A DNA stretch of 64,000 nucleotides from Candidatus Eubacterium faecigallinarum (GTDB lineage Bacteria > Bacillota > Clostridia > Oscillospirales > Acutalibacteraceae): contig DXDN01000008.1 of assembly GCA_019115455.1 (NCBI GenBank), forward strand, positions 100,042 to 164,041, given 5' to 3'. This document shows, one piece after another, positions 1-64,000 of the stretch. A program made the position numbers and the translations under genes. The notes under the pieces are model-generated. The model was not told where the DNA came from, ran no database searches, and was given only the letters and a program-made list of their open reading frames with translations. The stretch's first letter is position 1; each line of letters starts with the position of its first letter.

Positions 1-732
1 GGTTTTAAAGCTGTCTATCTGCTCATTGATGGACTGCTGCTGAGCCTCTGTCAGTGTTATACCGCTGTCAACCGCCTTATTGTAAAAAGCGTTATAGAGC
101 TTAATCTGATTCATGGTTTCCTGCTCAAAGTAGTCAAGCCAGGTAATCTTGTTGCCGTCCTCGTCAGTGGTATACTGCTTTGAGTAATCCTCCGTTGTGT
201 CGAGGTCGTAATAGCCGTAATTTGCGTACTGTTCATACTGGCTTACAACACTTGAAAAATAAAGATTATACATTCCAAGGCTAACCTTGTTACCGTCGAC
301 AACCGCGGCAACGGATGCAGGATTCATCAAGTTTCCCTCTTTGCCGTTGGGCACTGTATAATAGCGCACGCCTAACACTGACAGCACGATGATAACTACT
401 GCCACAAAAACAGCAAGAGGTATGAACGTGAGCGGTTCTCTCTTAATTACAATATTATCGGAATCATTGCTGTAGACATATTTTTCAGGTACTTTATTAT
501 TTTGAGCGCTGTTTTTTTGGATATCATAAGCGCTTTCATCAATGCCTTCAAACATGTCGTTATTAAGAGTAGGGGCTTCAGCGTCAAACTTCCAGTTATC
601 GTTGGTTTCATACTTTACGCCGTCTTTTTCCTCAAGTGAAGTTTCATTTTCCTGAGGCTGCTGAGCTTCTGCGGTTTCATTTTTGTTTTCAGCCGCAAGC
701 TCCTCATTGAGCTTGTTTTCTTTTTCGTCCAT
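1..732 (-). CDS. SurA/PrsA-type membrane-anchored foldase (peptidylprolyl isomerase family), C-terminus truncated by window edge
   Basis: Open minus-strand frame from ATG at 732 to window edge, absent from ORF track because it runs off: MDEKENKLNEELAAENKNE...REPLTFIPLAVFVAVVIIVLSVLGVRYYTVPNGKEGNLMNPASVAAVVDGNKVSLGMYNLYFSSVV...; acidic N-tail, one TM segment, SurA_N-like 'VAAVVDGNKVSLGMYNLYF'. Confidence 0.65.
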   Translation of the reverse strand, partial: MDEKENKLNEELAAENKNETAEAQQPQENETSLEEKDGVKYETNDNWKFDAEAPTLNNDMFEGIDESAYDIQKNSAQNNKVPEKYVYSNDSDNIVIKREPLTFIPLAVFVAVVIIVLSVLGVRYYTVPNGKEGNLMNPASVAAVVDGNKVSLGMYNLYFSSVVSQYEQYANYGYYDLDTTEDYSKQYTTDEDGNKITWLDYFEQETMNQIKLYNAFYNKAVDSGITLTEAQQQSINEQIDSFKT

Positions 733-974
733 ACTGCCACTCCTAAAACAAAAGTAAATACTAATAAATTATACAATAATACTTTAGCTAATGCAACAGG
801 ATAATTATTTCAACTGTAAAAAAAGTGTAAACTCAGTGTAAAAATCTTTTAATTTATCGCAGCTAATTTATACCACTTGAAAAATACACCGTTATGTAGT
901 ATTATGTTGATACTGTTAATAAATTTTTTACAAAATATGTAAATTTATTTTTATTTTAAAAATGAGTGATGTTT

Positions 975-2366
975 ATGAATGAAAAGGCATTACGGCTTAA
1001 AGAACGTTATCGCTCAAATCCCGGCTGGTACTGGCTTTTGGCGTCTATATTCTTTTTTCCGATCCTGCCTGAATATGTAAGCCCGTTTATATTGTTTGCC
1101 GGCTTTATTGTATTTAAGCTTCAATGGAGCAGAGAAGGCAAAAAGGCAAAAGTGGGTACACTTGGCAAAATAATGATGGGGTTCATGGGTCTTGCACTTG
1201 TCAGCGTTTTGTGGTCTGACACAAAGTTCTCATCTTTCGCCACCGCTATGCTGTGGTGGGGAATGTTTCTTATTGAGGTAATGATTTATAATCTTGCCAC
1301 AACAAGAAAAAAAATTGACAAAATACTGTCCGCTATGGTCGTATCCGGCAGTCTGAACGGTATTGTGGGAGCTGTGCAGATAGTAACTTACACCCTTTAC
1401 AGATTTGACAAGATACCGAAAAGTATGGTGTTTGTTACTCCGTTTTACAGAGATTTAGACAAGGCTGTTTACGAGATGCTGCCCTTTGACATCAGCACAT
1501 CAATGTGGACTTCACGTGCCAGCGGATTTTTCTCAAATCCAAATCTTCTGGCGACATATATGGTTATCGTTTTCCCGATATCAATTTATCTTTTCCTAAA
1601 CGCAAAAGGAAAGCGTGCAAAAGCGTTTTATTTTATGACGAACGTGCTTATCAGTGTGGGCATAAGCTCAACGATGACGAGAGCCGGCTGTTTTATTGCA
1701 ATTTTCGGCTGGATATTTATGTTCATCTTCCTGGCAAAAAAATACGCAAAGCCGATGTTCCAGATACTGATTCCTACCCTGTGCGTTATCATACCGTCGA
1801 TTCTTACCAGATACGGAATTATCTTTAAAACCGTAGGTAAAGTCAGCGGAGGCGGCAGCGGCGGCAGTGAAGCAAAAAAATCTTCGGCAGCTCATTTTCA
1901 GATATGGGAAAGCCTGATCGATTACCTTACAAACAATATCAGGGAGTTTTTTATCGGTCACGGCTTCGGCATTGAAAAGACAGGTGAGGTACTTCTAAAC
2001 GAGTACGGGCTTGACAAACCCCACGCTCACAATTTTATTCTTGAGACCTGGATGGAACTGGGAATTATAGGAGTTGTGCTTTTATTTGTGGTATTCTTCT
2101 GCACCTTCGGAAAGATGCTTGAGATAAACGCAAATAACGGCAAAAAATTTACTCTTGTGTTCTGCGTGCTCACATCAATGGCGACTTATCTTATCTTCGG
2201 GCTTACCGACTATATTTTCAACTCCCCGAAGCAGATAATACTGCTGTTTATACTTCTGGGCATTGCTCAGGCAATAAGCTACTGCTATGAAAAAACGCTT
2301 ATATCTGATTCCCATTCTCTAAAAGAAGTTGCTGTTCAGGATCTAAAAAACACAATTCACCAATAG
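975..2366 (+). CDS. O-antigen ligase/polymerase family membrane protein
   Basis: ORF 966..2366 (ATG at 975 preferred); multi-TM with large loop and 'HAHNFILETWMELGIIG' motif typical of O-antigen ligase family. Confidence 0.8.
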   Translation: MNEKALRLKERYRSNPGWYWLLASIFFFPILPEYVSPFILFAGFIVFKLQWSREGKKAKVGTLGKIMMGFMGLALVSVLWSDTKFSSFATAMLWWGMFLIEVMIYNLATTRKKIDKILSAMVVSGSLNGIVGAVQIVTYTLYRFDKIPKSMVFVTPFYRDLDKAVYEMLPFDISTSMWTSRASGFFSNPNLLATYMVIVFPISIYLFLNAKGKRAKAFYFMTNVLISVGISSTMTRAGCFIAIFGWIFMFIFLAKKYAKPMFQILIPTLCVIIPSILTRYGIIFKTVGKVSGGGSGGSEAKKSSAAHFQIWESLIDYLTNNIREFFIGHGFGIEKTGEVLLNEYGLDKPHAHNFILETWMELGIIGVVLLFVVFFCTFGKMLEINANNGKKFTLVFCVLTSMATYLIFGLTDYIFNSPKQIILLFILLGIAQAISYCYEKTLISDSHSLKEVAVQDLKNTIHQ

Positions 2367-2492
2367 CTGTGACGTAAACGTAAAACACATATAACATTAA
2401 ATATTGACATTAGATTATTTTTAAAGCTGATTTTGCTATGCAAGATCAGCTTTTATTTATGCCATGAAATGTGAAGTATACACAAATAAAAA

Positions 2493-2533
2493 AACACCTC
2501 CTATAGCGGCAAGCTGTCGCCGTGGGAGGTGTT
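2493..2533 (-). terminator. Rho-independent terminator of the ABC transporter operon
   Basis: Inverted repeat aacacctcc...ggaggtgtt with T-run on minus strand. Confidence 0.75.
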
Positions 2534-2556
2534 ACTTAGATATATCAAAACTAAAA

Positions 2557-3357
2557 TCAATCTTTTTGCAGAAGAATACGGTCATTATCAAATTCCTTGT
2601 TTTCTTTTTCCTTATAAAGAGCAACAAGGTCTGAAACGGTCATATTCTTTCTTTTCTCATCGTCGAGGTCAATAATTATCTCACCGTTTTCCATCATAAT
2701 AGTTCTTGTGCCGGTGGTGAGCGCCTGGGACATATTATGGGTAATCATCATTGTTGTGATTTGGTTTTCTTTGACGATGCTGTTAGTTATGCCCATTACC
2801 TTATCAGCCGTAACAGGGTCAAGAGCCGCTGTATGCTCGTCAAGAAGGAGCAGTTTTGGAGTTACTATAGTACACATCAAAAGTGTAACCACCTGACGCT
2901 GACCGCCTGAAAGAAGCCCTATTTTCGTCTTCATACGGTCCTCAAGTCCCATATCAAATTTTGACACGGCTTCCTGAAACATTTCACGCTTTTTCCTGCC
3001 AACTGCCTGGGAAAAGAAGCCTGAACCTGCACGTGAATACGCCAGGGCAAGATTTTCTTCAATGGTCATATTGGGCGCTGTTCCCTTCATCGGGTCCTGG
3101 AACACTCTGCCAACCATCTTGGCACGCTTATGCTCCGGCATGAAGGAAATATCGCTGCCGTCAAGAGTTATTGTGCCCGTATCCTGCATATAGGTTCCGC
3201 AAATCATATTGAAAAGCGTGGATTTTCCGGCGCCGTTGGAACCGACAATTGTTACAAACTCCCCTTTTTTCAGTGAGAGATTAATGTTTTTCAGAGCTGC
3301 ATGCTCATTAACGGTGCCCTTGGCAAAGGTTTTTGAAATATCTTTAAGCTCAAGCAT
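2557..3357 (-). CDS. ABC transporter ATP-binding protein
   Basis: Walker A GSNGAGKST, signature LSGGQRQ, Walker B LLLLDEHTAALD. Confidence 0.95.
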   Translation of the reverse strand: MLELKDISKTFAKGTVNEHAALKNINLSLKKGEFVTIVGSNGAGKSTLFNMICGTYMQDTGTITLDGSDISFMPEHKRAKMVGRVFQDPMKGTAPNMTIEENLALAYSRAGSGFFSQAVGRKKREMFQEAVSKFDMGLEDRMKTKIGLLSGGQRQVVTLLMCTIVTPKLLLLDEHTAALDPVTADKVMGITNSIVKENQITTMMITHNMSQALTTGTRTIMMENGEIIIDLDDEKRKNMTVSDLVALYKEKENKEFDNDRILLQKD

Positions 3358-4264
3358 TTCTCCTTGCCTCCTTTTTTATCTTCCCGTTTTCAATCTGCTT
3401 TTTAATTTCGGGAATAATCAGGGTTGCCGCAACTATAATAGCACAGGTAAGCTTCATCAAATTTTCGCTGTTCTTGCCAAACAGAGATACGTCGATAACA
3501 AACGCTACGATTATCTTATACACAACCGAGCCGACAACGGCGCTGATAAATCCCAGCGCAACGCTGCGCTTGCCGAAAATAGCTTCGCCTATGATAACTG
3601 CGGCAAGACCGTAAATAAGCATACCGTTTGAAAAGCTTTGGTCTGAAAGTCCGAGATAGTGGGATACCAGCGCACCTGAAAGAGCAATAAGTCCGTTAGC
3701 AAGCGCAAGGCCGAAAATCAGGGAGAAATCCACATTAACAGATGACGCCTTGACCATATCCGGATTGTCACCCGTTGCCCTTATACAAAGACCCAGGTGC
3801 GTTCTGAAAAATACTATCACGATAACAGTTACCGCTATGCACACAACGGCACCGATAACGAGTCCTACAATCTTCTTATCCATACCGGAAACTCCGATAA
3901 GGTCAAAGAATTTTGTAAACACGGAATTGTCGTTAAAGTTGAGGTTTGACGAGCCTCTCACTATCAGATTGATGGAATAAAGACCGCTCATGGTAATTAT
4001 TCCTGCCAAAACAGGATGCACCTTCATTTTTGTCTGAAGGAGTCCCGTTACAATGCCGGCAAGTACACCGGCTAAAAATGCCGCCGCAAAGCTTAAAAAG
4101 CTAAAGCCCTGCGCCGCAACAATGGCGGCAACCGCAGAACCGAAACCAAACGAGCCTTCGCTGGTAAGGTCGGGTATATTAAGGATTCGCAGTGAAATAT
4201 ATATTCCAAGAGCAAGCAATCCGTAAAGAAAGCCCTCTTCAATAGCTGTAATATAGACTTGCAT
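3350..4264 (-). CDS. ABC transporter permease (branched-chain-type, partner of ABC_sub_bind SBP)
   Basis: ~8 TM segments, overlaps ATPase gene; same operon as SBP. Confidence 0.88.
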   Translation of the reverse strand: MQVYITAIEEGFLYGLLALGIYISLRILNIPDLTSEGSFGFGSAVAAIVAAQGFSFLSFAAAFLAGVLAGIVTGLLQTKMKVHPVLAGIITMSGLYSINLIVRGSSNLNFNDNSVFTKFFDLIGVSGMDKKIVGLVIGAVVCIAVTVIVIVFFRTHLGLCIRATGDNPDMVKASSVNVDFSLIFGLALANGLIALSGALVSHYLGLSDQSFSNGMLIYGLAAVIIGEAIFGKRSVALGFISAVVGSVVYKIIVAFVIDVSLFGKNSENLMKLTCAIIVAATLIIPEIKKQIENGKIKKEARRNA

Positions 4265-4305
4265 AAAAATTTCCCGTTAAATAAATTCTTTCGTATTTTG
4301 TAATA

Positions 4306-5304
4306 TTATTCTACAACCTGAACCTCATATCCGATAACGTCTGAGGAAGGTGTTTCGATATTTAATGACGCGGCAATACTGCTGTTAAATGTGCAGTAAT
4401 CAATGCCGACTACCTCGGCAGGAATATCGGTAATAGCTGTTCCGTTAAGATATTCAAGGCATTTGTCCGCAGTTTTTGCGCCTATGCCCTTGTCGTCAAT
4501 GGCAAGAGTGGCAAGGCAGCCGCTGCTGACAGTTGTGGCTGATGAGCAGTAAGTGGGAATTCCTGCTTCCTCACAAACCTGGCTGAGAGCCTGCACGCCG
4601 TCCTGAACTATAGCGTCATTGGGTACAAAGATAACATCGCAGCCGTTTGAAATCAGTGTTTCCGCCGCACTCTTTACATCGGCAGAGGTTTCAACTGTGG
4701 CTGATTCATATGAAATATTCTTTGAATCAAGGTACTCCTGAGCTGACTCAACGGTGTCAACTGCATTTACCTGTGAGGTAGAATAAACAAATCCCCATTT
4801 TGTAACATCGGGAGTTATCTTGTATCCCATTTCGATTATATCGCCTACAGGAATTGCATTTGAAGTGCCTGTAGCGTTTTTGTCCGGCGTATTCATATCG
4901 GTAATTACCTGTGCCTCGACCGGAGCGGAAACTGCGCAGAAGAAACAGGGTGTTTCTGAACTGAGATTTACAAAGGACTGAGTGCAGGCAGTTCCGATAG
5001 TAAATATAGCGTCGTATGAGCCGTCGTCCATAGCGCTGATGATTGTTGAAAGAGCAGAGGAATCACCCTGAGCGTCTTTATAATCAAACACGGCATTTTC
5101 GTAGCCGTTTGCTTTCATCTCTTCGATGATGCCGTCCTTCATGTCAACAAATGCACCGTTGGCTCCCGTCTGAACGACAATACCGAACTTGCCGTTTTCA
5201 GAAGGACCTGAGGATTCGCCGCCGTTTGAACAACCGGCAAGGCATGAAACCGCAATCACAGCGGCAAAAAATACAGCCGCAATCTTTTTAAATGTTTTTT
5301 TCAT
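4306..5304 (-). CDS. ABC transporter substrate-binding lipoprotein (ABC_sub_bind / TrpX-like)
   Basis: Lipoprotein signal CLAGCSNGG; 'FGIVVQTGANGAFVDMKDGIIEEMKANGYEN..TIGTACTQSFVNLSSETPCFFCAVSAPVEA' typical of the family. ATG at 5304 follows GGTGAC SD. Confidence 0.85.
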   Translation of the reverse strand: MKKTFKKIAAVFFAAVIAVSCLAGCSNGGESSGPSENGKFGIVVQTGANGAFVDMKDGIIEEMKANGYENAVFDYKDAQGDSSALSTIISAMDDGSYDAIFTIGTACTQSFVNLSSETPCFFCAVSAPVEAQVITDMNTPDKNATGTSNAIPVGDIIEMGYKITPDVTKWGFVYSTSQVNAVDTVESAQEYLDSKNISYESATVETSADVKSAAETLISNGCDVIFVPNDAIVQDGVQALSQVCEEAGIPTYCSSATTVSSGCLATLAIDDKGIGAKTADKCLEYLNGTAITDIPAEVVGIDYCTFNSSIAASLNIETPSSDVIGYEVQVVE

Positions 5305-5309
5305 AACTG

Positions 5310-6404
5310 TCACCTATTTATTTCGTTATATTTTTCAAGCTCGTAAAAAGCTTTTTTTACCATATCCTGTGTAATTTCATATGGATTATGCTCGATATCC
5401 TTCATAGCGCAAACCAAAGGCACAAGCTTTTCAAGGTCTGCGGTATTCATTTCAATATCCTTAAGACATATGGGCAGTCCTATGGATTTATTGAAATCAA
5501 AAATTGTTTTAAACATTTCTTCATTGCTGTCAACAAGAAGCAATATTAAAACTCCGAAAGCGACCACCTCACCGTGAAGATGCCTTTCCTCAATATGAGG
5601 ATACGAGGTCAGGGAATAAAACACGGCGTGAGCCAGTCCGGTGTTATAGTCGATTATATGCTCCGCAGTCAGCAGTATCGAGGCGATGCCTGTGGTGACA
5701 ACCACGGACAAAATCGCCTGCTCCACCTCAAACGTAGCCTTACCCTGCTTAAAATCATCAAGAGCTTTTTTTCCGTATTTTAAAAGCGGATAGAGGCAGA
5801 GTCTGCTTGTGGTAACGCCCAAAGCATGATAATGAACCAAATCTTCTCCCCTGCTGCTCATCTCAGCCTCAAAATACTTTGCGTAAGTATCGCCCATACC
5901 TGCCCAAATGTATTTTGACGGCGACTGAGCGATTACCGGAGTATAAATAAAGCAGTGCTTTGCCGGAGCCGTAAAGAAGAACGGTTCTTTAAAGCTGCCG
6001 TCGCTGTTGTACATAATTGAAACCGCCGTTGTTCCGGCACAGTTTGAGGCGATGGTGGGAAAAGTAAAAACAGTCAGACCGGTAACGTAAGCCAGCGCCT
6101 TGGCTGTATCCAAAGCTTTTCCACCGCCGATAGCAAAAATCATATCGGCTTCTTTGACAGCTTCGTTATTCTTTAATTTCTCAACATTTTCGTAGCTTGA
6201 CTCGCCGCCGTACCAGACAAAATCGAGTATCTCAAGCTCAGTCGCCGCAACGCTTTCGACAATAAGCTCCTTTACCTTGCTCATGGCAGTCTTACCGCCG
6301 ATGCAAACGACCTTTTTACCGAACGGAGAGCATATCTCCCCTATCTTGTCATAGACCCTGTCGCCGATTGAATAGCTTGGCAGGCTGATAGAATAATTTT
6401 CCAA
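5310..6404 (-). CDS. Iron-containing alcohol dehydrogenase / glycerol dehydrogenase-like protein
   Basis: GGGKALDTAKALAY, FPTIASNCAGTTAVSIMY, and GLAHAVFYSLTSY..HLHGEVVAFG metal ligands; TTG start at 6404. Confidence 0.85.
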   Translation of the reverse strand: MENYSISLPSYSIGDRVYDKIGEICSPFGKKVVCIGGKTAMSKVKELIVESVAATELEILDFVWYGGESSYENVEKLKNNEAVKEADMIFAIGGGKALDTAKALAYVTGLTVFTFPTIASNCAGTTAVSIMYNSDGSFKEPFFFTAPAKHCFIYTPVIAQSPSKYIWAGMGDTYAKYFEAEMSSRGEDLVHYHALGVTTSRLCLYPLLKYGKKALDDFKQGKATFEVEQAILSVVVTTGIASILLTAEHIIDYNTGLAHAVFYSLTSYPHIEERHLHGEVVAFGVLILLLVDSNEEMFKTIFDFNKSIGLPICLKDIEMNTADLEKLVPLVCAMKDIEHNPYEITQDMVKKAFYELEKYNEINR

Positions 6405-6443
6405 TCCGGATACTTCCTCTTTTACTTTAATTTAATAAAGTAA

Positions 6444-6473
6444 ATTATAACACACAAAAGTTAGTAATGTCAA
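6444..6473 (-). promoter_or_regulatory. Sigma-A-like promoter for FeADH-ABC operon
   Basis: Minus strand TTGACA-18 nt-TATAAT (-35 at 6468-6473, -10 at 6444-6449). Confidence 0.65.
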
Positions 6474-6553
6474 ACATAGCAATAAATACTTGTTAAGTAT
6501 TTTATTTTGTTATATACTTATCATTGACATTTTGATATTATGGAATACTTATT

Positions 6554-7225
6554 ATGAAGATAATTGCAAAAATTAAAACCGATATGCCAGACAAATTCGG
6601 CGTGCCAAGGCAAAGCGGTATTGTTGAGGAGCTGACGGGAAAGATAATATTCGAGCCTGAATACAGGGTGCGCGAAGCGGTAAGGGGGCTTGAGGAATTC
6701 TCCCACCTTTGGGTAATATGGCAATTCAGCGAAAATCTGCGCAGCAGCTGGTCGCCGACGGTACGTCCGCCACGGCTGGGCGGTGAGATAAGAAAAGGTG
6801 TTTTCGCCACGCGCTCGCCGTTTCGTCCCAATCCCATAGGGCTTTCCTGCGTTAAGATAGAAAAAATCGAGTTCACCAAAGAGCTGGGTCCTGTTATCAG
6901 CGTAAGCGGAGTTGATATGACTGACGACACGCCGATTTATGACATCAAGCCGTACATCACCTACACCGACAGCAGACCGGATGCCAAGCAGAGCTTTGCA
7001 GGTGATTTTATTAACTACGGGCTTAAAGTGGACTTCCCTGAAAAATTGCTTAGCCTGATACCCGACGAAAAACAGGCAGGAATAATCGGAATATTAAGAC
7101 ACGACCCACGCCCTGCTTATCAGGATTCCCCCGACAGGGTATACGGTGTGCGTTACCTTGACTTTGACGTGCATTTTAAGGTAAAAGATAATATACTGAC
7201 GGTTATAGATATAGTTAAAATATAG
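6554..7225 (+). CDS. trmO: tRNA (N6-threonylcarbamoyladenosine37-N6)-methyltransferase TrmO
   Basis: 'DKFGVPRQSGIVEELTGKIIFEPEYR..EEFSHLWVIWQF..VRPPRLGG..GVFATRSPFRPNPIGLSCVKI' TsaA/TrmO motif. Confidence 0.93.
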   Translation: MKIIAKIKTDMPDKFGVPRQSGIVEELTGKIIFEPEYRVREAVRGLEEFSHLWVIWQFSENLRSSWSPTVRPPRLGGEIRKGVFATRSPFRPNPIGLSCVKIEKIEFTKELGPVISVSGVDMTDDTPIYDIKPYITYTDSRPDAKQSFAGDFINYGLKVDFPEKLLSLIPDEKQAGIIGILRHDPRPAYQDSPDRVYGVRYLDFDVHFKVKDNILTVIDIVKI

Positions 7226-7256
7226 AAAACAGGACTGCTTATAACAGTCCTGTTTT
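7226..7256 (+). terminator. Rho-independent terminator after trmO
   Basis: aaaacaggactg..cagtcctgtttt then gttttatt. Confidence 0.8.
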
Positions 7257-7292
7257 GTTTTATTATGCAAACAATCTAATAGGAAAACATAC

Positions 7293-7703
7293 TTATTTTG
7301 CCTTGGTTTCACAGTAAAGGCAGCGGTAAGTTCCCTTATCGTCAGTACGTTTGAACACATGAGTTATAGGTTCGTTATTGCTTATGCATCTGGGATTCGG
7401 GCATTTTATAACGTCCCTAAGCTCATCAGGCAGAGTAAGCTTACGCTTTTCGACTCTGGTGCTGTCCTTAATCACATTTACCGTAGCATTCGGCGCGATA
7501 TATGCGATGGAGTCCAAATCAAGGTCAATAAGCTCATTGATTTTGATAATATCCTTAGAATTGTTTTTCTTTGATTTGGCGTTAGTTATAATTGCCACCT
7601 GGCATGAGAGTGAGTCAAGTCCTAAAATCTCATAAACTCTCATTCCCTTTCCTGACGGGATGTGGTCGATTACGTAGCCGTTTTCTATTGCGTCTATATT
7701 CAT
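7293..7703 (-). CDS. pyrI: Aspartate carbamoyltransferase regulatory chain
   Basis: [27 protein letters not shown]; zinc-site C-x4-C..CxxC; ATG overlaps pyrB stop (TAATG). Confidence 0.93.
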   Translation of the reverse strand: MNIDAIENGYVIDHIPSGKGMRVYEILGLDSLSCQVAIITNAKSKKNNSKDIIKINELIDLDLDSIAYIAPNATVNVIKDSTRVEKRKLTLPDELRDVIKCPNPRCISNNEPITHVFKRTDDKGTYRCLYCETKAK

Positions 7704-8626
7704 TAAAGGGCACCTCCCCATTTAAGAAGAGTCATAATAAGAGCCATACGGATATATTTTCCGTTGAGAGCCTGGACAAAATATTTTGCTCTCGGGTCGT
7801 CGTCCACTTCGGTGGCAATCTCGTTTACTCTTGGCAGAGGATGCATTATTGTAAGATCCTGACGGGCGTTTTTAAGCTTAGCAAGATCAAGCACAAATGC
7901 GTCCTTGTGCTTCAAATACTCATCCTCGGAGAAAAAGCGTTCACGCTGTATTCTGGTCATATAGAGAATGTCAAGGGTGTCCATAACATCTTCCATCTTC
8001 TCAACCTCGATATACTCGTTACCGCTCTTATCGAGAACATCGCTCTTTATGTAATCAGGAACTGACAGCTCCTTTGGTGCAATAAGCACAAATTTTACAT
8101 TCTTATATCTGCACATAGCTTTGATAAGCGAATGAACCGTTCTGCCGAATTTCAAATCGCCGCACAGTCCCACGGTGAGATTATCAAACGTGCCCTTCTC
8201 ACGGTATATTGTCAGAAGGTCAGTCAGCGTCTGAGTCGGGTGGGAATGTCCGCCGTCGCCGGCGTTTATAATTGGGACACTGCTTCTCATGCTGGCTACC
8301 CTCGGAGCGCCCTCCAGCGGATGCCTCATAGCAATGATATCCGCATAGCAGGATACCATTGCCGCAGTATCCTCAACGCTTTCGCCCTTGGAGGCTGAAG
8401 AAGACGCCGCCTCGGAAAAGCCGAGAACATTGCCGCCAAGCTCCATCATAGCTGCCTCAAACGAAAGTCTGGTTCTGGTGGACGGCTCAAAAAAGAGAGT
8501 GGCAAGTTTCTTGCCGTCACAGACGTGAGCATATTTTTCTTTATTGTTAATTATATCTATAGCAAGGGCGATCATATCGTCAATTTCCTTTAACGAAAGA
8601 TCGGTAGTATCAAGTAAATGCCGCAT
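7703..8626 (-). CDS. pyrB: Aspartate carbamoyltransferase catalytic chain
   Basis: [40 protein letters not shown]. Confidence 0.97.
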
Positions 8627-8662
8627 TAAAATCCCTTCCTTATCATCCATAGTAAGCTTTTA

Positions 8663-9319
8663 TTATGCCTTTGCGCCGTTGATTTCAAGATATTTCTTTA
8701 TTCTCTCGACGTTCTCAAAGTTCTTGTCGTCTTCCTCGAGATACTCGATTATGTCGTAAACATCCACAACAGAATATACGGGGAAGCCGTACTCATCGCC
8801 CACCTCGGCGATTGCTGATTTTTCTGTCTGTCCCTTTTCCTTACGGTCAACCATAACGAACACAGCAGCCACTTTGGTGCCCTGTAGCTTGGAGAGAATA
8901 GCCATGCTCTCCCTGATAGCTGTTCCTGCAGTGACAACGTCCTCAACAATAACTATATCTTCTCCCTCCTTGGGAGTATAGCCGACGAAAACGCCGCCCT
9001 CGCCGTGGTCTTTCTCTTCCTTTCTGTTAAAGAAGAAAGGAACGTCGAGTCCTTCCTTGGCAAGAGCCACAGCGGCAGACACGGCAATCGGAATGCCCTT
9101 ATATGCCGGGCCGTAAAGAACTGCTTTCTTGTTGCCGAGTTTTTCAAAATAAGCCTTGGCATAAAACTCTCCGAGCTTTTGAATCTGCTTGCCTGTTTTT
9201 ATATCGCCGGCATTGATGAAATACGGAATTTTTCTGCCGCTTTTTGCAGTGAAATCACCGAATTTTAAAACTCCGGCATCTTCAAGAAATTTTATAAATT
9301 CTTTTTTATATGCTTCCAT
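8663..9319 (-). CDS. pyrE: Orotate phosphoribosyltransferase
   Basis: MEAYKKEFIKFLEDAGVLKFGDFTAKSGRKIPYFINAGDIKTG; PRPP motif IVIVEDVVTAGTA. Confidence 0.96.
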   Translation of the reverse strand: MEAYKKEFIKFLEDAGVLKFGDFTAKSGRKIPYFINAGDIKTGKQIQKLGEFYAKAYFEKLGNKKAVLYGPAYKGIPIAVSAAVALAKEGLDVPFFFNRKEEKDHGEGGVFVGYTPKEGEDIVIVEDVVTAGTAIRESMAILSKLQGTKVAAVFVMVDRKEKGQTEKSAIAEVGDEYGFPVYSVVDVYDIIEYLEEDDKNFENVERIKKYLEINGAKA

Positions 9320-9329
9320 AATAATCTCC

Positions 9330-10028
9330 TTATCCAACAAATTCCTCGACACAGCGTCTGTATGCCGCAACCGGGTCATCAGCGGCAGTGATAGGTCTGC
9401 CCACAACTATATAGTCGGAGCCTATCTCCTTAGCCTTGGCAGGTGTTGTTACCCTGACCTGGTCGCCCACGTCGCCGTCAGCAAAGCGCACTCCGGGAGT
9501 AACTGTCAGAAAACTGCTGCCACAGCCCTCTTTAACCATTCCAGCCTCAAGAGGTGAGCACACAACGCCGTCAAGACCTGCTTCTTTAGCGTTTTTAGCA
9601 TACTGAACGATAGTATCGTTTATTGACGAATTTATGAGCAGTTCTTTCTGCATTCTTTCCTCGCTTGTTGAGGTAAGCTGAGTAACTGCGATAAGTATCG
9701 GTCTGGTGCCGTCCTCACGGGTGAGTCCCTCAACAGCCGCTTTCATCATATCAATTGTGCCGGCGGCATGGAGGTTAGTCATATCCACATCCAGCTTTGA
9801 AAGCACTGCCATTGCTTTTTTTACAGTATTGGGGATATCGTGAAGTTTGAGGTCAAGAAATATCTTGTGACCTCTTTTCTTGATTTCCCTGACAATTGAC
9901 GGACCCTCGGCATAATACAGTTCCATGCCGATTTTAACAAAAGGCTTTTCCTCAGTGAATTTATCGAGGAAATCAAAGGTTGCCTGAGCTGATGAAAAAT
10001 CACAGGCTACGATTACGTCCTTACCCAT
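9330..10028 (-). CDS. pyrF: Orotidine 5'-phosphate decarboxylase
   Basis: [16 protein letters not shown] (DxKxxD) and [23 protein letters not shown]. Confidence 0.96.
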
Positions 10029-10939
10029 TAGTCTATCACTCCTATAATATCGCTGATTTTATCTATACCGAGCTTCTCGCACTCTGAAGGGAGAGACTCG
10101 ATTATATTCTTGCAGGCATACGGGTCAACAAGATTTGCCGCACCCACCTGAACTGCTGTTGCTCCTGCCATCATCATCTCAATAACATCCTGAGCCGATG
10201 ACACGCCGCCGCAGCCCATTACCGGAATATCACACGCTTTTGACACCTGGTAAACCATTCTGACTGCCACCGGGAAAATAGCGTCACCGCTGAAACCGCC
10301 CATTTTATTGGCAATCACCGGCTTGCGCCTTTTTATGTCGATACGCATACCAAGCATGGTATTGATAAGGCATATGCCGTCGGCTCCCGCCTCTTCGCAT
10401 GCTTTGGCTATGGAAACGATATCCGTTACATTGGGAGAAAGCTTGATAAACACCGGCTTTGTTGTGACCGCTTTTACAGCTTTGGTTACTTCTGCGGCAC
10501 ATTCAGGCGATGTTCCGAAGCTCATTCCGCCGCCGTGGACATTGGGGCAGGAAACATTCACCTCAAGTATTCCCACCTGCTCCTGCTTGTCAAGAAGCGA
10601 GCAGGTATAAGCGTAATCCTCCACGGAAAATCCCGACACGTTGGCGATAACAGGCTTATGAAAATACTCCCTCATCTCAGGAAGTTCATGCTCAATAACA
10701 TGATGCACGCCGGGATTCTGAAGTCCCACGGCATTTATCATACCGCTTTCACATTCCGCAATTCTCGGTGTAGGATTTCCGAATCTTGCATCCCTGGTAG
10801 TTCCTTTAAATGAGAACGAGCCCAGGATATTTATATCGTAAAAGTCCTTAAATTCCTTGCCGAAACCGAAAGTGCCCGACGCAGGCACCACGGGATTGTC
10901 CATTTTAAGACCTGCAAGGCAAACTGACAAATCTACCAT
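10028..10939 (-). CDS. pyrD: Dihydroorotate dehydrogenase (class 1B catalytic subunit)
   Basis: [38 protein letters not shown]; adjacent to pyrK. Confidence 0.96.
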
Positions 10940-11661
10940 ACGATCTCCTCCCTCTCAAGGACGGGACCGTCCTTGCAAATGCGCTTGCTGCCGTACTTTG
11001 TTTTGCACGAACAGCCCATGCAAGCGCCAAAGCCGCAGCCCATTCTTTCCTCAAAGGAATACTGACCTGAGGTAACGGCAACTTTTTCTATCGCCCTGAA
11101 CATAGGCATTGGACCGCAGGTATAGAAATAGTCGTAATCATCGGGGAATGCATCTGTAACAAAGCCCTTTATTCCGTAAGAGCCGTCAACGGTTGTAACT
11201 CTGACGTCGCAGCCGATTGACTTGAACTCATCTTCATAAAAGATTTCGTCCTTAGTGTTAAAGCCGAGTATTACAACGGGTCTCTGCCCTGCTGCTATAA
11301 GTTTTTTTGCAAGCAAATAAAGGGGCGGAACACCAACTCCCCCGCCGATAAGCAGCGGCTTTGTGGATTTTGAAATATCATATCCGTTGCCGAGTCCTGT
11401 AAGTATATCAAGAATTTCGCCCTCTTCAAGGGTTGACATATATTCCGTACCGCTGCCTACGACCTTATAAATAATCGTAATCGTGCTGTCGTCGCAGTCG
11501 CAGACAGAAATGGGGCGGCGCAGGAATTTATCATTAAGCTTAATGTTTATGAACTGACCGGGAGCGGTGATATACTGAGTATCGCCCTCAAGAATCATCT
11601 TATAAACATCCTTGGCTATTTTTTCGTTTGACAGAATCTTATAATTATCTTCCTTATACAT
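10933..11661 (-). CDS. pyrK: Dihydroorotate dehydrogenase electron transfer subunit
   Basis: C-terminal CGFGACMGCSCKTKYGSKRICKDGPV [2Fe-2S] site, ferredoxin-reductase fold. Confidence 0.95.
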   Translation of the reverse strand: MYKEDNYKILSNEKIAKDVYKMILEGDTQYITAPGQFINIKLNDKFLRRPISVCDCDDSTITIIYKVVGSGTEYMSTLEEGEILDILTGLGNGYDISKSTKPLLIGGGVGVPPLYLLAKKLIAAGQRPVVILGFNTKDEIFYEDEFKSIGCDVRVTTVDGSYGIKGFVTDAFPDDYDYFYTCGPMPMFRAIEKVAVTSGQYSFEERMGCGFGACMGCSCKTKYGSKRICKDGPVLEREEIVW

Positions 11662-11672
11662 AAGCCGTCACC

Positions 11673-14600
11673 TTATTCTGCGTCAATGGTTGATACGCCC
11701 AGCGTTATCTCCTCAAGAACGTCAAGAAGAACCTTGACTGTATCAAGAGATGTAAACATAGTAACATTATTTTCAACGGCGGCACGTCTGATTTCCGAGC
11801 CGTCGGAATGAGAGTCGCCGGCGTTAATATCAATGGTATTGATTACATATGCTATATGACCCTGACGAAGCGCCTTAAGAATCTCGTCGCTCTCATCAAG
11901 GGTAAGTTTCTGACGGACTCTTGTGCGTATACCGTGGGATTTGAGATATTTTGCAGTGCCCTCGGTAGCCTCAATATTGAAGCCAAGGTCATAAAATCGC
12001 TTGATAAGAGGCAGTGCGGTGGGCTTGTCTTGGTCGGCAATGGTAACAAGCACCGTGCCGTAGTTTGCCACGTTCATGCCTGAAGCCTGAATTGCCTTAT
12101 AAAGAGCTCTTGTAAGGGATTTATCATATCCGATTGCCTCACCTGTTGATTTCATTTCAGGTGAAAGATAAGTATCCATGCCCTTTAATTTTGAGAAAGA
12201 GAACGCAGGAGCCTTAACATACCAGCGCTGCTTTTCCTTGGGATAAACCTCAGTTATTCCCTGCTCCTTAAGCGAATGGCCGAGTATTACCTGAGTTGCA
12301 ATATGAGCCATAGGAACAGATGTTGCTTTTGAAAGGAAAGGTACGGTTCTTGATGATCTGGGATTAACCTCGATAACATAAACGTCGTCCTTATCGTCGG
12401 CTATAAACTGAATGTTATAAAGACCGATTATGCCGATTGCTTTGCCCAAACGGACTGTATAATCAAGGATTTTGTCCTTAACAGCCTGGGATACTGAGAA
12501 CGTGGGATAAATTGAGATTGAGTCGCCTGAGTGAACGCCTGTTTTCTCAACATGTTCCATAATTCCGGGAACAAACACGTCAGTGCCGTCACAAATAGCG
12601 TCTACCTCAAGTTCCCTGCCCATGATATATTTATCAACCAGCACAGGCTGCTCGGTATTGATTTCAACTGCGGTCTGGAGATAATGGCGAAGTGACGCCT
12701 CGTTTGCAACTATCTGCATGGCTCTTCCGCCCAGAACGAATGACGGACGAACAAGAACGGGATAACCGATCTGAGCCGCAACTCTTGCGCCCTCGTCGAT
12801 ATCGGTAACGGCAAGCCCCTTTGGCTGAGGAATTCCCAGTGACTCCATAACCTTTTCAAAGCTGTCCCTGTTCTCCGCTCTGTCAATTGCCTCAACGTCG
12901 GTGCCGATAATCGGAACGCCCAGCGCATCCAGCGGCGGAGCAAGGTTGATCGCCGTCTGACCGCCCAGGGATACGACAATGCCCTTAGGATTCTCCAGCG
13001 TAATAATATTCATAACGTCTTCCACCGTAAGCGGCTCAAAATAGAGCTTATCCGAGGTGGTATAATCCGTCGATACTGTCTCAGGGTTATTATTGATGAT
13101 TATAGCTTCATAGCCTGCATCACGGATTGACCAGATAGCGTGAACGGTGGAGTAGTCAAATTCTACACCCTGACCAATTCTTATCGGACCTGAACCGAGA
13201 ACTACTATTTTTTCCTTATCGGATACAACGGACTCATTCTCCTGCTCGTATGTGGAGTAGAAATACGGAACATATGAGTCAAACTCCGAAGCGCAGGTAT
13301 CTATCATCTTGTACACCGGCATAATACCGTTGTCTTTTCTCATATTAAATATCTGAGCCGGAGTCATATTCCAGAGTTTTCCGATAAACTCGTCGGAAAC
13401 ACCCATTTTCTTAGCGTCTCTCAAAGTTTCAAGATCACCGGGATTTGACTTGAGCGTATCCTCAAAATCAACTATGTTCTTGAATTTCTCCAGGAAAAAC
13501 ATATCTATCTTAGTAGCATTATAGATATGAAGAAGATCCACTCCCAGACGGATGAGCTGGGCAATGGCGAAAAGTCTGTCGTCAGTGCCGTTTTTGATAT
13601 ATTTCAAAAGCTCTTCTTCCGTATAGTTATCAAATTTTTTGTCGTAGAGGTGGCAAACTCCTGTTTCAAGGGAGCGCACTGCCTTGAGTAAGCTCTCCTC
13701 CATGGTTCTGCCGATTGCCATAACCTCGCCGGTAGCTTTCATCTGGGTGTTAAGAGTATTATTAGCGTCAGCAAATTTATCAAACGGGAATCTTGCTATC
13801 TTGGTAACAACATAGTCAAGAGTCGGCTCAAATGAAGCGGGAGTATTGGCTATCGGTATTTCATTAAGATACATACCTACGGATATCTTTGCAGATACTC
13901 TGGCGATTGGATAACCGGAAGCCTTTGAGGCGAGAGCAGACGAACGGGATACTCTCGGATTTACCTCAATAAGATAATACTGGAAAGAATGCGGGTCAAG
14001 CGCAAACTGCACGTTGCAGCCGCCCTCAATCTTAAGCTCCCTGATAATCTTCAGAGCTGAATCACGCAGCATTTGATATTCTTTATTTGTAAGAGTCTGT
14101 GACGGAGCAACAACCACCGAGTCGCCTGTATGAACGCCAACGGGGTCGATGTTTTCCATATTACAGATGGTGATTGCCGTATCGTTGGCATCACGCATTA
14201 CCTCATATTCTATTTCCTTATAGCCCTTGATGCTCTTCTCCACAAGCACTTGATGAACAGGAGATATTGCAAGAGCATTCTTCATCATAAGAACAAATTC
14301 TTCCTCATCGTCGGCAAAGCCGCCGCCTGTACCGCCGAGGGTAAACGCCGGACGAAGCACAACCGGGAAGCCGATACGTCTGGCTGCCTCAAGTCCGTCC
14401 TCAAGAGTTTCGGCAATTTCGGAGGGGAGCACCGGCTCGCCGAGGCTTTCACAAAGCTCCTTAAAGAGTTCCCTGTCCTCTGCTCTTTCGATTGCTTCAA
14501 ATTTTGTTCCGAGTATCTCAACATCGCATTCCTGAAGAACACCTTTCTTTGCCAGCTGAACGGCAAGGTTAAGTCCTGTCTGTCCGCCCAGTGACGGCAG

Positions 14601-14858
14601 GATAGCGTCAGGTCTTTCGTGGCGGATGATTCTTGCCACGTATTCAAGATTCAGCGGTTCCATATAGACCTTATCTGCTATATCGGTATCAGTCATTATT
14701 GTGGCAGGGTTTGAGTTGATAAGAACTACCTCGTAGCCCTCCTCTTTAAGAGCAAGGCACGCCTGTGTTCCGGAATAGTCAAATTCGGCAGCCTGTCCGA
14801 TTACTATAGGACCTGAGCCGATAACAAGTATTTTATGAATATCAGTTCTCTTAGGCAT
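11673..14858 (-). CDS. carB: Carbamoyl-phosphate synthase large subunit
   Basis: 1061 aa duplicated ATP-grasp, '[37 protein letters not shown]'. Confidence 0.98.
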
Positions 14859-15954
14859 TCTTATCCGCCTCCTTTTCCATCAATGCGATAAATTCATCAA
14901 ACAGATATGCGCTGTCCTGAGGACCGGGTGCACTCTCCGGGTGATACTGAACGGAGAACAGTTTATTCTCCTCTGACTTAACTCCCTCAGCAGTATCGTC
15001 AAGCAGGTTCTTATGCGTAAGATTTAACTCAGTGCCCTCAAGCGACGCAACGTCAACTGCGTATGAATGGTTCTGTGAAGTTATTTCTATCTTGCCGGTT
15101 TCAAGATTCATTACGGGATGGTTACCGCCTCTGTGACCGAATTTCATCTTAAATGTTTTTGCTCCCAGGGCAAGGGAAATCATCTGGTGACCGAGACAAA
15201 TTCCGAAAATCGGGAGTTTGCCCTTAAGCTGTCGGACTACTGAGATAACTTCCTGAACGTCCTCAGGGTTACCGGGCCCGTTTGAAAGGAAAAGTCCGTC
15301 CGGCTTCATGCTCATTATTTCTTCTGCTGTGATGTTGTACGGAACTACCGTCACGTTGCAGCCTTTTTCGTTAAGTTTTCTTATGATATTAAGCTTAATT
15401 CCGCAGTCAATAGCCACCACGTCATACTTATGATTAGGCGTTCTTGAATACCAGCGCTTTTTGCAGCTTACACGTGACACCATGTCGGTAGGAATAACAT
15501 ATTCCCTGACCTTTTTCAGCGCCTCATCATACGGCACGTCGGCATCACACACTATAACTTTCTGTGAACCCTCGTCACGGATTATCCTTGTTATCATACG
15601 TGTATCCACTCCGCTGATACCGGGGATATTATACTCGTCAAGCACTTCTGAAAGTGTTTTAGTATATCTGAAATTTGACGGAAGATCATTGTATTCGCGC
15701 ACAATAAGTCCGCCCATTGTCGGTATCTTTGTTTCGTAATCCTCATCGGTAATACCGTAATTACCTATAAGCGGATAAGTCATGCACACCATCTGGTCGG
15801 TATAACTGGGGTCGGATATAATTTCCTGATAGCCCACCATTGATGTGTTAAAAACGATTTCGTTTATCGCCTCTTTATCTGCGCCGAAGCCGTAGCCGTA
15901 AAATTCCCGGCCGTTTTCAAGCACGATTTTCTTGTCATACGGTTTCATAAACAA
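14851..15954 (-). CDS. carA: Carbamoyl-phosphate synthase small subunit
   Basis: [32 protein letters not shown]; class I GATase. Confidence 0.97.
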
Positions 15955-17209
15955 TCTCTCCTCTGTATATAGTCAAAAGGTTCACACCCTGTAATTTCCA
16001 GTCTTTAAACGGCGTTGCCCTGCCCTTGGTCACAAATTTCTCAGGGTCAACTGTCCATTCCCTGTCGGCGTCTATAAGCGCAAGGTCTGCGACTGCGCCC
16101 TCTTTTATCTCTCCGCCTTCTATGCCGAAAATCTCTCTCGGTCTTACAGACATCATCTCAACTAATTTTTCAAGAGTGATAACGCCTGTTTTAACAAGTT
16201 TTGTATTGAGCACACCGAAGGCAGTTTCAAGCCCTACGACTCCCATGGCAGATTTTTCAAGCCCTTTTGCTTTTTCCTCGGCGCTGTGGGGTGCGTGGTC
16301 TGTTGCGATAACATCCACAGTGGAATCCAGCACGCCCTCAACGAGCGCCTCCATGTCCTCCTTTGAGCGAAGGGGAGGATTCATTTTAAATCTGCCGTCC
16401 TCCTGCAAATCACTGTCGCACATTGTCAGATAATGGGGGGCAGTTTCGCAGGTAACCTTAACGCCCCTTGCCTTTGCTTTTCTGATTATATCTACGCTCT
16501 CCTTTGTGGAGATGTGGCAGACATGATAACGGCAGCCGGTCTCTTCTGCCAAGCGGCAGTCACGCTCTATCTGCTGCCATTCAGACTCGGAGCATATACC
16601 CCTGTGATTATGCTTGCGTGCATACTCTCCGTCGTGGATATAACCGCCTTTTAAAAGCTCATTTACCTCGCAGTGGGCGGAAATTATCTTGCCGAGCTTT
16701 GCACATTCTGTCATAGCACGGCGCATAACATCTTCTTCCTGAACGCCTGATCCGTCGTCGGAAAAGCCCACAACACTGTCAGCCATCGCTTTGAAATCAA
16801 CTGTTTCACCGCCGCCTCTTCTGCCCATTGTTATGGTGCCAAAGGGCAGGACCTGTATCACAGCGTCGGTATCAATAATATCCGTCTGCGCCTTTAAATG
16901 CTCAGGAGTATCCGGAGGCGGATTGAGATTCGGCATAGTGCAGATGGTTGTATAACCTGCTCTTGCGCCTGCGGCAGAGCCTGTGCCGATCGTCTCCTTA
17001 TAAGAAAAACCGGGCTCACGAAGATGCGTATGAACATCAACGAAACCCGGAATTAAAAAATACTTACCCTGTGCGTCAATAACACGGTCAACATTATCAG
17101 ATAAAACAGAAATACCAAGGCTATGGATTTTTCCGTCTTTTATGAGTATATCGGATCTTTTGAATGTTTTGTCAATATATGCCAATGCGTTTTTTATCAG
17201 CAAAATCAT
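15935..17209 (-). CDS. pyrC: Dihydroorotase
   Basis: PGFVDVHTHLREPGFSYKETI; DHAPHSAEEK. ATG at 17209 follows AAAGGA; ORF could extend to 17227. Confidence 0.96.
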   Translation of the reverse strand: MILLIKNALAYIDKTFKRSDILIKDGKIHSLGISVLSDNVDRVIDAQGKYFLIPGFVDVHTHLREPGFSYKETIGTGSAAGARAGYTTICTMPNLNPPPDTPEHLKAQTDIIDTDAVIQVLPFGTITMGRRGGGETVDFKAMADSVVGFSDDGSGVQEEDVMRRAMTECAKLGKIISAHCEVNELLKGGYIHDGEYARKHNHRGICSESEWQQIERDCRLAEETGCRYHVCHISTKESVDIIRKAKARGVKVTCETAPHYLTMCDSDLQEDGRFKMNPPLRSKEDMEALVEGVLDSTVDVIATDHAPHSAEEKAKGLEKSAMGVVGLETAFGVLNTKLVKTGVITLEKLVEMMSVRPREIFGIEGGEIKEGAVADLALIDADREWTVDPEKFVTKGRATPFKDWKLQGVNLLTIYRGEIVYETV

Positions 17210-17262
17210 AATCTGCGATCCTTTCATATTATTAGGAAATCTCGTTCCTTTTTATCTAATTC

Positions 17263-17291
17263 ATTATAATATATCGGCTGTTGCAAGTCAA
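17263..17291 (-). promoter_or_regulatory. Sigma-A-like promoter of pyr operon
   Basis: Minus strand TTGACT-17 nt-TATAAT (-35 at 17286-17291, -10 at 17263-17268). Confidence 0.75.
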
Positions 17292-17314
17292 CATAAAAAT
17301 CTTTAATTTTCCTA

Positions 17315-17343
17315 TTTACAACAAAAGATATTTATACTATAAT
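17315..17343 (+). promoter_or_regulatory. Sigma-A-like promoter of PfkB-family kinase gene
   Basis: TTTACA-17 nt-TATAAT. Confidence 0.7.
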
Positions 17344-17374
17344 AGCACTGATTTTTTAGTCAGGAGCGGTTAAA

Positions 17375-18277
17375 ATGGCATTTATCGCAGGTGCGGGGGC
17401 AACAAATGTTGACCTCCTGTTTCAGGGATTCGACAGGCTTGCAGGAGTCGGCGAAGAGCTTTACTGCCAGGATTTTTCACTTCAGCTTGGGGGCGGACTT
17501 CCTGCCACGCTGATAAACCTCGGCAGGCTTGGCATTGAGACAAGAATAGCCACCGAGCTCGGAAACGATATTTTTTCAAACTTTGCCAAGGACAAATTTA
17601 TTGAAAACGGAGTGTCCCCCGTTAATCTTTACAGCGGTGATCAGATACCGCTGAATATTACCTCGGCAATAATTCTGCCTAAGGACAGAACTTTTTACAG
17701 CTACGGCAAAGGCAGTATTGAGCCTGACGACAAATCGCTTGAGACATTTTACGAAATGGCAAAGGGCGCAAAAATCTGCATGATGCAGATGGGCGGCTTC
17801 CTGCCTGTATATAAGAAGCTGAAAGAAGAAGGCACGATTATGGTGCTTGACACAGGCTGGGACGACGAAATGAGCTTTGAAAAATATGACGAATATCTCA
17901 GCACGGCGGATTATTACACACCAAACAGAAAAGAAGCTCTGAGGATTACAGGAACAAGCAACGAAAAGGCCGCTGCTTACGCACTTAAAAAGTATTTTGA
18001 CAAGGTTGTTGTTAAGGTTGACGCAGACGGCTGCATAGGTATTGACGGTGAGGATTATTTCTTCTGCCCGAGCATTCAGGAATTTACAAACGTAGATTCC
18101 ACAGGAGCGGGAGACGCTTTTCTTGCAGGATTTATGTACGGACTCTTTTATGATTATCCTCTTAAGGACTGCATCGAATTCGGAAACATTACCGGCGGCA
18201 AGGCAGTAACGGCAGTAGGCGCTTTGAGCGGATACGTTAACGAAAAAGAACTTTTGGATTACAAAAGCAGAATATAA
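17375..18277 (+). CDS. PfkB/ribokinase-family carbohydrate or nucleoside kinase
   Basis: 'TNVDSTGAGDAFLAGFMYGLFYDYPLKDCIEFGNITGGKAVTAVGA' PfkB signature. Confidence 0.9.
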   Translation: MAFIAGAGATNVDLLFQGFDRLAGVGEELYCQDFSLQLGGGLPATLINLGRLGIETRIATELGNDIFSNFAKDKFIENGVSPVNLYSGDQIPLNITSAIILPKDRTFYSYGKGSIEPDDKSLETFYEMAKGAKICMMQMGGFLPVYKKLKEEGTIMVLDTGWDDEMSFEKYDEYLSTADYYTPNRKEALRITGTSNEKAAAYALKKYFDKVVVKVDADGCIGIDGEDYFFCPSIQEFTNVDSTGAGDAFLAGFMYGLFYDYPLKDCIEFGNITGGKAVTAVGALSGYVNEKELLDYKSRI

Positions 18278-18310
18278 CAATTACATATAATTAATATCTA
18301 AACAACAAAA

Positions 18311-18338
18311 AAAGGCTGTTTCAAACGAAACAGCCTTT
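18311..18338. terminator. Bidirectional terminator between convergent genes
   Basis: aaaggctgttt..aaacagccttt flanked by A and T tracts. Confidence 0.8.
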
Positions 18339-18371
18339 AATTATTTTATTAATTATCTTATCTCAACTAGA

Positions 18372-20228
18372 TTATTCCAGAGAGAATCCCTCTAAAAACC
18401 AACCGTTAAGGGTAAGGCATTTTGACGGCTTCTGCTCGTTATAATACTTGCAGAAATCATATCCTGCGCCGTTGCTCTGAACCTGAATCAAAGCAATCTT
18501 GCCGTCAGCCAAAGCCTTATAAACCTCGTCATACTGAGCCTGAATTTCCTCATCATCCGAAACGAATGAAGCAAAAATTCCGTCAGTAGCACAACTTGCA
18601 AGACTTACTGTACCGCCCTTAAAATCAGCAAGACAATCCTTGATAGCTTCGCCGTAGTTATTTACGATTGTCGTATAAGCGTCGCCGTTTTGCTGACCGG
18701 CAGTAATTACATTAAGCTCGGTATCGAAATCCCACTTTGAAGTAAATGCTGAGTCAGACTTATCGTTGCCTCCTGTAAATATAGTAGTTACACCGTTATT
18801 AAACATAGTATCACATATTGAAGCATATCTGTCAGCCATTTCAAAGGTGGTGCCGTAGTTATATTCATTTTCCATAGCAATGCCGGTGCTGTTGCCGTAA
18901 GCGTCAACATTCTCCCAGTGAGAGAACATATAACCATCCTGAGGAGGAGCAGAAACAAGCGTTACAAGGTCGCCGGCAGTATAGGAGCCGCTGCCTGTGG
19001 AGTCGCCGTTGCCGCCCTCACCGGTAACAACAGTTACGTTAAATGTCGGTGTTTCGCTTACTGTATAAACAGGAGTAACCTGGATATCCTCATTAACATT
19101 TTTGATTTCAGTAGAAGAGCTCTCAGCATCTTCAAACTCTACCTGAGCGTCTGTTTCCCAGTGATCAAACACCATATTATTCTCTGCTACGGGAGCGGTA
19201 ATTGTGCAAGAACCGCCTTCCTCAACGCTGAAAGCTTCGTAAACGCCGCTGCCATTGGCATTCATAACCTCAACATTAACGTTTGACTCGTCAGCCTCAA
19301 CATATTTTGCAGAAATAGTGCAGTCGCATTTTTCAACAATAAGATTAATGGTCGGTGTTTTCTCTGAGGAAACGTTAACCTTGCTGTCCCTTACGCCTTC
19401 AGTGTCGCTTTTAACCTCCCAACAGTCAAAAACCATACCTTCCGGTGCAGGATTTGCAGTAACTGTAACGTTTGAACCTTCAGTATATGTACCTGAGCCA
19501 AGTCCGTCCACAATATTAACAGTAAATGTGGTATCGTCCTGGTCCTCAATTTTTTCATAGCATGCCTGAATAGTAAAATCATAGCTGTAATCAAGAAGAG
19601 CCGAGTCATATTCCGCCCAGTCAACGGTTACCGGAATGCCCATTGAATCCGCAGCATAAGCTGCGCCCTGAACAAATCCTGCTCCGTATGAAGCTGAATT
19701 TTTGCTGCTGTTCTGGCCGAAATATCCAAGCTCTGTATTACCGTTTAACACAGAGATATATCCTGCAAGAAATCCGCTTTGAAGGGAATCAAATGAAACG
19801 CTCATAACATTGCTCATATAGCGGTCTGTGGTATCATCTGCAGAATGAGGAACAGCTTCCATAAGGATAAAATTAATATCCGGATAAATTGACGCAACCT
19901 CATATGCGCTGACAGCAAATTCCTCGCCGGGCAAAACAATATACTTTGCACCGTTTTCAGCGGAAAGCTCAACGTATTTTTCAACATTCTCAACGGTAAT
20001 CTCACCGCTTTCGTCAAGCACCGGCTGATAGTAACGGCAAGTCATGGAGTTCTCCTCAGCAAAGGCTGAAATTCCTTCCCACGCGCTCTGATTATAACCG
20101 CCGTCGCTGATAGTACCTCCGTTAGTGATAAGCACTATGTCGCTTTTAAGGTCTTCCTTATTTGTGCAGCCGGCAAACATACAGCCCACAAATACAAGAC
20201 ACATTATTAATGAAATAATCTTTTTCAT
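18372..20228 (-). CDS. BMP/PnrA-family substrate-binding lipoprotein with internal InlB-type repeat insertion
   Basis: Lipoprotein signal MKKIISLIMCLVFVGCMFAGCTN; PnrA-like 'VLITNGGTISDGGYNQSAWEGISAF..SVSFDSLQSGFLAGYISV'; internal repeats 'GSGTYTEGSNVTVTANPAPEGMVFDCWEV' x3. Confidence 0.85.
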   Translation of the reverse strand: MKKIISLIMCLVFVGCMFAGCTNKEDLKSDIVLITNGGTISDGGYNQSAWEGISAFAEENSMTCRYYQPVLDESGEITVENVEKYVELSAENGAKYIVLPGEEFAVSAYEVASIYPDINFILMEAVPHSADDTTDRYMSNVMSVSFDSLQSGFLAGYISVLNGNTELGYFGQNSSKNSASYGAGFVQGAAYAADSMGIPVTVDWAEYDSALLDYSYDFTIQACYEKIEDQDDTTFTVNIVDGLGSGTYTEGSNVTVTANPAPEGMVFDCWEVKSDTEGVRDSKVNVSSEKTPTINLIVEKCDCTISAKYVEADESNVNVEVMNANGSGVYEAFSVEEGGSCTITAPVAENNMVFDHWETDAQVEFEDAESSSTEIKNVNEDIQVTPVYTVSETPTFNVTVVTGEGGNGDSTGSGSYTAGDLVTLVSAPPQDGYMFSHWENVDAYGNSTGIAMENEYNYGTTFEMADRYASICDTMFNNGVTTIFTGGNDKSDSAFTSKWDFDTELNVITAGQQNGDAYTTIVNNYGEAIKDCLADFKGGTVSLASCATDGIFASFVSDDEEIQAQYDEVYKALADGKIALIQVQSNGAGYDFCKYYNEQKPSKCLTLNGWFLEGFSLE

Positions 20229-20354
20229 ACTTTTCCTCCAAAAAGATATATCACTGATATCACTAATTAATAATAACAAAAACAGAAAAATAATGCAATA
20301 GCATTTTATTGATTTAATTTACAAAAACCTATATAATAGCCTTGGGTGATAAAA

Positions 20355-21158
20355 TTGAACGAAAGACAGATAGAATTTATAAGAGAAAAAACGGACATCG
20401 TACCGGAGGTTGCTTTGGTTCTGGGAAGCGGTCTCGGTGACCTTGCAAACGAGGTAGAAGCGCTGTGCACCATTGACTATGCGGACATACCTGACTTCCC
20501 CGTTTCCACCGCTCCCGGTCACGAAGGACGGTTTGTATTTACGAACATAGGCGGCAAAAATGTTGTAATAATGCAGGGACGGGTTCATCTTTACGAAGGC
20601 TACAGCGCAAAGCAGGTTGCCGCTCCTGTAAGGCTCATGAAAAAAATGGGAGCCAAAAAGCTTCTTCTGACAAATGCCGCAGGAGGAATAAACAGCAGCT
20701 TTAACGTAGGAGATCTTATGGTTATAACCGACCATATCTCAAGCTTTGTGGAATCTCCCCTTGTGGGCGAAAACGACGACGAACTTGGACCCCGTTTTCC
20801 TGATATGAGCCAGGTGTACTCCCCCGACCTTATCAGCAAAGTTGCAAAAAATGCTGAAAATGGAAATATAAATCTGAAATACGGAGTTTATCTTCAGTTC
20901 AGAGGACCGAATTTTGAGACCCCTGCTGAAATACGAATGGCGAGGGCTCTCGGTGCAGACGCAGTGGGTATGAGCACCGCAATAGAAGCGCAGGCGGCTA
21001 AGCACTGTGGCTTTGAGGTATGCGCAATCAGCGTAATTTCAAATCTTGCCAGCGGAATAAGCAAAACACCAATAACCAGCAAAGAAGTCAACGAAACCGC
21101 AAACAGGATTGCTCCGATATTTAAAAACCTGATTTTGAAATCTGTAGGAGAATTTTAA
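20355..21158 (+). CDS. Purine-nucleoside phosphorylase (trimeric PNP/MTAP family)
   Basis: [74 protein letters not shown] at 20355 follows GGTGAT SD; ORF track begins at GTG 20346. Confidence 0.93.
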
Positions 21159-22135
21159 TGGAAAATTTAAGATTTGAAAACAAGCGTTTATTTATACTTG
21201 ACCAGACGATTCTGCCAAACGAGGAAAAATGGGTTGAGATAAAAAGCAAAGAAGACGCCTATGACGCTATAAAAAAGCTGATGGTGAGAGGCGCTCCTGC
21301 TATAGGCGTTTTTGCAGGATATGCTATGACTCTGTTTTCCGACAAAACAGATATACACGAACTTAAAAATTATCTTGATTCCTCACGTCCCACAGCCGTC
21401 AATCTCAGCTGGGCTACTGCCAGAATGGTAAAGGCAGCGGAAAACGGCGCCGACCTGATTAACGAGGCTAACGCAATAAAGAGTGAGGACGAAGAAATGT
21501 GCAGAAAAATCAGCGAGTACGGACTCTCTCTTCTAAAAGACGGCGACGGTGTGCTTACTCACTGCAATGCAGGCGAACTTGCCGCCAGCAAATACGGAAC
21601 GGGCTTAGGACCGCTGATTTTAGGCAAAGAAAAGGGATATGAATTTCACGTTTTCAGTGATGAGACAAGACCGCTTTTGCAGGGGGCTCGCCTTACTTCA
21701 TACGAGCTGGAAAAAGCAGGAATTGACGTGACGCTCATTTGCGACAGCATGGCTTCAGTGGTTATGAAAAAAGGGCTTGTAAATGCCGTTTTGGTAGGCT
21801 GTGACAGAGTTGCCGCCAACGGTGACACCGCAAACAAGATAGGCACGTCGGGACTTGCAATTCTTGCAAAGCACTACAACATTCCGTTTTATGTTCTGGG
21901 TCCGTATTCCACAGTGGACTTTGACTGCCAAAGCGGAGACGGCATTGAAATAGAAGAGAGAAATCCCGACGAGATAAAGCAAATGTATTTTAAAAAGCCC
22001 ACTGCGCTTAAAGAAACAAAATGCTATAATCCGGCATTTGACGTGACAGATAATTCCCTAATAACCGCAATTATTACCGACAGGGGCATTGCTTATCCCC
22101 CGTTTAATAAAAGCCTTAAGGAGCTGTTAAAATGA
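21158..22135 (+). CDS. mtnA: S-methyl-5-thioribose-1-phosphate isomerase (MtnA/aIF-2B-like)
   Basis: [53 protein letters not shown]. Confidence 0.93.
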
Positions 22136-23412
22136 TAAGATTTTATAACGCAAGAGTTCTGACATTAAAAGACGGTGAAGATATCCTTGAAAACGCTGAG
22201 GTCGTAGTAGACGGCAGTAAAATCGCTTATGTGGGAAAGACCCGTGAAAATGTGGAAAGTGCCGAATACGAAAGGCAGATAGACCTTAATGGCAATTTGG
22301 TTATGCCGGGATTCAAAAACGCCCACACTCACAGCGCTATGACCTTCGGCAGGAGTCTCAGCGACGACATGCCGCTTCGGGATTGGCTTTATAACAAAAT
22401 TTTTCCGCTGGAGGCGCTTCTTGACGGCGACGACATATACAAGCTGTCTAAGGTCGCTTTTCTTGAATATCTTACCAGCGGAATTACCGCATGCTTTGAC
22501 ATGTATTATTTCCCGGAAAATATGGCGAAAGCGGCTGTTGACACAGGATTTCGTACTGTTATGTGCGGCGCTGTAAATGATTTTAAGGAGTCGGTGTCGC
22601 TTTTAGAGGAATATTATAACAGGTATAACAATTACGACGAGCTTGTTTCATACCGTCTTGGCTTTCATGCCGAATACACCACAGACCTTGCTATAATGGC
22701 GGATATCTCCAAGCTGGCGGAAAAGTACGAAGCGCCGGTATTTATGCATTCCAGCGAAACCATGAGTGAAACGCAGGAATGTATCCACAAGTACAACAAA
22801 ACCCCCACGGAACTTTTTGACAGTCTGGGATTATTCAACTACGGCGGAGGAGCTTTTCACAGCGTTTGGGTGGATGACAACGATCTCGAAATATACAAAA
22901 AGCACGGAGTATACGCTGTTATAAACACCTGCTCAAACTGCAAGCTGGCGTCAGGCGTTGCACCTGTGGAGCAGATGATGAAAAAGGGAATAAACATCGC
23001 TTTGGGAACAGACGGACCCAGCTCCAACAACGGACTTGATATGTTCCGCGAAATGTATCTGACCTGCGTGCTGCAAAAGATAAAGAACAAAAACGCCGCG
23101 TCAGCAGACGCAAACCGCATACTTGAATACGCCACCACAGGCTCTGCAAAATGCATGGGACTTGATGACTGCGACTGCATAGAAGCAGGCAAAAAAGCAG
23201 ATCTTATTGTGATAGATCTGAAGCGTCCGTCTATGCAGCCGATACAGAACATCACGAAAAACCTGGTATACAGCGGTTCAAAGGACTGCGTAAGCCTCAC
23301 CATGGTAAACGGCAGGATACTTTATGAAAACGGTGATTTCCCCACCCTGGATATTGAAAAGATATACAGCGATGCTGACAAGGTTGTAAAAAGAATAAGC
23401 CAAGAGATTTAA
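22132..23412 (+). CDS. Amidohydrolase, MtaD-like 5'-methylthioadenosine/S-adenosylhomocysteine deaminase family
   Basis: [28 protein letters not shown], metal site [20 protein letters not shown]. Confidence 0.87.
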
Positions 23413-23418
23413 TTACGG

Positions 23419-23461
23419 CAAACAAAAAACGCTCTGAAAAACTCAGAGCGTTTTTTGTTTG
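23419..23461. terminator. Bidirectional terminator
   Basis: caaacaaaaaacgctctga..tcagagcgttttttgtttg. Confidence 0.85.
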
Positions 23462-23498
23462 GCAATTCTGCGTGACGGCATAATTTTCTTTATTTCAG

Positions 23499-25307
23499 TT
23501 ATTCCACCGTAACTACCTTGGCAAGATTTCTCGGCTTATCGACATCAAGCCCCTTATCCGAGGCAACGTAATAAGCCAGAAGCTGCAAGGATACAACGGC
23601 AGGAATCAGCATAAATTCGTCTTCCATTTCAGGAAGCTCAAAGCAATTTTTAAGCTCGTCGCTTTTAAGCGATCTGCGTACAAAAGTAATTACTTGGGCT
23701 CCTCTGGACTGCACTTCTCTGACGTTTGACATCTGCTTTGAAAACAGATACTGCTGGGTAACAAGCGCTATAACAGGAGTGCCCGAGGTAATAAGGGCGA
23801 TAGTGCCGTGCTTAAGCTCTCCCGATGCAAACGCCTCGGAATGAATATAGGAAATCTCCTTAAGCTTAAGCGACGCTTCCATCAAAGCAGGATAATCAAG
23901 TCCCCTACCTATCATAAAGGCATGCTCGGCAGTAAGCAGTGAATTTGAAAGGTGGTGTATATCGCTTCTTCTGTCAAGAACGGACTGAACCGCCTCCGGT
24001 ATTCTTTGAAGCTCACTTATAAACCGGGTTACGCCCTCATAATTAAGCTTCCCTTTTAGATATGCAATCTTGGCGGTAATAAGATAGAATACTGCCACCT
24101 GAGTGGTATAAGCCTTGGTGGAGGCAACCGCTATCTCAGGTCCTGCGTCGGTATAAATCACGTTGTCGCTCTCACGGGCGATGGAAGAACCTCTCACATT
24201 AACAATTGAAAGAGTATCGGCGCCGTGGCGCTTTGCATATTTAAGCGCCTCCAGCGTATCAATCGTCTCGCCGCTCTGAGACACGCAAATCACAAGCGTA
24301 TCATCCGTAACAATGGGATTTGAATACATAAACTCGCTTGCCATATGAACCGATACAGGCACCGAGCACACACTTTCTATGAGGTGCTTGCCTATCAGTC
24401 CGGCATGCATAGCAGTGCCGCAGGCAACTACGGAAATTGCAGAACATTTTTTAAATATTTCGTCGTCGACCTTGTCGCAGGAAAAATCAGGAAGACCTGA
24501 TTTTATTCTTGACATAACAGTCTTTTCAATCACCCTGGGCTGTTCCATAATTTCCTTTTCCATATAAAACGGATAGCCGCATTTGCCGCTGTTGCTGATA
24601 TCCCAGTCAAGTTTAAGCATCTCAACTTCAATGGGCTCGCCCTTGAAATTGCTGATTTCAAACCCGTCCTTAGTAATTTTCGCCACGGAAAATTCGGGCA
24701 GTACGAAATAATCCTCGCTGTAACCGCCTATTGCCACTACATCGGAGGCAAGATAAGCTCCGTCGTCATTCTTGCAGCAAACAATGGGGCTTACATTTCT
24801 GACTGCGAAGATAGTATCTGCTATACTGTCAAACATAACAGCCAGCGCATAGGTGCCAGAAAGCTTTTTAACGGCGTCGACTATAGCCTGCTGAGGGTCG
24901 CCTGTAAAACATCTGTCTATCAAAGCCGCCACAACCTCGCTGTCGGTTTCTGACTTGAGCTTGTCGGCTACATCAAGGGTATTCTTAATGGTCTCGTAGT
25001 TTTCTATTATTCCGTTATGAACTACAGTTACATTCCCGAATTTGTGGGGATGAGAGTTGGCGTCGCTCACTTCTCCGTGCGTCGCCCATCTGGTATGACC
25101 TATACCCGTATTTCCTTTAATATCAGACGTTTTTCTTTCAAGATCTTCCACCCTGCCCTTGCACTTGGTGGTCAGGCACTCCCTGAAATCAGGGTGGTAG
25201 ACCGAAATACCCGCGCTGTCATATCCGCGGTATTCCAGAGTTTTAAGTCCTTTAAGAAGAATGCCTCTTGCTTCACTGTATCCTGTATATCCGATAATTC
25301 CACACAT
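23499..25307 (-). CDS. glmS: Glutamine-fructose-6-phosphate aminotransferase (isomerizing)
   Basis: MCGIIGYTGYSEARGILLKGLKTLEYRGYDSAGI; SIS domains; C-terminal DVDKPRNLAKVVTVE. Confidence 0.98.
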   Translation of the reverse strand: MCGIIGYTGYSEARGILLKGLKTLEYRGYDSAGISVYHPDFRECLTTKCKGRVEDLERKTSDIKGNTGIGHTRWATHGEVSDANSHPHKFGNVTVVHNGIIENYETIKNTLDVADKLKSETDSEVVAALIDRCFTGDPQQAIVDAVKKLSGTYALAVMFDSIADTIFAVRNVSPIVCCKNDDGAYLASDVVAIGGYSEDYFVLPEFSVAKITKDGFEISNFKGEPIEVEMLKLDWDISNSGKCGYPFYMEKEIMEQPRVIEKTVMSRIKSGLPDFSCDKVDDEIFKKCSAISVVACGTAMHAGLIGKHLIESVCSVPVSVHMASEFMYSNPIVTDDTLVICVSQSGETIDTLEALKYAKRHGADTLSIVNVRGSSIARESDNVIYTDAGPEIAVASTKAYTTQVAVFYLITAKIAYLKGKLNYEGVTRFISELQRIPEAVQSVLDRRSDIHHLSNSLLTAEHAFMIGRGLDYPALMEASLKLKEISYIHSEAFASGELKHGTIALITSGTPVIALVTQQYLFSKQMSNVREVQSRGAQVITFVRRSLKSDELKNCFELPEMEDEFMLIPAVVSLQLLAYYVASDKGLDVDKPRNLAKVVTVE

Positions 25308-25389
25308 AAATTTTCTCCATTTCAGTATATATTAGTCTTATGTAATCTAAGTATAATTATCATATGACTTTTAGTTATAAATAATTCCT

Positions 25390-25529
25390 CCGTTGAAAAG
25401 TTTTTGTTTCACCCGTTGCCGTGTGCTTTTGTCTTTTCATCTCGCACCGAAGGAGTACGAAAGAGCATCCGCCGAAATTTCGATAACTCTTTTCCTCGTC
25501 GTCCCGCAAAAAGCGGGCTCATGGCGCTA
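25390..25529 (-). ncRNA. glmS ribozyme (GlcN6P-responsive self-cleaving RNA)
   Basis: Minus strand AGCGCCATGAGCCCGCTTTTTGCGGGACGACGAGGAAAAGAGTTATCGAAATTTCGGCGGATGCTCTTTC...AAAGCACACGGCAACGGGTGAAACAAAAAC matches conserved core (AGCGCC, GACGAGG, GAGTTATCGAAATTTCGGCGGATGC); upstream of glmS. Predicted cleavage between 25528 and 25527. Confidence 0.93.
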
Positions 25530-25750
25530 TGAAGAAAATTATGCCGTATTATCACGCATTAAATTGTCAAGGTACAATGCAGTTGTCACTGCTATGCTCA
25601 ATATTATCATTATATTCGGGTATTGTCAACATAAGAATACTTTATATAGTGTATATATCAACATTTTAACAAAAAAGCAAAACATCAATTCTTGACAAAA
25701 TCAAAAAAATGTGATAATAATTTTATGACGTGTAGCAATATTACGTAGCA

Positions 25751-25791
25751 AAGCGTATAGCATTTTCAATGCTATACGCTTTTATTTTTTA
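25751..25791 (+). terminator. Terminator-like hairpin inside leader of DUF2798-like gene (possible attenuator)
   Basis: Perfect 14-bp stem aagcgtatagcatt-ttc-aatgctatacgctt followed by ttatttttt, directly before AGGAGG SD. Confidence 0.65.
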
Positions 25792-25806
25792 GGAGGTTTT
25801 TATATT

Positions 25807-26337
25807 ATGCCAAAGACAAAATTTCAAGGTGCAGTATTTGGACTTATTATGTCATATACAATGGCATTCGGTATGGAGGTCTATAATATTGCGGTAAAAA
25901 TGGGATTCAATTTAAAACCCGGCGGATTTAGCAGTATGACTAACACCGTATTTTTACAGGCTTTAAAAGAAACGCTGTATATGGGCATTATAGTGTTCAT
26001 CTTTTCAAGCCTGTGGGGAAACAGAATAGGCGAGAAAATTGCAAATAAATACTGTGATATGAAAAAAGATAATGCGTATTTTTGCAGGATAATGAGGCAA
26101 GCAGGAACCATTTTAGTAATGTGCCCCACAATGAGTCTTGTGGCAACGATACTTTTCAGTATTATATTAGGCGGTCAAAGCTGGTTAAACCTTCCTGCAA
26201 TTTGGTTAGGTACAATTTTCAAGAATTTTCCCATGGCGTTTTTTTGGAATATGTTTTTTGCCACAGGTTTTACAAGGTTTGTCTTTTCTCTCATCTTCAG
26301 GGAAAAAGTAAAAAATTCTTCTGAAACTGAAAAGTAG
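25807..26337 (+). CDS. DUF2798-like small integral membrane protein
   Basis: 4-TM protein with two similar halves (GAVFGLIMSYTMAFGMEVYN / ...MCPTMSLVATILF); SD aggagg at 25791. Confidence 0.6.
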   Translation: MPKTKFQGAVFGLIMSYTMAFGMEVYNIAVKMGFNLKPGGFSSMTNTVFLQALKETLYMGIIVFIFSSLWGNRIGEKIANKYCDMKKDNAYFCRIMRQAGTILVMCPTMSLVATILFSIILGGQSWLNLPAIWLGTIFKNFPMAFFWNMFFATGFTRFVFSLIFREKVKNSSETEK

Positions 26338-26376
26338 CATAAAGGCATACCGAAAATAATCCGGTATGCCTTTATG
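26338..26376. terminator. Bidirectional terminator
   Basis: cataaaggcataccg..cggtatgcctttatg. Confidence 0.85.
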
Positions 26377-29300
26377 TCATTTGATTTTATTGATATATTT
26401 TTTTATTTTGCGCTTAAGCTTTGCATAATAATTTGTAGTTTTATCAGGATGCATAACCCTTTGCACAACCTTCTCGCAGGATTCGCCGTTTTCATATGTC
26501 AGATATTTTTCCTTAAATGCGGCTATCTTAGTACTGTTTTCCTTTAGTACATCGTCAATATTAATCACTGCGTCAATCAGCTCATCCGTGTCAAACACAA
26601 GAGGACCCGGAGCCTCTTTCTCGATATCGACATAAAGACCCCTTAGGTTGTCCCTGTAGTCATCCAAATCATAGGTAAAAAACAGCATAGGCTTGTCCAA
26701 AAGCGCATAATCGAACATTACAGATGAGTAGTCTGTAATAAGAATATCGGATATGAGATAAAGGTCTTCAACGCTGTTATATGAGTGAAGATCAAACACA
26801 AATTCGTTATCCGCTTCTATGGCGTCGTGAGGAGCGCACAAATGATGAATTCTGACCAAAAGGATATATTCATCGCCGAGCCTGCGCTTCATTTTTTCAA
26901 TATCGAGTTGCATATCAAAGCCGCCCTGGGTACGCCAAGTTGGGGTATACAAAATTATCTTTTTATCAAGCGGAAGTCCCAGCGTTTTCTTGATATTCAG
27001 TATCTTTTCGCTGTCGGCATTGAAAAGAATATCGGTTCTCGGATATCCTGTTTCCAAAATTTCCTTTTCAAAGGCATAGCAGTCATATGCCTTGCCTTTC
27101 ATAAATTTACCCTGGACAATAAGATAATTCCATCTTGAGTTTTTCTCGATATATTGCTTTCTTGTTGTTTCGTTTCTAAAGTCGCTTTTTACGTCAAGTC
27201 CCAGAGTTTTAAGGGGAGTTCCGTGCATTGTCTGAATCTCAATCTGCCCTTCACGCTTAACGTACTCGTTAGGATAATTTACGTTATTCACCAAGTATTT
27301 GGCGGTGGCAAGATAATGGTAATATTCAAGCGAATTACGTCTGACTCTTATGGCGTTGCCTTTTATCGGAGTCCTTGCGTCGTTAAGCGCCCAAACGCAT
27401 TTATACTCAGGATAATTTGCGTCGATATACTCATAGAGGTGCTGTGGATTGCAGCTGTATTTTGAGCCCCACATTGACTCAAAAATTATAAGTTTTGGGT
27501 CAATTTTCTCCTCACGGTACTTTGGATAATACTCGGCTATAAGCGCTTTTCGCTTGTTGGCAGTATTTTCCTCCTGCCGCCAAAGCTGGGAGCATTTAAT
27601 TCTGATATTGCCGTTTACAGCCCTGTACACATTTATCTGGAGCGTTTCAAACTCAACTGAAAGCTTATAAAATTTGGTGCTGAAAATATCGTGCTTTTCC
27701 TTAAAACCGTCTTCAGTTTCATAACAAATCAGCAAATCACGCATACCAGCATAAAGATTGCGGGTAATCTTCTTGTCGCTGAAATCGACGGAGAACGTAC
27801 AGCGCACCCTGCCGTCGGAGACATTGCATTTTGCCACGGCAAACACGACTTTTTCGCCTGAAATTTCATCATTAACATAAAGCCGTGCCGTCTTAGACTT
27901 CAGGAAATCGGCGTTATCACTGACCGCAGAAGTTTTGATTTTTACTATATCTGAGGATTTAGTGATACTCTCCACTGATGTTACGGCGGATTTTACAATA
28001 AATCTTGACTCGTGATTTTTGTTGGTCATAAACACGACCGCAGGTCTGCTCTTATTTTCTATAAATATTTTTTTGTCGCGGTAAAGCAGCTGCGACGCCT
28101 TGCCTTGATCATCTGACAAATAAAGATAATAAGTTCTATCTCTTGAATATACATCCGTTTTGCAGGAAAAGGTACTGCCGCCTTTCTTTTCAAAGGGGAA
28201 TTTATTTCCCTCGTCGTCCTGTGCCCACAGACCGGAGGCATCTTTTTCAAGAGTCACCGAAACGGAATCGCCGTCACAGCTAAAATTATCAGCAAAGTTA
28301 TTTTCATTCTTGAGATAAATTCTAAGCTCATTTACAGGGTCATACTCAATCTTAATATGTTTTTCACCTGAAACGCAGGCGCTGTTGGGAGTAAGTTTGT
28401 ACTTACTTGAAAGCCTGAGTTTACCGCTCGACAGTCGGTTTTTATAACAGATTAAAATTCTGTTATAACCCTCGTTAAGGCTGTTTATCTCAATTTCGTT
28501 AAGGTCAAGTATCAGCTTAAAGGCGGTAGCATCATAATTATACTGCGATTCTGCCATTGTATACGAATCGAAAACGGAGCCGTTTACCTGTGTTATTTTA
28601 GGGTCCTCAAATGAAATAACCTCAACAGGAGTAAGTTCACCTGTAAATTCATTTTCGAGATAAGCCTTTATTTCCTGCTGTGTGATATCGGAAATATTAA
28701 TTCTGCTCTTATACAAATAGGCAGAGATCTCCAAGCCGTTATTTTTTACCAATACTTCAGTAACATTACGCTTTGGTGCAAATCTTATAAGCTCATTTGT
28801 TGCATCGCGGCTTTCGATTGTAAAGAGTTCTGACGGCAGCTTTGCCAAAAATCTTCCGTTCTTTTCATAGATTGATGAATTATAATAATCCTTGTTCTCA
28901 TATTCCACAAGCTCTATGAGTTTTTTAACGTCATAATTTCTGACATAGGCGTATTTTTGCTGTAGAATAAGCGGGAGCTGAGAAAATGTTGAAGGTTCAA
29001 TGGCTTCGTCAATGTAATCATTAATACATTTAAACATCTTTTCAGAAAGTTCAATTGGAGTATTAACGCAGTTATTGACAAATATCATCAAATCAATTTC
29101 AAGAGCCTTTTTCTGCTTAAGAATATTGAATTCCTCGCCGAAATCGTTATCGGCGAAGAATTTGTCAACCATTCCGAGCACTTTGATTCTGTCGGTTATA
29201 TTACGCATACTGTCGGCATGCTGAGTAATGGATTTTGTAGCGCCGTCACGCAGCCTCCAAAAATAATATGAGCTTTCAACAACGCTGACGTTATTAGCTT

Positions 29301-29892
29301 TAAAATGGAGCGGAATTATAACCGGGATATCTTCATAAAGAATATCTTCAGGAAATGAAAAATTGTTTTCGTCCCAGAATGAGCGTCTTATAAGCTTGTT
29401 ACAAGAGATAGTATCGTAAATAAGATTCGGATTCTTGGTGATATGGGTGTTAAGCTCAATATTGCTGAATACCCTTTTATGAAGATTTGCTATCCACGTT
29501 CTCTTTGAATTAAATCGTGCCACATTGCAGATTGCCACGTCACTGTCGTTTTTGCGAACAGCATAAAACATCTTCTCGTACAAATCGGGAGATATTACGT
29601 CGTCCGAATCCATAAAGGTAATATATTCGCCGTGCGCTTTCTCTATTCCGAAATTTCTCGCTCTGCCGAGTCCGCCGTTTTCTTTAAGATAATAAAACAG
29701 GTTATCATATTTTTCGGCATACGCTTTAGCAATCTCGCCGCTGGAATCTTTAGAGCCGTCATCAACGACTACGATTTCAATGTTGCTTTTTGTCTGATTT
29801 ACAACAGAATCGAGACATTCCTCAAGATACTCCTCAACATTATAAATCGGTATTATAACGCTAATATCCGCCTCATTCATCACTTTTTTCAT
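26377..29892 (-). CDS. Bifunctional GT2 glycosyltransferase / CDP-glycerol:glycerophosphate glycerophosphotransferase (TagF-like)
   Basis: N-term DISVIIPIYNVEEYLEECLDSVVNQT (GT2); C-term EIQTMHGTPLKTLGLDVK..ILYTPTWRTQGG..LITDYSSVMFDYALLDKPMLFFTYDLDDYRDNLRGLYVD (TagF). Confidence 0.93.
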   Translation of the reverse strand: MKKVMNEADISVIIPIYNVEEYLEECLDSVVNQTKSNIEIVVVDDGSKDSSGEIAKAYAEKYDNLFYYLKENGGLGRARNFGIEKAHGEYITFMDSDDVISPDLYEKMFYAVRKNDSDVAICNVARFNSKRTWIANLHKRVFSNIELNTHITKNPNLIYDTISCNKLIRRSFWDENNFSFPEDILYEDIPVIIPLHFKANNVSVVESSYYFWRLRDGATKSITQHADSMRNITDRIKVLGMVDKFFADNDFGEEFNILKQKKALEIDLMIFVNNCVNTPIELSEKMFKCINDYIDEAIEPSTFSQLPLILQQKYAYVRNYDVKKLIELVEYENKDYYNSSIYEKNGRFLAKLPSELFTIESRDATNELIRFAPKRNVTEVLVKNNGLEISAYLYKSRINISDITQQEIKAYLENEFTGELTPVEVISFEDPKITQVNGSVFDSYTMAESQYNYDATAFKLILDLNEIEINSLNEGYNRILICYKNRLSSGKLRLSSKYKLTPNSACVSGEKHIKIEYDPVNELRIYLKNENNFADNFSCDGDSVSVTLEKDASGLWAQDDEGNKFPFEKKGGSTFSCKTDVYSRDRTYYLYLSDDQGKASQLLYRDKKIFIENKSRPAVVFMTNKNHESRFIVKSAVTSVESITKSSDIVKIKTSAVSDNADFLKSKTARLYVNDEISGEKVVFAVAKCNVSDGRVRCTFSVDFSDKKITRNLYAGMRDLLICYETEDGFKEKHDIFSTKFYKLSVEFETLQINVYRAVNGNIRIKCSQLWRQEENTANKRKALIAEYYPKYREEKIDPKLIIFESMWGSKYSCNPQHLYEYIDANYPEYKCVWALNDARTPIKGNAIRVRRNSLEYYHYLATAKYLVNNVNYPNEYVKREGQIEIQTMHGTPLKTLGLDVKSDFRNETTRKQYIEKNSRWNYLIVQGKFMKGKAYDCYAFEKEILETGYPRTDILFNADSEKILNIKKTLGLPLDKKIILYTPTWRTQGGFDMQLDIEKMKRRLGDEYILLVRIHHLCAPHDAIEADNEFVFDLHSYNSVEDLYLISDILITDYSSVMFDYALLDKPMLFFTYDLDDYRDNLRGLYVDIEKEAPGPLVFDTDELIDAVINIDDVLKENSTKIAAFKEKYLTYENGESCEKVVQRVMHPDKTTNYYAKLKRKIKKYINKIK

Positions 29893-30025
29893 TTTACACC
29901 TCAGATATATTGTTTACTGCACCGTATTATATACTATAAGCTTTTATTTGTAAACAATCTTATTAATCCAATCCCAAATAAACTGCAATAATAGACGATT
30001 AAAAATTGAGCTGACTAAAAAATAC

Positions 30026-30559
30026 TTACATCTGGAAATTTTCGATATAATTATCTATACAGTTTTGGATAATCTCCTCAGCAACATCCTTGGGCATAAA
30101 TTCGGTGACCTGAGTGTTTTTGTCATGCTCAAGCATTTTATAAACTTCAAAGAAATGCTTAATTTCATCAAATCTGTGTTTTGGAAGCTGGTCAATATCA
30201 CGGTAGCAATTATAGTTAGGATCATTAACCGGTACTGCGATAATTTTCTCATCTTTTCTTCCGTTATCCTCCATAATAAGCACTCCGATTGGGAAGCACT
30301 CAACTATGGTCATGGGCTGAATCTTCTCACTGCACAAAACAAGAACATCAAGGGGGTCATTGTCGCTGGCGTATGTGCGTGGTATAAAGCCGTAGTTTGC
30401 AGGATAATGGGTGGAGGTAAAAAGCACCCTGTCGAGCTTAAGCATACCGGTTTCCTTGTCAAGCTCATACTTATTTTTTCCGCCCTTTGAAATTTCAATA
30501 ACAGCATAGAACCTGTTTTTCTTTATTCTCTTAGGTGAAATACTGTGCCAAATATTCAT
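30026..30559 (-). CDS. ppa: Inorganic pyrophosphatase (family I)
   Basis: EISKGGKNKYELDKETGMLKLDRVLFTSTHYPANYGFIPRTYASDNDPLDVLVL. Confidence 0.95.
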   Translation of the reverse strand: MNIWHSISPKRIKKNRFYAVIEISKGGKNKYELDKETGMLKLDRVLFTSTHYPANYGFIPRTYASDNDPLDVLVLCSEKIQPMTIVECFPIGVLIMEDNGRKDEKIIAVPVNDPNYNCYRDIDQLPKHRFDEIKHFFEVYKMLEHDKNTQVTEFMPKDVAEEIIQNCIDNYIENFQM

Positions 30560-30750
30560 ACTGAAACCTCCGTTAATATTAATATTTTGTATTATATTTT
30601 AACATAAAAAGAAAAATATGTAAATATTATGCTGTATTTTCAAGCTGAATATTTACTTATAAAACGTTTAATTTTATGGATATTATGTTATAATTTTCTA
30701 TACTGAGTAAATGAGAATATATTTGAAGAGCAAAATCAGAAAAGAAAGGA

Positions 30751-30778
30751 AAAGCCGGAACGCTAACGTTCCGGCTTT
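30751..30778. terminator. Rho-independent terminator closing the polysaccharide operon
   Basis: aaagccggaacg-ctaa-cgttccggcttt perfect 12-bp stem with T-rich 3' side on both strands. Confidence 0.8.
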
Positions 30779-30785
30779 GTTTCAT

Positions 30786-31625
30786 CTAATAAGCTCTGTT
30801 GATATATCTGCCGTTGTCGCAGACTATAATCTCGCCTGAAATGCATTTGGACGCGTCGCTGAGCAAAAAACAGGCAACCTCCGCAACCTCCTCAGGCAGG
30901 TAAATTCTTTCCGCCGCCTGATACGAAGCATAAAGGTTATCTTCCCTGCTGTAACCTGTCATATCTGAGACGGTTACGCCCGGTGCTATTGCGTTTACTC
31001 TGATACCGCTTGAAATAACATCGCTGGCAAGACCCTGGGTGAGGCTGTTTACCGCCGCCTTTGTCAGCCCGTACGGAATGGTGTCCTTATACATTCCCCT
31101 TTCGGACGAAACAAAGAGCAGTGAGCCTTTAATTTCGTTTTCTTCAAGATAGGATATAAATTCCTTTGCCAAAAAGTAATTTGCTTTAAGGTTCGTATTC
31201 ATTTGAATATCAAACTGCTCCTGACTGACATTGCGGAAATTCCCTTCGTGAAGCGAAATTCCGGCGTTTAAAACAACGCTGTCAATGCGGTCGCCTGCAA
31301 GCTTCTCGGCTTTTTCTATAAGTGGTTTGTACGAGTCAAAGTCACACACATCGCACACTATATATCCGCTGTTTTTACCAAGCTTCTCGCAGGCTTCTTT
31401 AAGATTTTTTTCATTCCTTGAGGTAATAACAACAAATGCGCCCTCGTCAACACATTTTTTTGCAAAGGCATAACCGAGTCCCCTGCCGCCGCCGGTTATA
31501 AGAATTTTTCTGCCGGCGAGTCTTTCGTGAGGCGCAAGCACATAAATATCCGCCTTGACAATTTTATTATCAACACCGTGCAGAACATATTTCAGTCCGC
31601 GTTTAATATAAGTTTTTAAGCCCAT
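30786..31625 (-). CDS. SDR-family NAD(P)-dependent oxidoreductase with N-terminal amphipathic extension
   Basis: TGGGRGLGYAFA cofactor motif, NAGIS, SSERGMYKDTIPYGLTKAA (S..Y..K). Confidence 0.9.
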   Translation of the reverse strand: MGLKTYIKRGLKYVLHGVDNKIVKADIYVLAPHERLAGRKILITGGGRGLGYAFAKKCVDEGAFVVITSRNEKNLKEACEKLGKNSGYIVCDVCDFDSYKPLIEKAEKLAGDRIDSVVLNAGISLHEGNFRNVSQEQFDIQMNTNLKANYFLAKEFISYLEENEIKGSLLFVSSERGMYKDTIPYGLTKAAVNSLTQGLASDVISSGIRVNAIAPGVTVSDMTGYSREDNLYASYQAAERIYLPEEVAEVACFLLSDASKCISGEIIVCDNGRYINRAY

Positions 31626-31633
31626 AGGTACTC

Positions 31634-33343
31634 CTAACCGATCAAGTGTAATTTTCTCAATATTTTACCGACCTTTTTCTTGAATGCGCTTTTTTTAGTA
31701 TAGATTTTATTAACATCCCAAAACCGTTTTAAAACTGCGGCGTCGGTATCGGCATCGGTGAACACTTCCAAAATCACCGGTCCCTGAGAGGGTTTGATAA
31801 ATTCTGCAATGCCTTCTTCCAGCTGCTGACTGTTTTCGGCGCTCAGGTATCTGAAATCCGCCAGATGACTAAGCTGGGAGATCTTGGTGTGATGTGATGC
31901 CGCAATGTGGGTATTGAGTGTGGGTATTTGTTTAAGTCCGAAATTTTTATGGAATTCCGCACCGGCAAAATTGTTAATGACAAGTATATGCACGTTATCC
32001 GAGATTTTGTCAACAGCTGCATTTATATCATAAATAAAGCTAAGGTCGCCTGTAATGAGAAACGCCTCTTTGTCAGTTTTGCATGCCTGTCCTAGAAATG
32101 TTGAAAACGGACCGTCAATACCGTCACAGCCAAGATTGCCAAACACTCTTACGCTGGGATCGAGAGTAAAATAATTTGTTATTCTGATACTGTTTAAGAT
32201 ACTTAAATGCAGTATAGAATCCTTTGGAATATTTTTGACAAACTGACCTATTACATAGAAATTAGTAAAGCGAAGATCGGGATAAACCGCCTTTGAAAGC
32301 CTGTTTTTCCACTCGTTATAATAAACGTGGTCATTGGTGCCGTTTGCGTATGCGTTGATATTTTTGAAAAATTCAAGAGGAGTTGATTCAAAAACATCCG
32401 TCAATGTGATAAAGCCGTCGCTGAGTCTGCCCTGGGGGTCAACGCACCAGTGCTGAGCCTTTGACACAAGAGAATATTTCAGCCCGGACCACACCTGCGT
32501 GCCGATGCTTATCACCAGGTCACAGCCGATAAGTCCGTTATCATAGCTTGTAAGGGATTCAACCACATTGGACAGCTTTAGGAAATTTTCACCGTAAATA
32601 TTGGAGAAATAATCGTATGAAACAACAACGTTAAATTTTTTCTCAAATTTGGAAATTTCACTCGACAACGCTTCTGTATCCGTATGATTCTGACCGCAGA
32701 TTAAAAGAATCCTTTTCTTTTTACTGAGGTAATCAGCGTATTTTTTCCAGTCACAGTCAATGCCGTGGCGGCTGATTTTTCTGACTTCGGGCAATTTCTC
32801 GCAGGAAAAATTACCCAGATCAATTACCTCGTAATTTATCTGGACAGGTCCTTTAACATGGTGGTCAAGCTCAAGAAAAGCTTCATTCACTTCCCTTTCC
32901 ACATACCAGGAGTATTTCTCATTTCCTGCGTTTAGCTCAGGCAGATTTACTGCGTGGCGCGCATATTTGCCGTACATATTCACCTGGTCAATGGACTGAT
33001 CCTGCATGTGGTACAAAAATCTCTGGTTTCTGTCGGCAGTGAGGGCTACAAGGCAGATATTGCGCTCGTACGCTTCCTTAATTGCAGGCAGGTAATTGCA
33101 GGTAGCGGTTGCCGCCGTGCAGGTTACGCATACAGGCACGTCCAGCGCCTCGGCTATACCGAGTGCAAAGTATCCTGCGCTTCTCTCGTCAACAATTGAA
33201 TAGCACACAAAGAAATCGTCGTTTTCAACGCTGTGAACCAGCGGAGTATTTCTTGTTCCGGGAGAAATTACCAGGTGCTTTATATTATGCTTTTTGAGCA
33301 GTGCGATGATTATCTGCACTGTTTTCAGATTAGTATACATCAT
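31634..33343 (-). CDS. MenD-like thiamine-diphosphate-dependent enzyme in polysaccharide operon
   Basis: HLVISPGTRNTPLVHSVE, DERSAGYFALGIAEALDVPVCVTCTAATATCNYLPAIKEA, LVALTADRN, GCDGIDGPFST, GDLSFIYDINAAVD resemble MenD motifs. Confidence 0.85.
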   Translation of the reverse strand: MMYTNLKTVQIIIALLKKHNIKHLVISPGTRNTPLVHSVENDDFFVCYSIVDERSAGYFALGIAEALDVPVCVTCTAATATCNYLPAIKEAYERNICLVALTADRNQRFLYHMQDQSIDQVNMYGKYARHAVNLPELNAGNEKYSWYVEREVNEAFLELDHHVKGPVQINYEVIDLGNFSCEKLPEVRKISRHGIDCDWKKYADYLSKKKRILLICGQNHTDTEALSSEISKFEKKFNVVVSYDYFSNIYGENFLKLSNVVESLTSYDNGLIGCDLVISIGTQVWSGLKYSLVSKAQHWCVDPQGRLSDGFITLTDVFESTPLEFFKNINAYANGTNDHVYYNEWKNRLSKAVYPDLRFTNFYVIGQFVKNIPKDSILHLSILNSIRITNYFTLDPSVRVFGNLGCDGIDGPFSTFLGQACKTDKEAFLITGDLSFIYDINAAVDKISDNVHILVINNFAGAEFHKNFGLKQIPTLNTHIAASHHTKISQLSHLADFRYLSAENSQQLEEGIAEFIKPSQGPVILEVFTDADTDAAVLKRFWDVNKIYTKKSAFKKKVGKILRKLHLIG

Positions 33344-33344
33344 A

Positions 33345-34214
33345 TCAGTCCTTGTCCTTATCAACAAATATTACAGACGGACCTTCTGCCTGATTAAGCA
33401 TTTCGTCTGCCTGGCGGCTGAAATTCTTTTTATCCGCCAGTCTTATTTCAAATCCGTTAGATTCCAGCCAGGTCTTCATTTCATCATAATTTTCCGTACC
33501 GAACACGATGATTTTAACTTTATCCGACAGGTATCTGTTGTTAAAAATATTTATATCTATGTCAATAATATCAGGGGTTATTAAAAGCAGGCACCTCTTT
33601 GGACTTACAAGAGAATAGCCCATATATTTTGACAAAGCACCGTATTTATAGCGTCTGCTGACGGATTTGATTTCATAGCTGTATTCTTTTTTTAGCTCCG
33701 GATTGTAGCAAAACAGGATGTCGTCACTTGAAAGAAAAGAATCCAGCTCATCAAGTATATATCCGTAATCAACTGTTTTTTCCGTTTTCTGATTAAGAAT
33801 AACGGGGAGAACGGTGGGCTTAAATCTGTGCTCTTCAAACGGAAAGCCGTCCTCGGCATCGTCCTCTCTGACAGCATTCAAAACGTCGCAGCACCGCTCA
33901 AGATATCCGAGACTGAAATCCTCACCCTTTTGATAAACGGCAATTATCAGCAGCGGTATCTCCTGAAAGAACATTTCCGTAAGAGCTGTATATGTACTTT
34001 CAATGGCTGTACCGTCCATCAGCAGTACGGTTTTGCTGTTTGGAAGCTGCTTGGCAATTCCAAAGGCTCTGAAAGCACTGCTCCTGGCGTCGGTTACGAT
34101 TACGGGATTTTGCGAAAGGACGTATTCACTGTCCGCTTTTGAAATTTTATCTAACACATCACGGTTTACGACTAAATCGGAGGGAGTGCGAATTTCAAGT
34201 ATTTCTTTAATCAT
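33345..34214 (-). CDS. Uncharacterised protein, proposed degenerate ThDP-fold (Pyr + PP domains, no central domain)
   Basis: Visual correspondence 'DARSSAFRAFGIAKQLPNSKTVLLMDGTAIESTYTALTEMFFQEIPLLIIAV' to Pyr domain and 'GALSKYMGYSLVSPKRCLLLITPDIIDIDINIFNNRYLSDKVKIIVFGTENYDEM' to PP domain of MenD-like neighbour. ORF itself is clear. Confidence 0.55.
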   Translation of the reverse strand: MIKEILEIRTPSDLVVNRDVLDKISKADSEYVLSQNPVIVTDARSSAFRAFGIAKQLPNSKTVLLMDGTAIESTYTALTEMFFQEIPLLIIAVYQKGEDFSLGYLERCCDVLNAVREDDAEDGFPFEEHRFKPTVLPVILNQKTEKTVDYGYILDELDSFLSSDDILFCYNPELKKEYSYEIKSVSRRYKYGALSKYMGYSLVSPKRCLLLITPDIIDIDINIFNNRYLSDKVKIIVFGTENYDEMKTWLESNGFEIRLADKKNFSRQADEMLNQAEGPSVIFVDKDKD

Positions 34215-34223
34215 TTCTTTCTC

Positions 34224-35777
34224 CTACTGCGTAAATTTATTTAAAAATTTCAGCTTGTTTTTAGTAAGGCTGTTAACCATTGAAACCAGCGAAACAAATT
34301 CAGGACATTTCCTGTAAACAACAAACATTATGCCGTTTGGAACCACAAGGCAAACCAAAAGTCTGACGCATATCGTCAGCACGTTTGAATCAAAGGAAAT
34401 AAATTTCGATATACCGACGCAGACGGCGCCGCACACAACACAAACCGCCGTATATCCCAGCAGGCTGAGCACATACTTGAGGGGATTGCATTTGAATATC
34501 TCCGTAAAAACGTTGTGGATTATCCAGGGCATACCGACTATAAGCATACTTAATGCCGTGGAAAGCAATATGCCGTACAGTCCCCAGAACTGAACCATAA
34601 TAAGATTCATAATAAGATTAGCGGCTGCCGTTACAAGGGGTCTGAAACGGTCACGGTGCCATATTCCCGAAGCGTCCTTATACACGTTTAAAACGGCGTT
34701 TATTTCCTTAATAAAGAAATAGGCGGAAAACATGATGACCATTCCGTACGGCAGAAGGTTATCTTCGCCTACCCAAAGCTCCATAAACGGCTGATAAAGG
34801 CAAAGGAAACAGCACACGCTGAACACGGAAAGCCACGAAAAAATGAAGGTGAATTTCTTAAGGTCAATATAATTTTTTTCAGAGCTTTCGGTAACTATAC
34901 TATTGCCGATACCTGCAAGGCTTGAGCTTGTTATCAGGGTTATAAAGCCGTAAATGGTATTGAGAATAAAATAGTAATTTTGATATTTTGCCAGCGCCGT
35001 GAGTCCGAGAAAGGCAGAAATCACAATAGTATCGGCGGAATCCACAACAACCACGCCGACCTTTGAGGTAAAGAGGTCGCGTATCCTTCTGTTTATCAGG
35101 GATACCTCGCTTTTAGGCAATTTGCCCATTGCCTTGTACTGGGGATACATCCTGTTTACAACCAAAGCGGTAACTATGTTTGACGCGATATTGCTCAGAA
35201 GCATTACTATAATATAGACATAATAATCCTTTATGATAAACAGCACAAGAAGCTGGATTCCGTATTTTGCAGTATTCACGATATAGCCGATCTTATCGGT
35301 AACATCGTTACGTTGGTGAGCATATAAAAGGCAGTTCTTATATGCGAAAAGCCAGTAGGTAAATACGGTTGCCAGCAAGTTAATAACATAAAGCACATAA
35401 AGATTTACGTCAGGGGGCAAATCCTTTTTAACCAGCATGGGAAGTGCCGGCATAATACACAGACCGAGTCCGAGTATAACTGCACCTATGATACGATAGT
35501 ATATTTTATACAATCGCATCAGGGCGCAGATTTTTGCGCTGTCACCCTCGGCAATGGGTTTATACATACTGAAAGTCATAGCGGTGCCGACTCCCAGCTC
35601 TGCAAGGTTCAAAACAGACAAAACAGACGTAAAGAGGCTGTTGAGTCCCAGATATTCCATACCCAGCAGGTATATCATCGCCGTTCGCATTAAAAACGGT
35701 ATTACAATGTTATATATTTTGGTTATCAATCCAAAGAACAGATTTCTTGCCGTGTTCTTCGTACGGTTATACTTCAT
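34224..35777 (-). CDS. Polysaccharide flippase (Wzx/MATE-like, MOP superfamily)
   Basis: ~12-14 TM; 'NLFFGLITKIYNIVIPFLMRTAMIYLLGMEYLGLNSLFTSVLSVLNLAELGVGTAMTFSMY'. Confidence 0.92.
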   Translation of the reverse strand: MKYNRTKNTARNLFFGLITKIYNIVIPFLMRTAMIYLLGMEYLGLNSLFTSVLSVLNLAELGVGTAMTFSMYKPIAEGDSAKICALMRLYKIYYRIIGAVILGLGLCIMPALPMLVKKDLPPDVNLYVLYVINLLATVFTYWLFAYKNCLLYAHQRNDVTDKIGYIVNTAKYGIQLLVLFIIKDYYVYIIVMLLSNIASNIVTALVVNRMYPQYKAMGKLPKSEVSLINRRIRDLFTSKVGVVVVDSADTIVISAFLGLTALAKYQNYYFILNTIYGFITLITSSSLAGIGNSIVTESSEKNYIDLKKFTFIFSWLSVFSVCCFLCLYQPFMELWVGEDNLLPYGMVIMFSAYFFIKEINAVLNVYKDASGIWHRDRFRPLVTAAANLIMNLIMVQFWGLYGILLSTALSMLIVGMPWIIHNVFTEIFKCNPLKYVLSLLGYTAVCVVCGAVCVGISKFISFDSNVLTICVRLLVCLVVPNGIMFVVYRKCPEFVSLVSMVNSLTKNKLKFLNKFTQ

Positions 35778-36861
35778 TTAAACCTAAAGCACCTTTCAGA
35801 TAATTATAGGCTTTTTCTCTGTCCTTACTCCAGACAGATGACACATTATTATAATTCTTATAAAAAATATTTTCAACATTTTCCGCAGTATTTCCTGTAC
35901 ACCAGTCAGAAATTCCGATTTCGCCGAAAAGCTGCTCCATTCTGCTATTCATACTGCCCACAATATTTTCAACCCTTTCAAAACATCGGAACGGTTTGTC
36001 CATTATTATTGAAAAAATACTGCCGTGAAAAGAATCGGTAAACATTATTTCGCAATTAGCGGCAAGCCACACGAACTCATCCGGCGAAAAGCGAAAATGG
36101 TGCATATTCTTAATTTTATCAACATTTGTCCACTCGTGATAAAGGTCAATTATTTCAAGGCCGTACTTTTCCGCCACCCTGTCGATAAAGCTCTGGATAT
36201 CGCTGTCGATACCGTCAATACCGCCGAGAAAGTATGTTAATATGTATTTCCTTTTTTTATTTACGCATTTTGGCTTTTTAGCTATTTTCATCCATTCTGA
36301 TCTTGAGAGCATTATTGTCGGGTCGACGGTAACACCGACTTTCCGACCGGCAAGCTCATAAATAATATCTGCGCCCTTTTGTTCTCTGACGGAGATACTT
36401 TTCATCTCGCTGACGCCTTTGATAAAATCTTCCCTATACTTCGGCTCAATCTCGTCGCAGCTTATACTTGCCGAGTACGCTATTCTTTTTTCAGGAGGTA
36501 CGAATCTTGCAAAATAAAGGTCCCTTTTCTCCCATATCGTATCCCACTTAAAATTCCATATTTGGTCTGAGCCGCAAACAGCATAATCAGCATCAGGCTG
36601 ATGATTTTTTACGCAATGAATATATTTTCTGTTAAATTTATTGAAGCCGTAAAATCTGCTGTCCCTGCAATAACTGCCGCGCTTAATTATATATTTGATT
36701 ATCCTTTTAAGTTCAAATTTTAAAGCGTCAAATCCTATCGGGCAGGCGTTATATGTGACAGCGTCCACACCCAGTTTAAACAGCACCTGCTCAACAGCGT
36801 AATTTTGCAGGCGGTTTCCATAATTCGTTTCACCTGTAATTGTAATTATTTCAGCTTTCAT
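35767..36861 (-). CDS. Polysaccharide pyruvyl transferase family protein
   Basis: ITITGETNYGNRLQNYAVEQVL..YAVCGSDQIWN..MFTDSFHGSIFSIIMDKPF; ATG at 36861. Confidence 0.92.
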   Translation of the reverse strand: MKAEIITITGETNYGNRLQNYAVEQVLFKLGVDAVTYNACPIGFDALKFELKRIIKYIIKRGSYCRDSRFYGFNKFNRKYIHCVKNHQPDADYAVCGSDQIWNFKWDTIWEKRDLYFARFVPPEKRIAYSASISCDEIEPKYREDFIKGVSEMKSISVREQKGADIIYELAGRKVGVTVDPTIMLSRSEWMKIAKKPKCVNKKRKYILTYFLGGIDGIDSDIQSFIDRVAEKYGLEIIDLYHEWTNVDKIKNMHHFRFSPDEFVWLAANCEIMFTDSFHGSIFSIIMDKPFRCFERVENIVGSMNSRMEQLFGEIGISDWCTGNTAENVENIFYKNYNNVSSVWSKDREKAYNYLKGALGLNEV

Positions 36862-36874
36862 AATCTGCTCCTGA

Positions 36875-37831
36875 TTATCCGAAATATTTAAATTTTTTGT
36901 ACGTCTTGTAAATGAATTTAAAATTACAAAGAAGTACAGCAAACAGCTTTTCAACACGGGTAAAATAAGAATCATTTAAGATAAAGCTCTTATATTTTTT
37001 TATCCTGTCGATTGCTTTGAGGCTAAACTCCTTGCCCTTTTTATAGACAATATAATCGTCTGCCGCCTTTATCCAGTATTTATATGCCCATCTTACCACA
37101 TAATCTTTGGTACGGCTTTCCGCAATATTTTCCAGGAAATAATCAATGAGCCCTATCATTTTAAAATCATTTTCAACAGGCTTTAATCTCATTACTGAAT
37201 CTTGCCTATATGTATAATCATAGCCGCAGAGCTTCACCAGTGACACATCTGAAATATGACTTAGATATTCAAAATTAAATAAAGTATCCTCGCACATAGA
37301 AAGCTCTTCGCTAAACTGAACGCCGTATTTTTTTACGTCATCAAGGAGATAAAGCTTGTTCCATACAAAGCCCTCAAATTCCGGATGCTCCTTGATATTA
37401 AACATATCTTCAAGCGCCTGAGCGGCTGAAATCACTTTATCCTCTGACGGTATAAACTTATTTTCGGCAAGAGTATACCCGCACGCCGCAAGCTGTGTGC
37501 CGTCATTCTGAACTGCATTGACGAGCTTTTCAAACATATCGGGCAAAACGCAGTCGTCGCCGTCAACAAATCCCACGTACTTGCCTATGGCGGCGTTTAG
37601 TCCGGCATTTCTTGCTGATGATACTCCGCCGTTTGCTTTATGTATAACTCTGATACGTTGGTCCTTTTCTGCCCAGAAATCACATATCTGAGGTGAGCCG
37701 TCGGGAGAACCGTCGTCAACAAGAATTATATCAAGATTTTTATACGTCTGGCTTACTATGCTTTTGACGCATCTGTCAAGATAATCCTCAACTTTGTACA
37801 CGGGCACAATTACAGTAATAATATCTTCCAT
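36875..37831 (-). CDS. GT2 family glycosyltransferase
   Basis: ITVIVPVYKVEDYLDRCVKSIVSQTYKNLDIILVDDGSPDGSPQICD. Confidence 0.93.
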   Translation of the reverse strand: MEDIITVIVPVYKVEDYLDRCVKSIVSQTYKNLDIILVDDGSPDGSPQICDFWAEKDQRIRVIHKANGGVSSARNAGLNAAIGKYVGFVDGDDCVLPDMFEKLVNAVQNDGTQLAACGYTLAENKFIPSEDKVISAAQALEDMFNIKEHPEFEGFVWNKLYLLDDVKKYGVQFSEELSMCEDTLFNFEYLSHISDVSLVKLCGYDYTYRQDSVMRLKPVENDFKMIGLIDYFLENIAESRTKDYVVRWAYKYWIKAADDYIVYKKGKEFSLKAIDRIKKYKSFILNDSYFTRVEKLFAVLLCNFKFIYKTYKKFKYFG

Positions 37832-37835
37832 TATT

Positions 37836-38819
37836 CTACCCCGCCTTACGTCCGCTATAAAGTAAATAAAGCACCCTGAATCCTCCGGGACATGCTTTGA
37901 TAAACGATACAGCCGCCGCCTTAAATCCGCTTACATCAGGCAGTTTTTTAAATACTGAGCTGTACAGTTTAATTTCGTCAGTCAGTGAGCTGTAGTTTTC
38001 AGCAATTAGGGATTTATTGCCGCTGGATAAAAGCTGCTTAATGCAGGTTAAAAGCTGGTTAAGATAAATTTCAAGGCAATGCTCGTAAACAGCGCGGTTG
38101 CTTTTTTCATTTTCAAGAATTATTTTATACACTCGCCATCTGTTAATAAAATCAGCATTTACATTACCTGTTGCGGAATTATCCCTGTCAACATAATAGT
38201 TATACAGAACATAATCAGTAACGACTATCTTTTTGCAGTATTTAAAATAGTAATAGTTAAAAAGGAAATCCTCGCCCACATTAAACTGCTCATCAAAAAA
38301 TATTTTATCATCCCTGATAACGGACATCCTGTAAAGCTTGTTCCAAACACAGCAGACCTCAAATTTCTCCTTGCCGTCAAAAGGAACAAATCCGTACTGA
38401 GTTTCAATCACCTTGGCAGGATATATAGCATCCTGTGATATTATGCCGCCGTCATTAACACGGTTATAAGCGCACACAGCCACATCGGCGTTATTTTTTT
38501 CTATCTCTTCTAAAAGTGTTTCATACATTTGGGGCTCGATATAATCGTCGCCGTCCACAAAAGCGATATATGTACCCGTTGCCTGAGTGATTCCTGCATT
38601 TCTTGCAGAGGATACGCCGCCGTTTTCTTTATGTATAACCTTTATTCTTTTATCTTCAGCGGCAAATCGGTCGCATATAATTGGACAATTGTCCGTTGAA
38701 CCGTCGTCAACAAGGATTATCTCAAGGTCCTGACAGGTTTGGTTTGTTATTGATTTTACACAACGGTCAATATATTTTTCAACATTATATACGGGAACTA
38801 CAACACTAATTTTATTCAT
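37836..38819 (-). CDS. GT2 family glycosyltransferase
   Basis: ISVVVPVYNVEKYIDRCVKSITNQTCQDLEIILVDDGSTDNCPIICDRF. Confidence 0.93.
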   Translation of the reverse strand: MNKISVVVPVYNVEKYIDRCVKSITNQTCQDLEIILVDDGSTDNCPIICDRFAAEDKRIKVIHKENGGVSSARNAGITQATGTYIAFVDGDDYIEPQMYETLLEEIEKNNADVAVCAYNRVNDGGIISQDAIYPAKVIETQYGFVPFDGKEKFEVCCVWNKLYRMSVIRDDKIFFDEQFNVGEDFLFNYYYFKYCKKIVVTDYVLYNYYVDRDNSATGNVNADFINRWRVYKIILENEKSNRAVYEHCLEIYLNQLLTCIKQLLSSGNKSLIAENYSSLTDEIKLYSSVFKKLPDVSGFKAAAVSFIKACPGGFRVLYLLYSGRKAG

Positions 38820-39829
38820 TATTCGGCTCCTGACAATCTACTGTATTTTTTTGCTGAGTATGTGCCGTAAATTTTCATAATATGACTATATGTTCTTGGA
38901 ACAAGCCAAAGTATAAGTGTACGTAACTTTGCAGAGCGGGCATAAAGATTGCTTTTAAATATCTCCGACTTATGTTCAATGATCCGTTTACGGATCTGTG
39001 GATAGTATTCGGTGCAGCTTGAGCTTACAAACATCTGCTTTATGGTTCTGAAGCTTTTCATCACATCGCCCTTAACGCAGTATTGCATAAGCTCGCTGTT
39101 TGACTTTGCATAGCCGAAAATTATATCCATAACCCTGTGTTCATCAAATCTCGCCTCTGAAAACGCTTTATTTGATGCAGAAGTTTCATTATTTGTGTAA
39201 TGGTATCTTGCCACATTATGTATTACGATTTTACGCATATTCCTTGCCGCTTCAAAATTAAAAAGAGTATCCTCGGCATATTTGAAATTAGTATTAAACC
39301 TGACGTTCTTCAGTATTTCGGCGCTGTAAAGCTTATTACCGGTATGAACAGGCAGGATACCGTTTGCCTCACCGACGGCTTTAAGCCATGGCAGTGTATC
39401 GACACACTCAACAGGGCTGTCTGCACTGCCCCACTCTTCCTTATAGCCGTTTTTGCTCTCCCTTACCATACCGCAGGAAGCGGCGTCAGCATTGTGCTCG
39501 CATATCTCTGCGTACATTATCTCATACATATCAATGTCGATATAATCATCGGCGTCAACAAAACCGATATACTCGCCTGTTGCGGCGTCAAGCCCTGCAT
39601 TTCGGGCAGATGACGCTCCGCCGTTTTGCTTATGAATAACCTTGATTCTGTTATCACGAAGCGCCCATTCATCACAAAGCGATCCGCTGTTATCCTTAGA
39701 ACCGTCATCCACCAGCAAAATCTCCAGATTATCATAAGTCTGGTTTACGATACTGTTTATGCAGTTATCAAGATATTTTTCTACGTTATAGACGGGAACT
39801 ATCACTGAAATCTTAGGTCTGCTGTTCAT
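38819..39829 (-). CDS. GT2 family glycosyltransferase
   Basis: ISVIVPVYNVEKYLDNCINSIVNQTYDNLEILLVDDGSKDNSGSLCDEW. Confidence 0.93.
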   Translation of the reverse strand: MNSRPKISVIVPVYNVEKYLDNCINSIVNQTYDNLEILLVDDGSKDNSGSLCDEWALRDNRIKVIHKQNGGASSARNAGLDAATGEYIGFVDADDYIDIDMYEIMYAEICEHNADAASCGMVRESKNGYKEEWGSADSPVECVDTLPWLKAVGEANGILPVHTGNKLYSAEILKNVRFNTNFKYAEDTLFNFEAARNMRKIVIHNVARYHYTNNETSASNKAFSEARFDEHRVMDIIFGYAKSNSELMQYCVKGDVMKSFRTIKQMFVSSSCTEYYPQIRKRIIEHKSEIFKSNLYARSAKLRTLILWLVPRTYSHIMKIYGTYSAKKYSRLSGAE

Positions 39830-40733
39830 TCACTTTATCTCCGATATAATCACGAATTTTATAAACAATCTCTTTATCAAGGTGCATACTGAACTTTCTG
39901 GCAAACATTGCCGGAGAGGAAATTATGCTTTCAAAATCCTCAGACGTGAAGGTATACGGATTGCCCCTTTGCCAGTCGATATATCTTGCGCAGGCAAGCT
40001 GATTATTATTGCAATGCGGCATATATAACCTGTCTTTAAAAGGGGAATTCATAAATATTGTCTGGAGGAAAACCTCGTCACAGCAGTAGGAATAGCTGAA
40101 GATTTTTTTGATTTCACTTTCCTTGGACACAACATAGTTAGCAAAATCATCGGTAATACTAAACCAATTTGTCCCCTTCCAGACATTAATCGGCTCGTTC
40201 TTAAGGCGGTTTACACCCAGGATTTTTTGAGCCATAAGAGCAAACTGAGCCAAAATCTTGTAAAACAGATTTCGATTTGACCTAAAGATATGATAATACC
40301 TGACTCGGGACATAGCAGAGCGGGACGGCTCATCCTCTGAAAAATGGATGAATTCTTTGCCCTGATGTTCTGCAAAAAAGCGGTGAATCTCGTCATTTGT
40401 CTTTATTGGGAGGTCACAGCCTGACAGCAGATGAAAATACGCATACCTGTTTCGGTTAATTTCATTTTTTACTGCCGCCTTAAGCAGTATCATTTCCGCT
40501 TCTATTTGGGAATAGTCGCCCCAGGTCACTGATATTCTGTCGGTAAAAAATAATCCGGCATGCTTTGTCAGCGAGACAAATTCGTCGGCATTAAAATCCT
40601 GTGCCTTTGAATCCACATGTACATATATATCATTTCTCTCGTCGTCGAGCATGGTTATAAGAATTTTTAAAAGATCAAACTGGTCGTGTGCTATGATCAT
40701 AAAAGCATGCTTTGCCGTCAATATAATCAACAC
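39813..40733 (-). CDS. Core-2/I-branching-type (GT14) beta-1,6-N-acetylglucosaminyltransferase family protein
   Basis: AFMIIAHDQFDLLKILITMLDDERNDIYVHVDSKA..YFHLLSGCDLPIK..WKGTNWFSITDDFANYV. Confidence 0.9.
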   Translation of the reverse strand: MLIILTAKHAFMIIAHDQFDLLKILITMLDDERNDIYVHVDSKAQDFNADEFVSLTKHAGLFFTDRISVTWGDYSQIEAEMILLKAAVKNEINRNRYAYFHLLSGCDLPIKTNDEIHRFFAEHQGKEFIHFSEDEPSRSAMSRVRYYHIFRSNRNLFYKILAQFALMAQKILGVNRLKNEPINVWKGTNWFSITDDFANYVVSKESEIKKIFSYSYCCDEVFLQTIFMNSPFKDRLYMPHCNNNQLACARYIDWQRGNPYTFTSEDFESIISSPAMFARKFSMHLDKEIVYKIRDYIGDKVNEQQT

Positions 40734-40758
40734 CTTTACTGTTCAAAATACAAATCCG

Positions 40759-41688
40759 TTATATAAACTTATTATACAAATGGGGCATAAGCCATAAAAC
40801 AATTGTTTTGATCCTGTCCCTTTTGCTGTATAGCTTAGACGTTAATATTTCTTTTTTATATTTAAGTATGCCGTTTCTCAGTTCATCATATCTTTCATAG
40901 AATTTGCCGTTTGTTATCACTGCGCTGAGCACTGCAAAACACGATTTAACATAACCGAAAACGGCATACGGTCTGAGCCAGCCCTCAAGCTCATTATCTG
41001 AAAGAATGATCTCCTTGGACCTTACGGCATCAAATGCGCCCTCGTCAAAATTAGAATTTGTAATACTCTCGTCATTCTTGATATAGTGATACAGCTTGTA
41101 ATCCGATTCAGCCACATTCTTTGCGTTTTTTAACGCCATATAATTATATACAAGGTCTTCACAGCAAACCAAATCCTGCATAACAACATTCTCAACCACC
41201 CGACGGCGGTAAAGCTTGTTCCATAAAACGCCGAACTTATAATCTCCTTTTACTGTTTCCTTTTGGGCGTCGGCGGCGGGTATTACTCTGAGTGAATGAC
41301 TCCCCCGCTCCTCAGAATTTATCTGAAAGCCGCACACCGCTATATCACAGCCGCCGGAGGTTATATCATTTATAAGGCACTCATACATATCAAGCTCAAT
41401 ATAATCGTCGCTGTCAACAAATCCGATAAACTCACCTGTGGATATGCTGACTCCCTTATTCCTTGCATTGGCGACGCCCTTGTTCTCGATATGGAGCACT
41501 TTTATCCTGTCATCCTTTGCCGCCCATTCGTCGCACATGGCAGGGCAGTTATCAGGGGAACTATCGTCAACAAGTATTATTTCAAGATTCTTATATGTTT
41601 GCTGTGTAATGGTTTTTACGCATCTGTTAAGGAATTTTTCCGTACCGTAAACGGGCACAATTACGCTTATCATCGAATCGGTATTCAT
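40759..41688 (-). CDS. GT2 family glycosyltransferase
   Basis: ISVIVPVYGTEKFLNRCVKTITQQTYKNLEIILVDDSSPDNCPAMCDEW; ATG at 41688. Confidence 0.93.
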   Translation of the reverse strand: MNTDSMISVIVPVYGTEKFLNRCVKTITQQTYKNLEIILVDDSSPDNCPAMCDEWAAKDDRIKVLHIENKGVANARNKGVSISTGEFIGFVDSDDYIELDMYECLINDITSGGCDIAVCGFQINSEERGSHSLRVIPAADAQKETVKGDYKFGVLWNKLYRRRVVENVVMQDLVCCEDLVYNYMALKNAKNVAESDYKLYHYIKNDESITNSNFDEGAFDAVRSKEIILSDNELEGWLRPYAVFGYVKSCFAVLSAVITNGKFYERYDELRNGILKYKKEILTSKLYSKRDRIKTIVLWLMPHLYNKFI

Positions 41689-42707
41689 AAAAACCTCCTG
41701 AGCAAATGGATATAACAATAAAGAAGATTAGTATTTTTAGAAGATATAAAGCCTGCCACAAATCTTGTATGCAGCGGCAGCAGACTGCGGTCTATAAACC
41801 TTGCGGAATTTAAAACATCCGGATTATTTATAAATTTCTTTAATGTGTTTTTAATCTCAGCGGGCGTTTTTTTATTGCCGGGATTTGCCTCGTTTCTTAT
41901 CATCATATTTACAAGATAAATCAGATAATAGCTTAGCTGAGCAGATAAATTATAATCATAATCCGCAAATGCCTTTTTAAGTATTTCATACGGAATTAGG
42001 ATAGTATCCTCCATATCCCTGCTGTACGCCTTTGTCATGGATTCGGGGTTTACCCTGTAATTATAAAGGCTTTTTTTGACATAAGCGGCGCTGTTTGCCA
42101 AGAGCAGACACGGATAAGTAAATGCCGCATCCTCCCCCACTCTTATTTGGGGAGTAACTTTATAAAGGCACTTTTCAAGCAGTTCTTTTTTAAAGAGCTT
42201 GCTCCAGCAGCAGGGAAAAATCCCGAATTTATAAAACGATTTGTTGAAAAGCATGTTCGGATACAGCTTTTTTTCCATATCTTTTTTATCGTAAAATTCA
42301 GCAGAAAGTATCTGGCTGCTGGCGACTTTTTTATCGGGGTACGCAAAATAAAACTCGCACATGGCAATATCGGGATTATGCGCCTTTACAGCCGAGTAAA
42401 ATGACTCATACATATCGGGCTCTATCCAGTCGTCGCCGTCAACAAACCCTACATATTCGCCGCAGGCAATTTTAAGCCCTGCCTGACGTGCGGACATAAG
42501 CCCACCGTTTTCTTTATGTATAACCTTTATTCTTTTATCTTCGGCGGCAAAACGGTCACATATCTCAGGACAGTCGTCCGTTGAGCCGTCGTCAACAAGA
42601 ATTATCTCAAGGTCCTGATAGGTCTGGTTGATGATGCTTTCTATGCACTTTTCTATATATTTGCCGACATTATATACGGGCACTATTATACTAAACATAC
42701 AGGACAT
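41685..42707 (-). CDS. GT2 family glycosyltransferase
   Basis: FSIIVPVYNVGKYIEKCIESIINQTYQDLEIILVDDGSTDDCPEICDRF. Confidence 0.93.
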   Translation of the reverse strand: MSCMFSIIVPVYNVGKYIEKCIESIINQTYQDLEIILVDDGSTDDCPEICDRFAAEDKRIKVIHKENGGLMSARQAGLKIACGEYVGFVDGDDWIEPDMYESFYSAVKAHNPDIAMCEFYFAYPDKKVASSQILSAEFYDKKDMEKKLYPNMLFNKSFYKFGIFPCCWSKLFKKELLEKCLYKVTPQIRVGEDAAFTYPCLLLANSAAYVKKSLYNYRVNPESMTKAYSRDMEDTILIPYEILKKAFADYDYNLSAQLSYYLIYLVNMMIRNEANPGNKKTPAEIKNTLKKFINNPDVLNSARFIDRSLLPLHTRFVAGFISSKNTNLLYCYIHLLRRFL

Positions 42708-42716
42708 AAATTCACC

Positions 42717-43724
42717 TCAAGCCTTTGCAATCTCACGTTTTTTTGAAAAGAGCTTTTTTATTCTGTAAACTGCATAGTAAACCGCAACCGACGTTACTAC
42801 AGCAATAAGAGGTCTCAGCCACTCATACACTGACGTATAGTAAAAGCCGGTAAGAGTGCTTAATTTATCAGTCGCGTGGGATGCAAAAATATGAATAACA
42901 TAAATATAAAGAGATAAATCGGACGGAATGTTAACCCTGCTTTTTTTACTTAAATTGGTGCTGTTTATGTAAACTGCAAGGGCAAAAAGCGAAACGGCTA
43001 TTAACACTGAGCCCAAATATAATTCGCTGTTCCTGCTGAGAAAAATAAATTCGGCAATATTAATAACTATTCCTGCCAGAAGCAGAATTACGATATATGT
43101 ATTGATATTTTTAATTCTCTGCCAGTCGAACTTTCTCATACAGTAGCCCACAGAAAAGAACGGAAGACCGATCATAAGAAAATTCCTGCAAAAGAGCATC
43201 GACACTTCCATCTGCATTTTGCCCATAATAATATTGAAATAAATCAATGTTAAAATCAAAAGAAACGGAAGGAATTTAAAAATCTTAGTTATACGCAGCT
43301 TGATGATAAGTGCAGTAACAAGATAAACGTAAATAAGCGCCGACAAAAACCACAGATGACCAAAGGAAGTCGTAAACGGAAGATTAAAAACAAGTGTTTT
43401 AAGATACATATCAGGCATAGCAAAATTGCTGAAAAAGCTCTGCAAAAACGGTATGCCGTATAAAATTGTATAGCCTATTATATAAACAAGCAAAGATACA
43501 GCGAAAATTACCGCTATATGCGCTGTGCGTTTTTTTAATTTAGCCATATCGCCCTCATTTATAAGGCGGTATGAAAAATACCCCGACGATATAAAGAATA
43601 CGGGCACCGCAAATCGCGCGGCGGCACTTGCAATCTCACCTGCTGTACCTGGCAGACATATATGAATAAATACAACAAACAGCGCTGAAACAAGTCTAAG
43701 ACAATCTAAATCACGATTTCTCAT
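42717..43724 (-). CDS. Acyltransferase 3 family membrane protein
   Basis: RNRDLDCLRLVSALFVVFIHICLPG; ~10 TM. Confidence 0.88.
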   Translation of the reverse strand: MRNRDLDCLRLVSALFVVFIHICLPGTAGEIASAAARFAVPVFFISSGYFSYRLINEGDMAKLKKRTAHIAVIFAVSLLVYIIGYTILYGIPFLQSFFSNFAMPDMYLKTLVFNLPFTTSFGHLWFLSALIYVYLVTALIIKLRITKIFKFLPFLLILTLIYFNIIMGKMQMEVSMLFCRNFLMIGLPFFSVGYCMRKFDWQRIKNINTYIVILLLAGIVINIAEFIFLSRNSELYLGSVLIAVSLFALAVYINSTNLSKKSRVNIPSDLSLYIYVIHIFASHATDKLSTLTGFYYTSVYEWLRPLIAVVTSVAVYYAVYRIKKLFSKKREIAKA

Positions 43725-43753
43725 ATTTTCTTAGTAAATCCCCAATAAATAAA

Positions 43754-44953
43754 TTAAAAATGCATCCAGTTAAGTGAGCTGCCCGTACACAGATACCACA
43801 GGTGGACAGAAGTATAACCGAAAAATGCCAAAACGAAAATTGATCTTGTTTTGAGTCTCAGCGTTTCCCCAAACGGTCCGTCATATGCATAGCTTGCCGG
43901 CATTTTCCTGATGCTTTCGGACTGAAACTGCATGCCTGTCATAAACAGCAAAGAGCCGATTACAGGTATAATCCATCTTGCAAACCTTACAAACACCAGA
44001 CCGCTGTAAAGCGTTCCCAGCATAAAAAACATAATAATGAGCGAAAATTTATAAAATTTCTTTATGTCACCGTAAAGCTCGCTCCTGTTTATATACCATG
44101 AAACATAAGCGATAACAGCCGCCACAAAAACGTATGTTGCCAGGTTTACATAAAACATGGTTCCTGAATCCAGCGATTCGGCAGCGGCATTTACCTCAGC
44201 CTTACCGGCAACAGACTGAATAAAGCTGTTGTCAGTGATTGTGGCAAGAAACTGAATAAGAGCACTGCCTCCGGCAAGACCGAAAACTAACAGAACGTTA
44301 ATTGCATTTCCTTTTACATTACATGTCAAAAGCGCAAGAATTATCAGCGCCACCAACATTATACCGGCGGAGTGGGTAAAGCATGCCGCCGCATAGCCTA
44401 ATATGCACAGGAATATATTTTTCTTTTCCACAAGATGATAATATGCGCACGCTATAATAACGGCAAACGCAAGACCGTTTCTTACACCGGATGCGGTATC
44501 GTAATACCAGTATGTGGCAAGAAAAAACATCGTGCCGAGATAGAGGCACCATTTTGCAACGCCGAATTTCCTTGACGCCTTATAAAATACAAGGAACATA
44601 AGTCCATATACGATAAATATGGTTACCGCCGACATATAGTGATTGTCAGGGAATAAACTTATAAAATAAAAGTAATATGCACAGACACGATATGTCTGCC
44701 AGTTGTTATTATTGGTCTCAATAAGGTATAAAAGTCCGTCATAGCCTCGTTCCCGCAGATAATCAAGGTGCTCGTAATAGCGCGTAAGATCATCGGTCGG
44801 GTTTGGCTCCATGTTAAATGCCAGAACCGCAAGCAATATAACAACAACTGAAAAAACAAACCAAACATGTTTCTTTGGGATTATCCAAAACAGCACAGTA
44901 TATATGGCTATAATCACAACAAAACATTCAATGGCAGTTAAACCAAAAAACAT
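43754..44953 (-). CDS. EpsG-family polysaccharide polymerase
   Basis: Multi-TM, 'PTDDLTRYYEHLDYLRERGYDGLL', 'WYYDTASGVRNGLAFAVII'. Confidence 0.85.
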   Translation of the reverse strand: MFFGLTAIECFVVIIAIYTVLFWIIPKKHVWFVFSVVVILLAVLAFNMEPNPTDDLTRYYEHLDYLRERGYDGLLYLIETNNNNWQTYRVCAYYFYFISLFPDNHYMSAVTIFIVYGLMFLVFYKASRKFGVAKWCLYLGTMFFLATYWYYDTASGVRNGLAFAVIIACAYYHLVEKKNIFLCILGYAAACFTHSAGIMLVALIILALLTCNVKGNAINVLLVFGLAGGSALIQFLATITDNSFIQSVAGKAEVNAAAESLDSGTMFYVNLATYVFVAAVIAYVSWYINRSELYGDIKKFYKFSLIIMFFMLGTLYSGLVFVRFARWIIPVIGSLLFMTGMQFQSESIRKMPASYAYDGPFGETLRLKTRSIFVLAFFGYTSVHLWYLCTGSSLNWMHF

Positions 44954-44966
44954 TATATATTTCCTC

Positions 44967-46088
44967 TCATCTTAAAGATGTATAAATCTTTGCTAATTTT
45001 CCGCCGATGGCTTTGATATCGTACTCTTCAATCACACGGCTTCTGTCCACAGATTCCCTGTCGCATTTAAGAGCGTTTTCAATTTCAGCACACCACACTG
45101 AGGGCGGCGACTCCAGGGATACGAAAGACAGATTGTCGTTAAGTTTGACAGCAGGGGTTATACGGCTTGACACAACGCAGGGCAGTTTGCTCGACTGAGC
45201 TTCAATCAGCGTAAGCGGGAATCCCTCGTGCAGTGACGGAAAGACCATACAGTCCATAGCCAAGAGCATACGCCAAACGTCGTCCCTGACGCCGGCAAAA
45301 ATAACGCTGTCATCAAGGTTTAAGCCTTCAACCTTTTCCCTGAGCATTGCCTCATCTTCGCCTGAGCCCACAAGAAGCAGGACGGAAGATTCATTATTTC
45401 TATGAAATTCACTGAATATATCAATCAGAAAAGACTGATTTTTTATATGATTAAAATGTCCGATATGTCCCAACACGGTTTTATCGGAAATGTTGAATTC
45501 TTCTCTTATATCATTTCTCTGCTTTGAGCTGAAAACATAAAGACTTGTATCAACTACGTTGTTAAGCACAATACCTTTGTGCTTTAAAAAGCCTTTGCCG
45601 CTGAGGAAAATTCCGCTCTCTACACTGCATCCGATAATATCGGTGGCATATTTGCGGATAATTTTTCTCATGACGATTCTATACAATAACGCAATAAAGC
45701 GTTTGACAGCCGACCTGCCCTGGGTCAGCGGCTTTGAAAAATGAGAATGTGCTATTCTCTTTTTAATATTATTTTTGTAAGCGGCTTTCAAAACTATTCC
45801 GCTGTAAAACATCTGGTGGCTGTGAACTATATCAAAATGCTCGTTTTTAAACAGCCTGTCATAATATTTATAGCTTTTAAAATAATTTAACTCGCTGTCA
45901 GGCTGATGGATTATACGAATTCCCCTTTGAGCCAGCTCGTCCTCCATGGCACCTTTTTTCTCAGACCTTACAGAAAAAACACATTCAAATTTTTCGCTAT
46001 CCAGCGCCTGTCCAAATCTGACCGCCGCCATTTCCATACCGCCGCGGTCAAGGGTATCGGTAACAATTAAAACCTTAAGCCTACTCAT
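44967..46088 (-). CDS. GT4 family glycosyltransferase
   Basis: DTLDRGGMEMAAVRFGQALD..VFPSLHEGFPLTLIEAQSSKLPCVVSS; ATG at 46088 after GGAG. Confidence 0.92.
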   Translation of the reverse strand: MSRLKVLIVTDTLDRGGMEMAAVRFGQALDSEKFECVFSVRSEKKGAMEDELAQRGIRIIHQPDSELNYFKSYKYYDRLFKNEHFDIVHSHQMFYSGIVLKAAYKNNIKKRIAHSHFSKPLTQGRSAVKRFIALLYRIVMRKIIRKYATDIIGCSVESGIFLSGKGFLKHKGIVLNNVVDTSLYVFSSKQRNDIREEFNISDKTVLGHIGHFNHIKNQSFLIDIFSEFHRNNESSVLLLVGSGEDEAMLREKVEGLNLDDSVIFAGVRDDVWRMLLAMDCMVFPSLHEGFPLTLIEAQSSKLPCVVSSRITPAVKLNDNLSFVSLESPPSVWCAEIENALKCDRESVDRSRVIEEYDIKAIGGKLAKIYTSLR

Positions 46089-46117
46089 ATAAACTCCATA
46101 ATCCACAAACCTAAATA

Positions 46118-47191
46118 TTATTTTCTGTAAAAATCTGCAAGAATCTTTGCATTATCATAAATATCCCAGCCATGCTGTGCCACTGTAACGGACAAGTCTT
46201 TGCGCTCTTTGTCTGACATTTCAATAAGCACATCTGCCCATTTTTGAGCGTCGGTATCAAGGGAAAGCCGAGTTACATTATCCGTGACGCAAACCTCTTT
46301 TGTTACAGAATCGGACATCACAACAGGCAAACCGCTTGCCTGCGCTTCAATCACGGACACGGGAAGGCCCTCGCTTATAGACGGGAACAGGAAAGCATCG
46401 CACGCCTGAAGAAGCTCGCAGATATCCGTTCTGCTGCCAAGGAATCGCACGCTGTCCTCAACACCGAGCTCTTTGCACAGATTGGCAAGCTCCTCTGTTT
46501 TGTCGCCGCCCATTAAAAGCAGTACAGAATTTCCGCGCTGTGCTTTGATTTTTGAAAATACGGTTATAAGAAACTTATGATTTTTCTGAGGGATACCTGT
46601 TCTGCCGATATGACCTACTACAAAGGAATCATCAAGTCCCATTTGAGCACGCTTACTGCTGCGTTTAACCTTGTCATAAGCATATGCCTTGCAGTCAACT
46701 GCATTATTTAAAACATTAAATTTTTTGCCTGAATACCAGAACTTTCCTGCCTCGTCGCTACAGGCAAACCTGTTTTTTATGCAATACTTGGCATATGTAC
46801 TGAGCAGTTTATTTCTGGAAGAATGACCTTTGAGTGAATAGCAGGTGGAATGGCAGTGAACTGCGATTTTATCAATGCCGTGCTTTTTTGCATACGGTGC
46901 GATAAAGACTGCAAAATGCGGGCAATGGATATGCAGTGCCGACCACTCGCCTCGGTGTGCTTCAAAAAAAGAATCCATCTTGCCGCTGAAAAAATCAGAC
47001 GGCGACGGCGAATCAACTTTAAACACTCTTCCCCCCAGCGCCTCAATATCTGCCTGTCTGGTCTGCTGAGTCCGGGCGAAGTATACAACGTCAAATTTGA
47101 TGTCTTCCGGCATTGCTTTAAAATAATTTAAAATAACGCTCATTATGCCGTTTGAAACGCCTATATCAGAAATCATCTGTAAAATTCTCAT
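46118..47191 (-). CDS. GT4 family glycosyltransferase (EpsF-like)
   Basis: GVSNGIMSVILNYFKAM..FLFPSISEGLPVSVIEAQASGLPVVMSD. Confidence 0.92.
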   Translation of the reverse strand: MRILQMISDIGVSNGIMSVILNYFKAMPEDIKFDVVYFARTQQTRQADIEALGGRVFKVDSPSPSDFFSGKMDSFFEAHRGEWSALHIHCPHFAVFIAPYAKKHGIDKIAVHCHSTCYSLKGHSSRNKLLSTYAKYCIKNRFACSDEAGKFWYSGKKFNVLNNAVDCKAYAYDKVKRSSKRAQMGLDDSFVVGHIGRTGIPQKNHKFLITVFSKIKAQRGNSVLLLMGGDKTEELANLCKELGVEDSVRFLGSRTDICELLQACDAFLFPSISEGLPVSVIEAQASGLPVVMSDSVTKEVCVTDNVTRLSLDTDAQKWADVLIEMSDKERKDLSVTVAQHGWDIYDNAKILADFYRK

Positions 47192-48330
47192 ATCAGATTT
47201 AATTCCTTGTAAATTTTTATCATCTGGTCAATAACACTTTCGGTTGAATAAGCTTTAACATCAGTTAGGTTCTGTGCCTTAAATTTATCCATAATATCAG
47301 GGTTTTCAATAAGTTTAATAATTCTGTCTGCCATTGCGTCAGAATCACCCAGAGAAATTAAAAAGCCGTTTTCGCCGTCTTTTACAAGATCACGGTTTCC
47401 CCTGACGTCCGTGGCGACAATTGCATTACCAACAGCCATAGCTTCTATCAGATTTACGGGAAGACCTTCCCTGTTGCTGGCGGAAACAGACACATCGGAA
47501 AGCCCCACAAGCTTTTCAATATCACGTCTGTAACCCAAAAACTCAACCTTGTCTGAAATATTAAGCTCTTTTACCATCATTTTATACTGAGGAGCGAGCT
47601 CCTCCTGACCGGGACAAAGCAGTCTGATGAAATCATATTTCTCAGCCACCTTTTTTACTGCGTTAAAGAGCATGGGATGATTTTTTCCGGCGGTGAGATT
47701 CGCAGGATAAACCAGTATAAAATCATTGTCGCTGTATCCGTACTCACTTCTCAGGCGGCTTTTTTCTTCACGGGCGACGGGATGGAATTTACTTATATCC
47801 ACGCCGACTCCGTTTACCTTAAATATTTTACCGGCTTTGAAACGGCGGTTAACAGCGTTATCATAATCCTCCTGATTTATTGTTATCAGGCAGTCGGTAT
47901 ATTTTGAAAGATACTTTTCCACGGGGTAAAACAACAGCCAGTTCTTTTTTGAAGCGCCGTTGTAAAAATGGAATCCGTGAGCTGTATAGATAACTTTTGT
48001 ACCCCTCTTCGCCGCATCTTTGGATGCAAGACGAGTCACAACCGAGCCCATGGGAGTATGGCAGTGCACGGCGTCATATCCGTTTTCGTCAATTATTTTT
48101 TTCAGTATTTTATATGCTTTGATATTGTCAGCGCTGTAAGGACTCCTGGAAAAAGGCACCTCAAACACCTTGTCAATGTCTGAAAGGTCAAGTCCCGGCT
48201 TTTCGTCAGAATTATCTTTAAACGCAGCATGAACAACACAACCCCGCTGCTTGAGCGCTGTAATGAACGGCATATGAAATTGTCCTATATGGCTGCGCAC
48301 CGTGGCAACAAACAATACCTTCATCATCAT
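47188..48330 (-). CDS. GT4 family glycosyltransferase (EpsD-like)
   Basis: VLFVATVRSHIGQFHMPFITALKQRG..VSASNREGLPVNLIEAMAVGNAIVATDVRGNRDLV. Confidence 0.92.
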   Translation of the reverse strand: MMMKVLFVATVRSHIGQFHMPFITALKQRGCVVHAAFKDNSDEKPGLDLSDIDKVFEVPFSRSPYSADNIKAYKILKKIIDENGYDAVHCHTPMGSVVTRLASKDAAKRGTKVIYTAHGFHFYNGASKKNWLLFYPVEKYLSKYTDCLITINQEDYDNAVNRRFKAGKIFKVNGVGVDISKFHPVAREEKSRLRSEYGYSDNDFILVYPANLTAGKNHPMLFNAVKKVAEKYDFIRLLCPGQEELAPQYKMMVKELNISDKVEFLGYRRDIEKLVGLSDVSVSASNREGLPVNLIEAMAVGNAIVATDVRGNRDLVKDGENGFLISLGDSDAMADRIIKLIENPDIMDKFKAQNLTDVKAYSTESVIDQMIKIYKELNLI

Positions 48331-49238
48331 TCACCCTGCTGTATTTCCAAATTGCTGACAATCAGCTCAAAAAGACGCCTGTTATTGTTTTCGCCTACAA
48401 AAGAATTGTGCGGCGTCAGCACAACATTCTCCATATCCCAGAGAGGGCTTGATTCATCAAGGGGCTCCTCTTCAAAAACATCAAGCACTGCTCCGCAGAG
48501 CTTTCCGCTTTTAAGTACGTCTATCAGTGCATTAGGCTCAGTCAAGGTTCCCCTGGCTATATTCACAAAAACTGAACCCGGCTTCATCTTGTCAAACTCT
48601 GTTTTACCAAAAAAATGGAATGACCGCTCGGTAAGAGGCAGCGACAGAATAACAATATCCGCCTGCGATATGTATTCGCTCAAACTGTCCGGCGGCATAA
48701 TTTTAACAAAATCGCTGTCTTGGCGTGGATGCAAATCTATACCGTAAACGTTGACGCCGAAGGCATTGAGCCGCTTTGCTATTTCACTTCCTACGCTTCC
48801 CGTACCGATAACGCAGGCTCTTTTGCCGTAAAGCTCAAGAAGATTTCTGTCCTTGCACCATGTTTTTGATTTTTTATTCTCGTTAAAGAAAGCAAAATTT
48901 TTATAAAGCTGCAGGATGCCGCCCACGGCAAATTCGGACATTGGTATACTGTAAACTCCCTTGGCATTATACACTTTGATATTGTTTCTTGCGGCATAAT
49001 CCATATCAAGCCTGTCCGTTCCTGCGCTTGTAAGCTGAATAAATCTGAGATTTTTAAAATTATTGATAGGTGCGTATGTAAATAGATTGTTGCAAATTAC
49101 GCCGTCTATCAGCTTGCTGTCAATCTCTAAAGGATGGCTTTCATCAGGATGAAGATAAACATTATACCCCATCCCTTCAATTATTTTCTTTTGCTCATCG
49201 CTTATTTTGAATGCACCGGTAACAAGTAAATTTTTCAC
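48327..49238 (-). CDS. D-2-hydroxyacid dehydrogenase family protein
   Basis: CVIGTGSVGSEIAKRLNAFG; catalytic motifs NIARGT, VFEEEPL, LTPHNSF. Confidence 0.92.
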   Translation of the reverse strand: MKNLLVTGAFKISDEQKKIIEGMGYNVYLHPDESHPLEIDSKLIDGVICNNLFTYAPINNFKNLRFIQLTSAGTDRLDMDYAARNNIKVYNAKGVYSIPMSEFAVGGILQLYKNFAFFNENKKSKTWCKDRNLLELYGKRACVIGTGSVGSEIAKRLNAFGVNVYGIDLHPRQDSDFVKIMPPDSLSEYISQADIVILSLPLTERSFHFFGKTEFDKMKPGSVFVNIARGTLTEPNALIDVLKSGKLCGAVLDVFEEEPLDESSPLWDMENVVLTPHNSFVGENNNRRLFELIVSNLEIQQGE

Positions 49239-49261
49239 ATTAGTAGTACCTGCTTTTTTTA

Positions 49262-49888
49262 TTATTCGTCAGCCTGTTCGTCAGCAACGCTTGCCACTGT
49301 TTCACGCACATTAGCGTTATCTTCATTTTTAAGGACCTTAAGCACTGTGACTAACAGAATTTTTATATCCAGCAAAAGAGACTGATTATCAACATACCAG
49401 CAGTTAAGCTCAATTCTCTTATGCCACTCAACATCCTTTCTGCCGTTAATCTGAGCCCAGCCGGTAATTCCCGGTCGAACGTCAAACATCTTCATTTGTT
49501 CAGGCGTATATTCGCTTATATCCCACGGATGATATGTAAGAGGCGGTCTCGGTCCGATAAAGCTCATCTCGCCTTTAAGGATATTAACAAGCTGGGGGAG
49601 CTCGTCGATACTTGTCTTTCGCAGTATCCTGCCCACTCTTGTAACCCTAACGTCGTCATCACCGCTGTAAACTCCTGTACCCATATGTTCTGCGCCGCAG
49701 CACATTGAACGGAATTTATAAATATTAAACACCTTTCCTTTAAGTCCAAGCCGTTCCTGTTTAAAAATAACCGGACCTTTCGAATCTAGCTTGACTGCCA
49801 CCGCTGTTACAAGCATAAGCGGTGATAAAACGACAATAGCCGCTAAAGATGCGGCAATGTCAAAAAACCTCTTAAAAAATTTATACAT
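49262..49888 (-). CDS. Initiating sugar-1-phosphate transferase (PglC/EpsL-like monotopic PGT)
   Basis: KRFFDIAASLAAIVVLSPLMLVTAVAVKLDSKGPVIFKQERLGLKGKVFNIYKFRSM..IDELPQLVNILKGEMSFIGPRPPL. Confidence 0.94.
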   Translation of the reverse strand: MYKFFKRFFDIAASLAAIVVLSPLMLVTAVAVKLDSKGPVIFKQERLGLKGKVFNIYKFRSMCCGAEHMGTGVYSGDDDVRVTRVGRILRKTSIDELPQLVNILKGEMSFIGPRPPLTYHPWDISEYTPEQMKMFDVRPGITGWAQINGRKDVEWHKRIELNCWYVDNQSLLLDIKILLVTVLKVLKNEDNANVRETVASVADEQADE

Positions 49889-50705
49889 TTTTCATTTCCT
49901 CAACAATCTTGTCAACGCAGTCGCACAATTTCAAATGCACCTGCTCAAAATAATCGCTGTCGCAATTTTCCAAAAAATGCTCATATTCCCTAAGGCGGGC
50001 TAATCCGCTGTCGAAAAGCTCTTTTATTTCATCAAGGTCGCTGTATTTTCTTAAATCGCAGAAAGATCTGGACAAAATAGCTATTGATGAGCCCAGGCGA
50101 TAGTGCTCTGACACAATATAATCAGCAGGAAGTATACCCTCTCCTATTCTGCCAAATCCTCCGAAGCCGTATGTAATACCAGACTTTTTTATTTTTTCTG
50201 TAATATTTTTAACAATTGAATCCGCCAAAAGCTGGAACAGGAAAGTGCATCCGACACTGATATGAAGGTCATTAAGACCGATATGTATTTCGTCAATTCC
50301 GTCAAGCCGAAGAACTCTGTCAAGGTCATTCACGGCATCAAGATTTTCAAGCAGAAGCATAGTTTTAGCCCTGCCGCCCACAAGCTTAATAAACTCCTGA
50401 GCCTGCTCGGCGTTATGCCACATCGGAAGCATAATAATATCTGCTCCGGCATCCACCACTGCGTTAATTTCTTTTTCTGAACCATCATGAATAGGATTGA
50501 CTCTTACAATAAGCTCCGATTTGTCGATCACATTTCGTATATTCATAATATCCTCTACAGTATGATGATTCTGGACAGTATCCATCATTCGCTGGCGCTC
50601 TGACTTGCCGATATATTCCATATCAACAAAAATTCTGTCAACTCCTGCATTTTGGGCAATTACGGCGATATCCGGATTATCGGTTATGTACATTAATTTC
50701 AGCAT
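49881..50705 (-). CDS. HpcH/HpaI aldolase-like protein
   Basis: VDRIFVDMEYIGK..ADIIMLPMWHNAEQAQEFIKLVGGRAKTMLLLENLDAV..DEIHIGLNDLHISVG; ATG at 50705 after AAGGAA. Confidence 0.82.
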   Translation of the reverse strand: MLKLMYITDNPDIAVIAQNAGVDRIFVDMEYIGKSERQRMMDTVQNHHTVEDIMNIRNVIDKSELIVRVNPIHDGSEKEINAVVDAGADIIMLPMWHNAEQAQEFIKLVGGRAKTMLLLENLDAVNDLDRVLRLDGIDEIHIGLNDLHISVGCTFLFQLLADSIVKNITEKIKKSGITYGFGGFGRIGEGILPADYIVSEHYRLGSSIAILSRSFCDLRKYSDLDEIKELFDSGLARLREYEHFLENCDSDYFEQVHLKLCDCVDKIVEEMKNV

Positions 50706-50790
50706 AAAATTTCCTTCATCTTTCACTACTTAGTCACATGGCCGCAAAATCCCACAATGTGGCAATAAAAAAAGCAATCATATCCATATA

Positions 50791-50819
50791 ATTATATTAT
50801 AAAACTATAATTTAGTCAA
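50791..50819 (-). promoter_or_regulatory. Sigma-A-like promoter of polysaccharide operon
   Basis: Minus strand TTGACT-17 nt-TATAAT. Confidence 0.72.
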
Positions 50820-50922
50820 TGATATATACTAATAACAAAATTATCAAAATAAAATTCTTGCATTTACACACAAAAACAACTAAAATGTTATATATTGTCA
50901 AATAACAACGGAGGAAAAAATT

Positions 50923-52314
50923 ATGAGCGAAAAGAAAAGAAGCAGCTTTACCGGCTCAATAGGATTTGTTCTTGCAGCAGCCGGAAGCGCAGTAGGACTG
51001 GGAAATATATGGCGGTTCCCCTATCTTGCAGCCAAGGATAACGGGGGTCTGTTTTTGCTCTGCTATCTTGTACTGGTAGTTACATTCGGATTTGCACTGC
51101 TTACAACCGAAATTGCCATCGGCAGAAAGACTAAGCAAAGCCCGCTTACCGCATATTCAAAAATAAACAAAAAGATGGGCGGCATCGGAAGCATCGCCAC
51201 CCTTGTTCCTGTAATAATCCTGCCGTACTATTGCTGCATAGGCGGCTGGGTACTAAAATATTTCTTCACATTCTTAACGGGACAAGGTCAAGTTGCAGCC
51301 ACAGACGGATATTTTACATCCTATATTTCCGAGCAGTGGCAGCCGATTATTTGGTTTGTAGTATATCTTGTTATCACATCCCTGACTGTATTTTGCGGTG
51401 TAAACAAGGGTATAGAAAAAATGAGCAAAATACTAATGCCGATACTTCTGATACTGATTATGGGTATTTCAATATACTCGCTTACCCTCAGCTACACTGA
51501 CGCCAGCGGCGTTACTCGCACAGGACTTGAGGGTCTTAAAATCTACATCATTCCTAATTTTTCTGATATAACGATCAAAGATTTCTTTGTAACTCTTATG
51601 GACGCAATGGGGCAGCTTTTCTTCTCAATCAGTGTAGCCATGGGAATAATGGTTGCTTACGGCTCATATGTTGCCGATGACACAAACCTTATCAAATCCA
51701 TAAATCAGATAGAGATTTTTGACACTGTTGTAGCTTTCCTTGCAGGTCTTATGATAGTACCGTCTGTTTACGTATTTATGGGTACAGAGGGTATGTCGGC
51801 AGGACCTGGACTCATGTTCGTTTCCCTGCCTAAAATATTCAACGCTATGGGTGAATTCGGCGAAATTATCGGCGCTCTTTTCTTCCTTATGGTAATTTTT
51901 GCAGCTATCACATCTTCCGTATCTATTATGGAACCAATCGTGGCAAGCTTTATGGACCGCTTCCATTTATCAAGAAAAAAAGCGGTAATTATCGTTACCG
52001 TATATGCTCTTGTTTTCGGAACGCTTATATGCCTCGGATACAATCTGCTTTACTTTGAGGTAAAGCTTCCCAACGGCTCCGTAGGACAGCTGCTTGACGT
52101 ATTTGACTATATCAGCAACAATATACTGATGCCGATTGTAGCTATACTGACCTGCATCCTTATAGGCTGGGTAGCAAAACCGAAGACGATCATAGACGAG
52201 GTTACGAAAAACGGAGAAAAATTCAGACGTAAAAATCTCTATATCGTTATGATTAAATTCCTTGCTCCTGTGCTTCTGTTTGCCCTGCTGCTTCAGGCGC
52301 TTGGTGTGTTCTAA
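50923..52314 (+). CDS. Sodium-dependent transporter, NSS/SNF family
   Basis: GFVLAAAGSAVGLGNIWRFPYLAAKDNGGLFLLCYL. Confidence 0.95.
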   Translation: MSEKKRSSFTGSIGFVLAAAGSAVGLGNIWRFPYLAAKDNGGLFLLCYLVLVVTFGFALLTTEIAIGRKTKQSPLTAYSKINKKMGGIGSIATLVPVIILPYYCCIGGWVLKYFFTFLTGQGQVAATDGYFTSYISEQWQPIIWFVVYLVITSLTVFCGVNKGIEKMSKILMPILLILIMGISIYSLTLSYTDASGVTRTGLEGLKIYIIPNFSDITIKDFFVTLMDAMGQLFFSISVAMGIMVAYGSYVADDTNLIKSINQIEIFDTVVAFLAGLMIVPSVYVFMGTEGMSAGPGLMFVSLPKIFNAMGEFGEIIGALFFLMVIFAAITSSVSIMEPIVASFMDRFHLSRKKAVIIVTVYALVFGTLICLGYNLLYFEVKLPNGSVGQLLDVFDYISNNILMPIVAILTCILIGWVAKPKTIIDEVTKNGEKFRRKNLYIVMIKFLAPVLLFALLLQALGVF

Positions 52315-52343
52315 TATAAGGCTTGAAAATTTATAAAATAATT

Positions 52344-52370
52344 AAAGCTCCGGTAATCCGGAGCTTTTTT
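52344..52370 (+). terminator. Rho-independent terminator after NSS transporter
   Basis: aaagctccgg-taat-ccggagctttttt. Confidence 0.85.
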
Positions 52371-52411
52371 GTACGTTTTTTGTACATTATTTATAATTTA
52401 TTTCTTTAGTG

Positions 52412-52463
52412 TTGATTTTTTTTATCAATATGTTATAATGATTTTTAGTGAGTGATTACTCAC
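52412..52463 (+). promoter_or_regulatory. gdhA promoter with overlapping palindromic operator
   Basis: TTGATT (52412-52417)-16 nt-TATAAT (52434-52439), then perfect IR GTGAGT-gatt-ACTCAC (52448-52463). Confidence 0.65.
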
Positions 52464-52493
52464 CATGATTACTACATATGAAAGGAAATCACA

Positions 52494-53843
52494 ATGAACG
52501 AATACATTGAAAACGTAATTAAAACGGTTGAACGCCGTGACAATGCCAAGCCTGAATATATTCAGTGCGTTAAGGAAGTATTCCGCTCACTTGAAAAGGT
52601 AATTGAGCAGCATCCCGAATACGTTGAGGACGATTTGCTTACCAGAATGGCGGAACCTGACCGACTCATCACATTCCGTGTTGCCTGGGTTGACGATGCA
52701 GGAAAGACGCAGATAAACCGCGGCTACCGTGTTCAGTTCAACTCCAGCATAGGTCCCTACAAGGGCGGACTGCGTTTTCATCCCAGTGTAAACTCATCAA
52801 TAATGTATTTCCTTGGTTTTGAACAAACCTTTAAGAATTCGCTTACAGGTCTGCCAATGGGCGGTGCCAAGGGCGGCTCTGACTTTGACCCAAGAGGAAA
52901 AAGCAAGGCGGAGGTTATGAGATTCTGCCAGGCATTTATGACGGAACTTTACCGCCACATCGGTCCCAACGTCGATGTTCCTGCCGGCGATATCGGTGTC
53001 GGCTCAAGGGAAATCGGATTTTTGTTCGGACAATACAAAAGAATTGCCGACGCTTTTGAAAACGGTGTAATTACCGGCAAGGGACTTTCATACGGCGGTT
53101 CGCTTATCCGTCCTGAGGCTACAGGATACGGAGCTGTATATTACACTTGCGAAGTATTCAAGCACCAAAACGACCATATTAAGGGAAAAACTTTTGCCAT
53201 CTCAGGTTTTGGTAACGTTGCGTGGGGAGCATGCAAAAAAATCGCCGAGTTAGGCGGTATTCCCGTTACACTGTCCGGTCCTGACGGTTATATCTATGAC
53301 AAAGACGGAATCATCACTGAAGAAAAGATAAATTATATGCTGGAAATGAGAGCATCCGGCAGAGACAGATGCCAGGACTACGCTGACAAGTTCGGCGTTC
53401 CCTTCTATGCAGGTCAAAAGCCTTGGGGTGTTAAAGTTGATGTGGCAATGCCCTGTGCTACTCAAAACGAAATCGGCATAAAAGAGGCTAAGCAGATAAT
53501 TGCAAACGGCACTAAGTATTATATTGAGGTTGCGAACATGCCCACCACTGAGGAAGCTCTTAATCTCTTTATGGACACAGACGGAATAATCGTTGCCCCG
53601 TCTAAGGCTGTCAATGCCGGAGGCGTATGTGTATCCGGTCTTGAAATGAGCCAGAACAGCCAGAGGCTTTCCTGGTCAGCAGAGGAAGTTGACAGCAAGC
53701 TGCACAAAGCCATGATATCTATTCATGAAAATTCGGTTAAAGCGGCTGAAAAATACGGGCTCGGCTATAACCTTGTAGCCGGTGCAAATATTGCAGGATT
53801 TGAAAAGGTAGCGGAAGCTATGATGGAGCAAGGTATCTATTAA
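52494..53843 (+). CDS. gdhA: Glutamate dehydrogenase (NADP-type, hexameric)
   Basis: YKGGLRFHPSVNSSIMYFLGFEQTFKNSLTGLPMGGAKGGSDFDPRGKS. Confidence 0.97.
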   Translation: MNEYIENVIKTVERRDNAKPEYIQCVKEVFRSLEKVIEQHPEYVEDDLLTRMAEPDRLITFRVAWVDDAGKTQINRGYRVQFNSSIGPYKGGLRFHPSVNSSIMYFLGFEQTFKNSLTGLPMGGAKGGSDFDPRGKSKAEVMRFCQAFMTELYRHIGPNVDVPAGDIGVGSREIGFLFGQYKRIADAFENGVITGKGLSYGGSLIRPEATGYGAVYYTCEVFKHQNDHIKGKTFAISGFGNVAWGACKKIAELGGIPVTLSGPDGYIYDKDGIITEEKINYMLEMRASGRDRCQDYADKFGVPFYAGQKPWGVKVDVAMPCATQNEIGIKEAKQIIANGTKYYIEVANMPTTEEALNLFMDTDGIIVAPSKAVNAGGVCVSGLEMSQNSQRLSWSAEEVDSKLHKAMISIHENSVKAAEKYGLGYNLVAGANIAGFEKVAEAMMEQGIY

Positions 53844-53863
53844 TAGAAGCTCAGTATAAAACT

Positions 53864-53900
53864 AAACCACCTGTTGTTTATCACTTCAGGTGGTTTTTTT
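53864..53900 (+). terminator. Rho-independent terminator after gdhA
   Basis: aaaccacctg..caggtggttttttt. Confidence 0.85.
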
Positions 53901-53962
53901 CAATAATTTATTTAATTTGATTTGCAGAGCCTAAGCATATAAAGGCATATACTTGAGATTTC

Positions 53963-55108
53963 TCACACATACGAAATCACAAGCCACAGCGCTATATTCA
54001 CTGCAAGAAACAACACGTTAAACCCTGTAAAACGCAGTATATACTTGACTGTGCTGACGCTTTCCTTTTGAATAAATTTAAAGGAAATAAGACTTGCCAT
54101 GGAGGCGATAAGAGTACCGAGTCCGCCGATATTAACACCCACCAAAAGAGCGCAGGCATTCTCAGTAAATCCTGACAGAAGCACAGCCGCCGGAACGTTT
54201 GAAATAAACTGGCTTGACACGATACCTGCAACGACTTCATTGCCTTCAACTACGTTTTTGAGAAACTGATTTACCGAACTGATATTTCCGAGATTACCTA
54301 TAAATATAAACAGAAAAACGAAAGTGAACAGCAGGCTGTAATCAACCTTTTTGAGGGTTTTTCTGTCCGCAATCAGCACAACGATTATCACAGCCGCTAC
54401 GATAACCAGATAATGTATAACTCTCAGTACACACAAAACGGCAAGGATAAAAAGCACGCAGTAAACTGCAAAAAGCTTTTTGTCAACGGGTTTTCTATCT
54501 ATATCCTCAATATTAACTGTGATACTTTTTCTGCTTGAAAAAATGCAGCACAAAACAAGCACCGCAAGCGAAAGTGCGCCGTAAGGAACAACTGTTTTAA
54601 AGAACTCCCCTATTCCCATATGATAAGCGGAAAACAGGTACAAATTCTGCGGATTGCCTATAGGCGTCAGCATACTTCCGAGATTAGCGGCAATGGTCTC
54701 AAGCACAACTATATAAATCAGCTTTCTTTTGCCCTTAGCCATTTTTAGCGTTACTATGGTAAACGGCACAAAGGTTATCAGCGCCACGTCATTGGTAACA
54801 AGCATTGACATAAAAAAGCAGAGGACCACCAGCACAAGCGCCAGCCCGGAAAATTTCTTTACACTTTTAAGGACGCTGCGTGCAAGGAAGGAAAAAACGC
54901 CTATGGAATTTAGCCCCGCCATAATCACCATAAGGCTGAAGAGCAGTCCGATAGTGCGAAAATCAATGTAATCAACATAATCCTTGCTGGGCTTTACCAC
55001 AAAAGCAGACGCTACGGCAAGCACAAACGAAACCACTAAAACCGTCTCGTTTTTGAAAAACTCTTTAATATCATTTTTAAATTTAATGTTTTTTGCTGAA
55101 TTACTCAT
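53963..55108 (-). CDS. SLC13/ArsB-like anion (citrate/arsenite family) transporter
   Basis: ~10 TM; 'LETIAANLGSMLTPIGNPQNLYLFS', 'SSQFISNVPAAVLLSGF' ion-transporter hallmarks. Confidence 0.88.
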   Translation of the reverse strand: MSNSAKNIKFKNDIKEFFKNETVLVVSFVLAVASAFVVKPSKDYVDYIDFRTIGLLFSLMVIMAGLNSIGVFSFLARSVLKSVKKFSGLALVLVVLCFFMSMLVTNDVALITFVPFTIVTLKMAKGKRKLIYIVVLETIAANLGSMLTPIGNPQNLYLFSAYHMGIGEFFKTVVPYGALSLAVLVLCCIFSSRKSITVNIEDIDRKPVDKKLFAVYCVLFILAVLCVLRVIHYLVIVAAVIIVVLIADRKTLKKVDYSLLFTFVFLFIFIGNLGNISSVNQFLKNVVEGNEVVAGIVSSQFISNVPAAVLLSGFTENACALLVGVNIGGLGTLIASMASLISFKFIQKESVSTVKYILRFTGFNVLFLAVNIALWLVISYV

Positions 55109-55320
55109 ACTGTTAAAATATAAGTGCCTGACCTGCAAAACAAGTCAGGCGCTTTTCTTTCGTAAGCTTTTTATAAATATATCATAAACTATCTAATTAC
55201 CTAATCAACCCAACCGGCAATAAAAATATATCTGCCGAGTCATGCTAACTTGCGCTTATGACTTTAAAACGTAAGCGCAGCAAAAATTTATGCAATATTT
55301 GATTATGGTTATTTAATAAT

Positions 55321-55346
55321 AAAACGGAACGACCTGCGTTCCGTTT
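55321..55346 (-). terminator. Terminator after tRNA
   Basis: aaacggaacg..cgttccgttt, T-rich on minus strand. Confidence 0.75.
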
Positions 55347-55348
55347 AG

Positions 55349-55424
<76 letters not shown>

Positions 55425-55568
55425 ATATCAATTTGTGTTGGTGCTATATATTATAGCAGAAAAAATATATTTGTCAATAGCAAATTACATTTTAATTTAA
55501 AATAAAGATTAATTACGCATAATCAGTTATATTTTATAAAAACTAAGTTCAGCACGGAATTTGGTGAT

Positions 55569-56282
55569 ATGATGAAAAGTGATGAAGTTTTTTCCCTTTC
55601 GCTGGACATAGGCGAAGCGATAATAAAGTGCGGCGGCGAAGTACACCGTGCCGAGGACACTATAAAGAGGATAAACAAGGCATACGGTAATAATTGCAGT
55701 GTTTTTGCCATACCCACGCTTATTATTGCGCAAAGCGGCAGCAATATTCAACTTAGAAAAATTGAAAAGAAAGATACGGACCTTTCTGAGCTTGCCAGGT
55801 TAAATGAACTTTCAAGACGGCTTTGTTACGAAGAAAACGAGGAAATAAACGTTACCCGAAAAAAGACTTATTCAGAATTTACGGAACTTATCTGCACATT
55901 GTCGGCAACCGCTGCGTTTTGCCTGTTTTTCGGTGGATCTGCCGTGGACGCAGTATTTGCGGCTGTTACAGGAATTATAATCACCTATGCGCCGTACAAA
56001 AAAATAAGTCTGCCGCTTTTTTCATCAAATCTTGCAGACGCATTCGTAGCAGGTATCTCGGCTCATATTCCGTCTGCTTTGGGAATAAGTACAAATCCCG
56101 ACAAAATAATTATTGGCTCAATAACACTCTTGGTACCGGGACTGACAGTTGTAAACGCCATGCGTGACATGATGAGCGGTGACATGGCGGCAGGTCTGTT
56201 TGAGCTTTTCAACTCAATCATTTCGGCTCTGGGAATTGCTCTTGGCATTGCCGGTGCAATATTGATTTTTATTCAGCTATGA
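55569..56282 (+). CDS. Threonine/serine exporter N-terminal half (ThrE/YjjP-like)
   Basis: 'IGEAIIKCGGEVHRAEDTIKRINKAYG..AIPTLIIAQ' plus 5 TM, 'LVPGLTVVNAMRDMMSGDMAAGL'. Confidence 0.88.
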   Translation: MMKSDEVFSLSLDIGEAIIKCGGEVHRAEDTIKRINKAYGNNCSVFAIPTLIIAQSGSNIQLRKIEKKDTDLSELARLNELSRRLCYEENEEINVTRKKTYSEFTELICTLSATAAFCLFFGGSAVDAVFAAVTGIIITYAPYKKISLPLFSSNLADAFVAGISAHIPSALGISTNPDKIIIGSITLLVPGLTVVNAMRDMMSGDMAAGLFELFNSIISALGIALGIAGAILIFIQL

Positions 56283-56704
56283 TATTAAAAATATTTTTCT
56301 GCGTAATTGGCTCGCTGGCGTTTTCAATAACTATGAAATCGCCGCCAAAAAGTATAATATTTATTGCCATAGGGGCAACAGTCAGCGCAACGGTTGACAA
56401 TATTCTGTCGGATTATTACGGCGGCTTTATCGCCTGTTTTTCCGCTATGATTTGCCTGTCATTTTACTGCGAGCTTATGGCAAGAATACTAAAAATGCCT
56501 ACTACGGTAATCCTGATGCCATCAACAATTCCGCTTCTTCCGGGAAGCGCAATTTATTATGCAATGTTTTACGCCATTCAGACAAATTCAAGGCTTTTTT
56601 CTCATTATGCGCAGTCCACATTTTTTTCAGGACTCGGCATAGCGTTGGGAGCCGTTGTCAGCGCAACAGTTATAAAAATGATTAATTATTACAGAGACGA
56701 TTAA
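56279..56704 (+). CDS. Threonine/serine exporter C-terminal half (YjjB-like)
   Basis: 141 aa, 4-5 TM, 'MPTTVILMPSTIPLLPGSAIYYAMFYAI'; start overlaps previous gene. Confidence 0.87.
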   Translation: MILKIFFCVIGSLAFSITMKSPPKSIIFIAIGATVSATVDNILSDYYGGFIACFSAMICLSFYCELMARILKMPTTVILMPSTIPLLPGSAIYYAMFYAIQTNSRLFSHYAQSTFFSGLGIALGAVVSATVIKMINYYRDD

Positions 56705-56708
56705 TTCA

Positions 56709-57425
56709 TCAGTGTCTTGTGTCGTCGTCGAAGCACTCGCAAAATCTTGCCGCAAAAGACGGTTCTTCATCACCAGCGTACAAATGGCTTATATCGGCAA
56801 ACTGCTGGCACCTGAAAACAGCAGTGCCCTCTTCCCTCTCCTCGGAAATCAGCGTTGTAACCGACGACGGAAGCGCCACGAAATTATGCCAAAGCACCAT
56901 TGGCGAACAGGAGAAAATATGCGATAATATCACGCACTCTACGGCAAAATGGCAAAAAAGAACAATAGTATCGTGATTTGACTCCAGCACTCTGTATGCT
57001 CTGCCGACATGTTCGTACCCGTGACTCTTCAGCAGGCTGTCGATACCGTCGCATACAAATTTATACTCACGGCTGACATTTGCGCTATTCATAAGCTTTG
57101 TATTCTTCCAGTTTTCTGCTGAATAAAAATCTTCATTGGTTGTCCATTCAGAAGGGAGCCTGTCCCAGCAGGATACAAGCTTTAGTCCTTTTCGGATTTT
57201 ACCTCTGAACTCGGTAAGCCACGGTAATTCAACTGCGCTTGCGCCGAATTTTTCAAGAGTAAGCGAAGCGGTGTCCTTTGCCCTGCCGAGAGGTGAACAG
57301 TAAAATGCCTTTACATCAATTTTCTTAAGTCTTTCTGCCAGAAGCCGTGCTTCTCTCCAGCCCTTCTCAGTAAGGGAATCCTTTACATAATCAGGTTCTG
57401 CATGGCGCACAATAATAATCCTCAT
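56709..57425 (-). CDS. Histidine phosphatase family protein
   Basis: MRIIIVRHAEPDYVKDSLTEKGWREARLLAERL; CSPLGRAKDTA. Confidence 0.92.
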   Translation of the reverse strand: MRIIIVRHAEPDYVKDSLTEKGWREARLLAERLKKIDVKAFYCSPLGRAKDTASLTLEKFGASAVELPWLTEFRGKIRKGLKLVSCWDRLPSEWTTNEDFYSAENWKNTKLMNSANVSREYKFVCDGIDSLLKSHGYEHVGRAYRVLESNHDTIVLFCHFAVECVILSHIFSCSPMVLWHNFVALPSSVTTLISEEREEGTAVFRCQQFADISHLYAGDEEPSFAARFCECFDDDTRH

Positions 57426-57513
57426 AAAATCACCTCAATGATTTTACCACATTTGATATAATAAATCAATTATGCTAAAATAGTAAAAAATCATCCTAAA
57501 TAAGGAGTTAAGC

Positions 57514-58572
57514 ATGAAAATATTAGTTGTACCCGACAGCTTTAAGGGTTCGCTCTCATCAAAAGAGGTTTGCGACTGCATCAAAAACGGGCTAAGCTCA
57601 GTAACCGACTCAGAGATAACCACACTCCCGTTCGCCGACGGCGGCGAGGGATTTGCCGAATGTTTAAGCACTGCCTGTAATGGCGTACCACTTTACATTA
57701 ACTGCACCGATTTATACGGCAAAGCAATAAACGCCGCAATATTTACATATGGAAACACGGCTGTAATCGATTGTGCCGCCGCCAGCGGTCTGCAAAAGAA
57801 AAAGGACGTTATGAACGCCACCTCTTACGGCACAGGAGAGCTGATAAAAGCTGCTGTATTAAAGGGCTTTAACAATATTGTACTGGGACTCGGAGGTAGC
57901 GGATGCTGCGACGGCGGAGCAGGTGCTCTTTGCGCGCTGGGTGTAAAGTTCAAAGACTTTTCCGGGGAAATAATAAGCCGCCCAACAGGCGTAAATATCG
58001 GCGATATTTACGGAGCTGATTTCAGGAACATTGTAAAGCCTATTAACTTTACATATGCATGTGATGTTGACAATCCGTATTACGGCATAAACGGAGCGGC
58101 ATTTGTTTTTGCAAAGCAAAAAGGTGCTACGGACAGGGATATTTTGACGCTGGATAACGGACTGAAAATGCTGAATGCCTTTCTGCCAAAGGATGTCGGC
58201 AAAACAAAGGGAGCCGGTGCTGCCGGAGGATTATGCGGAGGTCTTTATTCGGTATACGGCGGAGCGATAAAAAGCGGCTTTGACATTCTTTGTAAAGCTT
58301 ATGACCTTGAAACAAAAATAAGTCAGTCGGATCTGATCATAACCGGTGAGGGTAAGACTGACAGCCAGTCCCTTATGGGAAAACTGCCGTACAAAATAGC
58401 AAATCTCTGCAAAAAATACGGCAAAATATGCGCTGTAATCAGTGGTATTATTGAAGGGGTCAGCTTTGCTGATAAGATGATAAGCCTGACAGACAGCGAG
58501 ATTTCCGCCGAGGAATCCATGAAAAATGCCGCAAAAATTCTGACAGATAAATCAAAATTAATATTGCAATAA
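57514..58572 (+). CDS. Glycerate kinase (GckA/GlxK family)
   Basis: MKILVVPDSFKGSLSSKEVCDCIKNGL, PFADGGEGFAECL, GLGGSGCCDGGAGAL. Confidence 0.95.
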   Translation: MKILVVPDSFKGSLSSKEVCDCIKNGLSSVTDSEITTLPFADGGEGFAECLSTACNGVPLYINCTDLYGKAINAAIFTYGNTAVIDCAAASGLQKKKDVMNATSYGTGELIKAAVLKGFNNIVLGLGGSGCCDGGAGALCALGVKFKDFSGEIISRPTGVNIGDIYGADFRNIVKPINFTYACDVDNPYYGINGAAFVFAKQKGATDRDILTLDNGLKMLNAFLPKDVGKTKGAGAAGGLCGGLYSVYGGAIKSGFDILCKAYDLETKISQSDLIITGEGKTDSQSLMGKLPYKIANLCKKYGKICAVISGIIEGVSFADKMISLTDSEISAEESMKNAAKILTDKSKLILQ

Positions 58573-58627
58573 TATTGTTTTAAATATATAATGTTACCAA
58601 CAGAATTTAAAGAATAGGAGATAAAAA

Positions 58628-58846
58628 ATGAAAGTAAGACTTCCTAAACACAGAGAATTTCTTATCAAATTTGAGGACGGATACGACAAGGAGGCTGAGG
58701 CGTGGGATGCCCTCAACCAAATCGTTAAGGACTACAGCGTTGACGGTAAGAGCATTTACACTGAAACCTTCATCGAAGACAATGAGGACAAGGTTAAGGC
58801 TCTTCAGGAAAAATATGAATTCACTTATGAAATAATTGAGAAATAA
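58628..58846 (+). CDS. Small acidic conserved-looking hypothetical protein (72 aa)
   Basis: ATG 7 nt after SD taggag; tight spacing before GH38 gene; no recognised domain. Confidence 0.7.
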   Translation: MKVRLPKHREFLIKFEDGYDKEAEAWDALNQIVKDYSVDGKSIYTETFIEDNEDKVKALQEKYEFTYEIIEK

Positions 58847-58861
58847 AGGTTGTTTTGCGCT

Positions 58862-61800
58862 ATGGAAAAGAAAAAAGCCTATGTGGTAGCAACGGCTCAT
58901 CTTGACACGGTGTGGAGATGGACTATTGCAAAAACAATTGAGGAATTTATACCTGATACTTTGTCAAAGAATTTTGATCTTATTGAGAAGTATCCGAACT
59001 ACAGATTCAATTTTGAGGGCGCCAAGAGATATGAACTGATTGAAGAGTTTTATCCTAAAGCTTTTGAAATAATCAAGGAATATGTTAAAGAGGGCAAATG
59101 GTGCGTTTCCGGAACGGCATATGAAAACGGTGACGTAAATGTTCCTTCCCCTGAGTCGCTTTTCAGGAATTTGCTTCTCGGAAACAATTATTTTAAAGAA
59201 AAATTCGGCACCACTTCAAAGGATATGTTCCTGCCGGACTGTTTCGGATTCGGCTGGGCTCTGCCGTCAATAATGAACCATGCAGGAATCAAAGGTTTTA
59301 CAACCCAGAAGCTGTCCTGGGGCAGTGCATACGGACTTCCTTTTGACTTAGGCATCTGGAAGGGTCCGGACGGCAAGGAAGCGTTCGTAAGTCTTAACGC
59401 AAAATCTTACAGATATAAGTTCACAGGCGACATTCGCGCTGATTTAAGCGTTATTGGCTCAATTGCAGATAACTATTCAAAAGGTCATCTGCCCTGGGCA
59501 AATCATCTCTACGGCACAGGCGACTGGGGCGGCTCACCTACTGAGGAAAGCGTCAAGGCGGTTAATGACAGCGTAAATAAAAATTCCGACGAGTTTGAAG
59601 TGATTTCGGCAAGCTCCGACCAGATTTTTCTTGACATGGATAAGCTGTCAAAAGCTGAAAAAGAACAGCTTCCTGTATGGGATAACGAGCTGTTGATGAC
59701 AAGCCACGGCGCTGGTACATATACCTCAAGAGCTATGAGCAAGAAACTCAACAGAACTTGCGAAAGGATCGCCGATTATACTGAAAAGGCGTGCGCTTTC
59801 TCATCGTCTATAGGTGCATACACTTATCCGAAAAGGAATATTAATCAGGCTTGGAAGAGAGTGCTTGAGCATCATTTTCACGATGATATTACAGGCACCT
59901 CAGTTATGGATGTGTACAATTCCGCATGGTCGGATTACTACCTGTCCATTTCGCAGTTTACTACGGAATATGTGGGCGCCAGCAAAATGATAATCAACGA
60001 GCTTGACACCAAGTGGGCAAGCGACGACAGCGTTATATTGGTTGTAAATAATCCAACACAATTTAAAGTCAAAAGAGTTGTTGAGGCGCAGGTTCGAATG
60101 ACGAGAAACTGCACTAACGTAAGCGTATTTGACAAAGAGGGAAACGAAATTCCCAGCCAGCTTATCAAGAAAAAGGGTAAACTTTTGACTATCTTGATTT
60201 GTGCGGAGGTAGACCCATTCGGTTACAAGGTTTTTGAAATTAAAAAGGCAACTGAGCAGTACAGCCCTGCTGTTAAAAAGGTCGTTGCGTCAAACCATTC
60301 AATCGAAAATCAGAAATACAAGCTGATTTTCAACAAAAACGGCGATATAGCTTATCTCTACGATAAAAAGCTGAAAAGGCAGATTATTGATTCGCCGATT
60401 AAGATGGCGTTATTGCATGACACCGGTTCCCTCGCCTACCCCAGCTGGGAGATAACGAAGGAAGACATTGACAAAGCTCCGTACTGCTACGCAAACACTC
60501 CTGTATTCACAGTGGTTGAAAACGGACCCGTAAGAGCGACAATCAAAGTTGTACGTGAAGCGGAATATTCCACCATAACTCAGCTCGTATCCCTCAGCGC
60601 TGACTGCGAATACGTTGAGGTTAAAAATATTGTTGACTGGAAAACAAGGCGAACCATGCTCAAGGCGACGTTCCCGACAGCGGCACACAGCAAAACAGCA
60701 ACATACGACCTGGGATTAGGTGTAATAAAAAGAGGAAACAACACGGATTCACTCTATGAAGTGCCTGCTCAGAAATGGGCTGACATCAGCGATGACGGCG
60801 GAGAATTCGGCGTATCCATATTCTCAGACTGCAAATACGGCTGGGATAAGCCGAGTGACAATACTTTGAGGCTTACCTGCATACACACCCCTGCCGGTGC
60901 TTTCACAAAGGAAACAAGACAGGACCTTCAGGACATCGGAAGGAATGTATTTTCCTTTGCCATTTACAGCCACAAAAACGGTTTTGAGGACTCGACCCAA
61001 AAATACAGCGAAATCTACGCCAACCCTTACATGTGCATTACCACTGACTACAGAAACAAGCGTTCTCTTGATGACAGCGTATCTTTTTGCAGTATCAGCA
61101 ATGACAACGTGCTCGTAAGAGCGATTAAGCTCAGCGAAGATGACAGCGACTCCTTTATAATCAGAGTTAATGAGGCTGTCGGTGCAGAGCAGAAAAACGT
61201 ATCGCTTAAAATGCTGGGTGAAATCGGAGAAGCCAGCCTGTGCACCGCCCTTGAAGAGCCGATTAAAAAGCTGAACGTGACTAACGGACGGCTGAGATTT
61301 AACATGAAGCCCTTTGAGGTTAAGACATTTAAAATAAAGTACGCCAGCAAGGCAAAGACTATACCCAGCGAGAGGTATGAAACAATTGACCTGCCGTTTA
61401 ACGCGCGTGGCATTACCTCCGATGATGACATGAGGCATGTTATATTACAGGGAAGCGGATTCTCTCTGCCAAGGGAACTGCTGAGCCCCTCCTACTATAT
61501 GGGCGGAATAAGATACCGTTTCCACAGCGCTGAAGAAAACAGCAGATATGATGTACTTGTTTGCCGTGGACAGAAGATCAAGCTTCCGCAATGCACAAGA
61601 GTGTATTTTATAGCAGGTTCCACCTGCGGCGAGCAGGACATAAACATAAGCTATGACAACAAAAAAGTAGGATTTAAAATCCAGCCGATTGACAAACCGG
61701 TAAGCACCTGGGATATGGCGGCATATAATCAGGTTGCAGATGTAAATGACGGCATGGCTTACGGTTATGAATTCTCCCATGTACATCATCCTGAGGGGAA

Positions 61801-62146
61801 CATACCAAAAAAGGTTCAGTTTTATTTGTACAGTCTTGCGATACTTTCAGACAAGCGAGTTACAATTCAGCTGCCTGAGAATAATCATGTTGTTATACTT
61901 TCAATGACAGCAATCAAGGAGCGCTCACGCGGCGGACTCGCTACCAAGATTTATGATACGGTAAGTCAGAAATATGATTTCTACGATGACATACCGCCTA
62001 TTGATAAGATTATTGACAAGGCTGAATTCATTTCAATCCGTGCCGGCAAGATTCAGGACCAGATAAACTCCGGCAAGGGCAAAGGTTTCAAGCGGGACAA
62101 TATCATTACCAACATTATACGCTCATATACAAAGAGTGAGTGGTAA
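58862..62146 (+). CDS. GH38 alpha-mannosidase
   Basis: VVATAHLDTVWRW, FLPDCFGFGWALPSIMNHAGIKGFTTQKLSWG, HHFHDDITGTSVMDVY. Confidence 0.92.
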   Translation: MEKKKAYVVATAHLDTVWRWTIAKTIEEFIPDTLSKNFDLIEKYPNYRFNFEGAKRYELIEEFYPKAFEIIKEYVKEGKWCVSGTAYENGDVNVPSPESLFRNLLLGNNYFKEKFGTTSKDMFLPDCFGFGWALPSIMNHAGIKGFTTQKLSWGSAYGLPFDLGIWKGPDGKEAFVSLNAKSYRYKFTGDIRADLSVIGSIADNYSKGHLPWANHLYGTGDWGGSPTEESVKAVNDSVNKNSDEFEVISASSDQIFLDMDKLSKAEKEQLPVWDNELLMTSHGAGTYTSRAMSKKLNRTCERIADYTEKACAFSSSIGAYTYPKRNINQAWKRVLEHHFHDDITGTSVMDVYNSAWSDYYLSISQFTTEYVGASKMIINELDTKWASDDSVILVVNNPTQFKVKRVVEAQVRMTRNCTNVSVFDKEGNEIPSQLIKKKGKLLTILICAEVDPFGYKVFEIKKATEQYSPAVKKVVASNHSIENQKYKLIFNKNGDIAYLYDKKLKRQIIDSPIKMALLHDTGSLAYPSWEITKEDIDKAPYCYANTPVFTVVENGPVRATIKVVREAEYSTITQLVSLSADCEYVEVKNIVDWKTRRTMLKATFPTAAHSKTATYDLGLGVIKRGNNTDSLYEVPAQKWADISDDGGEFGVSIFSDCKYGWDKPSDNTLRLTCIHTPAGAFTKETRQDLQDIGRNVFSFAIYSHKNGFEDSTQKYSEIYANPYMCITTDYRNKRSLDDSVSFCSISNDNVLVRAIKLSEDDSDSFIIRVNEAVGAEQKNVSLKMLGEIGEASLCTALEEPIKKLNVTNGRLRFNMKPFEVKTFKIKYASKAKTIPSERYETIDLPFNARGITSDDDMRHVILQGSGFSLPRELLSPSYYMGGIRYRFHSAEENSRYDVLVCRGQKIKLPQCTRVYFIAGSTCGEQDINISYDNKKVGFKIQPIDKPVSTWDMAAYNQVADVNDGMAYGYEFSHVHHPEGNIPKKVQFYLYSLAILSDKRVTIQLPENNHVVILSMTAIKERSRGGLATKIYDTVSQKYDFYDDIPPIDKIIDKAEFISIRAGKIQDQINSGKGKGFKRDNIITNIIRSYTKSEW

Positions 62147-62164
62147 TATACACAGGAATATACA

Positions 62165-62199
62165 TAAAGCTCATATACATGATTTGTATATGAGCTTTA
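62165..62199 (+). terminator. Rho-independent terminator after GH38 gene
   Basis: taaagctcatatac..gtatatgagcttta then tttttttg. Confidence 0.85.
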
Positions 62200-62432
62200 T
62201 TTTTTTGTAAAAGCAGATTGCTTTACAAAAATTTTTTGTTGAAAACACTGTGGAAAACGATGTTAAAATTGTGGAATATATTATTTGAGCAGCATATTTT
62301 TTGCTGAAAACTATGTTGAAAATGTTTAAAATGTAAAGACTTTAACTTGCATTTAACAAAATCTTCAACTTTTTTGAAAAACAGGCAAAAAGTATACATA
62401 TTGATAATTGTTTCACAAACGAATAAAAAAAC

Positions 62433-62456
62433 ATTCCGCATCGTCAGATGCGGAAT
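62433..62456 (-). terminator. Rho-independent terminator after ftsZ
   Basis: attccgcatc-gtca-gatgcggaat; T-run on minus strand. Confidence 0.85.
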
Positions 62457-62475
62457 ATTATGTATTTACTAAATA

Positions 62476-63585
62476 TTATTTCTTAAAGAAGTTTACGATA
62501 TCTGTAAATGCGTCATCGTCGTTGTCGTTAAAGCTTGATACAGGGGCGGAAGTTACAGCAGCGTTAGGCTGAGGAGGAGCAACCTCTGAATTAGCGGTTA
62601 CTGACTTAATCTGATGATTAGGTCCGTTCTCGCCAAAACGTGTAGCAATAACGGTGATGATCATTTCATCCTCAAGATTCTCGTCGAAGTTTGCACCCCA
62701 GATGATCTCACAATCAGGATGAACAGCGTCTGTTACTATCTGAGAAGCAACGGTGATTTCTTCAAGTCCGATATCTGTAGAAGCTGTAATGTTAAGAAGA
62801 ATACCGTGAGCGCCTTCAATTGAAGTATTAAGAAGAGGAGAAGAAATAGCCTGCTTAGCAGCTGTTTCAGCCTTATCCTTGCCCTTGGCTCTGCCTACGC
62901 CCATGTGAGCGAATCCGGCATCCTTCATGATTTCGGTTACATCGGCGAAGTCTGAGTTAACAAGACCTGTTGCATTTACAAGGTCTGAGATTGACTGAAC
63001 ACCCTGACGAAGAACATCGTTAGCAATTTCAAAAGCGTTAAGGAGGGTTATCTTTTCGTTAGTAACTTCCTTAAGTCTTTCATTAGGAATTACCATGATT
63101 GAGTCAACATTCTTAGCGAGCTCATCAATACCCTTGTTTGCCTGATCCATACGACGCCTTCCTTCGAAAGCGAACGGTGTTGTAACAACGCCTACAGTAA
63201 GAATACCCATATCTTTTGCGATTTTTGCAACATAAGGAGCTGCGCCGGTACCTGTACCGCCGCCCATGCCGGCAGTAATGAATACCATGTCGGAGCCGGT
63301 AAGCACATCTGTTATTGCTTCCTTGCTTTCCTCGGCTGCCTTTGCGCCAACCTCAGGCTTAGCTCCTGCGCCCATGCCCTTTGTTACCTTTTCGCCGATA
63401 AGGATTTTATGTGTTGCTGTTGACTTTGAAAGAGCCGGCTTATCTGAGTTAATAGCCACGAACTCAACATCCTGAATATTACAATGTACCATGCGGTTAA
63501 CGGCATTTCCGCCGCCTCCGCCGACACCTACTACTTTAATCTGAACTACCTTTGAATCATCGGTATCAATTTCATAACGTCCCAT
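62476..63585 (-). CDS. ftsZ: Cell division protein FtsZ
   Basis: [32 protein letters not shown]-terminal [13 protein letters not shown]. Confidence 0.98.
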
Positions 63586-63793
63586 ATTTCAACTCTCCTT
63601 ATATTTTTAGTTTAAATCGCATTGGATTTGTTACATTCCCTATTGTAACAATATTGTAATCTTTTTGCAATACTTTTTTATGATAATTTTCAAGTTATTT
63701 GACAATCTTTTTTTCTAAAATCAGTTTTTCATTATACAATATGCACAATTATACACCAATGTCTATTTTTGTGACAATATTTTTACTTTACAC

Positions 63794-64000
63794 CTATTTT
63801 TCTGTAAAGTATAACGACTTGCCGCCGGTAATATTCATTATTCCGGAAGCGTTAGGATTGGATTCGTTAAGCTTTTCGCACGCGGCAAGACCCTGATATA
63901 TCTTACTTTCAAGGTCATCGCATGAACCCAGTTTAAACTCAATGCGATTTTCATAAACTACATAATTATCCTTTATTCCGTTGGAATATATTGACGTTAT
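63794..64000 (-). CDS. FtsQ/DivIB-like cell division protein, C-terminal fragment truncated by window edge
   Basis: Minus-strand reading ...ITSIYSNGIKDNYVVYENRIEFKLGSCDDLESKIYQGLAACEKLNESNPNASGIMNITGGKSLYFTEK*; FtsQ-like C-terminus, directly upstream of ftsZ. Confidence 0.65.
   Translation of the reverse strand: MTSIYSNGIKDNYVVYENRIEFKLGSCDDLESKIYQGLAACEKLNESNPNASGIMNITGGKSLYFTEK

Follow-up and report, generated by a model that had tools for sequence, protein, structure and literature searches.

The window, by which is meant the whole 64,000-nucleotide stretch of Candidatus Eubacterium faecigallinarum DNA that was analysed, contains a ~20-kb polysaccharide operon on the minus strand, a single-strand run of genes (50726-30786) encoding a sugar-1-phosphate transferase, about nine glycosyltransferases, EpsG, an acyltransferase, a pyruvyltransferase of family PF04230 and Wzx, with genes for a companion protein, a MenD-like enzyme and an SDR at its 3' end. 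The features are as follows.

30751..30778, minus strand: terminator-like hairpin (12-bp GC-rich stem, T-rich tail) that would close the operon; consensus match only
30786..31625, minus strand: classical SDR, candidate ketoreductase (PF13561, E=6e-47)
31634..33343, minus strand: MenD-like ThDP enzyme (PYR-TH3-PP) with ThDP/Mg residues intact, pocket altered and a basic C-terminal tail
33345..34214, minus strand: companion, a pseudo-ThDP protein whose PYR and PP domains are degenerate and which has no TH3 domain
34224..35777, minus strand: Wzx-type flippase
35767..36975, minus strand: polysaccharide pyruvyltransferase, PF04230 (PYT; E=5e-35)
36875..50726, minus strand: remainder of the polysaccharide operon, for context (glycosyltransferases, Core-2/I-branching glycosyltransferase, acyltransferase, EpsG, 2-hydroxyacid dehydrogenase, sugar phosphotransferase, HpcH/HpaI aldolase)
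49881-50726, minus strand: the HpcH/HpaI aldolase within that operon

The distal genes are tightly packed, with 1 nt (or 4) between the companion and MenD-like genes, 8 nt between the latter and the SDR gene and 9 nt between Wzx and the companion, and profile matches confirm the identities that a preliminary description had given the trio at the end of a glycosyltransferase operon, namely a MenD-like ThDP enzyme, a ThDP-fold companion and an SDR. The hairpin lies just 3' of the SDR gene; the plus strand scores as well. As listed, the MenD-like open reading frame spans 31634-33367 with a TTG start, but because its homologues begin with 'MYTNIK..' and the window sequence in this region reads gactgatATGATGtatact, the predicted start is the ATG at 33343 or 33340 rather than the TTG at 33367. 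Similarly, the PYT probably begins downstream of 36975, since the frame as listed overlaps the preceding GT2. It scores 122.1 bits against a PF04230 gathering score of 25.3, and membership of this family makes it a putative PEP-dependent pyruvyltransferase.

The MenD-like protein matches TIGR00173 with E=1.9e-70 and 238.3 bits, just below the curated cut-off of 244.2. It shares with MenD (SEPHCHC synthase) the PYR-TH3-PP fold, the ThDP glutamate, the Mg2+ site and R395 (substrate residues are numbered as in E. coli MenD), with E61, D441-L442 and N466 as equivalents of the ThDP residues Glu55, Asp442-Leu443 and Asn469. On the isochorismate side, R33 and R107 are present, K292 is absent and I474 is replaced by Glu; among the residues for the 2-oxoglutarate carboxylate, R395 is present and both S391 and R413 are Leu. 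B. subtilis MenD recognises isochorismate through its counterparts of R33 and R107 and binds 2-oxoglutarate through that of R413 (PMC2914249), and the L. monocytogenes MenD structure is also cited for substrate residues (PMC12312563). A tree of 93 homologues and E. coli MenD splits true MenDs, linked to menF, menB and menE, from 50 sequences of polysaccharide loci in several phyla, and the window gene is placed by its sequence as a member of this paralogue clade rather than as a stray menD. Across the clade the cofactor residues persist (E55 in 50/50, D442 and Q118 in 49/50 each, N469 in 47/50) and the MenD pocket does not (K292 in 1/50, S391 in 6/50, R413 in 5/50, with I474 replaced by Glu in 37/50), whereas the same pocket and ThDP positions are invariant or almost so in 43 true MenDs. 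All 13 members of the window's own subgroup keep R33, R107 and R395, and 2-oxoglutarate is unlikely to be their donor because the residues that hold its distal carboxylate, R413 and Ser391, are replaced in 13/13. A further subclade, fused to PF04230 and joined by a branch of weak support (0.306), has mostly lost R395 and may therefore perform other chemistry. The MenD-like proteins also carry basic C-terminal tails (median charge +5, 51 aa; true MenD tails 22 aa) which, together with the basic extensions of the SDRs, suggest surface- or complex-bound work, although docking of proteins, and not attachment to a membrane, could be their role.

No other family is fused or adjacent to the MenD-like clade as often as PF04230, the strongest link in the data and one that the preliminary description had missed. 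The two are fused or within five genes of each other in 42/50 loci, which are not phylogenetically independent, against 0/42 true menD loci; the remaining eight have no PF04230 within that distance. Fusions account for 13/50 loci, are confirmed by Pfam for examples and lie on two separate branches of the tree, and 23 of 33 unfused PF04230 neighbours stand at ±1 of the MenD-like gene, where a uniform distribution would give about five. A GT2 gene adjoins PF04230 in 15/50 of the same loci, partly because GT2-PYT-MenD is a common gene order, against 20/37 for the MenD-like gene (Fisher p=0.03). In the window, Wzx and the companion stand between the two. The window SDR bears the motifs TGGGRGLG and YGLTK and a ~40-aa basic N-terminal extension common to other MenD-adjacent SDRs, and is 65% identical to the SDR adjoining the MenD-like gene in a congener, G462. 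A classical SDR occurs at ±1 in 21/50 loci, and as an extended SDR, a zinc MDR or an AKR stands there in others, four reductase families are interchangeable at one place in the module. Most clade loci have an adjacent NAD(P)H oxidoreductase, about a quarter have none, and in one (L032) the reductase is itself fused to PF04230. The earlier proposal that the trio forms a distal polysaccharide module is supported as to polysaccharide assembly and as to the recurrence of MenD-like enzyme and SDR in surface-polysaccharide loci of several phyla, and neither of the outcomes that would have spoken against it, a men pathway in the genome or a lack of recurrence, was observed; however, the companion was found in one other sampled species only, and the conserved set is the pyruvyltransferase, the MenD-like enzyme and an interchangeable reductase.

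Taken together, these data allow a model in which the window encodes a glycan-modifying C-C ligation module composed of a PF04230 enzyme, a MenD-paralogous ThDP ligase and an NAD(P)H ketoreductase, with a pseudo-ThDP subunit in addition, a reading that is preferred tentatively and at somewhat less than an even chance. That a ThDP ligation followed by ketoreduction is functionally coupled to PF04230 is the likely core of it. The model proposes that the pyruvyltransferase uses PEP to attach a carboxylate-bearing group derived from pyruvate to one sugar of the repeat unit while this is cytoplasmic and linked to undecaprenyl-PP, that the MenD-like enzyme, having decarboxylated some 2-oxo acid but not 2-oxoglutarate, may join the acyl carbanion to the pyruvyl-derived group or its sugar, and that the resulting ketone would be reduced by the SDR before export of the unit by Wzx, with the companion possibly shaping or regulating the MenD-like oligomer as a non-catalytic subunit. 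The full scheme, with ligation on the pyruvyl-derived group, is possible rather than probable; it is read from sequence and gene context, and its chemical product is putative. Ketals are what PF04230 enzymes are known to make, and as a ketal cannot accept a ThDP carbanion this counts against the scheme. A more specific and rather unlikely version has the PF04230 partner form an enolpyruvyl ether instead of a ketal on the lipid-linked sugar, which the MenD paralogue and reductase would extend. The decarboxylated 2-oxo acid would undergo a Stetter-type 1,4-addition, like that of MenD, to the acrylate-like group, with the retained R33 and R107 holding the acceptor carboxylate and, R413 being lost, a donor other than 2-oxoglutarate; the reductase would then turn the ketone into an alcohol to give a hydroxy acid, open-chain and ether-linked, that is built out from the sugar via C-C bonds, and in the window the pseudo-ThDP subunit would tune the MenD-like enzyme. 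A putative parallel in product type is the ether-linked nononic acid in the exopolysaccharide of Streptococcus thermophilus 8S (PMC9912281, PMC12413058): formally, this residue is lactic acid joined as an ether to O6 of glucose and lengthened through a C-C bond, as would be expected from acyl addition to an enolpyruvyl ether and reduction, although one review derives it from a nonulosonic acid.

Characterised PF04230 enzymes draw on PEP as donor, and two of them, WcfO and CsaB, add pyruvate to precursors that are bound to lipid (PMC6801904), as the model would have the window PYT do; what sets the present loci apart from CsaB, WcfO and ExoV is the fusion or adjacency of PF04230 to a ThDP ligase and reductase, ketal formation here being putative. 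A functional precedent is YerE/ErwE, in which a ThDP C-C ligase and a carbonyl reductase likewise serve cell-surface glycan synthesis (PMC12247030, PMC4753412). By that known logic of yersiniose- and erwiniose-type sugars, the MenD-like enzyme could acylate a nucleotide-bound keto sugar and the SDR reduce the branch, with PF04230 acting independently elsewhere in the repeat unit, and ErwE accepts 4-hydroxy-2-oxo acids, the kind of product made by HpcH/HpaI aldolases. However, the window enzyme belongs to a different ThDP family: family profiles give only weak matches to acetolactate-synthase-like families (E about 1e-5) against 1.9e-70 for menD. In addition, the window operon holds no NDP-sugar 4,6-dehydratase, none stood out among recurrent neighbours, no NDP-keto-sugar genes were seen in that operon or recognised as recurrent partners, and the PF04230 fusions are left unexplained. 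The aldolase was considered as an obligate donor supplier and rejected: 28/80 congeners encode it, namely 3/4 of those that have a MenD-like gene and 25/76 of those that lack one (Fisher p=0.12), so that no reliable link to the module emerges. The branched-sugar alternative is unlikely. A further scenario, improbable in our view, accounts for the PF04230 fusions and adjacency by having the MenD-like enzyme and reductase release a small hydroxy acid or acyloin, to be attached to the glycan afterwards, the PF04230 member transferring this product instead of pyruvate. The family has many uncharacterised members, which leaves room for such an activity; against it stand the use of PEP by the characterised ones (PMC6801904), the inability of a ThDP enzyme to make an enol phosphate, and the basic tails, which suggest that the enzymes work at a surface or within a complex. 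That the protein is a relict or moonlighting MenD, for which the near-cut-off score (238 against 244) and the retained R33, R107 and R395 might speak, is scarcely credible, and a menaquinone role is rejected, since the 98%-complete genome lacks menB, isochorismate synthase and menA, K292, S391, R413 and I474 are changed and the protein falls in its own clade of polysaccharide loci.

The earlier statement that the window holds no other menaquinone genes thus extends to the whole assembly, which also contains no second menD, and judged by residues and context SEPHCHC synthase activity on 2-oxoglutarate and isochorismate is not expected of the window protein; polysaccharide modification, not menaquinone synthesis, is very probably its function. 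The open literature searched yielded no description of such a module for MenD-like genes in polysaccharide clusters, and the clade's context points to an undescribed way to build C-C bonds on bacterial surface sugars. MenD homologues in many capsule and exopolysaccharide loci of gut bacteria may be misread as vitamin K2 enzymes, and a large clade, set apart by sequence, active site and context, is given a testable pathway. If correct, the model would add ThDP-dependent C-C bond-forming decoration of lipid-linked glycans to the known surface-polymer routes; it would also offer a genetic approach to ether-linked acids that are unexplained in bacterial polysaccharides, and would supply carbohydrate synthesis with a new family of ligases.

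The companion raises a question independent of these alternatives. That it is a degenerate ThDP-fold protein, as first suggested, is borne out by its PYR part (menD HMM, E=2.4e-5), by profile-profile comparison (hhalign, PYR E=5.6e-9, PP E=9e-8) and by its lost catalytic sites, with Glu changed to Ala (DARSS) and GDLSF to TPDII. AF2 models weigh little because they are poor (pLDDT 56 and 62) and their Foldseek matches, mostly and first of all ThDP enzymes, have low TM-scores. Searches of 200 family genomes returned no matches except the MenD-like proteins themselves, a single-sequence query of genome contigs found none, and a 264-aa frame between the MenD-like and Wzx genes of another genome (G428) was rejected as membrane-protein-like. 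A counterpart is present in G462, with which the window shares the order PYT-Wzx-companion-MenD-SDR, and in all only two of the four MenD-like carriers of the genus have one. With both the PYR Glu and the PP Mg site gone, the companion cannot complete the MenD active site in the usual way and is unlikely to be a complementing catalytic half; it would rather be a ThDP-superfamily pseudoenzyme, a real and conserved, if narrow, accessory as far as its sequence indicates. It is doubtful that it is a decaying, functionless duplicate, although such decay would agree with its limited distribution, the loss of both sites and the fastest divergence of the five-gene set (30% identity between window and G462, against 46-68% for PYT, MenD, SDR and Wzx, the last 68% identical at the matching position). 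However, in both species the gene is full-length and open, lies a few nucleotides from the MenD-like gene in the shared order, and, lacking catalytic Glu and Mg2+ motif (DAR; TPDII in the window, TTDCL in G462), carries the identical Glu-to-Ala change.

The MenD-like enzyme belongs to a real module in a recurrent context whose mechanism is incomplete, and the best-supported core reading is a pathway that would link a pyruvyltransferase, a ThDP ligase and a ketoreductase during repeat-unit assembly. Three minus-strand ORFs form the 3' end of an operon beginning at 50726, with gaps of 1 to 9 nt among the end-of-operon genes:

30786-31625, minus strand, SDR, putative ketoreductase (ORF call)
31634-33343, minus strand, MenD-like ThDP enzyme (ATG start; the ORF finder's start is TTG 33367)
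33345-34214, minus strand, companion, degenerate ThDP-fold protein (ORF call)

Directly after the SDR lies a hairpin (12-bp stem, T-rich tail), a consensus match only. Upstream in the same run lie genes for the flippase Wzx, a PF04230 polysaccharide pyruvyltransferase, many glycosyltransferases, a Core-2/I-branching enzyme, an acyltransferase and EpsG, together with a 2-hydroxyacid dehydrogenase, a sugar phosphotransferase and an HpcH/HpaI-type aldolase; the preliminary description of a gene trio ending a polysaccharide operon was accurate. The aldolase is the operon's first gene (49881-50726, minus strand), followed by the sugar phosphotransferase and the D-2-hydroxyacid dehydrogenase. Its orthologues (46-70% identity) occur in 27 other congeners of 80 and in a Streptococcaceae MAG that carries a MenD-like gene, and within the genus no specific tie to the MenD-like gene was found. 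Just downstream of the operon, 26377-29892 (minus strand) encodes a 1171-aa protein in which a family-2 glycosyltransferase is joined to a CDP-glycerol glycerophosphotransferase domain.

A menaquinone role for the MenD-like enzyme is very unlikely, as menB, isochorismate synthase and menA were not found in the 1.71 Mb, 98%-complete assembly by searches that do give matches in well-known control genomes, and its TIGR00173 score (238.3) falls below the cut-off (244.2). The absence of other menaquinone genes, previously noted for the window, thereby extends genome-wide for these three; menD HMM matches comprised the MenD-like protein, the companion and one weak match elsewhere (561-aa frame).

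A tree of 93 homologues, from the host's family and species-representative genomes, plus E. coli MenD cleanly splits sequences adjoining menF/menB/menE (true MenD) from those in polysaccharide loci (n=50, one duplicate removed), the latter spanning, by record titles, Clostridia, Bacteroidota, Actinomycetota (Collinsella, Bifidobacterium), Bacilli, Verrucomicrobiota-type and Proteobacteria. In E. coli numbering, the polysaccharide clade retains the ThDP residues (E55 50/50, Q118 49/50, D442 49/50, N469 47/50), whereas substrate residues invariant or nearly so across 43 true MenDs are altered: K292 is kept in 1/50, S391 in 6/50 and R413 in 5/50, and I474 is Glu in 37/50. All 13 members of the window's subgroup retain R33, R107 and R395, lack R413 and S391, and carry Glu at I474. 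By our own alignment-based correspondences between species, isochorismate is recognised in B. subtilis MenD by the R33/R107 equivalents, the R413 equivalent serves mainly in 2-oxoglutarate binding, and the R395 equivalent has a part in both (PMC2914249); in L. monocytogenes MenD the S391, R395 and R413 equivalents touch the carboxylate group of the intermediate formed from 2-oxoglutarate (PMC12312563). From the residues kept and lost, we infer a carboxylate-bearing acceptor, as in MenD itself, and a donor that is probably not 2-oxoglutarate.

When neighbouring genes were clustered without preconceptions, PF04230 emerged as the most widespread partner: it is a separate gene in 31 loci, and 23/33 copies lie at ±1. 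The most position-specific partner was the classical SDR, present in 21 loci and always at ±1. PF04230 is also fused to 13 MenD-like proteins on two tree branches, N-terminally in those checked, and is fused or within five genes in 42/50 polysaccharide loci vs 0/42 true menD loci, although GT2 genes of the same loci often touch PF04230 too; p-values for neighbour association are only indicative, since the loci share descent. Loci missing the classical SDR carry another oxidoreductase in its place: in about 10 of them this is an extended-SDR/epimerase-like protein, in others a zinc alcohol dehydrogenase or aldo/keto reductase. Such swapping of reductase families suggests that the ThDP enzyme yields a carbonyl destined for reduction. 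Among the homologue loci, L032 (9218-11407) has an extended-SDR/epimerase-like reductase fused to a PF04230 pyruvyltransferase next to the MenD-like gene. In L031 (213-2099) a PF04230-MenD-like fusion is directly followed by a second fusion, of DUF6270 with a zinc alcohol dehydrogenase, a possible clue to DUF6270 function. The 1296-aa protein of L034 (9564-13454), flanked by two further PF04230 genes, combines two PF04230 domains with a divergent MenD-like domain (GDL changed), and its ThDP part may be degenerate. In L039, L040, L042, L044 and L067, a recurrent ~155/165-aa gene pair that, judged by eye from its sequence, looks like a split (Alg14/Alg13-type) glycosyltransferase directly precedes PF04230-MenD-like.

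The proposed pathway would run from the PF04230 pyruvyltransferase through the MenD-like ligase to the ketoreductase. The characterised PF04230 enzymes WcfO and CsaB use lipid-linked precursors as substrates and PEP as donor (PMC6801904), and YerE and related enzymes offer examples from glycans of ThDP ligation with a subsequent ketoreduction (PMC12247030, PMC4753412). Since 1,4-addition to an unsaturated carboxylate is MenD's signature (PMC2914249), an enolpyruvyl ether would qualify, speculatively, as the acceptor; the ether-linked nononic acid of S. thermophilus 8S resembles, equally speculatively, the proposed product type (PMC9912281, PMC12413058). In unfused MenD-like members the C-terminus is extended by a basic tail (median 51 aa vs 22 aa in true MenD; net charge about +5 over the last 30 residues) that PF04230-fused members lack, and in almost all MenD-adjacent SDRs a basic stretch of about 35-70 aa extends the N-terminus; such tails would fit work at a membrane surface or within a complex. 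The MenD-like enzyme is a putative ThDP ligase of the MenD family, its pairing with a reductase would be of the same kind as in known ThDP ligase-ketoreductase glycan modules, and the module possibly carries out a new reaction; searches of openly licensed papers, a set that leaves out most subscription articles, found no description of it.

The companion is, from its sequence, a conserved pseudoenzyme outside the widespread module. Its one clear relative among 80 genus genomes lies in G462, a congener with the same order (pyruvyltransferase, Wzx, companion, MenD-like, SDR; identities 46%, 68%, 30%, 52% and 65%, respectively). The degenerate ThDP fold previously ascribed to it is borne out: against the MenD-like profile, a two-companion profile matches PYR (E=5.6e-9) and the window companion alone matches PP (E=9e-8), and both companions lack TH3, carry DAR in place of DER and miss the Mg2+ motif. 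A direct catalytic role is improbable. In the congener that shares the companion (L131, 8917-9507), a 196-aa ORF separating Wzx and companion is possibly the remnant of a second flippase.
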